A stretch of DNA of 64,000 nucleotides from Siphonodentalium dalli (taxonomy: Eukaryota > Mollusca > Scaphopoda > Gadilida > Siphonodentaliidae). A program made the position numbers and the translations under genes. The stretch lies in NCBI GenBank assembly GCA_032622095.1, contig CP136064.1, positions 178,142,247-178,206,246 on the forward strand, in the 5' to 3' direction. The notes under the pieces are model-generated. The model did no database searches and was not told the origin of the DNA. It worked only from the letters and a program-made list of their open reading frames with translations. How positions within the stretch are numbered: the stretch's first letter is position 1; every line of letters begins with the position of its first letter. Positions 1 to 64,000 of this stretch are shown here, one piece after another.

Positions 1-110
1 TTATATGCTGTGCGCATAATATTCTGGCCTTAAAATTTGGCGCCACAAACTTCTCAAATAGATATCACCCGTTTTGTGCAGAAAGCAAATGGTGGCCCCA
101 CTAGCAACCA

Positions 111-205
111 GCCCGGTTAGCTCAGTCGGTAGAGCATCAGACTTTTAAGAGTCTGCTAAATTCAGAGTCATCTGAGGGTCATGGGTTCAAGTCCCATATC
201 GGGCG
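111..205 (+). tRNA. tRNA-Lys(TTT), intron-containing, array copy 1
   Basis: The exons fold as a canonical lysine tRNA. There is a 7-bp acceptor stem (GCCCGGT with ATCGGGC), a 4-bp D stem (GCTC/GAGC), an anticodon stem TCAGA/TCTGA with loop CTTTTAA, a T stem ATGGG/CCCAT with loop TTCAAGT, and discriminator G. The anticodon TTT is at 144-146. A 22-nt intron at 148-169 lies between positions 37 and 38, the standard site for eukaryotic tRNA introns. C32 can pair with the third base from the intron 3' end, leaving the 3-nt bulge expected for the splicing endonuclease. The A box (TAGCTCAGTCGG) and B box (GGTTCAAGTCC) are intact. No CCA is encoded, as expected in eukaryotes. Compared with the usual animal tRNA-Lys, the changes at 7-66, 49-65 and 50-64 are paired and keep the stems intact, which argues for function. 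Confidence 0.96.
148..169 (+). other. 22-nt tRNA intron (copy 1; same in every copy)
   Basis: The intron starts and ends with the same hexamer, AGAGTC. Its first half can also pair with the 5' anticodon arm (CAGACT with AGTCTG), and its last part (TCAGA) with the 3' anticodon stem (TCTGA). The precursor therefore has a mutually exclusive alternative to the canonical fold. Confidence 0.9.
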
Positions 206-212
206 ACGTTAG

Positions 213-217
213 TTTTT
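213..217 (+). terminator. Pol III T5 terminator (copy 1; repeated in every unit)
   Basis: A run of five T residues starts 8 nt past the tRNA 3' end, a normal Pol III terminator. The same TTTTT follows each of the 32 genes at the same distance. Confidence 0.9.
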
Positions 218-468
218 ATACTCGAAAACGATGCACCATCTCGGTTTCCATCACAAAATCATAACACCCGACCACCTGGTTCCCAATTGGATAGTTTACA
301 AACATCAAATAGCGTGTTTGCGCAATACACAATAAAATCGAGCCCCAAATTATTCCACTTATATGCTGTGCGCATAATATTCTGGCCTTAAAATTTGGCG
401 CCACAAACTTCTCAAATAGATATCACCCGTTTTGTGCAGAAAGCAAATGGTGGCCCCACTAGCAACCA

Positions 469-563
469 GCCCGGTTAGCTCAGTCGGTAGAGCATCAGAC
501 TTTTAAGAGTCTGCTAAATTCAGAGTCATCTGAGGGTCATGGGTTCAAGTCCCATATCGGGCG
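469..563 (+). tRNA. tRNA-Lys(TTT), array copy 2
   Basis: Reads identical to copy 1, intron and T5 included. Confidence 0.96.
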
Positions 564-826
564 ACGTTAGTTTTTATACTCGAAAACGATGCACCATCTC
601 GGTTTCCATCACAAAATCATAACACCCGACCACCTGGTTCCCAATTGGATAGTTTACAAACATCAAATAGCGTGTTTGCGCAATACACAATAAAATCGAG
701 CCCCAAATTATTCCACTTATATGCTGTGCGCATAATATTCTGGCCTTAAAATTTGGCGCCACAAACTTCTCAAATAGATATCACCCGTTTTGTGCAGAAA
801 GCAAATGGTGGCCCCACTAGCAACCA

Positions 827-921
827 GCCCGGTTAGCTCAGTCGGTAGAGCATCAGACTTTTAAGAGTCTGCTAAATTCAGAGTCATCTGAGGGTCATGG
901 GTTCAAGTCCCATATCGGGCG
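827..921 (+). tRNA. tRNA-Lys(TTT), array copy 3
   Basis: Reads identical to copy 1. Confidence 0.96.
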
Positions 922-1185
922 ACGTTAGTTTTTATACTCGAAAACGATGCACCATCTCGGTTTCCATCACAAAATCATAACACCCGACCACCTGGTTCCC
1001 AATTGGATAGTTTACAAACATCAAATAGCGTGTTTGCGCAATACACAATAAAATCGAGCCCCAAATTATTCCACTTATATGCTGTGCGCATAATATTCTG
1101 GCCTTAAAATTTGGCGCCACAAACTTCTCAAATAGATATCACCCGTTTTGTGCAGAAAGCAAATGGTGGCCCCCACTAGCAACCA

Positions 1186-1280
1186 GCCCGGTTAGCTCAG
1201 TCGGTAGAGCATCAGACTTTTAAGAGTCTGCTAAATTCAGAGTCATCTGAGGGTCATGGGTTCAAGTCCCATATCGGGCG
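1186..1280 (+). tRNA. tRNA-Lys(TTT), array copy 4 (variant spacer)
   Basis: The gene itself is identical to copy 1. This is the only unit with visible differences: an extra C in the upstream spacer shifts the gene by one base, and a missing A downstream restores the register. Confidence 0.96.
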
Positions 1281-1542
1281 ACGTTAGTTTTTATACTCGA
1301 AAACGATGCACCATCTCGGTTTCCATCACAAAATCATAACACCCGACCACCTGGTTCCCATTGGATAGTTTACAAACATCAAATAGCGTGTTTGCGCAAT
1401 ACACAATAAAATCGAGCCCCAAATTATTCCACTTATATGCTGTGCGCATAATATTCTGGCCTTAAAATTTGGCGCCACAAACTTCTCAAATAGATATCAC
1501 CCGTTTTGTGCAGAAAGCAAATGGTGGCCCCACTAGCAACCA

Positions 1543-1637
1543 GCCCGGTTAGCTCAGTCGGTAGAGCATCAGACTTTTAAGAGTCTGCTAAATTCAGAGT
1601 CATCTGAGGGTCATGGGTTCAAGTCCCATATCGGGCG
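1543..1637 (+). tRNA. tRNA-Lys(TTT), array copy 5
   Basis: Reads identical to copy 1. Confidence 0.96.
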
Positions 1638-1900
1638 ACGTTAGTTTTTATACTCGAAAACGATGCACCATCTCGGTTTCCATCACAAAATCATAACACC
1701 CGACCACCTGGTTCCCAATTGGATAGTTTACAAACATCAAATAGCGTGTTTGCGCAATACACAATAAAATCGAGCCCCAAATTATTCCACTTATATGCTG
1801 TGCGCATAATATTCTGGCCTTAAAATTTGGCGCCACAAACTTCTCAAATAGATATCACCCGTTTTGTGCAGAAAGCAAATGGTGGCCCCACTAGCAACCA

Positions 1901-1995
1901 GCCCGGTTAGCTCAGTCGGTAGAGCATCAGACTTTTAAGAGTCTGCTAAATTCAGAGTCATCTGAGGGTCATGGGTTCAAGTCCCATATCGGGCG
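1901..1995 (+). tRNA. tRNA-Lys(TTT), array copy 6
   Basis: Reads identical to copy 1. Confidence 0.96.
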
Positions 1996-2258
1996 ACGTT
2001 AGTTTTTATACTCGAAAACGATGCACCATCTCGGTTTCCATCACAAAATCATAACACCCGACCACCTGGTTCCCAATTGGATAGTTTACAAACATCAAAT
2101 AGCGTGTTTGCGCAATACACAATAAAATCGAGCCCCAAATTATTCCACTTATATGCTGTGCGCATAATATTCTGGCCTTAAAATTTGGCGCCACAAACTT
2201 CTCAAATAGATATCACCCGTTTTGTGCAGAAAGCAAATGGTGGCCCCACTAGCAACCA

Positions 2259-2353
2259 GCCCGGTTAGCTCAGTCGGTAGAGCATCAGACTTTTAAGAGT
2301 CTGCTAAATTCAGAGTCATCTGAGGGTCATGGGTTCAAGTCCCATATCGGGCG
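2259..2353 (+). tRNA. tRNA-Lys(TTT), array copy 7
   Basis: Reads identical to copy 1. Confidence 0.96.
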
Positions 2354-2616
2354 ACGTTAGTTTTTATACTCGAAAACGATGCACCATCTCGGTTTCCATC
2401 ACAAAATCATAACACCCGACCACCTGGTTCCCAATTGGATAGTTTACAAACATCAAATAGCGTGTTTGCGCAATACACAATAAAATCGAGCCCCAAATTA
2501 TTCCACTTATATGCTGTGCGCATAATATTCTGGCCTTAAAATTTGGCGCCACAAACTTCTCAAATAGATATCACCCGTTTTGTGCAGAAAGCAAATGGTG
2601 GCCCCACTAGCAACCA

Positions 2617-2711
2617 GCCCGGTTAGCTCAGTCGGTAGAGCATCAGACTTTTAAGAGTCTGCTAAATTCAGAGTCATCTGAGGGTCATGGGTTCAAGTCC
2701 CATATCGGGCG
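2617..2711 (+). tRNA. tRNA-Lys(TTT), array copy 8
   Basis: Reads identical to copy 1. Confidence 0.96.
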
Positions 2712-2974
2712 ACGTTAGTTTTTATACTCGAAAACGATGCACCATCTCGGTTTCCATCACAAAATCATAACACCCGACCACCTGGTTCCCAATTGGATAG
2801 TTTACAAACATCAAATAGCGTGTTTGCGCAATACACAATAAAATCGAGCCCCAAATTATTCCACTTATATGCTGTGCGCATAATATTCTGGCCTTAAAAT
2901 TTGGCGCCACAAACTTCTCAAATAGATATCACCCGTTTTGTGCAGAAAGCAAATGGTGGCCCCACTAGCAACCA

Positions 2975-3069
2975 GCCCGGTTAGCTCAGTCGGTAGAGCA
3001 TCAGACTTTTAAGAGTCTGCTAAATTCAGAGTCATCTGAGGGTCATGGGTTCAAGTCCCATATCGGGCG
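2975..3069 (+). tRNA. tRNA-Lys(TTT), array copy 9
   Basis: Reads identical to copy 1. Confidence 0.96.
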
Positions 3070-3332
3070 ACGTTAGTTTTTATACTCGAAAACGATGCAC
3101 CATCTCGGTTTCCATCACAAAATCATAACACCCGACCACCTGGTTCCCAATTGGATAGTTTACAAACATCAAATAGCGTGTTTGCGCAATACACAATAAA
3201 ATCGAGCCCCAAATTATTCCACTTATATGCTGTGCGCATAATATTCTGGCCTTAAAATTTGGCGCCACAAACTTCTCAAATAGATATCACCCGTTTTGTG
3301 CAGAAAGCAAATGGTGGCCCCACTAGCAACCA

Positions 3333-3427
3333 GCCCGGTTAGCTCAGTCGGTAGAGCATCAGACTTTTAAGAGTCTGCTAAATTCAGAGTCATCTGAGGG
3401 TCATGGGTTCAAGTCCCATATCGGGCG
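3333..3427 (+). tRNA. tRNA-Lys(TTT), array copy 10
   Basis: Reads identical to copy 1. Confidence 0.96.
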
Positions 3428-3690
3428 ACGTTAGTTTTTATACTCGAAAACGATGCACCATCTCGGTTTCCATCACAAAATCATAACACCCGACCACCTG
3501 GTTCCCAATTGGATAGTTTACAAACATCAAATAGCGTGTTTGCGCAATACACAATAAAATCGAGCCCCAAATTATTCCACTTATATGCTGTGCGCATAAT
3601 ATTCTGGCCTTAAAATTTGGCGCCACAAACTTCTCAAATAGATATCACCCGTTTTGTGCAGAAAGCAAATGGTGGCCCCACTAGCAACCA

Positions 3691-3785
3691 GCCCGGTTAG
3701 CTCAGTCGGTAGAGCATCAGACTTTTAAGAGTCTGCTAAATTCAGAGTCATCTGAGGGTCATGGGTTCAAGTCCCATATCGGGCG
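3691..3785 (+). tRNA. tRNA-Lys(TTT), array copy 11
   Basis: Reads identical to copy 1. Confidence 0.96.
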
Positions 3786-4048
3786 ACGTTAGTTTTTATA
3801 CTCGAAAACGATGCACCATCTCGGTTTCCATCACAAAATCATAACACCCGACCACCTGGTTCCCAATTGGATAGTTTACAAACATCAAATAGCGTGTTTG
3901 CGCAATACACAATAAAATCGAGCCCCAAATTATTCCACTTATATGCTGTGCGCATAATATTCTGGCCTTAAAATTTGGCGCCACAAACTTCTCAAATAGA
4001 TATCACCCGTTTTGTGCAGAAAGCAAATGGTGGCCCCACTAGCAACCA

Positions 4049-4143
4049 GCCCGGTTAGCTCAGTCGGTAGAGCATCAGACTTTTAAGAGTCTGCTAAATT
4101 CAGAGTCATCTGAGGGTCATGGGTTCAAGTCCCATATCGGGCG
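4049..4143 (+). tRNA. tRNA-Lys(TTT), array copy 12
   Basis: Reads identical to copy 1. Confidence 0.96.
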
Positions 4144-4406
4144 ACGTTAGTTTTTATACTCGAAAACGATGCACCATCTCGGTTTCCATCACAAAATCAT
4201 AACACCCGACCACCTGGTTCCCAATTGGATAGTTTACAAACATCAAATAGCGTGTTTGCGCAATACACAATAAAATCGAGCCCCAAATTATTCCACTTAT
4301 ATGCTGTGCGCATAATATTCTGGCCTTAAAATTTGGCGCCACAAACTTCTCAAATAGATATCACCCGTTTTGTGCAGAAAGCAAATGGTGGCCCCACTAG
4401 CAACCA

Positions 4407-4501
4407 GCCCGGTTAGCTCAGTCGGTAGAGCATCAGACTTTTAAGAGTCTGCTAAATTCAGAGTCATCTGAGGGTCATGGGTTCAAGTCCCATATCGGGC
4501 G
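4407..4501 (+). tRNA. tRNA-Lys(TTT), array copy 13
   Basis: Reads identical to copy 1. Confidence 0.96.
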
Positions 4502-4764
4502 ACGTTAGTTTTTATACTCGAAAACGATGCACCATCTCGGTTTCCATCACAAAATCATAACACCCGACCACCTGGTTCCCAATTGGATAGTTTACAAACA
4601 TCAAATAGCGTGTTTGCGCAATACACAATAAAATCGAGCCCCAAATTATTCCACTTATATGCTGTGCGCATAATATTCTGGCCTTAAAATTTGGCGCCAC
4701 AAACTTCTCAAATAGATATCACCCGTTTTGTGCAGAAAGCAAATGGTGGCCCCACTAGCAACCA

Positions 4765-4859
4765 GCCCGGTTAGCTCAGTCGGTAGAGCATCAGACTTTT
4801 AAGAGTCTGCTAAATTCAGAGTCATCTGAGGGTCATGGGTTCAAGTCCCATATCGGGCG
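4765..4859 (+). tRNA. tRNA-Lys(TTT), array copy 14
   Basis: Reads identical to copy 1. Confidence 0.96.
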
Positions 4860-5122
4860 ACGTTAGTTTTTATACTCGAAAACGATGCACCATCTCGGTT
4901 TCCATCACAAAATCATAACACCCGACCACCTGGTTCCCAATTGGATAGTTTACAAACATCAAATAGCGTGTTTGCGCAATACACAATAAAATCGAGCCCC
5001 AAATTATTCCACTTATATGCTGTGCGCATAATATTCTGGCCTTAAAATTTGGCGCCACAAACTTCTCAAATAGATATCACCCGTTTTGTGCAGAAAGCAA
5101 ATGGTGGCCCCACTAGCAACCA

Positions 5123-5217
5123 GCCCGGTTAGCTCAGTCGGTAGAGCATCAGACTTTTAAGAGTCTGCTAAATTCAGAGTCATCTGAGGGTCATGGGTTC
5201 AAGTCCCATATCGGGCG
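5123..5217 (+). tRNA. tRNA-Lys(TTT), array copy 15
   Basis: Reads identical to copy 1. Confidence 0.96.
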
Positions 5218-5480
5218 ACGTTAGTTTTTATACTCGAAAACGATGCACCATCTCGGTTTCCATCACAAAATCATAACACCCGACCACCTGGTTCCCAATT
5301 GGATAGTTTACAAACATCAAATAGCGTGTTTGCGCAATACACAATAAAATCGAGCCCCAAATTATTCCACTTATATGCTGTGCGCATAATATTCTGGCCT
5401 TAAAATTTGGCGCCACAAACTTCTCAAATAGATATCACCCGTTTTGTGCAGAAAGCAAATGGTGGCCCCACTAGCAACCA

Positions 5481-5575
5481 GCCCGGTTAGCTCAGTCGGT
5501 AGAGCATCAGACTTTTAAGAGTCTGCTAAATTCAGAGTCATCTGAGGGTCATGGGTTCAAGTCCCATATCGGGCG
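5481..5575 (+). tRNA. tRNA-Lys(TTT), array copy 16
   Basis: Reads identical to copy 1. Confidence 0.96.
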
Positions 5576-5838
5576 ACGTTAGTTTTTATACTCGAAAACG
5601 ATGCACCATCTCGGTTTCCATCACAAAATCATAACACCCGACCACCTGGTTCCCAATTGGATAGTTTACAAACATCAAATAGCGTGTTTGCGCAATACAC
5701 AATAAAATCGAGCCCCAAATTATTCCACTTATATGCTGTGCGCATAATATTCTGGCCTTAAAATTTGGCGCCACAAACTTCTCAAATAGATATCACCCGT
5801 TTTGTGCAGAAAGCAAATGGTGGCCCCACTAGCAACCA

Positions 5839-5933
5839 GCCCGGTTAGCTCAGTCGGTAGAGCATCAGACTTTTAAGAGTCTGCTAAATTCAGAGTCATC
5901 TGAGGGTCATGGGTTCAAGTCCCATATCGGGCG
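5839..5933 (+). tRNA. tRNA-Lys(TTT), array copy 17
   Basis: Reads identical to copy 1. Confidence 0.96.
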
Positions 5934-6196
5934 ACGTTAGTTTTTATACTCGAAAACGATGCACCATCTCGGTTTCCATCACAAAATCATAACACCCGAC
6001 CACCTGGTTCCCAATTGGATAGTTTACAAACATCAAATAGCGTGTTTGCGCAATACACAATAAAATCGAGCCCCAAATTATTCCACTTATATGCTGTGCG
6101 CATAATATTCTGGCCTTAAAATTTGGCGCCACAAACTTCTCAAATAGATATCACCCGTTTTGTGCAGAAAGCAAATGGTGGCCCCACTAGCAACCA

Positions 6197-6291
6197 GCCC
6201 GGTTAGCTCAGTCGGTAGAGCATCAGACTTTTAAGAGTCTGCTAAATTCAGAGTCATCTGAGGGTCATGGGTTCAAGTCCCATATCGGGCG
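6197..6291 (+). tRNA. tRNA-Lys(TTT), array copy 18
   Basis: Reads identical to copy 1. Confidence 0.96.
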
Positions 6292-6554
6292 ACGTTAGTT
6301 TTTATACTCGAAAACGATGCACCATCTCGGTTTCCATCACAAAATCATAACACCCGACCACCTGGTTCCCAATTGGATAGTTTACAAACATCAAATAGCG
6401 TGTTTGCGCAATACACAATAAAATCGAGCCCCAAATTATTCCACTTATATGCTGTGCGCATAATATTCTGGCCTTAAAATTTGGCGCCACAAACTTCTCA
6501 AATAGATATCACCCGTTTTGTGCAGAAAGCAAATGGTGGCCCCACTAGCAACCA

Positions 6555-6649
6555 GCCCGGTTAGCTCAGTCGGTAGAGCATCAGACTTTTAAGAGTCTGC
6601 TAAATTCAGAGTCATCTGAGGGTCATGGGTTCAAGTCCCATATCGGGCG
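6555..6649 (+). tRNA. tRNA-Lys(TTT), array copy 19
   Basis: Reads identical to copy 1. Confidence 0.96.
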
Positions 6650-6912
6650 ACGTTAGTTTTTATACTCGAAAACGATGCACCATCTCGGTTTCCATCACAA
6701 AATCATAACACCCGACCACCTGGTTCCCAATTGGATAGTTTACAAACATCAAATAGCGTGTTTGCGCAATACACAATAAAATCGAGCCCCAAATTATTCC
6801 ACTTATATGCTGTGCGCATAATATTCTGGCCTTAAAATTTGGCGCCACAAACTTCTCAAATAGATATCACCCGTTTTGTGCAGAAAGCAAATGGTGGCCC
6901 CACTAGCAACCA

Positions 6913-7007
6913 GCCCGGTTAGCTCAGTCGGTAGAGCATCAGACTTTTAAGAGTCTGCTAAATTCAGAGTCATCTGAGGGTCATGGGTTCAAGTCCCATA
7001 TCGGGCG
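6913..7007 (+). tRNA. tRNA-Lys(TTT), array copy 20
   Basis: Reads identical to copy 1. Confidence 0.96.
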
Positions 7008-7270
7008 ACGTTAGTTTTTATACTCGAAAACGATGCACCATCTCGGTTTCCATCACAAAATCATAACACCCGACCACCTGGTTCCCAATTGGATAGTTTA
7101 CAAACATCAAATAGCGTGTTTGCGCAATACACAATAAAATCGAGCCCCAAATTATTCCACTTATATGCTGTGCGCATAATATTCTGGCCTTAAAATTTGG
7201 CGCCACAAACTTCTCAAATAGATATCACCCGTTTTGTGCAGAAAGCAAATGGTGGCCCCACTAGCAACCA

Positions 7271-7365
7271 GCCCGGTTAGCTCAGTCGGTAGAGCATCAG
7301 ACTTTTAAGAGTCTGCTAAATTCAGAGTCATCTGAGGGTCATGGGTTCAAGTCCCATATCGGGCG
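7271..7365 (+). tRNA. tRNA-Lys(TTT), array copy 21
   Basis: Reads identical to copy 1. Confidence 0.96.
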
Positions 7366-7628
7366 ACGTTAGTTTTTATACTCGAAAACGATGCACCATC
7401 TCGGTTTCCATCACAAAATCATAACACCCGACCACCTGGTTCCCAATTGGATAGTTTACAAACATCAAATAGCGTGTTTGCGCAATACACAATAAAATCG
7501 AGCCCCAAATTATTCCACTTATATGCTGTGCGCATAATATTCTGGCCTTAAAATTTGGCGCCACAAACTTCTCAAATAGATATCACCCGTTTTGTGCAGA
7601 AAGCAAATGGTGGCCCCACTAGCAACCA

Positions 7629-7723
7629 GCCCGGTTAGCTCAGTCGGTAGAGCATCAGACTTTTAAGAGTCTGCTAAATTCAGAGTCATCTGAGGGTCAT
7701 GGGTTCAAGTCCCATATCGGGCG
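7629..7723 (+). tRNA. tRNA-Lys(TTT), array copy 22
   Basis: Reads identical to copy 1. Confidence 0.96.
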
Positions 7724-7986
7724 ACGTTAGTTTTTATACTCGAAAACGATGCACCATCTCGGTTTCCATCACAAAATCATAACACCCGACCACCTGGTTC
7801 CCAATTGGATAGTTTACAAACATCAAATAGCGTGTTTGCGCAATACACAATAAAATCGAGCCCCAAATTATTCCACTTATATGCTGTGCGCATAATATTC
7901 TGGCCTTAAAATTTGGCGCCACAAACTTCTCAAATAGATATCACCCGTTTTGTGCAGAAAGCAAATGGTGGCCCCACTAGCAACCA

Positions 7987-8081
7987 GCCCGGTTAGCTCA
8001 GTCGGTAGAGCATCAGACTTTTAAGAGTCTGCTAAATTCAGAGTCATCTGAGGGTCATGGGTTCAAGTCCCATATCGGGCG
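7987..8081 (+). tRNA. tRNA-Lys(TTT), array copy 23
   Basis: Reads identical to copy 1. Confidence 0.96.
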
Positions 8082-8344
8082 ACGTTAGTTTTTATACTCG
8101 AAAACGATGCACCATCTCGGTTTCCATCACAAAATCATAACACCCGACCACCTGGTTCCCAATTGGATAGTTTACAAACATCAAATAGCGTGTTTGCGCA
8201 ATACACAATAAAATCGAGCCCCAAATTATTCCACTTATATGCTGTGCGCATAATATTCTGGCCTTAAAATTTGGCGCCACAAACTTCTCAAATAGATATC
8301 ACCCGTTTTGTGCAGAAAGCAAATGGTGGCCCCACTAGCAACCA

Positions 8345-8439
8345 GCCCGGTTAGCTCAGTCGGTAGAGCATCAGACTTTTAAGAGTCTGCTAAATTCAGA
8401 GTCATCTGAGGGTCATGGGTTCAAGTCCCATATCGGGCG
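8345..8439 (+). tRNA. tRNA-Lys(TTT), array copy 24
   Basis: Reads identical to copy 1. Confidence 0.96.
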
Positions 8440-8702
8440 ACGTTAGTTTTTATACTCGAAAACGATGCACCATCTCGGTTTCCATCACAAAATCATAACA
8501 CCCGACCACCTGGTTCCCAATTGGATAGTTTACAAACATCAAATAGCGTGTTTGCGCAATACACAATAAAATCGAGCCCCAAATTATTCCACTTATATGC
8601 TGTGCGCATAATATTCTGGCCTTAAAATTTGGCGCCACAAACTTCTCAAATAGATATCACCCGTTTTGTGCAGAAAGCAAATGGTGGCCCCACTAGCAAC
8701 CA

Positions 8703-8797
8703 GCCCGGTTAGCTCAGTCGGTAGAGCATCAGACTTTTAAGAGTCTGCTAAATTCAGAGTCATCTGAGGGTCATGGGTTCAAGTCCCATATCGGGCG
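8703..8797 (+). tRNA. tRNA-Lys(TTT), array copy 25
   Basis: Reads identical to copy 1. Confidence 0.96.
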
Positions 8798-9060
8798 ACG
8801 TTAGTTTTTATACTCGAAAACGATGCACCATCTCGGTTTCCATCACAAAATCATAACACCCGACCACCTGGTTCCCAATTGGATAGTTTACAAACATCAA
8901 ATAGCGTGTTTGCGCAATACACAATAAAATCGAGCCCCAAATTATTCCACTTATATGCTGTGCGCATAATATTCTGGCCTTAAAATTTGGCGCCACAAAC
9001 TTCTCAAATAGATATCACCCGTTTTGTGCAGAAAGCAAATGGTGGCCCCACTAGCAACCA

Positions 9061-9155
9061 GCCCGGTTAGCTCAGTCGGTAGAGCATCAGACTTTTAAGA
9101 GTCTGCTAAATTCAGAGTCATCTGAGGGTCATGGGTTCAAGTCCCATATCGGGCG
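9061..9155 (+). tRNA. tRNA-Lys(TTT), array copy 26
   Basis: Reads identical to copy 1. Confidence 0.96.
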
Positions 9156-9418
9156 ACGTTAGTTTTTATACTCGAAAACGATGCACCATCTCGGTTTCCA
9201 TCACAAAATCATAACACCCGACCACCTGGTTCCCAATTGGATAGTTTACAAACATCAAATAGCGTGTTTGCGCAATACACAATAAAATCGAGCCCCAAAT
9301 TATTCCACTTATATGCTGTGCGCATAATATTCTGGCCTTAAAATTTGGCGCCACAAACTTCTCAAATAGATATCACCCGTTTTGTGCAGAAAGCAAATGG
9401 TGGCCCCACTAGCAACCA

Positions 9419-9513
9419 GCCCGGTTAGCTCAGTCGGTAGAGCATCAGACTTTTAAGAGTCTGCTAAATTCAGAGTCATCTGAGGGTCATGGGTTCAAGT
9501 CCCATATCGGGCG
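9419..9513 (+). tRNA. tRNA-Lys(TTT), array copy 27
   Basis: Reads identical to copy 1. Confidence 0.96.
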
Positions 9514-9776
9514 ACGTTAGTTTTTATACTCGAAAACGATGCACCATCTCGGTTTCCATCACAAAATCATAACACCCGACCACCTGGTTCCCAATTGGAT
9601 AGTTTACAAACATCAAATAGCGTGTTTGCGCAATACACAATAAAATCGAGCCCCAAATTATTCCACTTATATGCTGTGCGCATAATATTCTGGCCTTAAA
9701 ATTTGGCGCCACAAACTTCTCAAATAGATATCACCCGTTTTGTGCAGAAAGCAAATGGTGGCCCCACTAGCAACCA

Positions 9777-9871
9777 GCCCGGTTAGCTCAGTCGGTAGAG
9801 CATCAGACTTTTAAGAGTCTGCTAAATTCAGAGTCATCTGAGGGTCATGGGTTCAAGTCCCATATCGGGCG
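9777..9871 (+). tRNA. tRNA-Lys(TTT), array copy 28
   Basis: Reads identical to copy 1. Confidence 0.96.
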
Positions 9872-10134
9872 ACGTTAGTTTTTATACTCGAAAACGATGC
9901 ACCATCTCGGTTTCCATCACAAAATCATAACACCCGACCACCTGGTTCCCAATTGGATAGTTTACAAACATCAAATAGCGTGTTTGCGCAATACACAATA
10001 AAATCGAGCCCCAAATTATTCCACTTATATGCTGTGCGCATAATATTCTGGCCTTAAAATTTGGCGCCACAAACTTCTCAAATAGATATCACCCGTTTTG
10101 TGCAGAAAGCAAATGGTGGCCCCACTAGCAACCA

Positions 10135-10229
10135 GCCCGGTTAGCTCAGTCGGTAGAGCATCAGACTTTTAAGAGTCTGCTAAATTCAGAGTCATCTGAG
10201 GGTCATGGGTTCAAGTCCCATATCGGGCG
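10135..10229 (+). tRNA. tRNA-Lys(TTT), array copy 29
   Basis: Reads identical to copy 1. Confidence 0.96.
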
Positions 10230-10492
10230 ACGTTAGTTTTTATACTCGAAAACGATGCACCATCTCGGTTTCCATCACAAAATCATAACACCCGACCACC
10301 TGGTTCCCAATTGGATAGTTTACAAACATCAAATAGCGTGTTTGCGCAATACACAATAAAATCGAGCCCCAAATTATTCCACTTATATGCTGTGCGCATA
10401 ATATTCTGGCCTTAAAATTTGGCGCCACAAACTTCTCAAATAGATATCACCCGTTTTGTGCAGAAAGCAAATGGTGGCCCCACTAGCAACCA

Positions 10493-10587
10493 GCCCGGTT
10501 AGCTCAGTCGGTAGAGCATCAGACTTTTAAGAGTCTGCTAAATTCAGAGTCATCTGAGGGTCATGGGTTCAAGTCCCATATCGGGCG
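10493..10587 (+). tRNA. tRNA-Lys(TTT), array copy 30
   Basis: Reads identical to copy 1. Confidence 0.96.
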
Positions 10588-10850
10588 ACGTTAGTTTTTA
10601 TACTCGAAAACGATGCACCATCTCGGTTTCCATCACAAAATCATAACACCCGACCACCTGGTTCCCAATTGGATAGTTTACAAACATCAAATAGCGTGTT
10701 TGCGCAATACACAATAAAATCGAGCCCCAAATTATTCCACTTATATGCTGTGCGCATAATATTCTGGCCTTAAAATTTGGCGCCACAAACTTCTCAAATA
10801 GATATCACCCGTTTTGTGCAGAAAGCAAATGGTGGCCCCACTAGCAACCA

Positions 10851-10945
10851 GCCCGGTTAGCTCAGTCGGTAGAGCATCAGACTTTTAAGAGTCTGCTAAA
10901 TTCAGAGTCATCTGAGGGTCATGGGTTCAAGTCCCATATCGGGCG
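10851..10945 (+). tRNA. tRNA-Lys(TTT), array copy 31
   Basis: Reads identical to copy 1. Confidence 0.96.
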
Positions 10946-11208
10946 ACGTTAGTTTTTATACTCGAAAACGATGCACCATCTCGGTTTCCATCACAAAATC
11001 ATAACACCCGACCACCTGGTTCCCAATTGGATAGTTTACAAACATCAAATAGCGTGTTTGCGCAATACACAATAAAATCGAGCCCCAAATTATTCCACTT
11101 ATATGCTGTGCGCATAATATTCTGGCCTTAAAATTTGGCGCCACAAACTTCTCAAATAGATATCACCCGTTTTGTGCAGAAAGCAAATGGTGGCCCCACT
11201 AGCAACCA

Positions 11209-11303
11209 GCCCGGTTAGCTCAGTCGGTAGAGCATCAGACTTTTAAGAGTCTGCTAAATTCAGAGTCATCTGAGGGTCATGGGTTCAAGTCCCATATCGG
11301 GCG
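11209..11303 (+). tRNA. tRNA-Lys(TTT), array copy 32 (last)
   Basis: Reads identical to copy 1. Its downstream spacer runs on to about 11543 and then ends where a 33rd gene would have been expected. Confidence 0.96.
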
Positions 11304-11543
11304 ACGTTAGTTTTTATACTCGAAAACGATGCACCATCTCGGTTTCCATCACAAAATCATAACACCCGACCACCTGGTTCCCAATTGGATAGTTTACAAA
11401 CATCAAATAGCGTGTTTGCGCAATACACAATAAAATCGAGCCCCAAATTATTCCACTTATATGCTGTGCGCATAATATTCTGGCCTTAAAATTTGGCGCC
11501 ACAAACTTCTCAAATAGATATCACCCGTTTTGTGCAGAAAGCA

Positions 11544-12370
11544 CCACAACTAGCTATTTCGTTTCGTCGGAAATACAAAAAAATATTTAAATTAGCTCCG
11601 CCCTGCGTCAAAATGAAGATTACCCTTTTTGCGACCAGATATTTGCAATTGCGTTCAAACAGGCATTTATCCGCCATTTCGCGTGAAATCGAGTTCACCA
11701 ACTATCAGGGAATTCTCGATTTGATAGATTTCATCTTTTTTGCGACCACGATGAGTCTCAATTTACTAGAACTGTACGGTGTATACGATGAACTCTTCGA
11801 GATTATGACCTTTAGAAGCCACGCCCATCAACCGAAAGATTTTTGCCACATATATTAAAACCTCCATGGCTCCTGGGTGCCTTGACTTATGAAGATGTCA
11901 CATGCGCGGTTGGACAGGAGACATTCTCGACTATAATATGGTGTGATGGTTCATAGCGATATCTTAATTGTCTGTATTTATTAGAGACATTTCGTGAGAG
12001 TTTAGTTTCAAGCATCATGCCGCTATTACCAAAGGGTCGCATCATGCACCGTCACATGGAACCACAAGTCACGGGTTGCGCTAAAGACCGAGCAGAAAGA
12101 AAATAGAGTATTAAATGTGATAGAATTAATTTTTAATGATATTACATTCCACAATAATAGATAACATTTAAACTTCAGTGCAATTAGATATGACAATATG
12201 GTGTTCGTAAACCTCGGAATAAATTAACGCGAGTCATTGAAATCTTCTGCTCGGTATACATACAGTAAGGTAACTGACTATCTCTGTGTAAATGAAGAGG
12301 CCTAAGAATTATAGGAGATTTTTGGTGTTTGACCTGGTGATATTTGGGCTGCGAACATGTTGCAGGTAGA
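11544..12370. other. Unique-looking flank of the tRNA array, no gene seen
   Basis: An open frame on the plus strand runs from array spacer into this flank (to 11858), but it has no recognisable motif. The phrase TTTTTGCGACCA occurs twice (near 11629 and 11739), hinting at an old internal duplication. I see no tRNA or 5S gene. Confidence 0.5.
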
Positions 12371-12384
12371 GGTTGGGCCGACAC

Positions 12385-12585
12385 GCTCAGCCAAAAATAC
12401 CTTCCAAAAAAACGCATTTACAAAAATGTGGAGCAGACGAAATTGAAACGAAAGAACACTTAATAATGAGATGCGAAAAACATAACTATTTGCGGAAAAG
12501 ATTTTTCACTGAAATAAGATTTCACAAACCAATTTTCGTAAACTTTGATGAAAAAGAAAAGTTCATGTTCCCCATGAAGGTTTAA
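12385..12585 (+). pseudogene. Fragment of a non-LTR retrotransposon ORF2 C-terminus
   Basis: The translated stretch contains CGADEIETKEHLIMRC, the Cys-His-Cys arrangement found after the reverse transcriptase domain in many LINE proteins. It is followed by LRKRFFTEIRFHKPIF and then a stop. No RT domain lies upstream, so this is a 5'-truncated remnant. Clade assignment is not possible by eye. Confidence 0.55.
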
Positions 12586-12695
12586 AACCGAGCATTTTCA
12601 ATCTGATATGCAACATGATTCGGCAGTTTCCGCAAATAATTGAGAATATATAGTGTTGAGTTACCAATACATGTTTATTGTTCTATATATTTTTT

Positions 12696-13012
12696 ATACT
12701 AGCTGATGTGCCCGACTTCGGCTGGGCTATTTGGGGATTTCTTTGTGATCACCTCCGTCTGGGCAGACTATACAGCGTCTGGACAAATTATTGTTCGATC
12801 GGTCCAGAAACATGCCTATATGAGCGTATATGGACGAGGTCAATGTCAAGATCAAGGGTCATGGACGCGGCCGCACCTGAAATTGGACCCGCCCATATTG
12901 TTCCCGGGATCAAAGTAAGCCTACATACCAAATTTGAGTCGGATCGGTCGAGCAGTTTTCGAGTCTATAACACACATACATACATACATACATACAGAAG
13001 TTCCAAAATATA
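12696..13012 (+). mobile_element. TE fragment with CATA-repeat tail
   Basis: It begins CTAGCTGATGTGCCCGACTT and ends CCAAATTTGAGTCGGATCGG, then AGCAGTTTTCGAGT and a (CATA)n run at about 12966-12994. This layout, with a conserved short 3' segment followed by a tetranucleotide tail, recurs in invertebrate RTE-like non-LTR elements and their derivatives. No intact coding frame was recognised. Confidence 0.5.
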
Positions 13013-13034
13013 TAATAGATGAAGTTGTCTTGGC

Positions 13035-13500
13035 TTGTGTTTAAATTATCTGTATTAGAATAGAATAGAATATTTATTGCAATACACCAGATATATAGGC
13101 AGTTGCAAGTTACAACATGAATTAAAACTTAAAACATGTAAATACGAACGATAATAAATTGTGTTCAATAACTGTTTGATGCAATACATCGTCATTCAAC
13201 TACCACCAATAACTTCTCGTGTTTATCATTATAATATACTAAACTTTCAAAGACCCTCTTCTGAGAAAGAACAACCTGATCATGTTGCATACGGTATTTA
13301 TAATCTTTGCTTCATCATTTCTCATAATCGTTTGAAATTTTTCACTATCGCTCATTTAAAAAAATTCACCCTTATTTTCTTGAATATTTCGAAATATTCA
13401 GTCTTGCTCTTAGATCACAAAATGATATTCAGTTTCAACACGCGCCTGATCGCACATTGTACAGTGTACACAATCTGTTTTTAACTGGAGTTTTCGGTTG
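13035..13500 (-). mobile_element. LINE 3' end with TTCTA-type tail, minus strand
   Basis: On the minus strand the sequence ends with AATAAATATTCTATTCTATT, an A/T-rich pentanucleotide tail typical of CR1/L2-like elements. Upstream of the tail the minus strand encodes, with stops, CTMCDQARVETEYHFVI, a decayed LINE zinc-knuckle region. It is a dead 5'-truncated copy. Confidence 0.5.
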
Positions 13501-14465
13501 TTTATGCCTACCTTTTTGTATTATGACAACTGCCCTACGTGGGTGAATTTTGTCAATAAAAAGTTTAGTTTAACAAGCACGGCTCAAGTTGGTTTGCATG
13601 GTCCATTCCCAGCTATGTTTAAATTGTCCACATCGCTGTCTGTAGAAGGTGCAAGCCAACGGTAGGCCTAGCTACCTGATTGAAATCATCACCCGAACGG
13701 AAACTGATCAGAAGACAGAATACTCATATATTCCTAATGTGGAATTTATTGATATATAATTATGTCATAATATCCAACCTGACACCACCCCTAAGGTTGG
13801 AAAATTTCCAACTGATGGCAATATCAGTCTAAAATTATGACCAAAAGGAGGTCAATATGCAAATGTTGGTCTGAAACAACAAATCCCCCTCAAATAAACT
13901 GTTGGAAAATCAAACTACAAGAACAATTTCAACCTATTGTTGGTGTGAAATTTCGAAATAATGTTGTGCCAGGTATGAAATTTCCAACTGTTCAAATTTT
14001 TTACCAAAGTTGGTGGGGGGGGGGGGGGGTGAGCCACCCCCACCCCAACCCGCCCCAGTCCCTGGTTACATAAAATAATACTCAACAAATATATTCACCC
14101 ATGTGTCTGATGTTGTATAAATAAAACGTGTTAATTCCAAATGTATTTCAATGTATAAATTCATCATACTAGTAGTACTAGACCAATCTTTAATGCTCCA
14201 GCTTCAATTCTGTTCATAGGCTATTAACCCTTTGATAACTGAATAATATCTGACAAGTAATTACTCCACTCCCATTGATTAAGGTGGCGCATAATTGGCT
14301 AAATTTTAAACATTGATGGCCATGGCAAATTTATATGTATCTAGTGCATGTATTGGACCTTGTAGTGTGTGAAAGAGATATTGTTATAGCAAGTTTGACA
14401 CTTTCTTCAAAACGACATTCTTGGTTTTCAAGATAGAATCCACGTTCTCTACCAAAGTGAATAAT
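13501..14465. other. No gene seen; homopurine run
   Basis: AT-rich intergenic DNA. A G run near 14018-14030 is followed by a C-rich stretch (CACCCCCACCCCAACCC). Short inverted motifs such as TTGGAAAATTTCCAA are present. No coding or RNA gene was recognised. Confidence 0.5.
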
Positions 14466-14683
14466 TTAACCCTGTTATGACAGGAGCTGCGCTGGTACAG
14501 CATTAAATTACCTGTACCAATGCATTCTCAATGCACTGGCTTACAAGGTCAAGTTAATATTGTTAAGCCAATGTATTCTGTTATATATGCGAGGCTCCCT
14601 ATGGGAGACTCACATATATAAGAGAATGCATTGGCACAGTGTTTTCGCAAAATTTCAGGAAGTTCCTGTCATGGAAGGGTTAA
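14466..14683. mobile_element. TTAA-flanked hairpin MITE, copy A
   Basis: Terminal inverted repeats TTAACCCTGTTATGACAGGA and (minus strand) TTAACCCTTCCATGACAGGA bound the element, with TTAA at both ends. Inside is a palindrome with arms CTTATATATG-type around CTCCCTATGGGAG, preceded by a partial second one. TTAA plus CCCTTT-like ends fit a non-autonomous piggyBac-type element; the superfamily is inferred. Confidence 0.7.
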
Positions 14684-16730
14684 ATTAATAAACCAGTGAG
14701 TGTACCGGTAATAGAATCTGGATCACAATATTAGCTTTCAGTTTTTGTGGTTTTCATAAGTATTACTGTACACTAAATCCAACCATTTATGGGACAATCT
14801 CCTTCTATAATCAACAGAATATATGCAACAAATGAATGAATTTGAGCCATGGATTAGTGCAAAATACACCCATGTCCTCTATGAACGATGCAAATAACAT
14901 GGTAATATTAATGAAAATGAATTTATGACTCCAGTTGCATATATTCTGTTGAGTATAAAAGGAGATAGTCACCTTTAATTTTGTTTTTACAAATATATTT
15001 TTGATCTTTAAAAAACAAGTTTTCTGTGATAAATATTATCTCCCTTTGAAATCCAAACAGCAGCTACAATCCAGAAAGAATGTCCAATTTACTATACATG
15101 CAAATCAGTGAACTCAAGCCTTTCATATTTCAAGCTATGAGGAGCAGATATTTCTAGTAATATCAGCATCTTCAAGACTGACTTCTAATTTCACAGCACC
15201 ATCTTAATTTGTAGTACTTTGCAGCTAATAATTTTAACAAACATCATTAGCCTGTTTGTTTGTTGATATTATTAGCTGAACATCCATCCAAGCCTGCAAA
15301 AAGAGTGTTTGTCATTTTCAGAATGAGGTTCCCAGAGGTTGAATTTAGTGGCGCTATCCCACATGGTGGGCTAGCATCACCATATTCACCCTCTGAGAAC
15401 CCCATTCTGCTTAGGCCTCAATGGCTATGGGAGACCTAGGATCAGATTGAATATCCCCAGTTGAAGTTGATGTTCACCCATTAGTCACCTCGATAATGCA
15501 TTTTATCTTCTGCAAATTAGGGGATATAGAAACTTCCCAGAAGGGAAAAAGTAACTAAAACAATGTTAATTTGAGACTGTAGATGGAATGTCATGAGGAA
15601 AATAATTATTGGATTTCCAGGACAGCTACAGAATTTCTCCTCTGTGATTTGGGCCCCTACATATCCACCTGGATCTTGTGCACTGGGATATCTATATGAC
15701 AACACTGAATTAAAATTGAAGCAGACATAGCAAATTGATGAATATTTATTACTCATAACAAGGATAACATTTTTTTTAATTTTATATCACAGATATTCCA
15801 ACCCAGGAGGGTTGTATAAATAGTAACAAATGATTCACATCTGCTCAGTCAACATGTGGTTGCTTATCCTTAAGATTAAAGGCCCACAAGGCACTCGCAG
15901 CAAGTACTAACGGATATAAAGTTATTGAAATTCAACCGACCAAATGTGAGAATGCCACCGTATTGACAAATATAACCTAAAAAGATCTATTTGCTTCTTA
16001 AGGTCTCAAAATTTTACTCATTATGGATTTGCATGAAAATTTATTCTAAGTTTTACATGCAAGAACACTTTTAAAAGGGCACACATGCAATGTTGTACAT
16101 TTCAACAATGTATGATTCCTGAATTACTGCATGCATAAAAATAATCCATGTCTCTTTTTGTGGAAACCCAAAGATGATATTTTATTCTTGAACTCATGCT
16201 GTAATAATGGAAATTAATTAGAAACCATGTGTACAATAAAACAGAACTAAATAAACAAAGAACAGTTTCTAGTTTTGTCTTCTCCCAAACATTGCCTGCT
16301 AATCTATCTTGCACATTTTAACATTGATTAATTTTTGGTAGGCATAAACTGCTTTTTAGTTTGACTGTCTGACAAAATTATATGAAAAATATACTAAATT
16401 CAAGGCAGATGAAAAACTGTTCGGTTTCAAAATGGAGGTTATTTCTATAAAGCTGTTCAGTTTCAAACTGAAGGTTATTTGTATAAAAAAGGACAGACTT
16501 CATGTTTAGAAACACAGTATATTGCCACATACTGCGGAGGTTTAGATTGTAAAATGGTAACTTGGTTGCTAGTAGCTACCGATGGTCAGTTGATTCACAT
16601 GATAGCCAGACATTCCCGTTTTGAGGAAACTGGTTTAGATCATTCAGAGCGCATAACTTAACTTCAAAATTACAGCAAGCAAGATAATCGAATGCATATA
16701 GTCGGCATCTCGGAGCAGAGACCGTAGGAA
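14684..16730. other. Intergenic, one dispersed repeat, no gene seen
   Basis: Apart from the inverted-repeat family copy at 15321-15575, I see no gene, RNA or clear element here. The DNA is AT-rich with scattered short direct and inverted motifs. Confidence 0.5.
15321..15575 (-). mobile_element. Degenerate copy of the 330-bp inverted-repeat element (see 49677-50006)
   Basis: This segment matches the element at 49677-50006 in the opposite orientation over most of its length. Shared blocks include CATTCTGCTTAGGCCTCA, GGGGATATAGAAACTT and ACTAAAACAATGTTAATTTG. The outer ends are eroded here. Confidence 0.65.
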
Positions 16731-16732
16731 TA

Positions 16733-16909
16733 CACTAATGCCCTAAATAATCGACTCCTTAACCACAGCAGAATTATGGGTAACTTTTCAGGATTTAGCT
16801 CATCAAGAGCTTTCCGATGAATGGCAACAAGCCATATTTCCGACTAAATCTTGAAAAGTTACCCATCATTCTGCTGTGGTTAAGGAGTCGATTATTTAGG
16901 GCATTAGTG
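16733..16909. mobile_element. Palindromic TA-flanked MITE (family K), copy 1
   Basis: Ends CACTAATGCCCTAAATAATC and its reverse complement, flanked by TA. The two halves are near-perfect complements (GACTCCTTAACCACAGCAGA against its inverse). TA duplication and a CAGT-like start fit a Tc1/mariner-derived MITE. Confidence 0.75.
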
Positions 16910-16911
16910 TA

Positions 16912-17395
16912 TATGATTAGTTTATACACACATCAATAAGGTGATATCTATCAACGACAGAATGCCAAGTTTTTTCAGCAATTTAATTATGTTGGAATTT
17001 GACAATCTCCTTATCCTCTCCATGGCAAGATGGCCACACAAAACACAACAGCATGAGACTGAGATTCATTTGTCCCCCCAAAATAACCCATAAAAATACA
17101 CAAAATGACCCTTTACTGTTACCTTTAACTCATAACTATTGGTTGATTATAATACACATGAAATTGTTAGCGAAGCAAGCAAGCAAGCGGTTAGACAATA
17201 TTAGTCTTGCACATTTCGCAGTTCAGCGATTGTCGCATAATTATGATTTTCACAAAGCCACCTTGTCATTCAACATTATCGGCATATGTCAAACTTTCAC
17301 GAGTTATATGATGTGGTGCTTTTGCACCGCACCAAGAGTATTTCAATTGCAACCCAAGTTTCTCCGTTTTACAATGTAAACCTCACCACTACATA
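16912..17395. other. No gene seen
   Basis: Short overlapping frames on the plus strand show no recognisable motif. This lies beyond the 3' end of LRRC43. Confidence 0.4.
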
Positions 17396-17594
17396 CAGTA
17401 ATGTCCTAAATAATCGACCCCAAATCCACAGCATAATTATGGGAACTTTTTCAGGATTTAGTCGGAAATATGGCTTGCTGCCATTCATCGGAAAGTTCTC
17501 TGTGAGTGGTAACAAGCCATATTTCCGACTATATCCTGAAACATTTCCCATAATTATGCTGTGGTTATAGGGTCATACACTTTGGGCGTTACTG
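17396..17594. mobile_element. Palindromic TA-flanked MITE (family K), copy 2
   Basis: CAGTAATGTCCTAAATAATC at one end and GGGCGTTACTG at the other, with TA on both sides. The halves are diverged complements. It ends only about 70 bp beyond the LRRC43 stop codon, so it probably lies in or next to the 3' UTR. Confidence 0.7.
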
Positions 17595-17663
17595 TATGTC
17601 AGAAATCTCTATCTCAGGCTGGTTGATTTAAATTTGAGATATGATAATGACAATCTTGACAGG

Positions 17664-17881
17664 TCAAGACTCTGTGTGCTGTTCCTGACTGGCTTTCATC
17701 TTTTCTTCCTCCTCTCTAACAGAGTCCATAGCTGTCTGCCAATGGTGCAAGTGAACTTCAACTTTGACCTCAAGTGGAGGTGGAGGGGCATCTTCACCAT
17801 CCTCGTCTGGCAATGAGGGAGTCTTTCCTTTGCCCTTTGCATCTTTTTTGTCATCCTTGCCCTTCTTGTCAGGCTTTTTGT
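17664..17881 (-). CDS. LRRC43: LRRC43 exon 14 (stop codon)
   Basis: It follows acceptor GATTTTTCAG and encodes DKKPDKKGKDDKKDAKGKGK, an acidic/proline hinge (DEDGEDAPPPPLEVKVEVHL) and an amphipathic C-terminal helix (MDSVREEEEKMKASQEQ), ending at TGA. I found no clear AATAAA in the next few hundred bases. Confidence 0.9.
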
Positions 17882-20800
17882 CTGAAAAATCGAAATTCAA
17901 GAAGTGAAGAAAAGTTTATCATGATGGTGATTATAGTAATTGGAACCGTGACAACCCGACCCACCGACAAACCGACCCGAGCGTATTTTATGTCAGGTTG
18001 TCCCGAATTTCAGGGCAGGGTTGTCCCATGATTTGAGTAAATATTTTTATTGTAATATTTTAATTTCATCTATTCTTAAAGGCCCACTTAATTTTCGAAC
18101 CCCCAGATCACATTATATAAAATATATGCCATATTATATACCATTTGAAAGAGGAAGCTCCAAAACATTGTATTATCAACTTATCCGGTGTAATAATCTG
18201 TGGAATGTTGTTTTTGTTGAGTTGCCAACACGTTTTGTCATCAAGATTGAAGTAAAAATCAATATCATTTTCAATGCAGCCGTTTGAGATCAGTTGCATT
18301 CTGGGTGTCGCAGGGGGGGGGGGGGGGGAAGTCTTTAAATGATTTCAGCAGTTTTCTATTTCTCTGTTGGCATCTTCTGAGAAACAGATGTTTCAAATAG
18401 TGATGAATTATGGTATTTTAATCATATTTTATGGCATAGATTGTTATTAAAACCGTATACCAAGTCACCATAAAAAAATAATCGGTGACTCGAAAATTAA
18501 GTGGGCCTTTAAGATTCCTATTATATAACATCAATTAATTACTCGTTTTCTTTGAGTTGCTGATATATATACTAAATGAAGCTCCACAAGACAACCGTCG
18601 CTGTCAATGTGTCTCGTGTCATGGAGAAGATAATAGGAAGAGAAGAAAGCAGATAGACCATTTAGAAAGAAAGGCTACTTCTAATCAACTGTCCGCTAAA
18701 GTAGTCAACAAGAGGTTGCAAGCCTTGAGATTCAATGAGAACCACGAAACTATGCTCGTAATGATGCTCGCGAACTTTTCAAAGTTGAATGCTGTATGAC
18801 CAACCTGATTCCGCATTTGATGCTCACAAAAGGCAATGCATTTGGAGCCTGGCATTTATCTGTTTCACGATTTCGAGAAGGCTTCCATTTCCCAACCTGG
18901 CGATATTCAACATGTTGAAATACCGGCTAGCTCCAAAGTTAAACCAACTGAGAAATCACAGGAAACATGCACCGTGATTGTGTACCCCTTCTGGGACGGA
19001 TGGGGTACCCCTCCGAATGCACCTTGTTCTTGAGACAACCATCGCCTGAAGTGCGAATCAAGTGGGCGGATCATATGATCTGGCATCCTACACCCAATGC
19101 TAGTGAATATCTCACACGAGGGAAAGCATCTGGCAAGGATCTTCTGTCCGTAGGAAGAGCGTACAACATTATTAATGTGAATCGTGAAGATAGGAAATCA
19201 GTTGCTTTCTGAAGATGAGCCTATGTCTAGGATGGATTCATATAGCGACCCATTGTATCAGTACCGCTCTTCGTGATATGACTGACCCATCATCCAAAGA
19301 TTATTCCTGAAGACTATCGACACAGGCGATACTCTATTCCGGCCATGACCACAACCTCTCAGGTGCCGGATGGCACATTGAAAGAAGCAACCACATTATA
19401 AAGCAGGAAGTCTTTTGAATACCTAGTCCGTTCCCATGTCGCCAGGTTTGCAGTCCGATGGCCTAACCACTCGGCTACAGCGACACTTGTCTGCAACAGA
19501 GAACCCTAAACAACTATCTGAGCTCCCTCGTGAGCACAATTCTCTTCTTCATTTCTCTTTTGTATGGGTGACCCCAAAGGAATGTCCAAAGCCTTTTCAC
19601 CTCGGGGATAGAACTACAGCTCGTCCCGATCCCGATCTCCATCCGTCCGAACTAGCGATGGGTTAAAAATGTTAGGTGGGGCAGGATCCGAAGCATGCCT
19701 CCTACTTGAATGGCATCGTGGGGAAATTTTTTTTTATTGTGCATTGGGATTCAAACCCGAAGGTACTGGCTGCTGTTAATCAAAAGGCGGCCAGTAACTG
19801 GAATTCCAGGACCACGGACATGCAGTTGGCCAACATGGAGGAAGCATGCTTGGGAATTTCGGCCCCAAACCATGCCCAGCAGGGACCGAAGGCATATAGG
19901 ATTATAATAGGGACAGGGTGTTCTCACCCCCAGCGGTGCTGACCCTGAGATGGTGACTTGTAGCGATGGACGGCGTGGTTCAAATGTTAGGTGAGAAGCA
20001 CACAGCCGTACCTGGGCACGCAACCCGCCAACCCGAGGGAGCAGATTGACGTCCCGTACGATAGTCCACGGATACCCACTACTTTTCTTCTTTTTTCTTT
20101 TCTTGTTTGTGTGGTTCTTCTTGGAGGGGCAGCTTGGCTGCGGTGCCCTCACGTTCCGTGTTTGAGGTAACTATCGCCCCGAGTTGCTAAGCCAAGGAGG
20201 GGATCACTATTCTCTAGTGGCCAGTTCTCCGAGGCAGCGGTACCCTCGAAACGAGGAGAACAGCAGCTCTAGGGGAGCTACAGGGAAAGATCTTCTGGAT
20301 CTGGTTCTTCTTACATCGTATCTGTATATATAACAGTGCAGGAACCATCTGGTTGTAGACGCACTGGTGCAGGTGCTACCACGGCCGAGCAATGTTATAA
20401 CCCTGTGGCGATTCCAGTAGCTCTCTTTAACGCGCACACCCCGAGGTGTGTACACGGGTCAGCTATTAATGTCAGTGCCCGATCGGGCATCGTACTGCAC
20501 CCCAGACAACCTACCTGGACAAGTGTTGTAATGGGGGGAAGCCGGCATTTTGCATTCGGATCTTTATTCAGAGATCTTGAATGAGACCTTTCAGCCTGAC
20601 AAGCTTGGTATCTGACCGAGTTCTGACAATTGCTAACAATAAAAAACTACACCTGTTATTTTTATGTTGATAAGCACCTTGGCTGTGACAACGAACGGCA
20701 GTAAGCTAATCGATTGTTTTGCACGAAATCAATATTGTAACACAATTTTGTTAAGTTGAAACAACAATGAAAAAATAATTGACAAGTGTCAATTTTCACT

Positions 20801-23800
20801 CGTAGTATAACTAAACCTTGTAGCGACGAAGCCGTCAGAAGCCGAAAGTAAGTCACCTAATTTCATGATACCGTTATCGCACAGGCCAGAGCACGTGGCG
20901 CCTCGCTTGGACCACGGAATACATTTCACATGTATGCAATAGATACTTGCAATAAAGATGAGCGTCGTTAATCATATCCAAATGTGCATATATCATTCTG
21001 TCGTTCGTCGACGAAAATAATTATTATGCCATTTTGAATTTATTAAAATTTGGAAAACAAAATAACTTTAAAAACGAAAAGAGTTTCCACACCAATCCGG
21101 GATATATTGCATATCCTGACCATCCATTTCACAAGATTTTAATACTGCTACCGTCAGTTGTACACCTGACTACGACTGCTTTCTCTTATAAATAAAATTG
21201 TAGCTACAATTTTAACAAGCCGTCAGACGGCCAAAGTAAGTCACCGAATTTCGTGATACTGTTACTATGCCGCCACACGTGGTAATTTGCTTCGACCATA
21301 GAAAATCTCTCATGCTTGCAATCGATTCTTGCTATAAAGATTCTGAGCGTCCTTAGTCATATCCAAATGTGCATCTATTATTCGTCTGTTCCGTGACAAA
21401 TAATATAAAGAATATAAAAGATGCCTTCGACAAGTTTCGTTTCATGTGGACTTGTCTGTTTAAAAACATGGATTGGACTACAAAATTACGTATAGCAACG
21501 CGTAGTAAAGTGCACACAACAAATAATAATCAACGGAGATAATGTTTTTTGTATAACACAAAAAAACAAATATCAAGACTTATCTTTGTGTCCTTCCGTT
21601 AACAAGGGAAAAAGTGGAAAAGCGATCTGGCAACAGAGCTTATATGGACATTTGGAGATGACGTCATCAGAGGTTACAGGTCAGGAAACAGGATAAAATG
21701 TACCATATAATTTTCGTACCGGGTTTGTTAACCCTTCCTTGTTAATATTTTGGGAATATACCATATAGTTCAGTGGGCAAGATGACTTTGACAGAGATAC
21801 CCTGTGCCAATGCATTCTCTTCTATATATGAGTCTCCCATAGGGAGCCTCACATATACAAGAGAACACATTGGCCTGACAATATATACTTTGACCTTATA
21901 AGTCAGTGCATTGTCTTATATATGTGAGGCTCCCTATGGGAGACTCGCATAAATAAGAGAATGCACTGGCACAGGGTCTTTAATGCTGCTCAAGCCCAGC
22001 TCCCATCATGAAAGGTTTAAGCAAATTTTACAAGGAGGATCCAAAATTGGCCTATATCAACTTTGGAGATACCCATCCACAGAAATGTATAACCAATGAA
22101 GTCGCTTAAACACAATAAACACCCAAAATGTTATGACCTAAACATATTTACCTTTCTCTTTCCCCTTATCTTTCCTTGGTGAAGCTGGTTTCTTTTTGTC
22201 ATCTTTTCCCTTCTTTCCATCCTACAGATATAATGAACAATATGTGTGCGAGGATGTACATACCACATGACTTCAGTGCAGATAATCAGTGGATTATTTC
22301 TCACAAAAAAAAATGCATTACAATTTCCGTAGCACAGAAATTATTACACTCCTATGCGCAATTTCCATGGAAAATGCCGTTAATTAAAAATGGTAATGTC
22401 ACTAGTGAATTATGTCATTTCTCGTGACGTCATTGATGTTACCTCGCTTACTGATCTAGACTGAATTTTCGATGGTTGATCTTTCTCCACATCGGAACTT
22501 TCATGTATTAATTCTTGTGTTTTAATATTTGGTGAACAAAATTGATGCAGGAGTGTAATAAACAGAGTAATCAATTGGTTCCGAGAATTGTGTTAAATAA
22601 TTCACTCGAGGCGAGAGACATTAACTTGTTTCTTGCCGACATCTCTCGCCTCTCGTGAATTATTTAACATAATTCTCAGAACCAATTAATTACTCTCTAT
22701 GCTATGTGCTTATTTCACTAAACTGATGTTGAAAGTGAACTTGGAACACTCCTCTGATAGTGATGCCAAAATTAGTTATTTTCATAAATTTTATATCCAC
22801 ATAGGATTGATTGCGTTTAATGTCGCTTTCAGCAACTAAGGCCATATCATGACATCCGTACACTTACGGCTAAACTAACAGATGGCTGATAAACTCATCG
22901 ACAATGTGCGGTAAACTACCGGCCATTGGCGAGTAACTGGCAACTCCACCAGGTAACGATTTCAAGTTACAATCCATGATGGAAACATGTGGATTTGAAC
23001 CCTTATCGCCAGCGCTGGAGGGCGAGACGGCCTGGAGCAAGTCTGAATATAAGCGGCCGGACACGGACATTGTCCGATACAAATTACCAAATGTCCGATG
23101 GTTTTCAGTTTGCGTCTGCCGTTATGTCCGGTGGCATTTTATGTGTGAATTTTACTTCAAACTTGTCTTATAGGTTATATGTCAGAAATACACAAATTCA
23201 ATGTTTTAATTTCCTATTAAAATAAACACAAAACTATCTAAATTTGTCAAACTATACCTGACTATACCGGAAGTTTTAAAAATGCTCGTCAGATTTCCCC
23301 AACAGTTATATATAGAACATATTTCTCAGAATACAAAATACGAAAAACTCAGAACGGAAATCACAGGGTTTTTGTTAAATTTCAGGAAGCTCCAGTCACG
23401 AAAGCCTAGAAAGGGTTAATAAACAATGAATATTATATTAAGTAGAATTTAATTTACTGTTTTACTTACAGGGGTACTGTACCCAAGATGTTATTGTTGG
23501 TTTCTATAATCCCCGAGTCGGAGAATAAGGTAACAACTTTTCCATTTTTTGAAAGTCTGTTGAGTACGAAGTATTGTTACGGATGGCAAATTTACCGGAA
23601 TGCAAAAATACAAATTGTCGTTGTCGAGTAATTTTTGTACAGTTTTCAACCAAATGAATCAAATAAACATTATATTATATGCTTAGTAGTCCCATATACT
23701 CATTTAAGTTAGTGTATGGTCACTAGTCAATGGGTGGCTTGGGTTTTCTCCCCGTATAAGCATAATGTTTCAAACGATCGTGTATGCAATTGTTTTATTA

Positions 23801-26800
23801 ATCCAGTATCCCTCAATTATAATTTGATTACGTTTTGTACACGGAAATTCCAATTTTAAGAGACGCCATTTTATGGCTGGAGCCATAAAATCAATTTATA
23901 TTAAATTATTAACTTTTAAATTATTAAATTTTAAGATAGCCTATTAACCTGAGCGTTTACAGAATACATCTTCGACTCAAATTACTTATATTTCTATATA
24001 GTATCGATAATAGATCGTTGTTATCACCGGGAATTTATTGAAAATGGCGTACAGTACCCCTTTAACTCTAGCAAAGAGAATATAGTGACTTGATTGATCA
24101 ATGATATACACTAATTCAGCTTCAATTTTTGTTGAATGTTCTTAACAAATTTAAAAGCAAAACGTTTTCGACAAAATGTCAGATGCATTTAAAAAAATGT
24201 CAGACAGACCTGTGTTAGTGCCTGACATTTGTCAGGTGGTGAGCAAAAAATTAAATTCAGGCTTGGCCTGGAGTTGTACCCCTTTACGGCTGAGCCACCG
24301 AGGCCCCTTATCCACATAGCAAGAAAACATTGTCATTGCTATAAATGAATTACATGCAGTGACTATTTTGGACGGAATCATTACCATATGATTGGTAATG
24401 ATAGTTCAAATAATGTACGTGTTCTCAGAAATGGTACCATCAATCTGGTTGGAATTTTCTAAAATCTTAGTTGATTAACCCTTTGAGTGCCAGGTCCGAT
24501 TTTTGTATCAACCCATATACTCTGTGCCAATGCATTCTCTTATATATGCGAGTCGACCATAGGTCGCCTCGCATATATAAGAGAATGCATTGGCCTAACA
24601 ATTTTTCATAATTTGTTTTATATTTTACAATTTTTTACAATTTTAAATTTTTTTTCTTATATTCTCCAACTCTTTCAGTATTTTGTAGGTTTAGTGCCAG
24701 GGAATATTACATTTTTCATGGGCAACAAAATTATTATTATGAATACTTGGTGATAGTTTTGAGTTATAAGATGCCCCTAAGGTTTTATCCAGTTTGTTTT
24801 TAAATTCGCTATAGCATGCTTAAGCATACTAAAAAAAATTCAACCCAAAAAAAATGTTTAAAAAATAAAATATTTTTAGGGCCGATTTTACAGACCATAC
24901 ATTAGGGCCGATGAGATCGGCCCCTGGCACTGAAAGGGTTAATACATTCTTCCAGTGGAAATAGAGTTTGAATACTAACTTATCAGTTTTATTTACAAAA
25001 ATAATTCCATAGTATGTATTCAATAGTCAAGACTCTACACTCATCAGAAAAATGTAAACAGATCAGACCCTTTTGCAAATACTTGAATCTGAACTACGTA
25101 AAAATATAAATATTTAGTTCTTTGTTTATCGTAAATTAATTACTGATAAACAAAGAGCATTCCATCAATGGGATTTACTATATTTATAATTTATATAAAA
25201 AATAAAGTGTTCTGACAATTTTGATACAAAATTATGAAAATAACCTGTGTTGAGTAATGTTTATACTGAGTGAACTTGAACACACACAAAAAATGTGTTT
25301 CAATACACTTTAATCCCTGATTTTAAATAAAAATTGCGGATTTATTTCATTGAATAAAACCAATCAGTTATTATCCATACAGTAATGCCCTAAATAATCC
25401 GATGAATGGCAACAAGCCATGTGATGAATGCAACATTGGCCAAAACGGTTTATACTGAACAAGATTATTTGTTTACAAAATTTGGACACCCCAGCAGAGC
25501 ACTTAATTACCATCAAAGTCTGAATTCACCCAGATTTATACATGAAAGTGTCAGAAACAGCTCAAATGACATAAACAGCTGGATGTGGATTTATTAACAG
25601 ACATGAATAAAGCATTACCTTCCTTGGGTGATCAGTATCCACAGTTTTTATTGTTGTAGCCAGCTCTATATCACCCTTTGTGAATATTGATTGAAAATTA
25701 AAATCTCCTTCAAGAAACTCATCGAGTGGTATCTTAAATGTTGCCAGGGTCGTAAATGTTGGTGGCATTCTTTTTAAATCCAGTTCTGGTTCTTTCTTCT
25801 TTTTCTTCTTGTCATCCTTCGCAGGCTGAAAGAATAAAATATAAATAACCTATGAACATGATTCTACATTTGGTCTACAAGCTAGAGTAATGCCCAAATA
25901 ATCTACTCCTTAACAACAGAAGAATTATGGGTAACTTTTCAGGATTTAGTCGGAAATATGGCTTGTTGCCATTCATCAGAAAGCTCTATTTAGGGTATTA
26001 CTGTAGTCTGATTCTCATAGTTTTAATTATACTTAAGCCAAGTCCGGCCTGAAGGTGTGTCAAACACTATACTATTAAAACTGGAGCACTTTATTTTAAT
26101 TTTAAGTCAGCGTAATGCACTTTTGATATTTCTTCATTTAGAATGAATTCATAAATCTTTCAAAAGAGAGAGATGCCAATCATGCCATGGCGACTAGAAT
26201 GTTCACACAACTATCAGCAAAATGAAAAACAGATTACTCAATAATGAACCTTCAAAAATATGATAACGCTATATCGAAGCTATATGCTCTCTCTGAATAT
26301 ATCAACATTATTTTTTGCTATATCGTGCAATGTTGTTGCTGTTGAATGCAATGTTAGACTGCCATGGATGGGGTGTGAGGGGAGGGGGGGGGGTGCATGA
26401 GGAACATAAAATGACCCAAAACATTTCACAAATGGTCCCAAAAAGATGGTACAAGGACACATCATATTTCTCTTGCTATTAATAGTCCTGGCAAATATCC
26501 TGGACATGGACAACAATGTGATGATGATAAATTTTTTATTTATTAATCTATTTAAGACCTATTCCCAGTTATATTTTGAATGATGGGCATAAGTATTAAT
26601 AATGTGACATCACACCTGTGAACCTTGACAGATAATTTAAACAACATTGACCAAGTTGTTTTTGAGAAGTCATTTGAAGAAAATAACTGATATTACGATG
26701 TTCATGAACACTATCTCAGCTATGCCAATACTTGTCTGATGCTTTATGTATTGTGAAAACAAAATCTATAATCATATAGTAATTTTCCTACCAAAAACAT

Positions 26801-29800
26801 GGATCACAACATATTTCTATTTATCAAGAAAATATTACCTTAGCATCTTTTTTGTCATCTTTCTTCTTCCCTCCTTTCTCATCCTTGCTTTTCTTCGGAG
26901 CAGATGAACTAGCAATTGATTCAGTTTCATCAGCTGGATAACACAGCACCTACAGATGCAGAAGATAACAAGGAATTAAAGGAGTAACTTATTAAAATAA
27001 CAACTACATGTATGATGCATTAACCCTTTCTATACTAAATACTTATTGATGAGTACAATAATGCCCTAAATAATCGAATCCTTAACAGCAGCAGAATTAT
27101 GGGTAATTTTTCAGGATTTAGTTGGAAATATGGCTTGTTGGCATGCACCGGAAAGCTCTCACTGAGAGCTTTCCAATGAATGGCAACAAGCCATATTTCC
27201 GATTAAATCCTGCTGTGGTTAAGGAGTCGATGAATTTAGGGCATTAATGCATAGTTCCCACACAAACATTTCCCTCCAATAAAATAGGACTCCTTCTGCA
27301 CTTTTATTGTCTGCCATCTGCTTTATATTCCCGAACACCCCTCCAGATGAATAATAGACCATTACAATCTATACTTTATAACTGAGTGGGATAATCTATT
27401 CAGTATAGAAAAGGTTACAGTATTAAGGTGGTAATTAGGTTATTTTTGTTCCACTCTCACAGAAATATTAGTTGAGCACAGCAGGAAATTAATAAACACT
27501 TGATGCCACTGATTTACATGTATAGTAAACTGGATATCCATTCTTACTATACAGTAATGCCCGATGTATATGACCCTCTAACCACAGCAGAATTATGGGA
27601 ATTTTTTCAGGATTTAGTCGGAAATATGGCTTGTTGCCATTCATCGGAAAGCTCTCACCGAGTGTCATTTTGAACGAAGTGTCAAAAATTGCTTTAAAGG
27701 CATGGATGGCCTTCGTAATAGGTTATAATTTAGAAATTACATTTACAACATTATGAAAATGTCCTCAAGAATATACTAATTGCATAGTATTATGATAGCA
27801 CAAATGTGATATTATCCACAAAACACACTTTTTGTGAGCTGAGTGTTTGTTTATATACAAAACACTCAACACGGTGGCAGTTTTTTAGGAGAGTGATTCA
27901 CGGTGACCCAATCAACAGTGAAATCTTGAGTGGCCAGGATTAGTGAGTGCTATACTGGTGTGTTGTAAACCACTTGATGGCAGTTTTAAGTACAGTTCCA
28001 TTGGTAGGTCTCCCCGGTGTTGAGGGTTTTGCTTATCGCATACTCTTTACATAATCTACTGTAACATAATTTGGCTTTTGCTTACATAACACAGCATACA
28101 AACTTAACAATAACATACTATTTACACAATATTTATCATTGGTATAAGAACAAGGTCTGCAAAGTTCTTTTTTGGTTTGCGTTAAATGAAGATATTTGTC
28201 AATGATCAGGACTGAGCAGAAAAAGATTGAGGCATATTTTTACAGCCATAGTTTGAACTCTCCACACAATGCCTAAAAGAAGCTTTGATGTGTTAATATA
28301 GGCGCCGTTTTAATATTACTGCGGTTGAATATATTCTTTTATGTATCATGATACTCGCACGACATGCATTGTTTTAAAGCTTAAAATGGTTAACTGGAAT
28401 GTACGTCAGTGTGCATTTGCATGAGAGCATGAATGCTGGAGTCACTGTGCACACTGATTAACACTCAACTTGTAAATGGTGGGAAATTAGCACGGTCTGG
28501 GGAGTCAGTGATTAATTGATTTCAGAAATGGTCAGATGATTATCCATTGTTAGATATTATTATGAAATGTGAATCAAACAGGAGGTTGCACCACGGGTGA
28601 TGAGATACCACCATGGTGAAAATTGAAATATGGGCAGGTCGGACACCAAATTGTGAAAAACAATGTGATGAAAGATCAAATTACTTGACAATTCTAACAA
28701 ACGACGAACAGAAATCCAACATTTTCAGATAAAGTAAGAGGGATAATCTTGAATGGAAAATGTGAACAACATCAATGAACCCTCTTTTGAAAGCCTTCAT
28801 GATGCCAAACCTGCATACCAAATTTCATCGAGATCCGATAATCCATGGCTGAGATATATGAGAGGACGCACAGAAATCCCATATTTTCCGATAAACATAG
28901 TTGAGATATATGAATGGACGGATAGATGGACGGACAGATGGATGCATGTTATCTTTTGGGATGGGGGTATAATTATAAGGATTATCTCTAATATGGTTGT
29001 ATATTATCTGTGCTGAACCAAATGAGTAGTTCTCAGCAAATGCTCAGTTAATAAGTTTAACAAACAACCAAGGTCGTTTGTTGAACTTTTTATCTGAACA
29101 ATTCCCTCCAGTAAATAGGCTCCTTCTGGACTTTTACGATCTGCCGTCTGCTTATTTTTCATGAAAACCCCTCCAGGTGAATAATAGACACAAACACTTT
29201 TGCAATTGAGTGGGAAAATCCATTTACTATAGAAAGTGTTAAAGTACACTTTATTGACCTATAACCGTGTTGTATTGTGGTGGACTTATTTAGCGAATTT
29301 ACAGTAATGCCCTAAATAATCGACTCCATATCCACAGCAGAATTATGTGTAATTTTTCAGGATTTAGTCGGAAATAAGGCTTGTTGCCATATTTCCAACT
29401 AAATCCTGAAAATGACCACAGCAGAATTATGGGTAATTTTTCAGGATTTAGTCGTAAATATGACTTGTTGCCAATCATCAGAAAGCTCTCAGTGAGAGCT
29501 TTCCAATGAATGGCAACAAGCCATATTTCTGACTAAATCCTGAAAAATTACCCATAATTCTGCTGTGGTTAAGGAGTCGATTATTTAGGGCAATACTGTA
29601 GGTCCAATGGTATAACAGAAGTACCCTACTGTTAGATGATGTACCAACATACCACTTGTTCTATCACCAAGAATTCCATTCCCTGCTTGAAGAAGTTCCT
29701 GAGAGATAGAAGGTCATCTCTGACCAGTGACTGAGACCAGTCGAGTTCCATTTCTTCCTTCCATGGCAGCTTCTGTGAGTCTACTGGACTCAGTCGTAGC

Positions 29801-32800
29801 TGGGGATTCTCTATATCTTCAGTGACTCCGCCAGTACCAGGTCTACCACTGGGTGCTGATAAAGGATGATCTGTAAAAAAAATATTTGTGCACATGGCAG
29901 GGACAAATCTGGGACCGAAAATCTCAAACAATCAATTCCAACAATAATTGCAGTGCTGACTGTTATCTGAATTAATCTAATTTCATTTGTTGAACTCATC
30001 TCAACCAGTCTACACAAATTGAACAAATATTACACTTGAAGCTGACATTACTATATCGTGCAGAATATTTTTTGAAGCCATTATGGCACAATCAAATTTA
30101 TAATCATTAATTGCTTTAAAAATATTAACAGCATGAGGGACTATAAGATGTAGTCATTCCGAGATGACCGTTCATAATCCATAAAGCCCCATAAAGTCAT
30201 GTTATTACTTGCGCCGATAATGAACAGAGTCACTCATTATTTGATGACTTTACACAATTTGGAATGCCCTGTATAAACTTGGTTAAAACTTAATAGACTA
30301 GAGAATGCCAAATACAGTGATAATTAAGAACGTTGTATGTTAGTCCTTTCCTGATATGGTAAAAATAAAGAGGATTTGTATCACTTTTGTGTGGAATGTT
30401 TAAAACATAGTTTTTTATGGCTTTGGTTAAGACTTTTAACCATTTACCCAAACAAACAGGCCATTTCACGCCTTTACTGCATCCAATGAACCGACTGATA
30501 CAAACTGTAAAAAAGTTAGATTATTACTTTTTGTTTTGAGCCACATGGGAGCATTTTGACGAATCAAAAACAAATAATTTCAGTACGTGTGGGAAGCTGA
30601 GATTATTAGGTAGGTATCACGCAAGTTATTTAAAACTTTTTGTTGATTGTATGAAGATTTTCGCGTGTAAACCTTTCAAGATAGTTTTCAACAACAAAAA
30701 TATTGGTGAAGGCACATTCGTGCATGCTTGTCAACTGTTGTTGGAGATACTTTCTTCTTGACTGCATTCTACAAGGCCGCAAGGGCAAACTATATGAAAT
30801 CCGACAACTTGAAATGTCGATTTTTTATTTCCAAAAACTGCATTATTAATATATTTTTCCAGTCCTAAACCGATCACAGATAAGCGAGATTTCATCATGA
30901 AAGTGTCAATGACACTGTAGCTCAACTTGGAAAGGGAATAATTTCATGTGTTACAGTCAATGGAGTGATTAGGAATGTGGAAAGTTGAAAGGCCTAGTTA
31001 TGCAAAGAGTAAAAACCAAGATGGCCCCTGGCAGTCATGTTTTTTTGCCAAATGACCCCAAAAAGACTCATTCCCATTTACATGTCATTGTTAACATCCA
31101 TCACAAATTTCATGATGATCTAACAAAAGATACGACCTGTAGCCTGTGTCAAAGGATTTAGTCATGTAAAGAGTAAAATACAAGATGGCTGCTGGCGGCC
31201 ATGTTTTTTGGCCGAATGACCTCAAAATGATTCCTTTCCCATCTACATGTCATTTTTAACATCCATGACAAATCTCATGATGATCAGACCGACGATACAA
31301 CTTGTAGCCGGTGCCAAAGGATTTAGTCATGCAAAGAGTAAAATCCAAGATGGCTGCTGGTGAAGTTTTTTGGCTTAACGACCCCAAAATTACTCGTTCC
31401 CATCTACATGTCAATATTACATGTAACATCCATGACATATTTCATGATGATCAGACGAACAGTACGACCTGTAGCCCATGCTAATAGATTGAATTTTGAA
31501 ATCCAAGATGGCCACTGGTGGCCATGATTTTTTGCCAAATGACCCCAAAATGACTCGTTCCCATCTACATGTCAATATTAACATCCATGACAAATATCAT
31601 GATGATCAGACCAAAGGATTTAGTCTAACAAAGTAAAATCCAAGATGGCTGCTGGTCGCCATGTTTTTTGGCCGAACGACCCCAAAATTACTCGTTCCCA
31701 TCTACATGTCAATATTAACATCCATGACAAATTTAATGATGATCCGAAAAAAGATACGACCTGTAGCCCATGCTAATGGATTGAATTTTGAAATCCAAGA
31801 TGGCCACTGGCGGCCATGTTTTTTGGGCCGAATGACCCCATAATGACTCGTTCCCATCTACATGTCAATATTAACATCCATGACAAATTTCATGAAGATC
31901 CGACCAAAGCTACGACCTGTTGCCCGCGCGAATGGATTTAGTCATGCAAAGAGTAAAATCCAAGATGGCTGCTGGCGGCCATGTTTTTTGGCAGAACGAC
32001 CCCAAGATGACTCGTTCCCATCTACATGCCAATATTAACATCCAAGACAAATTTTATGATGATCAGACAAAATATACGACCTGTAGCCCGTGCTAATGGA
32101 TTGAATTTTGAAATGAAAGAAGGCCACTGGCGGCCGGCCATGTTTTTTGGCCGAATGACCCCAAAAGGACTCGTTCCCATCTACATGTCAATGTCAACAG
32201 CCATGACAAGTTTCATGAAGATCTGATCAAAGGTAGGACCTGTAGCCCGCGCCAAAGAATTTAGTCATGCAAAGAGTAAAATCCAAGATGGCTGCTGGCG
32301 GCCATGTTTTTTGGCCGAACGACCCAAAAATGACTCGTTTCCATCTACATGTCAATATTAACATTCATGACAAATTTCATAATGATCAGACAAACAGTAC
32401 GACCTGTAGCCCGCGCCAATGGATTTAATTTTGAAATCCAAGATGGCCGCCAGCAGCCATGTTTTTTGGCCGAATGACCCCAAAATGACTCGTTCCCATC
32501 TACATGTCAATGTCAACATTCATGACAAATTTCATAAAGATCAGACCAAAGGTACGACCTGTAGCCCGCGCCAAAGGAAATTGTTGACGGACACACAGAC
32601 ACACGGACGCCAAGCCATGGCAATAGCTCAAACTTACAAGGAAGTTGAGCTAATAATGTTTGCGTAACTGGATGTTTTTCCTGTTGAGTTTTCATAATGA
32701 CACTTTCACTTTCAATCACATGACGATAACAAAAGTACATGTACTTATAATCTAAATTTTTATAACAACTAAAAACAAGAAATGTCACTCGGAAGTGACA

Positions 32801-35800
32801 ATGCCCCTGAAATGGAGCAACTCCTCAGCGAATTTATGCCCTGACCTTCAATAATTTGTAATGTTGTATTCAATGAAGTCTATTTGAATATCATACCCCT
32901 CTACTTTCATGAAAAACTTATCACATTTAGTATCGAGAGAACGATCTTAACCTGTGACCTTGTCCTTCAATGATTGGAAAAAATATTTGTAAGTGACGTT
33001 AGGAACAACTGTGCCAAGTTTCAACAGAATCCAATAAAGCATCGCGACGCTAAGGAGCGGACACGAAGAGTGCAAGAAAAAATGACTGGTGCACTTTGAA
33101 CTCTAAGGTTTGAAAGCTCCCTGTGACCTTGACCTTTGACAAACCACAATGCACACATATTGTGACACACCGTCACCCTTACAGGTTAACCATCACGCCT
33201 TGTTTCGTTGAAATCACAGAAATTATGGAGCATTAATCGAGAGAAAGACCTTGATCTGTGACCTTGACATTCAACAATTATGAAAAGATTTGTGCGTGAC
33301 GAATCATCTCCTCATTAGAAACAACTATGGCAAGTTTCAACATAATCCATAAAGGAAAGCGATGCTATGGAGCGAACACCAGAAATGTTACAGACAGATG
33401 GATGGATGGATGGCTAGACAGATGGATGGACAGAAAAGACAAATACTATATGGAATGTGTTAGAAGCCAGGTGTGCCATTTTCAATCGCATAATTATCAC
33501 CAAATTTTCAAGTGATATTTATCATTTTACTCAAAAAGATTTGCACATTCAGAAGTGTCCATATTCAAGTTATACATACAACAAGAAATTTCAATTAAAA
33601 TTCTAATAGTGTATTCAACGCTTAATTTGGACAGTACGTTGACTGAGTTTTGAAATTACCGATATGGAACAAGGTTAAGGTTGCCAGCGAAACATAGACA
33701 AAACACACTTGTTGTTATCAATCATTATATAGTTACCTGTTTGGTTTATAAAACACAATTTTTTTTGGCACATTCATATGGAAAGTAGAAGTAATGAGCC
33801 ACATTTCGATGTAAAACATTAAAAGTAATTGTCACATAAAACGATATAAATATTTTATTATACTAGCCATTATCAATGTCTTGTCCTCTATAACCCAATA
33901 AACGACTCATTGTTTGCACGTGCATGTTGTCAGGTTACAACATTTTATTGATTAAACATGACATTTGGTGATATCATAGCCAAACAATACTTTGAAAGCC
34001 GTCGCAAAACAAAAACTTACCTGACTTACCTCATATAAACTGATTATAAAAGGTCGGTAGACCTCATGTCCGCCTCTAAGAGTCGGCTTGATGCGACCGT
34101 TGTTTGCGCATAAAAATTGGCATGGTGGAACACAAAATCAAATTTGATCTGTCTTTTGTGCTAGTAAACCTACATATACCAAATTTAATTTCATTCAGTA
34201 CACATTTACTAAAGTTATCATCTGGAAACGTCAAATTGGCAAAATTCTAAGTAAAAAAGGGACATAACTCTGATGAAAATTTGCGGGCGGAACCCGAATT
34301 CGAACTTGACCTGTGTTTTGCTGGGAGAAAGACACATCCCAACTTTGGTTCAGATCAAATAATCCAAACTGGAGTTATCGGTCGGAAACCAAAAATGTTA
34401 ACAGACGGTCAAATTCTAAGTCGAAAAAGGGCCGTAACTCATGTAAAAATAATTGGACGGAACCCATATTCGAACTTGGCCTGTGTTTTGCTGGGAGAAA
34501 GACACATCCCAACTTTGGTTCAGATCAAATAATCCAAACTGGAGTTATCAGTCGGAAACCAAAAATGTTAACAGACGGCCAAATTTTCTAATTCGAAAAA
34601 GGGGCATAACTCTGGTGAAAATTGGCGGACGGAACCATAATTCGAACTTGACCTGTCTTTTCTGCTAGTAAACCCACATACCAAATTTAATTTACTTTGG
34701 TTCACTCTAACTAAAGTTATCATCTGGAAACCTCGGACGGACGGACGAACGGACGTACGGACACACGCACGTGCTGATTATAATAGTCCTCCGAACCCGT
34801 TGGGTCGGCGGACAATAATATGTCGTAATTACACAATGCAATAAATTAAATACTAGAAAAGTAACTGAAAGGATGTTTGGATCTCATGAGTTTTATAGTA
34901 TCCCTCACCACTTCTCAAAATTACACGAAGATGAACAACACACATCATTGCAAATCAAATGTGGTTTTCTGTGTAAAATATGACGCTGCATGAAAATTAG
35001 GATGACGTTTTATTGGTTGGCGGGAATGACTTTGGTCATATGTGCATTGGGTAAAGGGCCAAAAGTATATAGAGTCTGTATATTGGTATTTCATGTACTT
35101 ATCAACCTATTTTGATCACCGGGACATGATATACATGAGAAATTACTATGTCTAATATCACATATGAAGATTATGAGTCACTTAAAAAAAATACACGCCT
35201 GTATTCTATGAAAATGTGGATGAGGGAGGCAGGTTTCAATAATCTTTTTTAATTATGGCAGTTTGCGCTCCAAAATACACCTAAAAATAATGGCTTTTGA
35301 ATTTTTCCCGGTACAGAAATAGGTCGATAATTACTTGAACTACCTTTCTACAGGCATTATATTTCACAGAAAGACGCATTGAAGTCATGAAAAATACAAC
35401 TTTGAACACAGTGTTTGGGTGCCAAACAAACAGCAGCCATGTGCAAGGCATAATACAATAAGAGGGTTCCGTGTTACTCTATTCTTGATATGGTGAAAAT
35501 AAATAGTGTCTACTTCACTTCTGTGTGAAAAATTAAAAATAGCTGGAAAATGTATGACAATGGCAAGTATTTTTCAGAGCATATGAAGCCGGTGTATCAA
35601 TATTTTGTGTATTTGTCAAATTATCTCATACCTCCTTCTAAATTTTGTAGAAAATATTTGGAAGCTCGATTGAGCCATGTCCGGTTAACCCTTTACCCAA
35701 CAAAACCGGCCAAATAAAGCTTCAACAGCCTAAAATATCTTCGGTCTGTCTCAATAGAACCATACAAATATGGATATCATTGGAACCGGCTCCTTGACCA

Positions 35801-38800
35801 CATTGTGATAGTTACAGTTATGCCCTGTGCCAATGCATTCTCTTATATATGCGAGTCGACCATAGGTCGCCTCGCATATATAAGAGAATGCATTGGCCTA
35901 AAAAAAATCTTTTTTTTAAACAATTTTTACCATTTTTTCTTACATTCTTTAACAATTTTATAATTTTTAATGTGTTACGCCAATGCATTCTCTTATATAT
36001 GCGAGGCGACCTATGGTCGACTCGCATATATAAGAGAATGCATTGCTACAGGGCCCTTCTGTTGGGTAAAGGGTTAATCATTATCCAGTAATCAAAGTTT
36101 AAATATATGATTGTCCATCGAGAAGGAGTTCTTACCATCTGTTGGGAGGTTGGGGCTGAGTATCTCAGGTTCTTCAGTGAAGTTCACATTCTTATCTGCA
36201 TGATGGTGTCCGTTAGAACCCCCACCAGGTGTGGTCGTTCTGGATTCATCCAACTATGGGATAGAAGAAACTGCTTTGATAAAAAAGGATACAAAGTGAG
36301 CCAAGAGGTAAAGCTAAAAAACATCCTAGTAACCCTCTGATTATTGAATGGATTCTCTCATTTAATTTAAAAGTATACATTAGAATGGTCAATTCTTCAT
36401 GTATAGGAATGTTAAGATACTGTAAGCAGATGTTAGGAAGAGAAATACTCTGAAATGATTTATTTGTAGGTGTTGAACTTATTTGCTGAACATCTGTGAA
36501 TCAATGGAAATAAAGTAACTACTCATTAATGAGTATTCAATTATCCAACTGCTTAAAAGCGGCATATATAAATCTTCAGGCCTAAACTTAAACATAGTAA
36601 TTATTTTTGTCATGTTTCAGTGATAAAAAAAGGTTGACAAATACATGACAGTCTTAAATATATGGGCTATATATATATGCCTTAAAAAACACTTACTGAA
36701 ATGATAGAAATTATCAACTCAGAAACACCACAGCAGTTGCTTATTTCTACAACAATAATGAGCATTTGCTCCTAGAGCTTTCCTAATATGGTATAATAAT
36801 GAGATTTTGTATGGATATTTGAGAAGAGATAACACACTTTGTAGATACAGTCCACATGAATGGATGTATTTTCATACCTATTCAATAACCTGAAGGGAAT
36901 ATTCAGATAATAAATACAAGGAGAGACTATTTGTTGAATTTATTATCTGAACGTTATTATCTGAAGTGAATTACTTGTCAACAAGTGTCCAGTCATCAAA
37001 GGGTCGAGGCCAACTGTATCATTCATCACATAAAACAGTTAAAACATTTTACGATTCATACATTACGAATACAATGATGATTTCGGTCTGTGTCCAGCGA
37101 TGGTGTGATATCAATGTCATCATGGATCAGTTGCAGTACATCACTCTTCCCACCCGAGTCTTCTAGAAACATGAACTGAACGAAGTACGTCCTATCTATG
37201 ATCGGGAAATCTGGCTGGTCCTCAGGATTCTACATAAGGGAAAATGAGAATGAGTCATACAAATACTAAATTGATTCTCCCACTCAGTTATAAAAGTATA
37301 CATTAGAACCGTCTATTATTCATCTGGAGTTGTGTTCAGGTAAAAAATGCAGATGACAGACAGAAAAAACAGTTAATACAAGAGCAGAAATATTCATATT
37401 CGTTGGGTGGGAAATGTTAAGAAAATAAGTTCAACAAACAACCTATGGTCTATGGTCGTTTGTTGAACTTATTATCTGAGCATTTCCTAAGGGAACTACT
37501 GTAAAATTCTTTTAATTCGTGGGGTCTATTATTCGTTGATTTCTTGGTTTCCAACGAAATAATTTGCTCGGAGTTGGTAAAGTAAATCTCAATATATGAG
37601 ATGGAATTGAAGATCGGGCCGGGCATTAAGTCCGTTTTGAGCATGTCATAAAAATGGTTGATAAAAAATATGAAAGACGAGATGAAACATTATTAATTTA
37701 ATTGATCAGTAGCCTATTCATAATTGTTTAATTACAACATATGTGCAATATTTTTTAAATTATTTTGTTTTGATCTTGGAATAAAAATAGCATGCAAAAT
37801 ATATACTTCACTCATATGTGGAGTTGTATTAGTCTAAAAGTTTATAGGGTGATTTCACGGGAAGTGGAGCACAACGGAATTGGACACATATCTTCCTCAA
37901 ATTCAAGTTCAGTGTACGGCCAACCTACCACCCATGTTCTATCATATAAAGGTAAATTTATGTAACCTGCCCAGAAAATTTCAGGTGAATTTGACAATTT
38001 TTTGTGATTTTATGACCATAAATGTCCCTTTTTTGGCCATTTTTCCACTGTCAAACAGAACATGGTCTTAATAATAAGGCGATTATCAGAAAATATATAG
38101 TGCCAAATTACATACAGTAATCATAATGTCAATTTTTGTTATTTAAGAGACATTCCGTTAAACAAATAAAATAACACCAATTTCAAATTAACTACAGCCA
38201 GTATTAAAGAAACCATCATTAAATCATTTACATATGGTGTATTTTGAACATTTAGGACATGATGAGTAATATAGATGTGCTATTATTTCGGTGATGAGGA
38301 GTTACTGATTTTTTTTAGTTTTGTGATTAGCGATGATGAAAATTCCATTAAAAAATGTCCTTTCCTGAACATGCCTTTTTATGAAATTTTCTCAGTGCCA
38401 GCCACTTTAACATGGAAAGTAAAAAATTTCAATAATGGCATTAGATGGCATGACATACATAACTGTCCAAAAGTTTGGTATGTAGCACACTAGTAATGTA
38501 GAAAAGTTGATTTACAATGTATCATTGTTAAATAAAATGTCCTTTCCTGAACGATTTTTGACAATATGCATTGAGGCCATATATCAGAGGGAAAGCACCT
38601 GTAATCACCGGTGAAATATATATCACTTGGGAACACACATAAAATTTCACAAAATCCTTTCAAGTATTTTTTATAATTCTGTGAAATTTTTATTTGTAAA
38701 AAGCACACAAAAATAGTGTTTTTGTGGGGTTTTTTTTTTTACACATTATTCAAATTAGTCATAAATCAATGAAAGGCTTTTGACAAAAAATATGACCATT

Positions 38801-41800
38801 TCAAAAAACTAAAAGTGGTATAAACTTTGGAACCGTTTAGAATTTTTCAATTCTGTAAAAATTGTTAAATTTTAGAAACTCTCCTCTACAACTTGAGACT
38901 AATTGTGACTAATAGGATCACATTTGAAAATTTCATCTGTATTCCCTATGTTTACTGCTGCTGTTTTTTCATCTTTAATTTTAAGATATTATAGTGATGC
39001 CATATGTATGGTATGATGTAACTTTTTAAATAATGGTTCCCACGCTATAAAAAATTTAGAGACGTGTTCCTGAAGCCAAGCTACAAAATGAAAACAAAAC
39101 AAAAGTCATTGAGGAAACTTCATTTTTGGGTGTATTTGGCAGTTTTTGTGCTCCACTTCCCATGAAATCACCCTATACAAACTGTCTATCAAGTTTATAC
39201 ATGAGCCCAGATGTTAAATAGGTCAGATTTCCCTCACTCTCTATCTCTCAACACAAGGGTGTATTCCAATATAGTATCCAGTTACTGCACGTTTTATGCC
39301 GCATCAAACACATGTCATGCTATCTTCGCCTGGTTCGACAAATGAATACCCCCCCCCCCCCCCCCCCCCGGGCATGTTCAACATGCATTTGGTTTATATG
39401 TTAAGCCAGCTGGCACATGCCATAATTGTATACTTCGATTAACGTTATCATTACAAATACAAAATACCCCAAAAATATGCCATAATATTGACATCTGGCT
39501 ATGCTCTATAAATTGCACCTCATTGTTTCTTTGATACTTCTGCAGTGAATCTAAAACTGCCTCCCCCTGAAATCCTTCGTATATATCTCCGCAAATTAAT
39601 TATTCCAAAATGTTTTGAAACATCCTCTTTCAGTCAATACATGTATGTCACCGTAGCATGCCAAAGGTCAACACGTCTAGCACAAGGACGATCTAGGGAT
39701 GATGCACTATCTTGCAAAAAAACTCACTTTGAAGTGCGAGCACATGCTCTACACAAACGTGGTACCAAATGGGGAATGATTTTTGCTGGATCGTCGTAGC
39801 ATGACCCATGTCTAGCACATCATATAAACAGTGTTGAGACACAAATGTGCAACATATGTCAGCACCAGACATGTAGCATGTCGGGTCATGCCAGAGAAAT
39901 GTTTACAAGTCACTTGGTTTTATACGTCAAGCTCCAGTTGAGCTTTCAGAGACTTAGTCAGTTTAATACTATTCGGTCTGGCATGACCCCCATGTTTGGT
40001 GCAATGTATAAAACAGACCTGATAAGTAAAACGGTTCTCACCTTCAATTCTTCAGGCATTGGTATACCCTTCACATAAACCACATCCAATGTCACTTTTG
40101 CTTCGTCCAGAACATATTCTGACCAAAAGAAAACCAAATGGCATATATGTATTCAGTTAGTACAATGAGAAATAGTAAGTTTCTAACAAAGAGATAATAA
40201 GAGCAAGAGGTTGCACCTCGGGTATATTGGCATACCCCAAGGTGCCAAATTGAAACATGGACAGAACGGAACCAAAATTTAAAACGTCATTGGGCACTCT
40301 TTTGAAAGCACTCCCGATGGTGAATCTCCAAATTTCACTGAGGTCCGATGAACAATGGCTGAGAGATCTGCGCAGATGGACAAAAAAGTTAAACAAATAA
40401 GGATAACTCTATTATTGTAATATTTGGCATTAAGATATAGAGTGAAATTGCTATCGCTATTATTAATTTCAGCCTAAATTACCACCATCACTAATATTAG
40501 GCACCTGAGAGAGCAGACAGACGACCAAAGTCAATGCAGTATACCACCATTTTACTTCCAATAATAAAGGGGTATAATAAAGTGCTGCTGAGATTGATTC
40601 ATTATCCTTTGATGTCAAAGTGGGAAAATCATTTAGATGCACATCTTGATGGTTTGAATAAATATGTCTAATTTGATGTGGGCATAAATGTGAAGATATC
40701 AGATTGATCTCTCTGCATTGACACCAGAAATTTAGAGCGATATCATCATTTGGCAACTTCTTATTTCAAGAGAATTTTTCATAAATAGCCTGCACCAAAT
40801 AATTTTCTTCAAAAAAAGAACTATTTCTCACCTGGTTTTGTTTTTATAGATATCACATGGAATTCTGTGTTTTCACAGAATATAATCTTAAAATGAGGCA
40901 AAGATCTGATGCAATGGGGATCAATTGGTTAATTTTAAAAATCAAGGTATCCATTAAAGGCACGGGCGGCATTCGTTGCAGAAATATTCATATTTGTTCA
41001 AATCGCCATCAACAGACGGAATATTAAAATATATATAGTTTTGATCATATGCCAAACATAATCAGCACGTAAATAGTATATTGTCGTCAAGACGTACAAT
41101 GGTGTACGTAAACAAGAGCATGCTCGTGTTACAGAAGTTGTTCTTCTGTTTACATAACATAGCGCAATTCTATTGGTTAATCACACAAAAATGATAAAAA
41201 CGCTCATTATTATTTCCATATCATGAAAACAGTAACAAATAACGCTCTTTATGTTTACCATATCGGGATCTAAACAAAAGCCAGGAAACGTAACGTTTTT
41301 TTGCTTTTGTTTACATAACAAAGGGGGGAAAATTTACAATAACATACTGTTTATGCCATATTTCTGATTGGTATAAGAACAAGGTCTGTCTATATTTGAC
41401 TATCTTTTCTGTTTATGGCGGTTTTTGACGGAGGTGAATATTTTAACAGCATACCCACCGCCAACACCGCCCGTATCTTTAAACATTGTGTCTTTGATTT
41501 TTTTAATTTATATTATGTATTAGTTTTATTTTTTATAAGGCTGATGTTCACAAAGATAAATGCATGCCATGCAGGGTATACTAATTATTCGAAAATGTGA
41601 ATCTTTGATTTCTTTGCCCATGAACAAACTGACACATATTAATTCATGCTATGTTCAGCTGTGGACAAACACATGTGTATACTAATGGAGAAAAATAAGG
41701 TACAGATAACAGTAAAGTAAAGATAAATGCTAGCCCATTTTGACTCTTGTCAGGTTGAGGTAAAAACATAGAAACAGTACCTCTTCGTCTAGCCAGTCCC

Positions 41801-44800
41801 TTGTAAATGTGTTTCTCATCTGCTGATATCTGGACATCATCCAAAATGTTGAGCTTACGTAAGCTGTCCACAGTGTAACCCCTGTAAGCAGGGATGAGCT
41901 GGAATGAAGAATATTACTCAATAGTAACTATGCACGACAAATTTTCCATTCTTATATAAAACTACATTTTTAGGAAATGTCTGACACTGACATTAGAAGA
42001 TTTATTAAAAAACAATTAAAAAAATTCCATTAAAAAAATACAACTTGTGTTTACGATTTGTTATTCAATTATGATTACCACCTCAAATAACCTTACTATG
42101 ATACAACATTTTTTATTCTTGATATATACCTGAAATAAGGCCAATTGGCTGATATCGTTATATATTGTTTGAAATGTTTTATACTTAAACAATAAAACAA
42201 ACAAACCACGGGCGACAATAAACTTGAAGTTTTTACATGGTGGTTCATCAGCATACCAATGATAATTCAAATCCGACCACCAATGACTCCAAAGTTTGAG
42301 CGATGAGCTCCAAAGTTTGGACGGACACAGACAGAGTTTCCCCTTTTCACACTAAGTCCCATAACTCAACAAAAATTTAATGGACAAAACCCGTTGTAAT
42401 TAAATATCCATTTCCTGGAGGTTCATAAGCACACCAATGGTCAACGAAATCCAACCACCAATGACAGAGATATAGAGGTCCGAAGTTCGGCTGGATGGAT
42501 GAACTCATGAAACCCATTTCTATCCCCCGCCAAACTTTGTTTGTTTGTGGGGGGGGGGGGGGGGGGGGGGGGTAATAACTATTTTATTATTTGTTTACTC
42601 ACTATTACTAATTTGTTTACTCACTGATAGGGGGTTTCCTTGCAGAACAAGATTCCTTAGCTTTGGCAGACTTCCTAGTTTTCTGATGACATCAAGTAGA
42701 TCACATAAATTATTATGACTAAGATCCAATGATAATAAATTAGGCCTGCAATGGAATGTAGCTGAATTATAAAAGAAAAAGAGTTAAAGTGATGTGAAAC
42801 ACTCCAGTTGGGTGATCAAATAGAATCTGAGAATAATCTTGCTGAAAGTAGTTATTTGTTACTAATATTTATCCAAATTGACAATACACATTGTCATTCT
42901 TATATATTAATTAAATGCAATGACTCTCGATGGCGAAATCATTTGTGTTAGATTATCGCCGATAGATGCGTCCCGAATCGAGATGTAAATATTTACAGTT
43001 GGGCATAGTTTAGATGATGTTTTCTATGGAGTGGTATGGTCGTTTCTTTGCATTTTGGCAATGTTATTGGAATGCTACATTCCCCATATAATAATGGCAT
43101 AGTGCCTGAGTACTAAATTGTAAATTTTGCACACCCGAACAAGTCCATAATAATTATTTGTGAATTAAGTGAATTTTTTCAACTGATATGACTCATTTGA
43201 TTCTAAAATTTAAGTAATTTGGAAGGAAGGGATATCAAAATATATATGCTATCTTCATGCCAAAATTTATTGCAAGAGAGAAAAGAAAGGCCCCCTTTTT
43301 TGTCTTTGAGGTGGTAATTTTTATGATATCAGTAAGTCAAATTCATAGATGAGCTGGTAACTGCCATGCAAAGTCATTAAAAAATGGGGCTTTCCAATAC
43401 GGTACCTGTGAACCATAAGTTTTGAAACTTGATTAACCCTTTACCCAACAGAAGGGCCCTGTGCCAATGCATTCTCTTATATATGCGAGTCGACCATAGG
43501 TCGGCCTCGCATATATAAGAGAATGCATTAGGCTTAACACATTAAAAATTATAAAATTGTTAAAGAATGTAAGAAAAATGGTAAAAAGTGTTAAAAAAAA
43601 GATGTTTTTTAGGCCAATGCATTCTCTTATATATGCGAGGCAACCTATGGTCGACTCGCATATATAAGAGAATGCATTGGCACAGGGCATAACTGTAACT
43701 ATCACAATATGGTCAAGGAGCCGGTTCCAATGATATCCATATTTGTATGGTTCTATTGAGACAGACCGAAGATATTTTAGGCTGTTGAAGCTTTTATTTG
43801 GCCGGGTTTGGCCGGTTTGTTGGGTAAAGGGTTAAGACAAGTGAAGAAAATGAACATACCAGTAATCCTCAGTAATATAGTCTCCCAGCTGACATATCTG
43901 ATTGTATCCTAGACCGAGGTGGGTCAGTGAAGTGGTGGACAGTCACACAAGGAAGAGAGATCACATATTCTGTTGGCACATAGTTCCAATACCTATGAAC
44001 AAATAGTGTTAGAAAAATTCCATAAAGGTCTACGAAAATGACCAAAGTAGTGCACAGTGAAAATTTATATGGAAAATATTATAAAACTTTTACTCTTTAC
44101 TTCTACACTATTTTATTAAATTTTTTGCCAAAAAAAAAGAACTGCAGATATTCAACTCAATTCAATTAATACTATATAATTAGGCCAAATAAATTAATAT
44201 TATTTGAGTCTCAGACACCGCCGCATTGAAATTAAATTGGCCCACATTGGACGTTTTATTTCAATATTGATATTATGACCAAAAAAAAGTATATTTTATA
44301 CAGTATGTTGTTTGTCAAGTTCATAAAAATGTTAAGATCTATATAAAACATACCGGTATCTGGCAGTTTAGGCATATACACTCAAAAGAATTATAAACCA
44401 TTTTATTTTATCATCGGCCACAGAAAAACCAGTCGGCGGATCAGTAAAGCAGATAATTTAAAATGCTTGGCCTAATGAAAATAAGAACAAAGTCAATCTA
44501 TTTTTTCATGTACTTGTTGATGAAAGTTGTTTTAGACTTTTATGTTATATGGTATGACCCACTTCGAAGGCCTTGGGTCCTTTTAAGTGTTTATCAGGAT
44601 TCAGGGATTATGAGACACCTTAAATCGTTGTGTTTGACTGAATAGACAATTAGGCCTACATATAAGCCTACATACCTATATTTACATGCGGGCAACCAAT
44701 ATCAAAACCATTACTCATATGTAAAGCGACAGATCATGGTAACATCTTCAATGATGAAATGCATGTAAGAAATACACATATTCCAGACTGAAGGTGCACA

Positions 44801-47800
44801 AAAACATGTTCCCCTATAAGTGAAATCACTTGCTCGTAGTGAATCCTCCATTGGTCGCCCGGAGGTCAAAGTTGACAAGTAGCATCTATTTTTAGTATAT
44901 GGCTCCTACTAGGGAATTCCATATATAACAACAATAAACATATTGCATATACTATTCAATGGAATTTTTAAACTATGAAATCAACAAGTGTGGGAAATTA
45001 GAAATAATCAGCCACAAATGGTAGCCAATTACATAAATATAATAATATAACATCATAACGTCGCTCAAGGGGACTGGCAGCCAGAAAACATAAATTTCTG
45101 GGGGCTTGACATTGAATGAGTTAATATACACATGTATCTTCAGGAAACAATTAAGAACTGAAACTGTCATCAGATCCAGGACTTTTACGAAAATATTTAT
45201 GTCAGTTTTGAATTCGCTTAGTTAGGTACGCTAATTCAAAGAACACAAATTAAAAATTGAGCGATAAATAGTACTAGGCAAATTAAAATACGAGTAAGGT
45301 ATACGATATCACATCAAGAAATTATAAACGTAAAACCCATCTCTCAACCACATAACATTAACAGCCTAGTGCCTTAAAATTTCACCTTTAGTGAAGGAGG
45401 TAGATTTCGTGCATTGATTGTGCTTATTAAGTTAGCACCAAGAGTAAGCTCCTCAAGATTCTTGAACCTCAACAGGTGTTCATCAACCTCAGTGACCTGA
45501 AATAAAGAATCATGCATATCATATACAGAGAATAACATGACAAATGTATTTTGCGATATGGCACAAGTTCCAGCGAGGAGGAATAGAACTTGAGGCTGCG
45601 CCACCAGTCCTAGAATCCACCTTTTCATGACTGGAATTTTTTTTTATTTTGGGAAAATTCTCTTATATATGGAGCCATAGATAGCCTCACATATATAAGG
45701 GAACACATTGGCCTAACAATATTAACCTTGACCTTGTAAGCCAGTGCATTCTCTTATATATGCAAGGTTCCCTATGGGAGACTCGCTTATATAAGAGAAT
45801 ACACTGTCACAGGATCTTTAATGCTGCACCAGCGCAGCTCCCATCATGAAAGGCTTAATTGAAAAAAAAGACTTACTAAAGTTAATTTAGAAACAGACAG
45901 AGCTTGTCTTGTCATGTGTGATTATGTTTTTATTTCTATAATTTCTGGTTTCATGGTTGAGTTGAACATCATTTAGGTCATGTGACATGAATGTCATTCA
46001 ATTCAGTACGTGTGTGTGGAATCACTTGAAAAATTTGACATGACCAAAGATGATAGAACGGTGCATATATTTAGGAACAGGCATGTAATAAACATCGAAA
46101 CAGTTTCTATTCTATGTTTAAATAGAATTCTATCTTTTAAATGTCAGTGTGACAGTGTACCTGTTGATGATTTTATTTTGATCTTGAGGTAAAAGTAGGG
46201 GAATAAAAATAAATACTTGACCCTAGAGTGGAGTTTCACCTATGGTAGCTTAACCGTATAAGTTGGTAAAGTAAATCTCAATATATGAGATGGAATTGAA
46301 GATCGGGTATTAAGTCTGTTTTGAGCATGTCATAAAAATGGTTGATAAAAGATATGAAAGACAAGATGAAACATTATTAATTTAATTTGTCAGTAGCCTA
46401 TTCATAATTGTTTAATTACAACATATGTGCAATATTTTAAAAATTATTTTGTTTTATTGGAATAAAAATAGCATGCAAAATATATACTTCACTCATATGT
46501 GGAGTTTTATTAGTCTAAAGAGTTTATACAAACTATCTATCAAGTTTATACATGAGCCCGGATGTTAAATAGGTCAGATATATATGATATACTCAAAAGA
46601 ATGTCAGACATCCCTTTGGATTGAGTGCAAATTCCACGGGAAGACTTCCCTCGATCACTCTCTGTCTCTCAACACAAGGGTGTATTCCAATATAGTATCC
46701 AGTTACTGCACGTTTTATGCCGCATCAAACAAATGTCATGCTATCTTCGGCTGGCTCCACAAATTACTACCCTCCGGGCATGTCCAACATGCGTTTGGTT
46801 TATATGTTAAGCCAGCTGGCACATGCCATAATTGTATATTTCGATTAACGTTGTCATTACAAATACAAAATACCCCAAAAATATGCCATAATTTTATTTT
46901 GATCTTGAGGTAAAAGTAGGGGAATAAAAATAAATACTTGACCCTAGAGTGGAGTTTCATCTATGGTAGCTTAACCCTATAAGTACCAAGTTTTTGCCTG
47001 TAAATGCTCTATCCGAGCTAAGTTTTTCTGGCAATTTGCTCATGATTAGCTTGGCACAGCAACGTTCTGAGCGCAGTTATTAGGAAAAGGTGGGTACTGT
47101 CAAGGAATAATTTTCCTATCATCCAAACAGAATCTGTGGCAAAACTGTGGATGGACCACATTTAGATCATAAGAAAATAAAAACATTGCACTGCTGAAAT
47201 CTTACATTCTTGTCGACGATCCTGAGAGTTTTGAAGTAACCAAGCACAAATTGATCATCAATAAGCCATGGTGATCTAACCGACAGTTCACGTAATTCCT
47301 TGGCTTCATTACTCCAACTGTAATCCAGGTGCCACGGGGAAAACTTCGAGTTCACAAACTCCTCCAACACCTCTGTTTTCTCTGTGTCTGGACCTTCATC
47401 TGAGGAAGAAAGACATTATTTATAAGATATTAACACTTTCTATACTAGATGGAATCTCTCAGTCAGTTAAAAAGTGTATATCAGAATGGTCTATTATTCA
47501 TTAGGAGGGTTGTTAAGGCGATAAAAGCAGACATTAGGTAAATAGAAGAGACGAAGGAGCCCTATTTATTTAGGGAAATGTATAGATAATAAGTTCAACA
47601 AATAACGTATGGATAACTACTCATCAATGATGCTTTAGTATAGAAATGGTTAAGTCTTGTATTGATTAAGTTTAAACGGATATGGCTCGTTTGAACCCAA
47701 ACATTATTTATACATAATTTCGTAAGAGGCATGTCAAAACATACCTACGCAGAAGATTTCCAAACAAATTCGTTGATATAGCGCTGAAAATACATGTTTT

Positions 47801-50800
47801 GTTTCTAATATATTTTGATAAATTTGATACCGTTTCATTTGTGTCGGTTCAATGTTTAGTCAGCGGTCGAGTAAAAATAACAACTGTAGACAATGGGAAG
47901 AAAATCTAGAGCTTTAGTCGCTCTGAAACATTTATGGTACGACATAAATTTGATAACAAAAATGAAGAGAATGCAGTGTACGACTATATTTTAATACTTT
48001 CATGTTAAGATAACACAAATTACCATTTCTGGACATTTCTGATGACTACAAATGGCACTGTTTTAGTATGGGGCCCATACATTGTGTTTGAAGTTGTATT
48101 TTTTATAACTTCAAATTGTCTTTCTGGGACATATAACCATACCAGAAAAAATTAAAAAGTTAATACTATCAGGTGTATTTTGGAGCGCAAATCGCAATGT
48201 GACTTTAATATGCATTTACAACCTGAATGAAAAATTTGACAAAGTCTATACTGTAGCGCCATGTGTGATAGTGAACTAGTCTTCAAACTTCAAACTTTTT
48301 GGTTTCTGCATGCAAGTCTGGCTTTTAAGATCACAAAATTCTCATGTAACCTATGTATAGTGTACATACGTACGTACGTTTGACAATGTACATGTATGAA
48401 TATTGCTTGTTTTTTGGGCATAATTAATATACCTGTAGCATGAACCCAGGTGAATGGTTTTAAATTATATCTCATCATGGTGATTGATTTGAATTGAATT
48501 TCAAATGATTCAGATTGTCTAGACACTAAGGCCAAAATTTAAATTTTGTTAGTTTTCCCACACGCTATCTACACAATAAAAAGCCAGCAAAACACAGACT
48601 GTAACATGAACATGATGTCACAAATTGTTGACATAATCTCTAAAAGCGGTCAGCAGAACAATTAGGCATGCTTTTAAAATTTCAGCCGAATTGCATCTGA
48701 AGCCAGCTATTTATATCGATCAAGCTTGGACATGTTTTCTTAGGCTGACTCAATGTGCTGCTTGGGCTAGACTCAAATTCTCGGCTGATTTTGTGAACAT
48801 AAATAAGAATACATTCAGCTTTTTGTACATTCATTTCTTAATCAAATACATATACGTGTACATGTATTATACATTGAATATATATAAGAATGGGTGGAGG
48901 CACTGGTTCAGATGTTCCTCAACTCAAATAAAAAATTAGATCCTGATTTGAACCATTGTTGGGGGTCTTGTCGAACATGAAGAGAGTACAAATATATATA
49001 TTAGATGATCTACCTACCAAAATTTTTCACATACGGTTAGGAATGGCAAACAAATATTTTATTAACACTTTCTTTACTGAGTGGATTCTCCCACTCAGTT
49101 ATAAAACTATACATTGGAATGGTCTATTATTCATCTGGATGGGTGTTAAAAAAAATAAGCAAACGTCGATAAATAAATAAAATTGCAGAAGAAGTTTTAT
49201 TTATTGGAGGAAAATGTTTAGATAATACAGTAATGCCCTAAATAATCGACTCCTTAACCACAGCAGAATTATGGGTAACTTTTCAGGATTTAGTCAGAAA
49301 TATGGCTTGTTGCCATTCTTCTGAAAGTTCTCACTGAGAGCTTTCCGATGAATGGCAACAAGCCATATTTCCGACTAAATCCTGAAAAATTACCCATAAT
49401 TCTGCTGTGGTTAAAGAGTCGATTATTTAGGGCATTACTGTATGTTCAACAAAATGAACTTTGTTGAACTTATTATCTGAACATTTCCTAAGGGATAACT
49501 ACTCATCAATGAGTGTTTAGTATAGAAAGGGTTAATAGTGGCCTAACCACATTACATACATGTACCTTGTGTTATGACATATACATGTTTGTTAGTTTTC
49601 TTCTTGGGACTTGTTTTCTTGGAGCACTGTGTTGAGATATGTTCCTCCCTCTGCAACAAGAAAAGATATCATGAAAGCAAGTCTGAGTTTAGTGTGTCTG
49701 ACCTCATTCTGCTTAGGCCTCATCTTCTGAGAAGTATCTATATTCTCAAATTAACATTGTTTTAGTTACTTTTCTCTTCTGTTGAGTTTCTATATCCCCT
49801 AATTTGCAGATGATAAAATGCATAATTGAGGTGACAAATGGGTGAACATCACCAACTTCAACTGGGGAATATCAATCTGATCCTAGATCTCCCATAGCAG
49901 TTGAGGCCTAAGCAGAATGAGGTCCCCAGAGAGTGAATTTAGTGATGCTATCCCGCACAGCGGGACCTCATTCTGCAAATGTCGGACACACTAAATTCAG
50001 ACTTGCATGAATGCTGGGCTTATTCGTGGAAGCATACTCTGCATGAACTAGTATTTAAACTGATAATTAAATACCTAGTTGTTATAACGAGGTAAAAGGA
50101 ACAGGTGCAAGATTTTGTACGAAGAAGTTTCGAATCCTCTGGACAAATCATACCAGATTGTTTAATCATTTCCTACCAGTACCAGGATCATTGGAACATG
50201 GAGTATTATATTTTCGAAAATAACATGGGTTTATAACATGAAAAATTTGACAAATTTATGATTCTTTTTGACAGATGATACCTTTCTGGAAGATCATTCC
50301 GGCATCAAAATATCTCAATATAATATACATGAACTACTTACAAATGAACTCTTCGTTCTGTAATATTATTTTTTATCACATAATTAACCAAAAAACCAGC
50401 TTCATATTTATTGGTAAAACACACATGTAATATTAGCGCGTGCGATGACTTCACACCATTATTTAAATGACTTGTGATTGCTGATGTTTATGATTGTTGT
50501 TTTCGATGAATACTTCGCGCTGCTTCGCGTTTATTTGATCATGTGATAAAAGGTATCTCAAACTCGTTCTATTTTGTACGTAATTTATCAATCTCGTCCA
50601 CTAAATTCTATTTGAGCCTCGGAAACCTCGGCTCAAATCGAATTTAGTGAACTCGGTTGATAAATTACATATAAAATAGAAACTCATGTGAGATCCTCTA
50701 TTTGTTACAATTTTCGTTAACATCACCGAGAAACTATGAAACTAATAGAAAACGCTCTTTTCATTACATGCTGGAATGAAGGATTCTTATTTATGTTATT

Positions 50801-53067
50801 CTCTGGTGGAGCTAGGCAATATAGCGGAGTGGTCTTGGCCACAAAGGGGCAATTTTTTTTTTTACACACAGAAAAATTATATATCATATCAAAGTAGAAG
50901 TTGTCTGCTTCATGTTCCACCCTGCTGTAAAGTTTGAAAGTGGTGCCATTGTCATGGAAACATCATGAAAACAATGTAGACACATTTTGAGATAAAACCT
51001 TCAGTAGATGGTAAAAACAAATTTAATCACATTCTAGGACAGGAAGATAATTTATTGGTGGTATTTTCCACAATAACTATTATCCAACGGACTATTCCAG
51101 TATTAAATAGTATGCGCATATAGGTTATGAGAGATTTATTGCCATTTTTATTTTTAAAATGGTGATTTTTACAAAAAAAATGGGATAATTTTCGATTGGA
51201 ACATTCATCAGATACTACATTGGAAAACATTAATAATTTATACATATTGTGACAGCTTCATATGTCTACTTCAAATTAATTTTGATAAAACTGCCATAAA
51301 GGCCAAAGACCCTTACCTGTTAGTGTTACCATGGAAACCATATTGAAACGAGAGGCCGATCACGATCGGCAGATGTTAACCCATCCCTTGGCAATAGTAA
51401 ATTACTATGATGGGAATCATAAATGAGAGTTTTGGTGTTGAATTATAGAGTATACTTTTATGTACTATTATAGACAAATGTACATAACACAAATTATTTT
51501 AATGTATGGGTCACTAGCATTTATATAAGAGAATGCACTGGTACAGCTAAACCACCACAGCCTTGGGTTAAATGTGAAAGGTGGCCAGGACATGGGGTAC
51601 TTGGGTTTAGAGAGTTTACAATAACCAGAGTAAGAGTGCAAATTAATTAGATAGAGCTACTGCCTGTAAGCCTGTGTGTGTCCTGTCCCTAAAAACATAG
51701 CTGATTTCACTGTTTTACTGCTGGTGCTGGTAATCAATTAGATGTTGACTGCTATGGTTATCTGTTCAATTCTTAGTTGAAAAAGGGCCATAACTCTGGT
51801 ATAAAATGTTGGATCTAACCCATATTCAATCTCGATTTGTATTTTGAGTTGAGAAACTCGCATACCAAATTTGGTTCTTATCAGTTGAAAAATGGTTGAT
51901 TTATCAAAATATGTAGAAATTCTATGTCAAAGGGCCATAACTCCATTGAAAAATATCGGATCAAACCCATATTCGAACTCGATCTGTATTTTGGTCCGAG
52001 AATCTTGCATACCAAATTTGATTCTGATGAGATAAAAAAATTTTGAGTTATGGTAGCATGCATGAATTCTAAGTCGAAAAAGGGCCATAACTCCGTGAAA
52101 AAAACTCGGATCGAACCCGTATTCGAACTCGATCTGTATTTGGTGCTGACAAATTCATATACAAAATTTGGTTCCGATCAGATATAAAATTTTTGAGTTA
52201 TCGCACCATGCGTGAAGTGTCTACAGACAGACAGACAGACATACAGACAGACAGACGGACTAACGACGAGTGGTCAATCCGGACAACGACACTATGTTTA
52301 CCATACTATGGTATGGGTAAACATAAAAATACAAAAAATGGCATTAATGGAAAGATATGAAGTCTTATAACCTTTGCGGCATATTATAACTTTTTAAAAT
52401 CTGTTTTCTATGACATGCAGCTTTAATCCCGACTTCTGTGTTTGGTGACTGTTGTGGTTTATTCAGCTGTTGACATGGAAACAGACCAATTAAATTGCCT
52501 ATGTCTATTGTGTTCGTAGGTGTATCCTAAATTATGGAAGATTAATTATACACACAATGTAAATATCCCCACATATAGATTGATCACTCTTACTGATCAC
52601 AATATGAAGTTGCGAATTTACAGATTATTCTAATTATTAACAATTCTTATAAATTTATGCACTCAAATGTTATTTTTATTTCACAGCAATAATTGTTTCT
52701 ATATAGCAGTAAATTTCAGGCTAAATTTAGGATAACTAAAAACTTTCAAAATTGCCTTAACAATCGGAGCGAGCATGGAATCATGATAGAATATTTCTTT
52801 TTTTAATCTCAATTGCCTTTCAAATGTCTGAAATGTCATAAGAAACATGTATACAGGAATGCCATAGTCAGATGAAATGTTCTGAGTAGGGATATAATTT
52901 ACCATAAATGTATCAAACCCTCACAAATCTAGATGTTATAGGGTAAAAAAAACATAAAAAATGCTTAACATATTACCTAGACCAAGTCTTCTCGGTCCAC
53001 AACAGCTTGGGATATCAGTGGGGATGACGCTGTTTTTGGACCGAGTCCCGCCCCGTTGCTCTTCCAT
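17664..53067 (-). CDS. LRRC43: LRRC43 orthologue (whole coding span, 14 exons)
   Basis: Fourteen minus-strand exons with GT-AG borders and matching phases give about 651 codons plus stop, close to the length I recall for vertebrate LRRC43 (about 650). Five leucine-rich repeats (roughly residues 105-215: LEELTLGANLIS, VLELCANRIC, LTHLGLGYNQIC, LLSLDLSHNNLC, LRNLVLQGNPLS) are followed by a cap (AYRGYTVDSLRKLNILDD). Ahead of them is a conserved block, LRELSVRSPWLIDDQFVLGY then KTLRIVDKNVTEVDE. The C-terminal third (about 470-620) is rich in lysine (KKGKDDKK-type tracts). There is no signal peptide or membrane segment. The family is an intracellular LRR protein of poorly known role, associated with ciliated and testis tissue. 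The only fault is a 1-base frame break in exon 4. The introns, up to 6.3 kb, are filled with MITEs and tandem repeats. Assignment is by motif order recalled from the family. Confidence 0.87.
17946..18026. repeat. Fragment resembling the MULE-element ends at 56.9/59.6 kb
   Basis: Contains GTGACAACCCGACCC and, inverted, CAGGGCAGGGTTGTCCC, close to the subterminal GGGACAACCCGCCCC motif of the element at 56911-59649. Confidence 0.45.
18080..18508. mobile_element. 429-bp TTAA-flanked inverted-repeat element
   Basis: TTAA at 18076-18079 and 18509-18512 flank perfect 19-bp ends AGGCCCACTTAATTTTCGA. The interior has a long G run (about 18313-18328) and no coding capacity. It lies in the last LRRC43 intron. 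A non-autonomous piggyBac- or Kolobok-type element is inferred. Confidence 0.75.
18513..20650. other. GC-richer composite of decayed repeats in the last LRRC43 intron
   Basis: Base composition is clearly richer in G+C than the surroundings from about 18960 to 20600. Several open frames (for example 18557-18799 and 19676-19942 plus) look like broken coding DNA, but I recognise no family. It includes the tRNA-like segment at 19430-19490 and a B-box-like GGGTTTGAATCCC on the minus strand near 19757. Confidence 0.4.
19430..19490 (-). repeat. tRNA-like SINE head
   Basis: The minus strand reads TGTAGCCGAGTGGTTAGGCC, an A box and D arm of tRNA-Ser/Leu type, then GGACTGCAAAC. The 3' half has no intact T arm, so this is a decayed tRNA-derived SINE rather than a gene. 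Confidence 0.5.
20823..21410 (+). repeat. Two diverged direct copies of a ~180-bp segment
   Basis: 20823-21010 and 21219-21410 share AAGTAAGTCACC, GTTA-rich blocks and CATATCCAAATGTGCAT in the same order, about 396 bp apart. No gene was seen in them. Confidence 0.6.
21728..22020. mobile_element. TTAA-flanked hairpin MITE, copy B (two hairpins)
   Basis: Starts TTAACCCTTCCTTG and ends CATGAAAGGTTTAA. It contains two palindromes with arms of the GTGCCAATGCATTCTCT type around CTCCCATAGGGAG, joined by a linker including TTTGACCTTATAAGTC. Confidence 0.75.
22152..22221 (-). CDS. LRRC43: LRRC43 exon 13
   Basis: 70 nt encoding DGKKGKDDKKKPASPRKDKG and KEK. Donor GTAAAT, ends in phase 1. Acceptor ATATCTGTAG is weak in pyrimidines, but the phases match on both sides. 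Confidence 0.82.
22564..22696. repeat. 133-bp imperfect palindrome
   Basis: Arms such as AATTGTGTTAAATAATTCAC and their complements pair over nearly the full length around a short centre. Likely a foldback MITE; family unknown. Confidence 0.65.
22900..23050 (-). repeat. Probable tRNA-derived SINE fragment
   Basis: The minus strand carries GGGTTCAAATCCACA, a good Pol III B box, followed by GTTGCCAGTTACTCGCCAAT. The A-box half is not clear. Confidence 0.45.
23470..24061. mobile_element. 592-bp element with 13-bp perfect inverted ends
   Basis: AGGGGTACTGTAC at the left is matched by GTACAGTACCCCT at the right. There is no coding frame. It lies in the intron between exons 12 and 13. Superfamily not assigned. 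Confidence 0.6.
24262..24310 (-). repeat. tRNA-like (A-box) SINE fragment
   Basis: The minus strand reads CCTCGGTGGCTCAGCCGTAA, resembling a tRNA D arm. No T arm follows. Confidence 0.35.
24475..24942. mobile_element. TTAA-flanked hairpin MITE, copy C (one hairpin)
   Basis: TTAACCCTTTGAGTGCCAGG at the left pairs with CCTGGCACTGAAAGGGTTAA at the right. It contains one hairpin at 24526-24594: perfect 27-bp arms, then CGACC-ATA-GGTCG at the tip. The second hairpin is absent and replaced by T-rich DNA. Confidence 0.8.
25380..25420. mobile_element. Family K MITE, copy 3 (internally deleted)
   Basis: Keeps the end CAGTAATGCCCTAAATAATC and the centre-right GATGAATGGCAACAAGCCAT only. Confidence 0.6.
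25619..25825 (-). CDS. LRRC43: LRRC43 exon 12
   Basis: 69 codons, phase 0 to 0. It begins PAKDDKKKKKKEPELDLK, then a non-charged domain-like stretch (TFTTLATFKIPLDEFLEG, FTKGDIELATTIKTV). Confidence 0.88.
25885..26003. mobile_element. Family K MITE, copy 4 (half element)
   Basis: The left half is present through TTGCCATTCATCAGAAAGCTC, then a shortened right end GGGTATTACTG with TA. Confidence 0.65.
26839..26949 (-). CDS. LRRC43: LRRC43 exon 11 (start of Lys-rich tail)
   Basis: 37 codons, phase 0 to 0: VLCYPADETESIASSSA, then KDEKGGKKKDDKKDAK. Donor GTAATA. Confidence 0.88.
27020..27417. mobile_element. TTAA MITE family H, copy 1, with nested K copy 5
   Basis: Begins TTAACCCTTTCTATACTAAA and ends CAGTATAGAAAAGGTTAC. 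Contains the family-H body (CTCCAGATGAATAATAGACC) interrupted at about 27056 by a family K palindrome. Confidence 0.65.
27056..27250. mobile_element. Family K MITE, copy 5 (nested in family H)
   Basis: AATGCCCTAAATAATCGA to TCGATGAATTTAGGGCATTA, with the two halves complementary through TCACTGAGAGCTTTCC. Confidence 0.7.
27552..27660. mobile_element. Family K MITE, copy 6 (half element)
   Basis: Left half only: CAGTAATGCCC, then CCACAGCAGAATTATGGGA and GGCTTGTTGCCATTCATCGG, stopping at the centre of symmetry. Confidence 0.65.
28750..28945 (+). repeat. Invertebrate dispersed repeat with (GATGGACG)-type tail
   Basis: CATACCAAATTTCATCGAGA is followed by a repeated CATGGCTGAGATATATGA and a GGACGGAC-type tail. 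A related copy is at 40205-40385. Confidence 0.5.
29022..29242. mobile_element. TTAA MITE family H, copy 2
   Basis: Contains the family's internal palindrome (AACAAACAACCAAGGTCG / GTTTGTTGAACTT), CCTCCAGGTGAATAATAGAC and the end CTATAGAAAGTGTTAAAG. Confidence 0.6.
29302..29598. mobile_element. Family K MITE, copy 7 (with internal duplication)
   Basis: TA-flanked, with normal ends. The left half is present twice (two copies of CAGCAGAATTATG..TTTTTCAGGATTTAGTC), giving 297 bp. It ends about 55 bp from LRRC43 exon 10. Confidence 0.75.
29653..29870 (-). CDS. LRRC43: LRRC43 exon 10
   Basis: 218 nt after acceptor TTTTTTTACAG. It encodes a Pro/Gly-rich start, then LPWKEEMELDWSQSLVRDDL and LRNFFKQGMEFLVIEQV. 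Donor GTATGT, ends in phase 0. Confidence 0.9.
31010..32630 (+). repeat. Tandem array of ~10 units of ~155 bp
   Basis: The unit runs CCAAGATGGCTGCTGGCGGC, GGCCGAATGACCCCAAAATG, CATCTACATGTCAATATTAA, then TACGACCTGTAGCCCGCGCC. Copies start near 31018, 31180, 31345, 31502, 31640, 31794, 31960, 32110, 32282 and 32441. The block ends with a (GACACACG)-type tail and CCAAGCCATGGCAATAGCTC, a 3'-end style seen in marine-invertebrate dispersed repeats. It lies in the 6.3-kb intron 9. Confidence 0.8.
32775..33440 (+). repeat. Dispersed repeat, mollusc-style, with GATGGATG tail
   Basis: Starts AATGTCACTCGGAAGTGACA (itself a palindrome), contains repeated GTGACCTTGACCTT and CAAGTTTCAACA phrases, and ends in (GATGGATGGATG). 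No coding frame. Confidence 0.5.
34080..34790 (+). repeat. Tandem array of ~4 units of ~172 bp with (GGAC)n tail
   Basis: The unit includes ATTCGAACTTGACCTGTGTT, TTGCTGGGAGAAAGACACAT and AAAAAGGGCCGTAACTC. It ends with GGACGGACGGACGAACGGAC. The style matches the block at 51770-52270. Confidence 0.75.
35685..36077 (+). mobile_element. TTAA-flanked hairpin MITE, copy D (two hairpins)
   Basis: TTAACCCTTTACCCAACA at the left and its complement at the right. Hairpins of 27-bp arms at about 35829-35897 and 35979-36047. Nearly identical, in opposite orientation, to copy E. Confidence 0.85.
36136..36253 (-). CDS. LRRC43: LRRC43 exon 9
   Basis: 39 codons plus one base, with a Gly/His-rich stretch (TPGGGSNGHHHADKN) and EEPEILSPNLPTD. 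Donor GTAAGA. The first base of Asp is completed by exon 10. A TTAA MITE ends 58 bp inside the following intron. Confidence 0.88.
36327..36540. mobile_element. TTAA MITE family H, copy 3 (diverged)
   Basis: Retains AAAAGTATACATTAGAATGG, GCAGATGTTAGGAAG and ACTACTCATTAATGAGTATT in family order. Ends are eroded. Confidence 0.5.
37062..37229 (-). CDS. LRRC43: LRRC43 exon 8
   Basis: 56 codons, phase 0 to 0, including DRTYFVQFMFLEDSGGKSD. I chose donor GTATGA at 37060-37061 because it alone keeps phase with exon 9. Two nearby GT sites (GTATTC, GTAATG) would not. Confidence 0.8.
37245..37500. mobile_element. TTAA MITE family H, copy 4
   Basis: CTCCCACTCAGTTATAAAAG, GTCTATTATTCATCTGGAG and the internal palindrome AGTTCAACAAACAACC / GGTCGTTTGTTGAACTT are present. 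It starts only 15 bp from exon 8. Confidence 0.6.
37572..39486 (+). repeat. Copy 1 of a ~630-bp dispersed repeat (P), split by an insertion
   Basis: 37572-37846 and 39174-39486 align collinearly with 46261-46892, so the 1327 bp between them is an insertion. A 20-nt C run sits at about 39350-39369 in this copy only. Confidence 0.85.
37847..39173. mobile_element. 1327-bp inverted-repeat element inserted in repeat P
   Basis: Ends GGGTGATTTCACGGGAAGTG and the complement at 39148-39173 match 25 of 26 bp, ending in GGAGCAC. TATA stands on both sides, whereas the paralogous uninterrupted site near 46530 has it once. The interior has no coding frame of note but carries AAAATGTCCTTTCCTGAAC twice. It is non-autonomous and the superfamily is unclear. 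Confidence 0.85.
40042..40118 (-). CDS. LRRC43: LRRC43 exon 7
   Basis: 77 nt. It completes a Glu codon with exon 6, then encodes YVLDEAKVTLDVVYVKGIPM and PEELK before GTGAGA. Acceptor tract TTTTCTTTTGGTCAG. Confidence 0.88.
40205..40385 (+). repeat. Dispersed repeat related to 28750-28945
   Basis: Shares AAGAGGTTGCACCTCGGGT-type start, CACTCTTTTGAAAGCA and GGTCCGATGAACAATGGCTG. Confidence 0.45.
41781..41898 (-). CDS. LRRC43: LRRC43 exon 6 (LRR cap)
   Basis: Encodes LIPAYRGYTVDSLRKLNILD then ISADEKHIYKGLARRR, the cap-like segment that closes an LRR array. Acceptor TTCATTCCAG, donor GTACTG, ends in phase 1. Confidence 0.92.
42548..42572. repeat. G homopolymer run
   Basis: More than 20 consecutive G residues, close to exon 5. 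A likely site of assembly error and of G-quadruplex formation on the plus strand. Confidence 0.9.
42625..42745 (-). CDS. LRRC43: LRRC43 exon 5 (LRRs 4-5)
   Basis: It follows acceptor CCATTGCAG and encodes NLLSLDLSHNNLCDLL and LPKLRNLVLQGNPLS, two leucine-rich repeats. Donor GTGAGT, ends in phase 0. Confidence 0.92.
43433..43835 (-). mobile_element. TTAA-flanked hairpin MITE, copy E (two hairpins)
   Basis: Same family and almost the same sequence as copy D, in reverse orientation, with hairpins at about 43459-43527 and 43612-43681. Its right end is only 24 bp from the exon 4 splice donor. Confidence 0.85.
43860..43992 (-). CDS. LRRC43: LRRC43 exon 4 (LRRs 2-3), apparent 1-base deletion
   Basis: The first half reads VLELCANRICDLSSLCDCPP and then meets TGA. 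The second half reads in another frame as LTHLGLGYNQICQLGDYI and joins exon 5 in the right phase (TG+G, Trp). The exon is 133 nt where 134 would keep the frame, so one base is missing near 43925-43945. Acceptor TGTTCATAG and donor GTATGT are good. This is either an assembly error or a real inactivating allele. Confidence 0.85.
44816..44930. repeat. Dispersed ~110-bp repeat (second copy at 61705-61815)
   Basis: Both copies contain GGAGGTCAAAGTT, then ACAAGTAGCATCTATTTTTA and GGGAATTCC. Confidence 0.6.
45386..45496 (-). CDS. LRRC43: LRRC43 exon 3 (first LRR)
   Basis: 37 codons, phase 0 to 0, starting VTEVDEHLLRFKNLEELTLG. It carries the first leucine-rich repeat with the conserved Asn (LTLGANLI) and ends NLPPSLK before GTGAAA. 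Confidence 0.92.
45618..45858. mobile_element. TTAA hairpin MITE, copy F (left end eroded)
   Basis: Two hairpins of the family with the linker AACCTTGACCTTGTAAGCC, and right end CATCATGAAAGGCTTAA. The left arm of the first hairpin is shortened. Confidence 0.65.
46170..46983 (+). repeat. Copy 2 of repeat P flanked by 93-bp direct repeats
   Basis: 46170-46262 and 46891-46983 are near-identical (for example TTGATCTTGAGGTAAAAG, CTTGACCCTAGAGTGGAG). Between them lies the uninterrupted P copy. Confidence 0.8.
47206..47399 (-). CDS. LRRC43: LRRC43 exon 2
   Basis: Acceptor CTTTCTTCCTCAG with a strong pyrimidine tract, donor GTAAGA. It encodes 64 residues including the family-typical ELSVRSPWLIDDQF and KTLRIVDKN. 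It ends in phase 0. Confidence 0.9.
47430..47653. mobile_element. TTAA MITE family H, copy 5
   Basis: TTAACACTTTCTATACTAGA to TTTAGTATAGAAATGGTTAA, 224 bp, TTAA at both ends. It lies 30 bp from exon 2. Confidence 0.75.
49062..49535. mobile_element. TTAA MITE family H, copy 6, with nested K copy 8
   Basis: TTAACACTTTCTTTACTGAG to TTTAGTATAGAAAGGGTTAA. The body is interrupted at 49228-49440 by a complete family K element, so K moved after H. Confidence 0.8.
49228..49440. mobile_element. Family K MITE, copy 8 (complete, 213 bp)
   Basis: CAGTAATGCCCTAAATAATC to its exact complement, TA on each side. Both halves pair over about 100 bp with few mismatches around TCACTGAGAG. Confidence 0.85.
49677..50006. 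mobile_element. 330-bp element with 22-bp inverted ends
   Basis: GCAAGTCTGAGTTTAGTGTG at the left matches the right-end complement with one difference (21 of 22). Internal CATTCTGCTTAGGCCTCA also occurs inverted inside the element. Related copy at 15321-15575. Confidence 0.75.
50555..50694. repeat. 140-bp imperfect palindrome
   Basis: Arms such as TAATTTATCAATCTCG and TGATAAATTA pair around GAGCCTCGGAAACCTCGGCTC. Likely a foldback MITE. Confidence 0.65.
51376..51571. mobile_element. TTAA hairpin MITE, copy G (decayed)
   Basis: TTAACCCATCCCTTGGCA to CAGCCTTGGGTTAA, keeping only half a hairpin (TATATAAGAGAATGCACTGG). Confidence 0.5.
51770..52275 (+). repeat. Three ~150-bp tandem units with (GACA)n tail
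   Basis: Each unit has AAAAAGGGCCATAACTC, CATATTCGAACTCGATCTGT and CATACCAAATTTG. It ends in ACAGACAGACAGACAGAC. It lies in intron 1 of LRRC43. Confidence 0.7.
52977..53067 (-). CDS. LRRC43: LRRC43 exon 1 (start codon)
   Basis: The exon starts with ATG at 53067 (MEEQRGGTRS...). An in-frame TGA lies only four codons upstream, so this Met is the natural start. It ends CTAG|GTAATA in phase 1. The final G joins AT of exon 2 to make Asp. The N-terminal 30 residues are polar with two adjacent cysteines and no targeting signal. No promoter motif was recognised upstream. Confidence 0.8.
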
Positions 53068-53349
53068 AACAGATGTTCATTCAAAAGTTGTACTACATGT
53101 ACATATAAATTGGAACCCGGGCATTCACGTAAAACCCATGTCCGTGATTAATCTTTCTTCAAATGATATATCATCTACCATGATAGAAAAGGTAGAGTGA
53201 TGATACAATCATTTAATGCATTGTTTATACAATTTTCTTCTAGCGCCTTCAAATCGAAATTGTATGGAAAATTATCCTTTGTTTACTTAAATATCTCATT
53301 GCTTTGACATTTAACGAACCTCTGATATATGAATGTTTGATATCTTCAT

Positions 53350-53560
53350 GCTTGGGAAAGGATGCCCTCCATGTTCATATATGCAAAGATGTTTTTTTGT
53401 CGAATGACCCCAAAATTACTTGTTGTCATCTACATGTACATGCCAATTTCAACAGCCATGATAAATTTCATAATGATCTGACCAAAGGTACTTCCAGTAG
53501 CCTGTGCTAATGGAAATTGTTGATGGACATACGGGGTACACACACATGGACTCGATCCCT
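53350..53560 (+). repeat. Single diverged unit of the 31-32.6 kb tandem family
   Basis: CGAATGACCCCAAAATTACT, TCATAATGATCTGACCAAAG and AATTGTTGATGGACA keep the order seen in the tandem block. It lies about 280 bp upstream of the LRRC43 start. Confidence 0.6.
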
Positions 53561-53565
53561 CTATA

Positions 53566-53686
53566 AATTGGCAAAACGAACAACTTTAAAGAAGGAAAGG
53601 AATATTGTTGATAAATAAAATTATGAATTAGTTGAAGAATATGTATATACCACTTTCCTTCTTTAAAGTTGTTCGTTTTGCCAATT
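53566..53686. repeat. Perfect 34-bp inverted repeat with 53-nt spacer
   Basis: AATTGGCAAAACGAACAACT at the left continues into TTAAAGAAGGAAAG and is exactly complementary to 53653-53686. The spacer is AT-rich. Confidence 0.85.
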
Positions 53687-53915
53687 AATTAAAATTTAAT
53701 TTATAGATGGCCTCCGCGAATTGCTAATGCGAGTTGAGGGACATCCGCAATTTAATTTGAGCGATCGGGACTCCCACACAGCTTTCTTCTGAAGTACATG
53801 TAGGCGCTAGTTAATGAATAATATTATTTAATTGACTGAATGACATCAATAATCAATATTCTTCATCTTATTCACAAATTAGAAGGGGACCTCCCAGCAT
53901 GCATGGGCACGTATA

Positions 53916-54128
53916 CAGTAATTCCCTAAATAATCGACTCCTTAGCCACAGCAGAATTATGGGTAATTTTTCAGGATTTAGTCGGAAATATGGCTTGTTG
54001 CCATTCATCGGAAAGCTCTCACTGAGAGCTTACCGATGAATGGCAACAAGCCATATTTCTGACTAAATCCTGTAAAGTTACCCATAATTATGCTGTGGTT
54101 AAGGAGTCGATTATTTAGGTCATTACTG
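53916..54128. mobile_element. Family K MITE, copy 9 (complete, 213 bp)
   Basis: TA-flanked CAGTAATTCCCTAAATAATC to GGTCATTACTG. The halves are complementary through TCACTGAGAG. It lies outside LRRC43, upstream of its start. Confidence 0.85.
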
Positions 54129-54130
54129 TA

Positions 54131-55140
54131 TATGGGGACCTCCACAAATTCTTATTGTCGTATTCAATCTATGATTCTTGCAATTCTCAACTATGATTCT
54201 CGCATACATATCTCTGCTTTGTTATCGAAAGATAGTCATATCATATGTACAACAGAATGTTTCTTTTATTTGGCTATTAAACAGTAAATCTTTCAATATA
54301 TTGAAAGTTATGCATCATGCATGTGCAATAAATATTGCAATTCTGCATTCCTGTCAAATTCACATAAACTATCTTGACTGAAGATACAGGGAGAGGGTAA
54401 CTTTAATCTTAAAGAAAGATATTATTGAACATTGAGAAATTTGCTAAATTCATCTCTGAGAAAAGTTAAAATTAAAGCACCAGCAGTCAGAGGACTTGCT
54501 CTCATTGCATTGAATTTAAAAAAAAAATTCATGGGATACCCTTCAAACCACCTCTATTCCTCCATATGCTGCTCCCACCCAACTTATGGCATATTATGAT
54601 TCAATTTTGATTCTCGTACCATCAAACTTGTGAATCAACTTTGATTCTCGTGAAAATGGATGGATTTTAAGGCCTGCCTTTTGGCTATAGCAACTGTTTA
54701 AAGGAATTTTATTCTGAAACAATTTTAGTACTTTCTTTCAATATTATATAATTAAAATGTCCAATTTGCCCAAATAATCTTGCTAATTTTGTTTTTATAA
54801 CGGGAAAAAAAATAAAAAATTCTGAAGAATGCCGAAGATCTTATGTTGTAGACGAAGTCAGGTTATTGAAGTCACATGATCTCCGGTCACATGATATAAC
54901 ACGTGACAATGACATAGCGATAGGGGAATTCCCGTTACTATCAAAACAAAGCAACCTTACTGTTTGCCAGCTTATCTATGTATATATGGCTTTGTGCATA
55001 TATTATCAACATCTTTGTGTCAATTACGCATAACAATATAGCATTATAAAAGCATGCGCTTACGTCGATATAAACAATGGCAGTGGTTCGTTTGAACATC
55101 CAATTATGACACTTTTCAAAGGAGGGATAACATATATAAA
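54131..55140. other. No gene seen
   Basis: AT-rich DNA with short frames lacking recognisable motifs. GATTCTCG recurs several times near 54170-54650. Confidence 0.4.
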
Positions 55141-55149
55141 TACATGTAC

Positions 55150-55495
55150 ACAAACTTTTGATACACATGCTTTATATACCCGTCAAAGTCATAGCAATTT
55201 CTGGTTTAAAAAAGTAATCACATATATATATATAAACGCTCTTTATTCGACCCATATTCAGGAATACGCTTAGCTGGGAATTCTCTTTGTTGAGTCATGG
55301 TCACAGGTGAAGGAAAGTGGGACACATTTTAGAATAGTTGTCATCGTGAATATTTACTAATTACATCAATACATGTATGTAAATACATGTGCACGAACTT
55401 TTGATAAACATGCTTTACATACCCGTCAAAGTCATAGCAATTTCCAGTTTATTAAATGCTCTTTATTCGCACCATATCAGGAATACGCTTGACAT
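55150..55495 (+). repeat. Direct duplication of a ~120-bp segment
   Basis: CATACCCGTCAAAGTCATAG-type sequence and GCTCTTTATTCG..AGGAATACGCTT occur at about 55165-55275 and again at about 55405-55495. Confidence 0.65.
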
Positions 55496-55505
55496 GGAAC
55501 GCTTT

Positions 55506-55848
55506 TTATTGAGTCATGGTGATACTCATGACTGGATGCTCCGGCAAAAATTTATATTCTTTACGGGAGTTGACATTTATCTTGGGATGGCATTCTCGTT
55601 GGTGGTCGGTTTTAATGTGGGTATTCACGTTGTGCTCAAAACACCTTTTTTCGAAGTGGACGGAATAACTTCTGGACCATTTCGTCGACGACCACTTTAA
55701 TAGTTTCTGATTTTGCGCAATGGGTTTCCCCACAGAAATCACGCCAAATGTCATGTAAACGAACATCATTTGGAAATGAATGTAGAATTATACCCAATTG
55801 AATGTCACTATACCGACCACAGCCGAAAACACTGCATTTATTTGGCAT
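55506..55848 (-). pseudogene. Broken THAP-domain-like coding remnant
   Basis: From a Met at 55848 the minus strand reads MPNKCSVFGCGR, then HSFPNDVRLHDIWRDFCG. This is the start of a THAP zinc finger, with C-x4-C, the SFP motif and the conserved Trp. The matching second half (SVHFEKRCFEHN) is in another frame, and its expected Cys before SVHF is Tyr. THAP domains occur in P-element-like transposases and host regulators. This copy looks dead. Confidence 0.45.
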
Positions 55849-56982
55849 TGTCACGAATGAATGAATGAAAAAATGATTGTGAACATATGGGACACTCGAG
55901 GCATATATATAGAAAATTAAAACAATATTGTGAACACGCGCCCGAATAGAGTTCACATGTCAGCTCGTGTTTTATTAATAGCTTTATTTTTGACACAACA
56001 GTGTTATCTACCCCACTCAATCGGCCTTTTATATTTTTGTCAAAACAATAACTTTTCAAACAGCACTGATGACAAATCACAAGTGAAGATAACTCACCGG
56101 GCGATGACAATTCACCACGTATACACAATGTTATTGATGCCCCGCAGTATAAATTCCATTACACTCACGCGCTCATGTTATTTATTTCTCAGCTTATTTA
56201 TTACGCGATTGTTATTGGAGTCATGGACTAGGATCATTGTGATCATAATACATGTAGGGCTGGCTTTCCGATAGCGTTTTGTTGTATTCATCAGGATAGT
56301 AATCTTTTAACATTGTATCGATTTTGCCAAGTGAACAACACAAATATAATTGATAGAATAAGCCACTATGATGACTATACCGTATAGTACACGCATATTC
56401 CTCCCTTTAGTTTAAAGTCGTCTCTTTCACCCATTTTAGGGGACCTAGCTCCACGAATACATGTACAAGGGACGGGTATCACAGCACATAGCGTTAAGAA
56501 CAAACGAGAAAGCACAAGCGAAGATAGCACAACGAGTCCAGTACTGGAATGACTTTAGAGTCATTAAAAGCAGTCAGAAGAACAACAACAAGAATTTGGG
56601 GAACTCCGCAAACTGCATGGGACCTACTGCAAATCACCAAATTCAAATATTATACTTAATTCTATATAATTTTAATAGTGAAATATAACTATAATTATAC
56701 TATTTATAGGCCAACTTATACTTATACAGTTAAATTCAGGATCTACAAGACTACATGAGTACACGTGTGCCTGACCTGGGAATAGTGGTATTATATTTAT
56801 ACTAAATTATAGTGGATCGCGGCCAGCTCGCCCCAGGGCCAAATCAGTCCAGATAGTTTTTGGCAAAGGAGAGTTAGAGTAGATCATACTACTTACTAGA
56901 TCTAGTAGATGGGTCCGTGACTACCCGCCACCGAGACAACCCGCCCCCGTTCACTGTGGGACAACCCGCCCCCAAAAATCAA

Positions 56983-57163
56983 TTAGCGGTAATCAGTGGC
57001 TGTTTTGAACGGAGCTCCCACAATCTTGAACGTTCCATCGATGAACCATCTGCGTGCGGTGTTGAGGAGGCTCAGTTGAAACGGTGTTGAAAAAACTATG
57101 TGGCGACAGGTGTCTAGGTTGATGTCTGCTATGAGGAATACGTCGATGTTGAGATAGTCGGTG
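56983..57163 (-). pseudogene. MULE transposase fragment
   Basis: The minus frame reads NIDVFLIADINLDTCRHIVF then LNTARRWFIDGTFKIVGAPF. RRWFIDGTFK matches the start of the MULE transposase domain, where the Asp is the first catalytic acid. It stops soon after at ATDYR, so the rest of the catalytic core is missing. The upstream part continues across the LINE insert (to about 58600) in a compatible frame (HFQIDTDYL). Confidence 0.65.
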
Positions 57164-57194
57164 AAGTAAACAGAAATTAATTCAATTTTACAAA

Positions 57195-57770
57195 ATGACA
57201 AGAAAAATAACTCCATCCTATTTATCCAATATGATTCCACCAGATTCTATGTCGTCTGGTTATAATTTTAGGCATGCTAGTATTCATCCACCTGACAGTA
57301 ATAGGAATGCGTATATGGACACATTTCTACCGTCAACCACACGTGCTTGGAATAGTTTACCCGACTCAGTAAAGATGACCCCTTCGTTGAAAGAATTTAA
57401 ACGGACCCTAAATGTTGATCGTTCAAAAATAGCCAAATTTTACTATCAAAGTTACTCCAGGAAAGCACAAGTTTATCATACTAGAATTAGATTAGGCTGT
57501 AGTAACCTGAATAAAGACCTCGTCGTAAACCACTTGGAAGATTCTCCGTTCTGTTCCTGTGGTGATTATGAAATTGAATCGGCATACCACTTCTTTTTTC
57601 ATTGTCCTCTGTATACTCAAGAGAGAATAGAGCTCATGTCCGCGCTACCAACAAGCAGAATATCAATTGATATCCTATTATATGGCTCAAGTGAACTTTC
57701 TGATCGTCTCAATACTCAGATCTTTGTCGCCGTACAAAAGTTCATTTTACAAACTCGGCGTTTCTCATAA
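57195..57770 (+). CDS. C-terminal region of a CR1/L2-like LINE ORF2 (truncated)
   Basis: 191 codons with no stops. It contains LPSTTRAWNSLPDSV and SLKEFKRTLN, a motif common near the end of CR1/L2-type reverse transcriptases. Then comes CSCGDYEIESAYHFFFHCPL, the C-x-C...H...C knuckle that follows the RT domain, and FVAVQKFILQTRRF before the stop. The RT catalytic core is missing, so the Met shown is only the first in frame. The open frame suggests a fairly recent insertion. Clade is inferred. Confidence 0.75.
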   Translation: MTRKITPSYLSNMIPPDSMSSGYNFRHASIHPPDSNRNAYMDTFLPSTTRAWNSLPDSVKMTPSLKEFKRTLNVDRSKIAKFYYQSYSRKAQVYHTRIRLGCSNLNKDLVVNHLEDSPFCSCGDYEIESAYHFFFHCPLYTQERIELMSALPTSRISIDILLYGSSELSDRLNTQIFVAVQKFILQTRRFS

Positions 57771-58149
57771 CCATGATGAGTCGTACGATCGCCGGGCCAT
57801 GCAATACACCACTATATGTAATTAAGTATTTGTTTTATCACATTATCTGTATTGTGTGCTCTGGTGGGGTCGATTCGTCATTTCTCAATGGAATTTTAAT
57901 GAAATGGAATTTAATAATTTCCAATCGAGTGCCAACCATTCTCCGTGTCACTGGGCCACTCCCCATGAAATTAAGTCATTGTTTCGTCATATTACATCAT
58001 ATAATGCTTAAGTACGCTTCTAACCAATTATTTAAATTTTAATATTAATTAACAGTTCAAGTAGTTTGATTGTTTTTTTCTCGCATTTCCTCCACGTGGG
58101 CCGCGATGCGTTTCGATTTGATTTTGATTTGATTTTGATTGTTTCATGG

Positions 58150-58538
58150 TTCTTAAATAGTATATGTTATAAATACAAAAGTTGTGTAACTAAAATATAA
58201 TTATACGGTACTTCGCTTCACTCCCCTCTTTCGTTTTGGCCGATGTCCGGTATGCAATACCAATTAACTTGACAAACGTTCTTCCTTCCTGCACTCTATC
58301 CCTCTACCCCCTCCTTGAACAATATTTTTTCGGATCTAACATGTTATCCCCGTCTGCTAAATTTACCCTATATGGTATCTACCCTGATACCAAGGGTAAA
58401 CTTCCTGCTCCGAGGAAAAGACTTTATAAAAGCCTTTTAGGCTTGTTGTCCAATCCCCGTTTTGAATTTTATTATTACTTATGTCAATTTGTTTGAATGT
58501 ATTACATGTTTTGTTCGAAATTAAATATTGTTTACACC
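58150..58538 (+). other. Unexplained segment between LINE tract and right TSD
   Basis: An 86-codon frame (58236-58496: LTNVLPSCTLSLYPLLEQYF..) has no family I recognise. It contains a short inverted stretch (TACCCTGATACCAAGGGTA). It could be LINE 3' UTR, a second insertion or a transduced flank. Confidence 0.4.
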
Positions 58539-58571
58539 AGATAGTCGGTGTCGATCTGGAAGTGGATGTTC

Positions 58572-58883
58572 TCAGGTGGTAGGTAGAACTCGGTAGGTGA
58601 CAGGCTCATCAGGGGGTAGTTCATCGTCGCAAGGCAGGTCAGGGTCTACTATCGACGTCTCCATTGGTTCAGGTTGACGTATGATGGCGATTCGATGTGG
58701 CAGGGCGAAGTCTAAGTTCAAGTCGTCTGAAGTCTGGTCTGATGATGGCTGAGGCGATGAGGTGGCATTGGTAGTATCGTCGTCGTTGATAACGTCCATG
58801 GCATCCGACAGTCGTTGAGACGTATCATCGGCTTCTTCGCGTAGCATGTCAGTGGCAATGGTATCTGAGTCACAGTCCATCAT
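58572..58883 (-). pseudogene. N-terminal part of the MULE/FLYWCH-type ORF
   Basis: An acidic, Ser/Thr/Asp-rich leader (MMDCDSDTIATDM...) is followed by HRIAIIRQPEPMETS and EPVTYRVLPTT, like the region preceding a FLYWCH domain. A stop follows and the FLYWCH core is absent, so an internal deletion or frameshift is likely. Confidence 0.5.
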
Positions 58884-58980
58884 TGATGCTAAGTCGAGGA
58901 TGTCGTCGGTAGAATTTCGAGAAGTGTCTGCATGGCCTGTTGGATATAATTTATATTATAATTTTTTTATTATAATTATA

Positions 58981-59170
58981 TATTTACAAGGTGATTTACA
59001 GAACACAGAACCGTAAGTATACAATAATTACTTGTCTTTGCAAGCCGTAGTATATTTATTATATATCTATTATATATTTACATGGTATTTATATAGATTT
59101 AAAAATATTACAAAGTGATTTACAGAACACAAGACCGTAAGTATACAATAATTACCTGTCTTTGCAAGGC
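58981..59170. repeat. Tandem duplication of ~65 bp within the MULE element
   Basis: GTGATTTACAGAACACA and CCGTAAGTATACAATAATTA, then TGTCTTTGCAAG, occur at about 58990-59043 and again at about 59115-59169. Confidence 0.7.
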
Positions 59171-60282
59171 TTGCAAATGAAATTAAGGGCGACGGTCCCT
59201 CGTTTCGCATGAAAATACTGCACGTGGTCGATTCCAGTGTCACATAGTCGGTGTTGCCAGCGCCCACAAACATCACAATCAACCTCCAGTTAACATCAGT
59301 GAGATGAATCCCGATCACTAAGTGTTGTGATAACACACTGTGATAATGAACCATTTGCATCAAACGTTTGTTTTGAAAGCACCCCTTTTAATTAGTCTTC
59401 ACTTACCTTAAGTGCCGTTCAGTTGTCAAAACATCGTGTCATTCTTTATCTCAGTCCACGCATTGACATAATTAATGAATAAACACATGTTTTGTTGATC
59501 AAAATCTTTAATAATATATCATCAAAGAACATAAAAGAACATAATCACTATTAACAATTTCGGGACAACCCGCCCTCATTTATCGGGACAACCCGCCCCC
59601 AAAACAGCATAGGGGCGGGTTGTCTCGGGGGCGGGTAGTCCCGTTCCCCTAGTACTACTACTAGTAGTAGTACTACTAGTAGATGGGCGCGAAGCGCCCG
59701 GGAATGGGGATGGTCGAAAAGATCGAGTGATCTTCTCCTTCATCCCACCAGTTTTTGGGGCGAGCTGGCCCAGCTTTTATTCAGTGATTCACGGTCATTG
59801 GCATTAATTATAATTTAGATTAGGCAATTTATTATTTATAATTTTATTTATCAAATATCAATTTAAATTTTATCATATTTTTTTGACAAATTTTGTTAAA
59901 CTTAATGTTATGATTTACCCAACTCCCAGATCCACAGGGAAATTCCTTCAAGCACAGAGTTTTTAACTGATTCTCGAATGCCGAGAATGCAGCACTCGAA
60001 GGACTGAACGCTGTCATCCTGTGAACATCTATTTTTCAAAAGTTTGTTTTCTTTGGTAACACGGCGTCCATTTTGACGCTAAATTCGGACTTCCGCTGTT
60101 AAGGTAAATTGAAAACCAAGTAAAGGATTGGGAAACGAACAGGAACAGAACTCAGTTCCCGGTAATGATTGAATGTGTATCAATTGGTGAACTTTTGTGC
60201 ATACAATGCGAGCAGATTTACATATATATGGCAAGAAACATGAGCAAACAGTTAAGGGGACCATATGTGTTTGTCCCATGTA

Positions 60283-60607
60283 GAAAGTCTTGGGACAGAG
60301 CGGGACAAGCGTTACAGACCGAAGCTGATCAATATAGAAGACATGTGTTTCTAGTGTTTATAAATCTGCGTATCAGTAGAAACTCTTGGGACAGAGCGGG
60401 ACAGGTGCCACAGAAGCTTATATAATCAATGTTATCTCGAGTTATCTGCGTCCCAGTAGTAACCCTTGGGGAAGAGCAGGACAAACGTTACATAATTTTA
60501 TAGAATCGTTTTTAATTCTAGTGGTTATCTGCGTATCAATAGAAACTCTTGGGACAGAGCGAGACACGTGTTACAGAAGCTTAAAAAATCTTTTTTATTT
60601 CTAGTTA
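60283..60607 (+). repeat. Minisatellite block 1 (4 units of ~80 bp)
   Basis: Unit: TTATCTGCGTCCCAGTAGTA, ACCCTTGGGACAGAGCGGGA, CAAACGTTACAGAAGCTTAT, AGAATCGTTTTTATTTCTAG. Four diverged copies. Confidence 0.85.
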
Positions 60608-61310
60608 GCACGCCAGCGTGTATACTGTGCTTGAAAATATAAAAATCGACTGGTGTTATGGGGGATTATGGGGGATTAGGTCGATGTAAAAGTTAAAATG
60701 GGTCGCTTTAAAAGCTATAGTGTTACCCCGCTAAATAAAATAGTCCGACACAGATTAGCACATGTGCTTATATTGATATTACCACACCCTTTGGAAAGCA
60801 TGCAATCGTGTGGTAATCAAAGATGGATTTAGATTTGATACATAGGAGTAGTTTTGTCCGGGAAGTGTTTTGGACGGGTCAAATCGTTACCCCCGACACG
60901 ACCTTGACCTTTAAAATGGTCAATTCAAGATCAAATCGGATAAAACGGACGGATTTCGACGAAATTTTATACATAGGAGTCCTTTTCTCCGGGGAGTGTT
61001 TTGTAAGGGTCAATCATGACCCTGACCTGACCTTGACTTTCAAAATAGTCAATTCAAGGTCAAATCGCGCCTTTCGCCGGAAAGCAGATGGGAAACAGCC
61101 CGGACGAATTCGGGCCCACCAGCTAGTGTAATACAAAAGACAACTTGAAGAATGTAATGTATAACACGAGAAACGGGAAAACTTGATATATGGAAGTATC
61201 CAAATTTCCCACATGGAATTTGAAAGCTAGTTTATATTATAATTATATTATAATTTATATTTATGGCTAATAATATGATCTTGGTGGCGTTACCATTTCT
61301 GACTATGGTT
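60608..61310 (+). other. Spacer between minisatellite blocks 1 and 2
   Basis: Begins GCACGCCAGCGTG. Contains two copies of a TE-like phrase (CATAGGAGT..TTTTCTCCGG, TGACCTTGACTTTCAAAAT, GTCAATTCAAGGTCAAATCG) and ends near CCCACCAGCTAGTG. It is probably a transposon inserted into the minisatellite. No ORF of note. Confidence 0.45.
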
Positions 61311-61314
61311 TTCT

Positions 61315-61705
61315 TGTAGTTATCTGTGCCCCAGTCATTGGGACAGCGCGGGGCAGGCGTTATGTACAGCAACTTATAGAAGTGATTTTATTTCTCATCG
61401 TTATCTGCGTCCCAGTAGTAAGTTAGTAACCCTTGGGACAGAGCGGGACAAACGTTACAGAAAATTATAGATAGTTTTTATTTCTAGTGGTTATCTGCGT
61501 CGGAGTGCGTCCTGTGCAGCGGTACTTAACCTTGGGACATGTGTTACAGAAGCTTACAGAATCGTATTATTTCTAGTGGTTATCTGTGTCCCAGTAGTAG
61601 CCTAACCCTTGGGACAGCCTGAGCGCGGGACGGGACAAAAGTTACAGCAACTTATATATATAGAAGTGATTTTTATTTCTCATCGTTATCTGCGTCCCAA
61701 TAAGT
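61315..61705 (+). repeat. Minisatellite block 2 (4 units)
   Basis: Same unit as block 1, with variants TTATTTCTCATCGTTATC and GACAGCGCGGGGCAGGCG. Confidence 0.85.
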
Positions 61706-62280
61706 GATATCACTTACTCGCGGTGAATCCGCCATTTGGTCTCCGGAGGTCAAAGTTAACAAGTAGCATCTATTTTTAGCATATGACTAAAGTCTGGGAA
61801 TTCCCAAAATAAAATGGCAACAGGTCGTTACCGAATCGCAGGTGCGAGAACTTCATAAAACTAATTAAACACTCACCCTGAATACATACAATACGTAGGT
61901 TTCGCACAGTAGATGGATTGGATGTATCACGTAAGTTTTTGAGTTATTTTTTTAACGCAAGAACTCGCTATTTATCAGTAACTTATGGGAAGTTCGTTGA
62001 CAAAAAAGGGCGTTTGAATGTCTGCATCGTCACCAGATCCTAACTCTATAGATGACATGGTCACAAAACAATTCTTAAACACGTAGTTGCACTGAGAATA
62101 AATGAAATTAGGCCATAAAATGTTGATAACAAATTCTCGCACTCAGCTGTCGAATGTTTACAAATGGATGCTACTTCTCAACTTTGACCTTTTACCGGCT
62201 TTTACCGGTGGGTGGGATAAAAAGTTAGGAATCGGACCGTATGGAACCATCGGCCATCTTGAAAATCGCGAACCAGTAAT
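61705..62280. other. Spacer between minisatellite blocks 2 and 3
   Basis: Starts with a palindrome-like AAGTGATATCACTTA and a second copy of the 44.8-kb dispersed repeat (to about 61815). No gene seen. Confidence 0.45.
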
Positions 62281-62284
62281 AAGG

Positions 62285-62670
62285 CTTATAGTGACCATTG
62301 GGACAGAGCTGGACAAAAGATACCGTAGTTTATAGAATCGTTTTTATTTCTATTGGTTATTTGCGTCCCAGTAGTCACCCTTGGGACAGAGCGAGACAGG
62401 CGTTACATAAGCTTACAGATTCGTTTTCATTTCTAGTGCATGGTTATCTGTGTCCCAGCATTAACCCTTGGGACAGCGCGGGACAAGCTTTACAGACGTT
62501 TATAGAATCGTTTTTATCTCTAGTGATTATCTGCGTCCCAGTAGTAACCCTTGGGACAGAGCGGGGACAAACATTACAGCAACTTATATATATAGAATTG
62601 ATTTTTATTTCTCATCGTTATCTGCGTCCCAGTAGTAACCCTTGGGGCAGAACGGGACAAACCGATTGCA
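62285..62670 (+). repeat. Minisatellite block 3 (5 units)
   Basis: Same unit as blocks 1 and 2, ending GGGGCAGAACGGGACAAACC. Confidence 0.85.
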
Positions 62671-64000
62671 GGGCACGCTGGTGCAATATCTACCATTTTC
62701 CTTTATTTGGCTGCCATTAAGCTAAAGTGACAATAAATTGTTTATCCATTGAGCTAGAATATTCATATAAGTTATGGTATGCCTTACATTGCACAATTCT
62801 GCTCGTTTCTTTTTGAAATATGACTACAAATGGTGATTTTTGGTGAAATTTATACCGCGTTCTGTAAAATAAAATGTTTGAGTGATCGAAAGGGATTGGT
62901 ACCCACGAAATGACATATTTCATTGCTGGATTGATCAGTTAACTTAAAAAATACAAAATAAAGTCGCAATTCTCAACCAGTTCCAAACAGCAGAAACTAA
63001 TTTAGAAGATATCAGTGAAAATAGTTATTATAATTTTCAACTTCCGGCAGCCATTTTGGTGGCCATCTTGGACGTGGAGTTAAAAATGTAGCATTATGTC
63101 TTAGCTTCACAATAATATATACATTTGTATACATTTGTCAAGATTTTCTCTTAATAATTTGCACCAAACTGACTTATAGTGGCTCGTCTTAAAACGGCGG
63201 CCATGTTGGACGCCATCTTGTCATTTTGTTCGTGTTAACATTGCTTATGAGGGACATAATAAGAAAGAAAAGTTCAGAAGTTAAGAACTTAAGTCCTGTG
63301 TTCGGGGGTGCAGGGGTACCATATCAGATACAAGTATTACAAGACTATAATATGTGTTTTCATCACCGTTGCGTGACCTTTTGACCTCTGGTGACTTCAT
63401 CAATAAAACGTCATATTTTTTTTTTTTTGCTGCCAGTGGATAGAGTATTCAAATTCCTACAAAATGACACATCACAAAATCCCAATCACAATGACAGCAC
63501 TTATATGGGATATGAGTTTCCCCCACCCCACCATAATCGGAAAAAATGGTAACCGAGTAAGGCTAAACATTGGCCCAGTAGGCAGAGGCGGACTGGCCGA
63601 TCGGGAGACCGGAAAATTTCCCGATGGGCCGGAGGCCGGAAAAATTCTGATTCCACGTGATTTTCTATCAAGCGAGAATTCGATGGGGTTTTTTTACGGT
63701 TGGGGAGGGGGGGGGGTATATATGGTTGGGGCGCCCAACCACAACTTGGGGCGCGAATGAAGCCGACGTGGGCCGCCACATGTGTTGTGTAACCAGCACT
63801 CTTCTCACATAAATTCAAGAAGTGAATTCCATTTTATAACGGCGTCTGAGATTTCCAGATTGTAACCATATTTGGAACCGTCACTAAACAAGAATATATT
63901 GATTCGGAAATTAATCCACATGTAAAATGTTTTACTTCGGATAATGTGTACTGCCAATATATATATATAAATATATATCACCCGAGAAGCGGAAAACCGG
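62671..64000. other. No gene seen at the right end
   Basis: GCCATTTTGGTGGCCATCTT near 63050 and GGCGGCCATGTTGGACGCCA near 63196 are related phrases. Around 63580-63650 is a short inverted structure (GACTGGCCGATCGGGA against TCCCGATGGGCCGG), a common dispersed-repeat end. A G run lies near 63704-63716 and a TA run at about 63957-63980. Confidence 0.45.

Follow-up and report, generated by a model that had tools for sequence, protein, structure and literature searches.

How does a scaphopod genome come to carry copy after copy of one tRNA gene in a row, and are these working genes, a satellite or a product of assembly? The question arises from a 64,000-nucleotide stretch of the Siphonodentalium dalli genome, hereafter the window, for which a preliminary description reported 32 complete tRNA-Lys(UUU) genes, each with an intron, in a tandem array of 358-bp period running off the left edge. 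Tandem tRNA units in an animal are known from the Xenopus tDNA repeats, whose multi-gene, kilobase units are unlike the single-gene unit found here.

All of these points were borne out. ARAGORN finds 32 complete tRNA-Lys(UUU) genes head-to-tail, TRF reports 32.2 copies of period 358 with 99% matches over positions 1-11543, and the Rfam tRNA model scores 62.1 bits in 32 of the 32 copies (cut-off 29); a chance pattern is not an issue. Leftward of the window edge lie nine further plus-strand units, 41 in total, ending at a 100-N gap (C4:178138796-178138895), on whose far side is a block of 117 full units in inverted orientation, with a period of mostly 357. Head-to-tail, near-identical and each with an intact gene, the units of the window form a tandem tRNA gene array (Table 1).

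Table 1. Features of the array, of one unit and of the adjoining flank, in window positions.
Feature	Position	Strand	Remarks and basis
Tandem array	1..11543	+	32 full 358-bp units and a partial unit, 11457-11543 (= unit 1-87)
tRNA-Lys(UUU) gene, first in window	111..205	+	recurs about every 358 bp to 11209-11303; ARAGORN, Rfam
A box TAGCTCAGTCGG	118..129	+	sequence reading
Anticodon TTT (positions 34-36)	144..146	+	sequence reading and cloverleaf pairs
Intron, 22 nt, canonical place 37/38	148..169	+	boundary slides by one A; Rfam insertion in anticodon loop
B box GGTTCAAGTCC	184..194	+	sequence reading
Spacer, 263 bp, between genes 1 and 2	206..468	+	unit comparison
T5 run directly 3′ of gene, likely Pol III terminator	213..217	+	sequence reading
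Flank R	11544..64000	.	inverted colinear counterpart in neighbouring contig

Each unit would be a self-contained Pol III gene, with internal A and B boxes, identified by their consensus, and a T-run terminator, and would yield an intron-bearing pre-tRNA requiring splicing. Folding z-scores are -5.0 for the precursor and -4.6 for the mature tRNA. An alternative precursor fold, in which the intron pairs with both halves of the anticodon stem, is predicted at -35.9 kcal/mol; enforcing the canonical stems gives -29.9 kcal/mol. This alternative is given no weight, as a prediction without covariation to test it. The 'ordinary protein gene' that had been placed beside the array found no confirmation: among 21 of the 42 listed open reading frames of at least 90 aa in 11500-64000, a Pfam scan that a gene of short exons would escape, 20 had no match and one (55639-55959) had a THAP match just below the cut-off (E 0.00056, 21.1 bits against 23.9).

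Across nine contigs, to which the genome-wide counts refer, the exact 5′ half of the gene occurs 440 times (41 forward, 399 reverse) and the spacer, at up to three mismatches, 441 times, so gene and spacer travel together. T arms number 452, 12 more than the exact 5′ halves, so that some copies are without an assigned position. Among the matches listed, all copies lie on C4:178096459-178471371 (within 0.38 Mb), about 374 of the 441 being placed individually by our own tally. A tRNA-derived SINE was rejected because the listed copies are clustered rather than dispersed and the gene and spacer counts agree.

An intronless canonical Lys(UUU) anticodon arm, sought genome-wide at up to three mismatches, gave no match, and on this ground the array is apparently the only canonical tRNA-Lys(UUU) source in the genome, its units together providing what would be all of that tRNA. 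Fifteen other UUU-anticodon genes are present, with a body of Arg type, and were counted against the sole-source explanation. Hundreds of copies of an apparently sole canonical source are what one might expect had selection for greater AAA-decoding capacity driven this array in particular, the dosage expansion raised in the preliminary description; but the genome carries tandem repeats of the genes for Thr, Lys(CUU), Val, Trp, Asp and Arg as well, so that an AAA-specific expansion is not indicated and seems to us quite unlikely. More generally, the 63 tRNA matches that were scored, of 112,462 candidates, sit in a few local groups.

Whether the genes are kept intact was addressed with 221 full-length units, partial units being dropped, of which 211 hold a perfect gene. 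Distinct SNPs amount to 36 per 263 spacer bases, 3 per 73 exon bases and 1 per 22 intron bases, with variants at unit ends under-counted because up to three missing bases there were filled from the reference unit; the binomial p-values are modest (0.032 for the exon, 0.018 for the whole gene), and the units are not independent. SNPs common to at least two units number 21 in the spacer and 0 in the gene. Indels show no such deficit in the gene, with 14 columns in the exon (10 of them a single 10-bp deletion) and 23 in the spacer, and that deletion has spread to 3 of the 24 units of one stretch (L041). Given shared SNPs confined to the spacer and the number of perfect genes, the locus resembles a gene array that is maintained and homogenised rather than a dead satellite. 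A decayed tRNA satellite was rejected in that the gene copies are not decayed like the spacer in point variants; indels alone show no difference.

The units also evolve together, as seen in identical units and block-specific fixed variants: the two neighbouring blocks differ at four fixed sites, all in the spacer, close to the divergence of their flanks. Unequal exchange and gene conversion may hold the units alike. Indel-bearing units crowd at the gap, with 12 among the nearest 19 units and 6 among the other 98 on one side, and 6 among the nearest 13 and 0 among the other 28 on the second, by cuts that were picked after looking at the data.

Such extreme uniformity, with 35 of 41 units identical in the window contig and 83 of 117 in the inverted block, could mark a satellite that holds a tRNA gene incidentally and is mostly silent, a reading with a precedent in the Arabidopsis Ser/Tyr cluster, where PMC12308677 describes tRNA genes in tandem repeats, of two isoacceptors rather than one, silenced in most tissues. 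Against it stand the intact genes, the lack of shared SNPs within them and the failure to find an intronless canonical gene, and we consider it very improbable; the satellite origin first suggested for the array is weakened to that extent.

Of the window contig itself, which carries all 41 forward copies and lies between the gap given above and a second 100-N gap (C4:178269911-178270010), it must be asked whether it belongs where it was placed. Its flank R matches the neighbouring contig in inverted orientation at 0.87% mismatch (415 in 48,474 aligned columns, over aligned pieces of window 11510-62099 longer than 300 columns and above 94% identity, with large indels between pieces excluded), and the inverted match continues in the outer pieces fetched. 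For the pieces fetched, the contig is thus bounded by gaps and diverges from its neighbour as an allele might; C4:178226247-178256246 (30 kb) and several neighbour-side stretches fall outside this survey and may hold a gap. The window contig is most likely an unpurged piece of the alternate haplotype placed backwards.

The rival reading is a genuine inverted segmental duplication within one chromosome, and two observations favour it: the neighbour side extends to a K+-channel-like exon that has no close duplicate, which was counted for the haplotig as well, and the array end together with the first 909 bp of flank R (99.9%) is seen a third time, adjoining another block that ends at C4:178362072, which indicates that real duplications do happen here. 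However, the window contig is joined at each of its ends through a 100-N gap, the mismatch rate with its many indels looks allelic, and flipping the window contig alone would bring all 440 counted copies into the same direction, so that we judge an inverted duplication unlikely. A second probe of neighbour uniqueness (L038) landed on a dispersed repeat. With the window stretch best read as a second haplotype, the raw count of 440 probably mixes two alleles. The worry that the array is an assembly expansion is therefore partly justified, as far as the window stretch goes, but the 117 full units of the inverted block are contained in one gap-free stretch.

Some units are interrupted. Two unrelated poly(A)-tailed insertions (L032, L045) sit at exactly the same base of the tRNA D arm, unit 131/132, sharing a 3′ junction and a poly(A) end in the manner of site-specific non-LTR retrotransposons, in two events only. 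The two ends have no similarity to each other, and two ORF1-like proteins do not match one another. A further insertion (L020) matched PHD at E 0.006 and an endonuclease at E 0.015, both below cut-off, from the small part of the elements read; no reverse transcriptase was seen in the element sequence fetched, and the long open reading frame of a 2.0-kb insertion had one chance-level Pfam match only (E 0.35). From their sequence, the poly(A) ends at unit 131/132 look like those of non-LTR elements. R elements insert at an exact base in rDNA, and the D-arm insertions resemble them in having a single exact target base in a multicopy gene. Among elements that target small RNA genes, Dada DNA transposons, and Dewa in the tRNA-Leu spacer (PMC3706591), likewise have an exact insertion site within or beside a tRNA gene of many copies, whereas the insertions here are poly(A)-ended and non-LTR-like.

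Among known arrays, the Entamoeba units described in PMC2652664 are the same in kind: near-uniform, tandem and in many copies, some arrays being named after one gene ([R-TCT], [H-GTG]), with gene conversion and unequal exchange proposed. In E. histolytica and E. dispar, complex short tandem repeats separate the genes, whereas TRF on 1-11543 found no period besides 358 bp, and hence no such spacer repeats; here, moreover, the gene has an intron and the genome is 2.2 Gb. The Arabidopsis tRNA-Cys cluster shares a single isoacceptor, 0.4-kb units and variable copy number, but has four copies against hundreds here (PMC10701932). The human tRNA tandem repeat at 1q23.3 also varies in number, but in 7.3-kb units, 9-43 per allele, with CTCF binding (PMC4041453). 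That repeat has been proposed as a chromatin boundary, a role that Pol III factors might confer on the present array as its main function; as the human precedent depends on a CTCF site, we find this highly improbable.

Overall, the window probably represents one end of a large C4 tRNA-Lys(UUU) array, a multicopy locus comparable to rDNA, on a contig from the alternate haplotype that would have been left unpurged and reversed between two scaffold gaps. More tentatively, and at somewhat below an even chance, the array may be the sole, always intron-bearing canonical Lys(UUU) source, homogenised like rDNA and with its own D-arm retroelements, which would make AAA decoding wholly dependent on splicing at that single locus. 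For genome projects, the case would show how contigs may break at a tRNA array and a haplotig enter in reverse, distorting copy counts. If our reading is true, the array would be a new target for site-specific retroelements, and tRNA copy-number control, silencing and splicing would become testable at one locus, as rDNA allows for rRNA.

The preliminary description had reported at least 32 near-identical tandem copies of tRNA-Lys(UUU), running off the window's left edge. This is confirmed: ARAGORN finds 32, each scoring 62.1 bits as an Rfam tRNA, and beyond the edge the array continues for nine more units to a 100-N gap. The gene is 95 bp long and, once a 22-nt intron at the canonical position is removed, yields a 73-nt tRNA with all four stems fully paired, one pair being G-U; ARAGORN gives the anticodon as four bases, probably an effect of its bacterial settings, under which no intron was placed. 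The gene sequence shows an A box and a B box, and a T5 run lies close downstream. In the gene at window 111-205 and its identical copies, the intron is predicted to be able to base-pair with both strands of the anticodon stem, in a fold 6 kcal/mol more stable than the best one that keeps the canonical stems.

The window spans C4:178142247-178206246. Across the left gap, 117 full units stand in inverted orientation, most with a 357-bp period. In genome-wide pattern counts (2.23 Gb, nine contigs), the gene's 5′ half was matched exactly 41 times forward and 399 times in reverse, T arms 41 and 411 times at ≤3 mismatches, and spacers 38 and 403 times at ≤3 mismatches. Four substitutions, each in the spacer, are fixed between the 357-bp and 358-bp types, which also differ in length by one base. 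The 358-type spacer was counted 38 times forward and 181 times reverse, and a third, more diverged type 89 times. Gene, T-arm and spacer copies among the matches listed all fall within one C4 interval; one of the searches behind this placement scored 8 of 34 candidates. Counting by hand, we could assign positions to about 374 of the 441 spacers.

All 41 forward copies of the 5′ half lie on the window's contig (~131 kb between two gaps; our reading covered all but 30 kb, C4:178226247-178256246), which is probably misplaced. Its flank matches the neighbouring contig across the left gap colinearly and in inverted orientation, with 415 mismatches in 48,474 aligned columns (0.87%, gap columns and larger indels between aligned pieces excluded), and the match extends through the outer pieces fetched, up to a stretch of 122-bp repeats. 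If flipped, the contig runs in the same direction as every other counted copy and meets the next contig in 358-type units. Units with indels crowd towards the gap on both sides, as at contig ends: 12 in the nearest 19 versus 6 in the other 98 of the inverted block, and 6 in the nearest 13 versus 0 in the other 28 on the window's contig, with cuts picked after looking at the data. These observations are read most simply as a piece of the alternate haplotype that escaped purging and was placed in reverse; alternatively, the inverted pair of arrays may be a real inverted duplication. Beyond the matching flank on the neighbour's side there is a K+-channel-like exon whose best other match reaches 69%, so that it lacks a close second copy; a gap may lie between the flank and this exon, in stretches outside the sequence read. 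A second uniqueness probe on that side landed in a dispersed repeat (best other match 91%, 40 of 3,157 candidates scored). If the window's contig is an alternate-haplotype piece, the 440 copies mix two alleles, and we put a haploid set at roughly 320-400, which is a minimum, as the array blocks end at gaps.

Locations of features. Unit positions are numbered as window 1-358, with the tRNA gene at 111-205; C4 and C8 are contigs, and L numbers are stretches read from the assembly.
Feature	Location	Remarks
Tandem array (TRF)	window 1-11543	single array; period 358, 99% matches
First and last tRNA-Lys(UUU) copies	window 111-205; 11209-11303	
Gaps flanking the window's contig	C4:178138796-178138895; 178269911-178270010	100 N each
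Flank matching the neighbour	window 11510-62099	
Tandem repeats of ~164 bp	window 30995-32578	extent apparently unequal between the two flank copies
Repeats of 122 bp	L037, L042, L040, L044	~500-bp higher-order periods, GACA runs; on the window's side they reach close to the second gap
Listed gene, T-arm and spacer copies	C4:178.096-178.472 Mb	
Third spacer type	C4:178372389-178471120	all occurrences
Poly(A)-tailed insertion, 1998 bp	L032:3068-5065	splits a tRNA gene; unit stops at 125, restarts at 131
Second poly(A) end	L045, near C4:178351945	131/132
Other unit ends at 125	C4:178382565; 178394349	second carries first 284 bp of the L032 element
Unit end at 134	C4:178344064	
Insertion at 134	L020:1-1366	ORF with PHD and endonuclease matches, both below cut-off
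Spacer insertion, 2.8 kb	L031:980-3773	unit 306/307; terminal inverted repeats ~45 bp, DNA-transposon-like
UUU-anticodon genes	C8:186269929 to C8:189175936	15
Further tRNA groups, many evenly spaced	C8:185.996-186.122 Mb; C4:252.637-252.654 Mb; C4:190.26-190.40 Mb	spacing ~1.5 kb; 1.3 kb; ~45 kb

Comparison of 221 full units suggests that the genes look maintained. The spacer (263 bases) carries 36 distinct SNPs, the exons (73 bases) 3 and the intron (22 bases) 1; of these, 21 in the spacer and none in the gene are common to at least two units, and 211 of the 221 units hold a perfect tRNA gene. Weighing against maintenance, the p-values for the SNP deficit are modest (0.032 for the exons, 0.018 for the whole gene), indel columns show no such deficit in the gene (14 in the exons against 23 in the spacer), and a 10-bp gene deletion is common to 3 of 24 units in one stretch (L041).

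Two poly(A) ends without similarity to each other fall at the same exact base of the tRNA gene, which suggests, from two events, site-specific retroelements in the D arm, where the other unit ends at 125 and 134 also lie. The D arm is not the sole break point, as units also end at 87/88 (three times), 306/307, 316 and 326, among others, and no reverse transcriptase was found in the D-arm insertion sequence read, a minor part of the element sequence. Since elements aimed at tRNA genes or their spacers are already described (PMC3706591), the D-arm case would add a target to a known kind. Through such insertions, the locus would further resemble rDNA.

A genome search at ≤3 mismatches turned up no canonical Lys(UUU) anticodon arm that is continuous (intronless), and the array is apparently this tRNA's sole canonical source. 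The only other UUU-anticodon genes met, exact anticodon-arm copies on C8, have, at the loci read (L002, L003, L005 and L008), the body of neighbouring Arg(UCU) genes with one anticodon base changed; their tRNAs may carry either Lys or Arg. Thr(UGU) and Thr(CGU) genes on C5, and Arg, Lys(CUU), Val, Trp and Asp genes on C8, are also tandemly repeated, and the 63 tRNA matches scored (of 112,462 candidates) sit in a few local groups. Tandem repetition thus seems to be a general tendency of this genome and no special response to AAA codons; the dosage expansion first suggested for that codon seems unlikely.

No published description of the C4 array was found in the open literature searched, one open collection seen mostly as listings. 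Known cases include tandem tRNA arrays in Entamoeba (PMC2652664), a small cluster of a single isoacceptor in Arabidopsis (PMC10701932), a Ser/Tyr tRNA cluster (PMC12308677), a human tRNA tandem repeat (PMC4041453) and tRNA gene clusters across eukaryotes (PMC2888827); tRNA introns are reviewed in PMC4090602. The C4 array belongs with these known tandem arrays, among which its copy number, its one-gene unit, the intron in its units and its apparent standing as sole supply are unusual.
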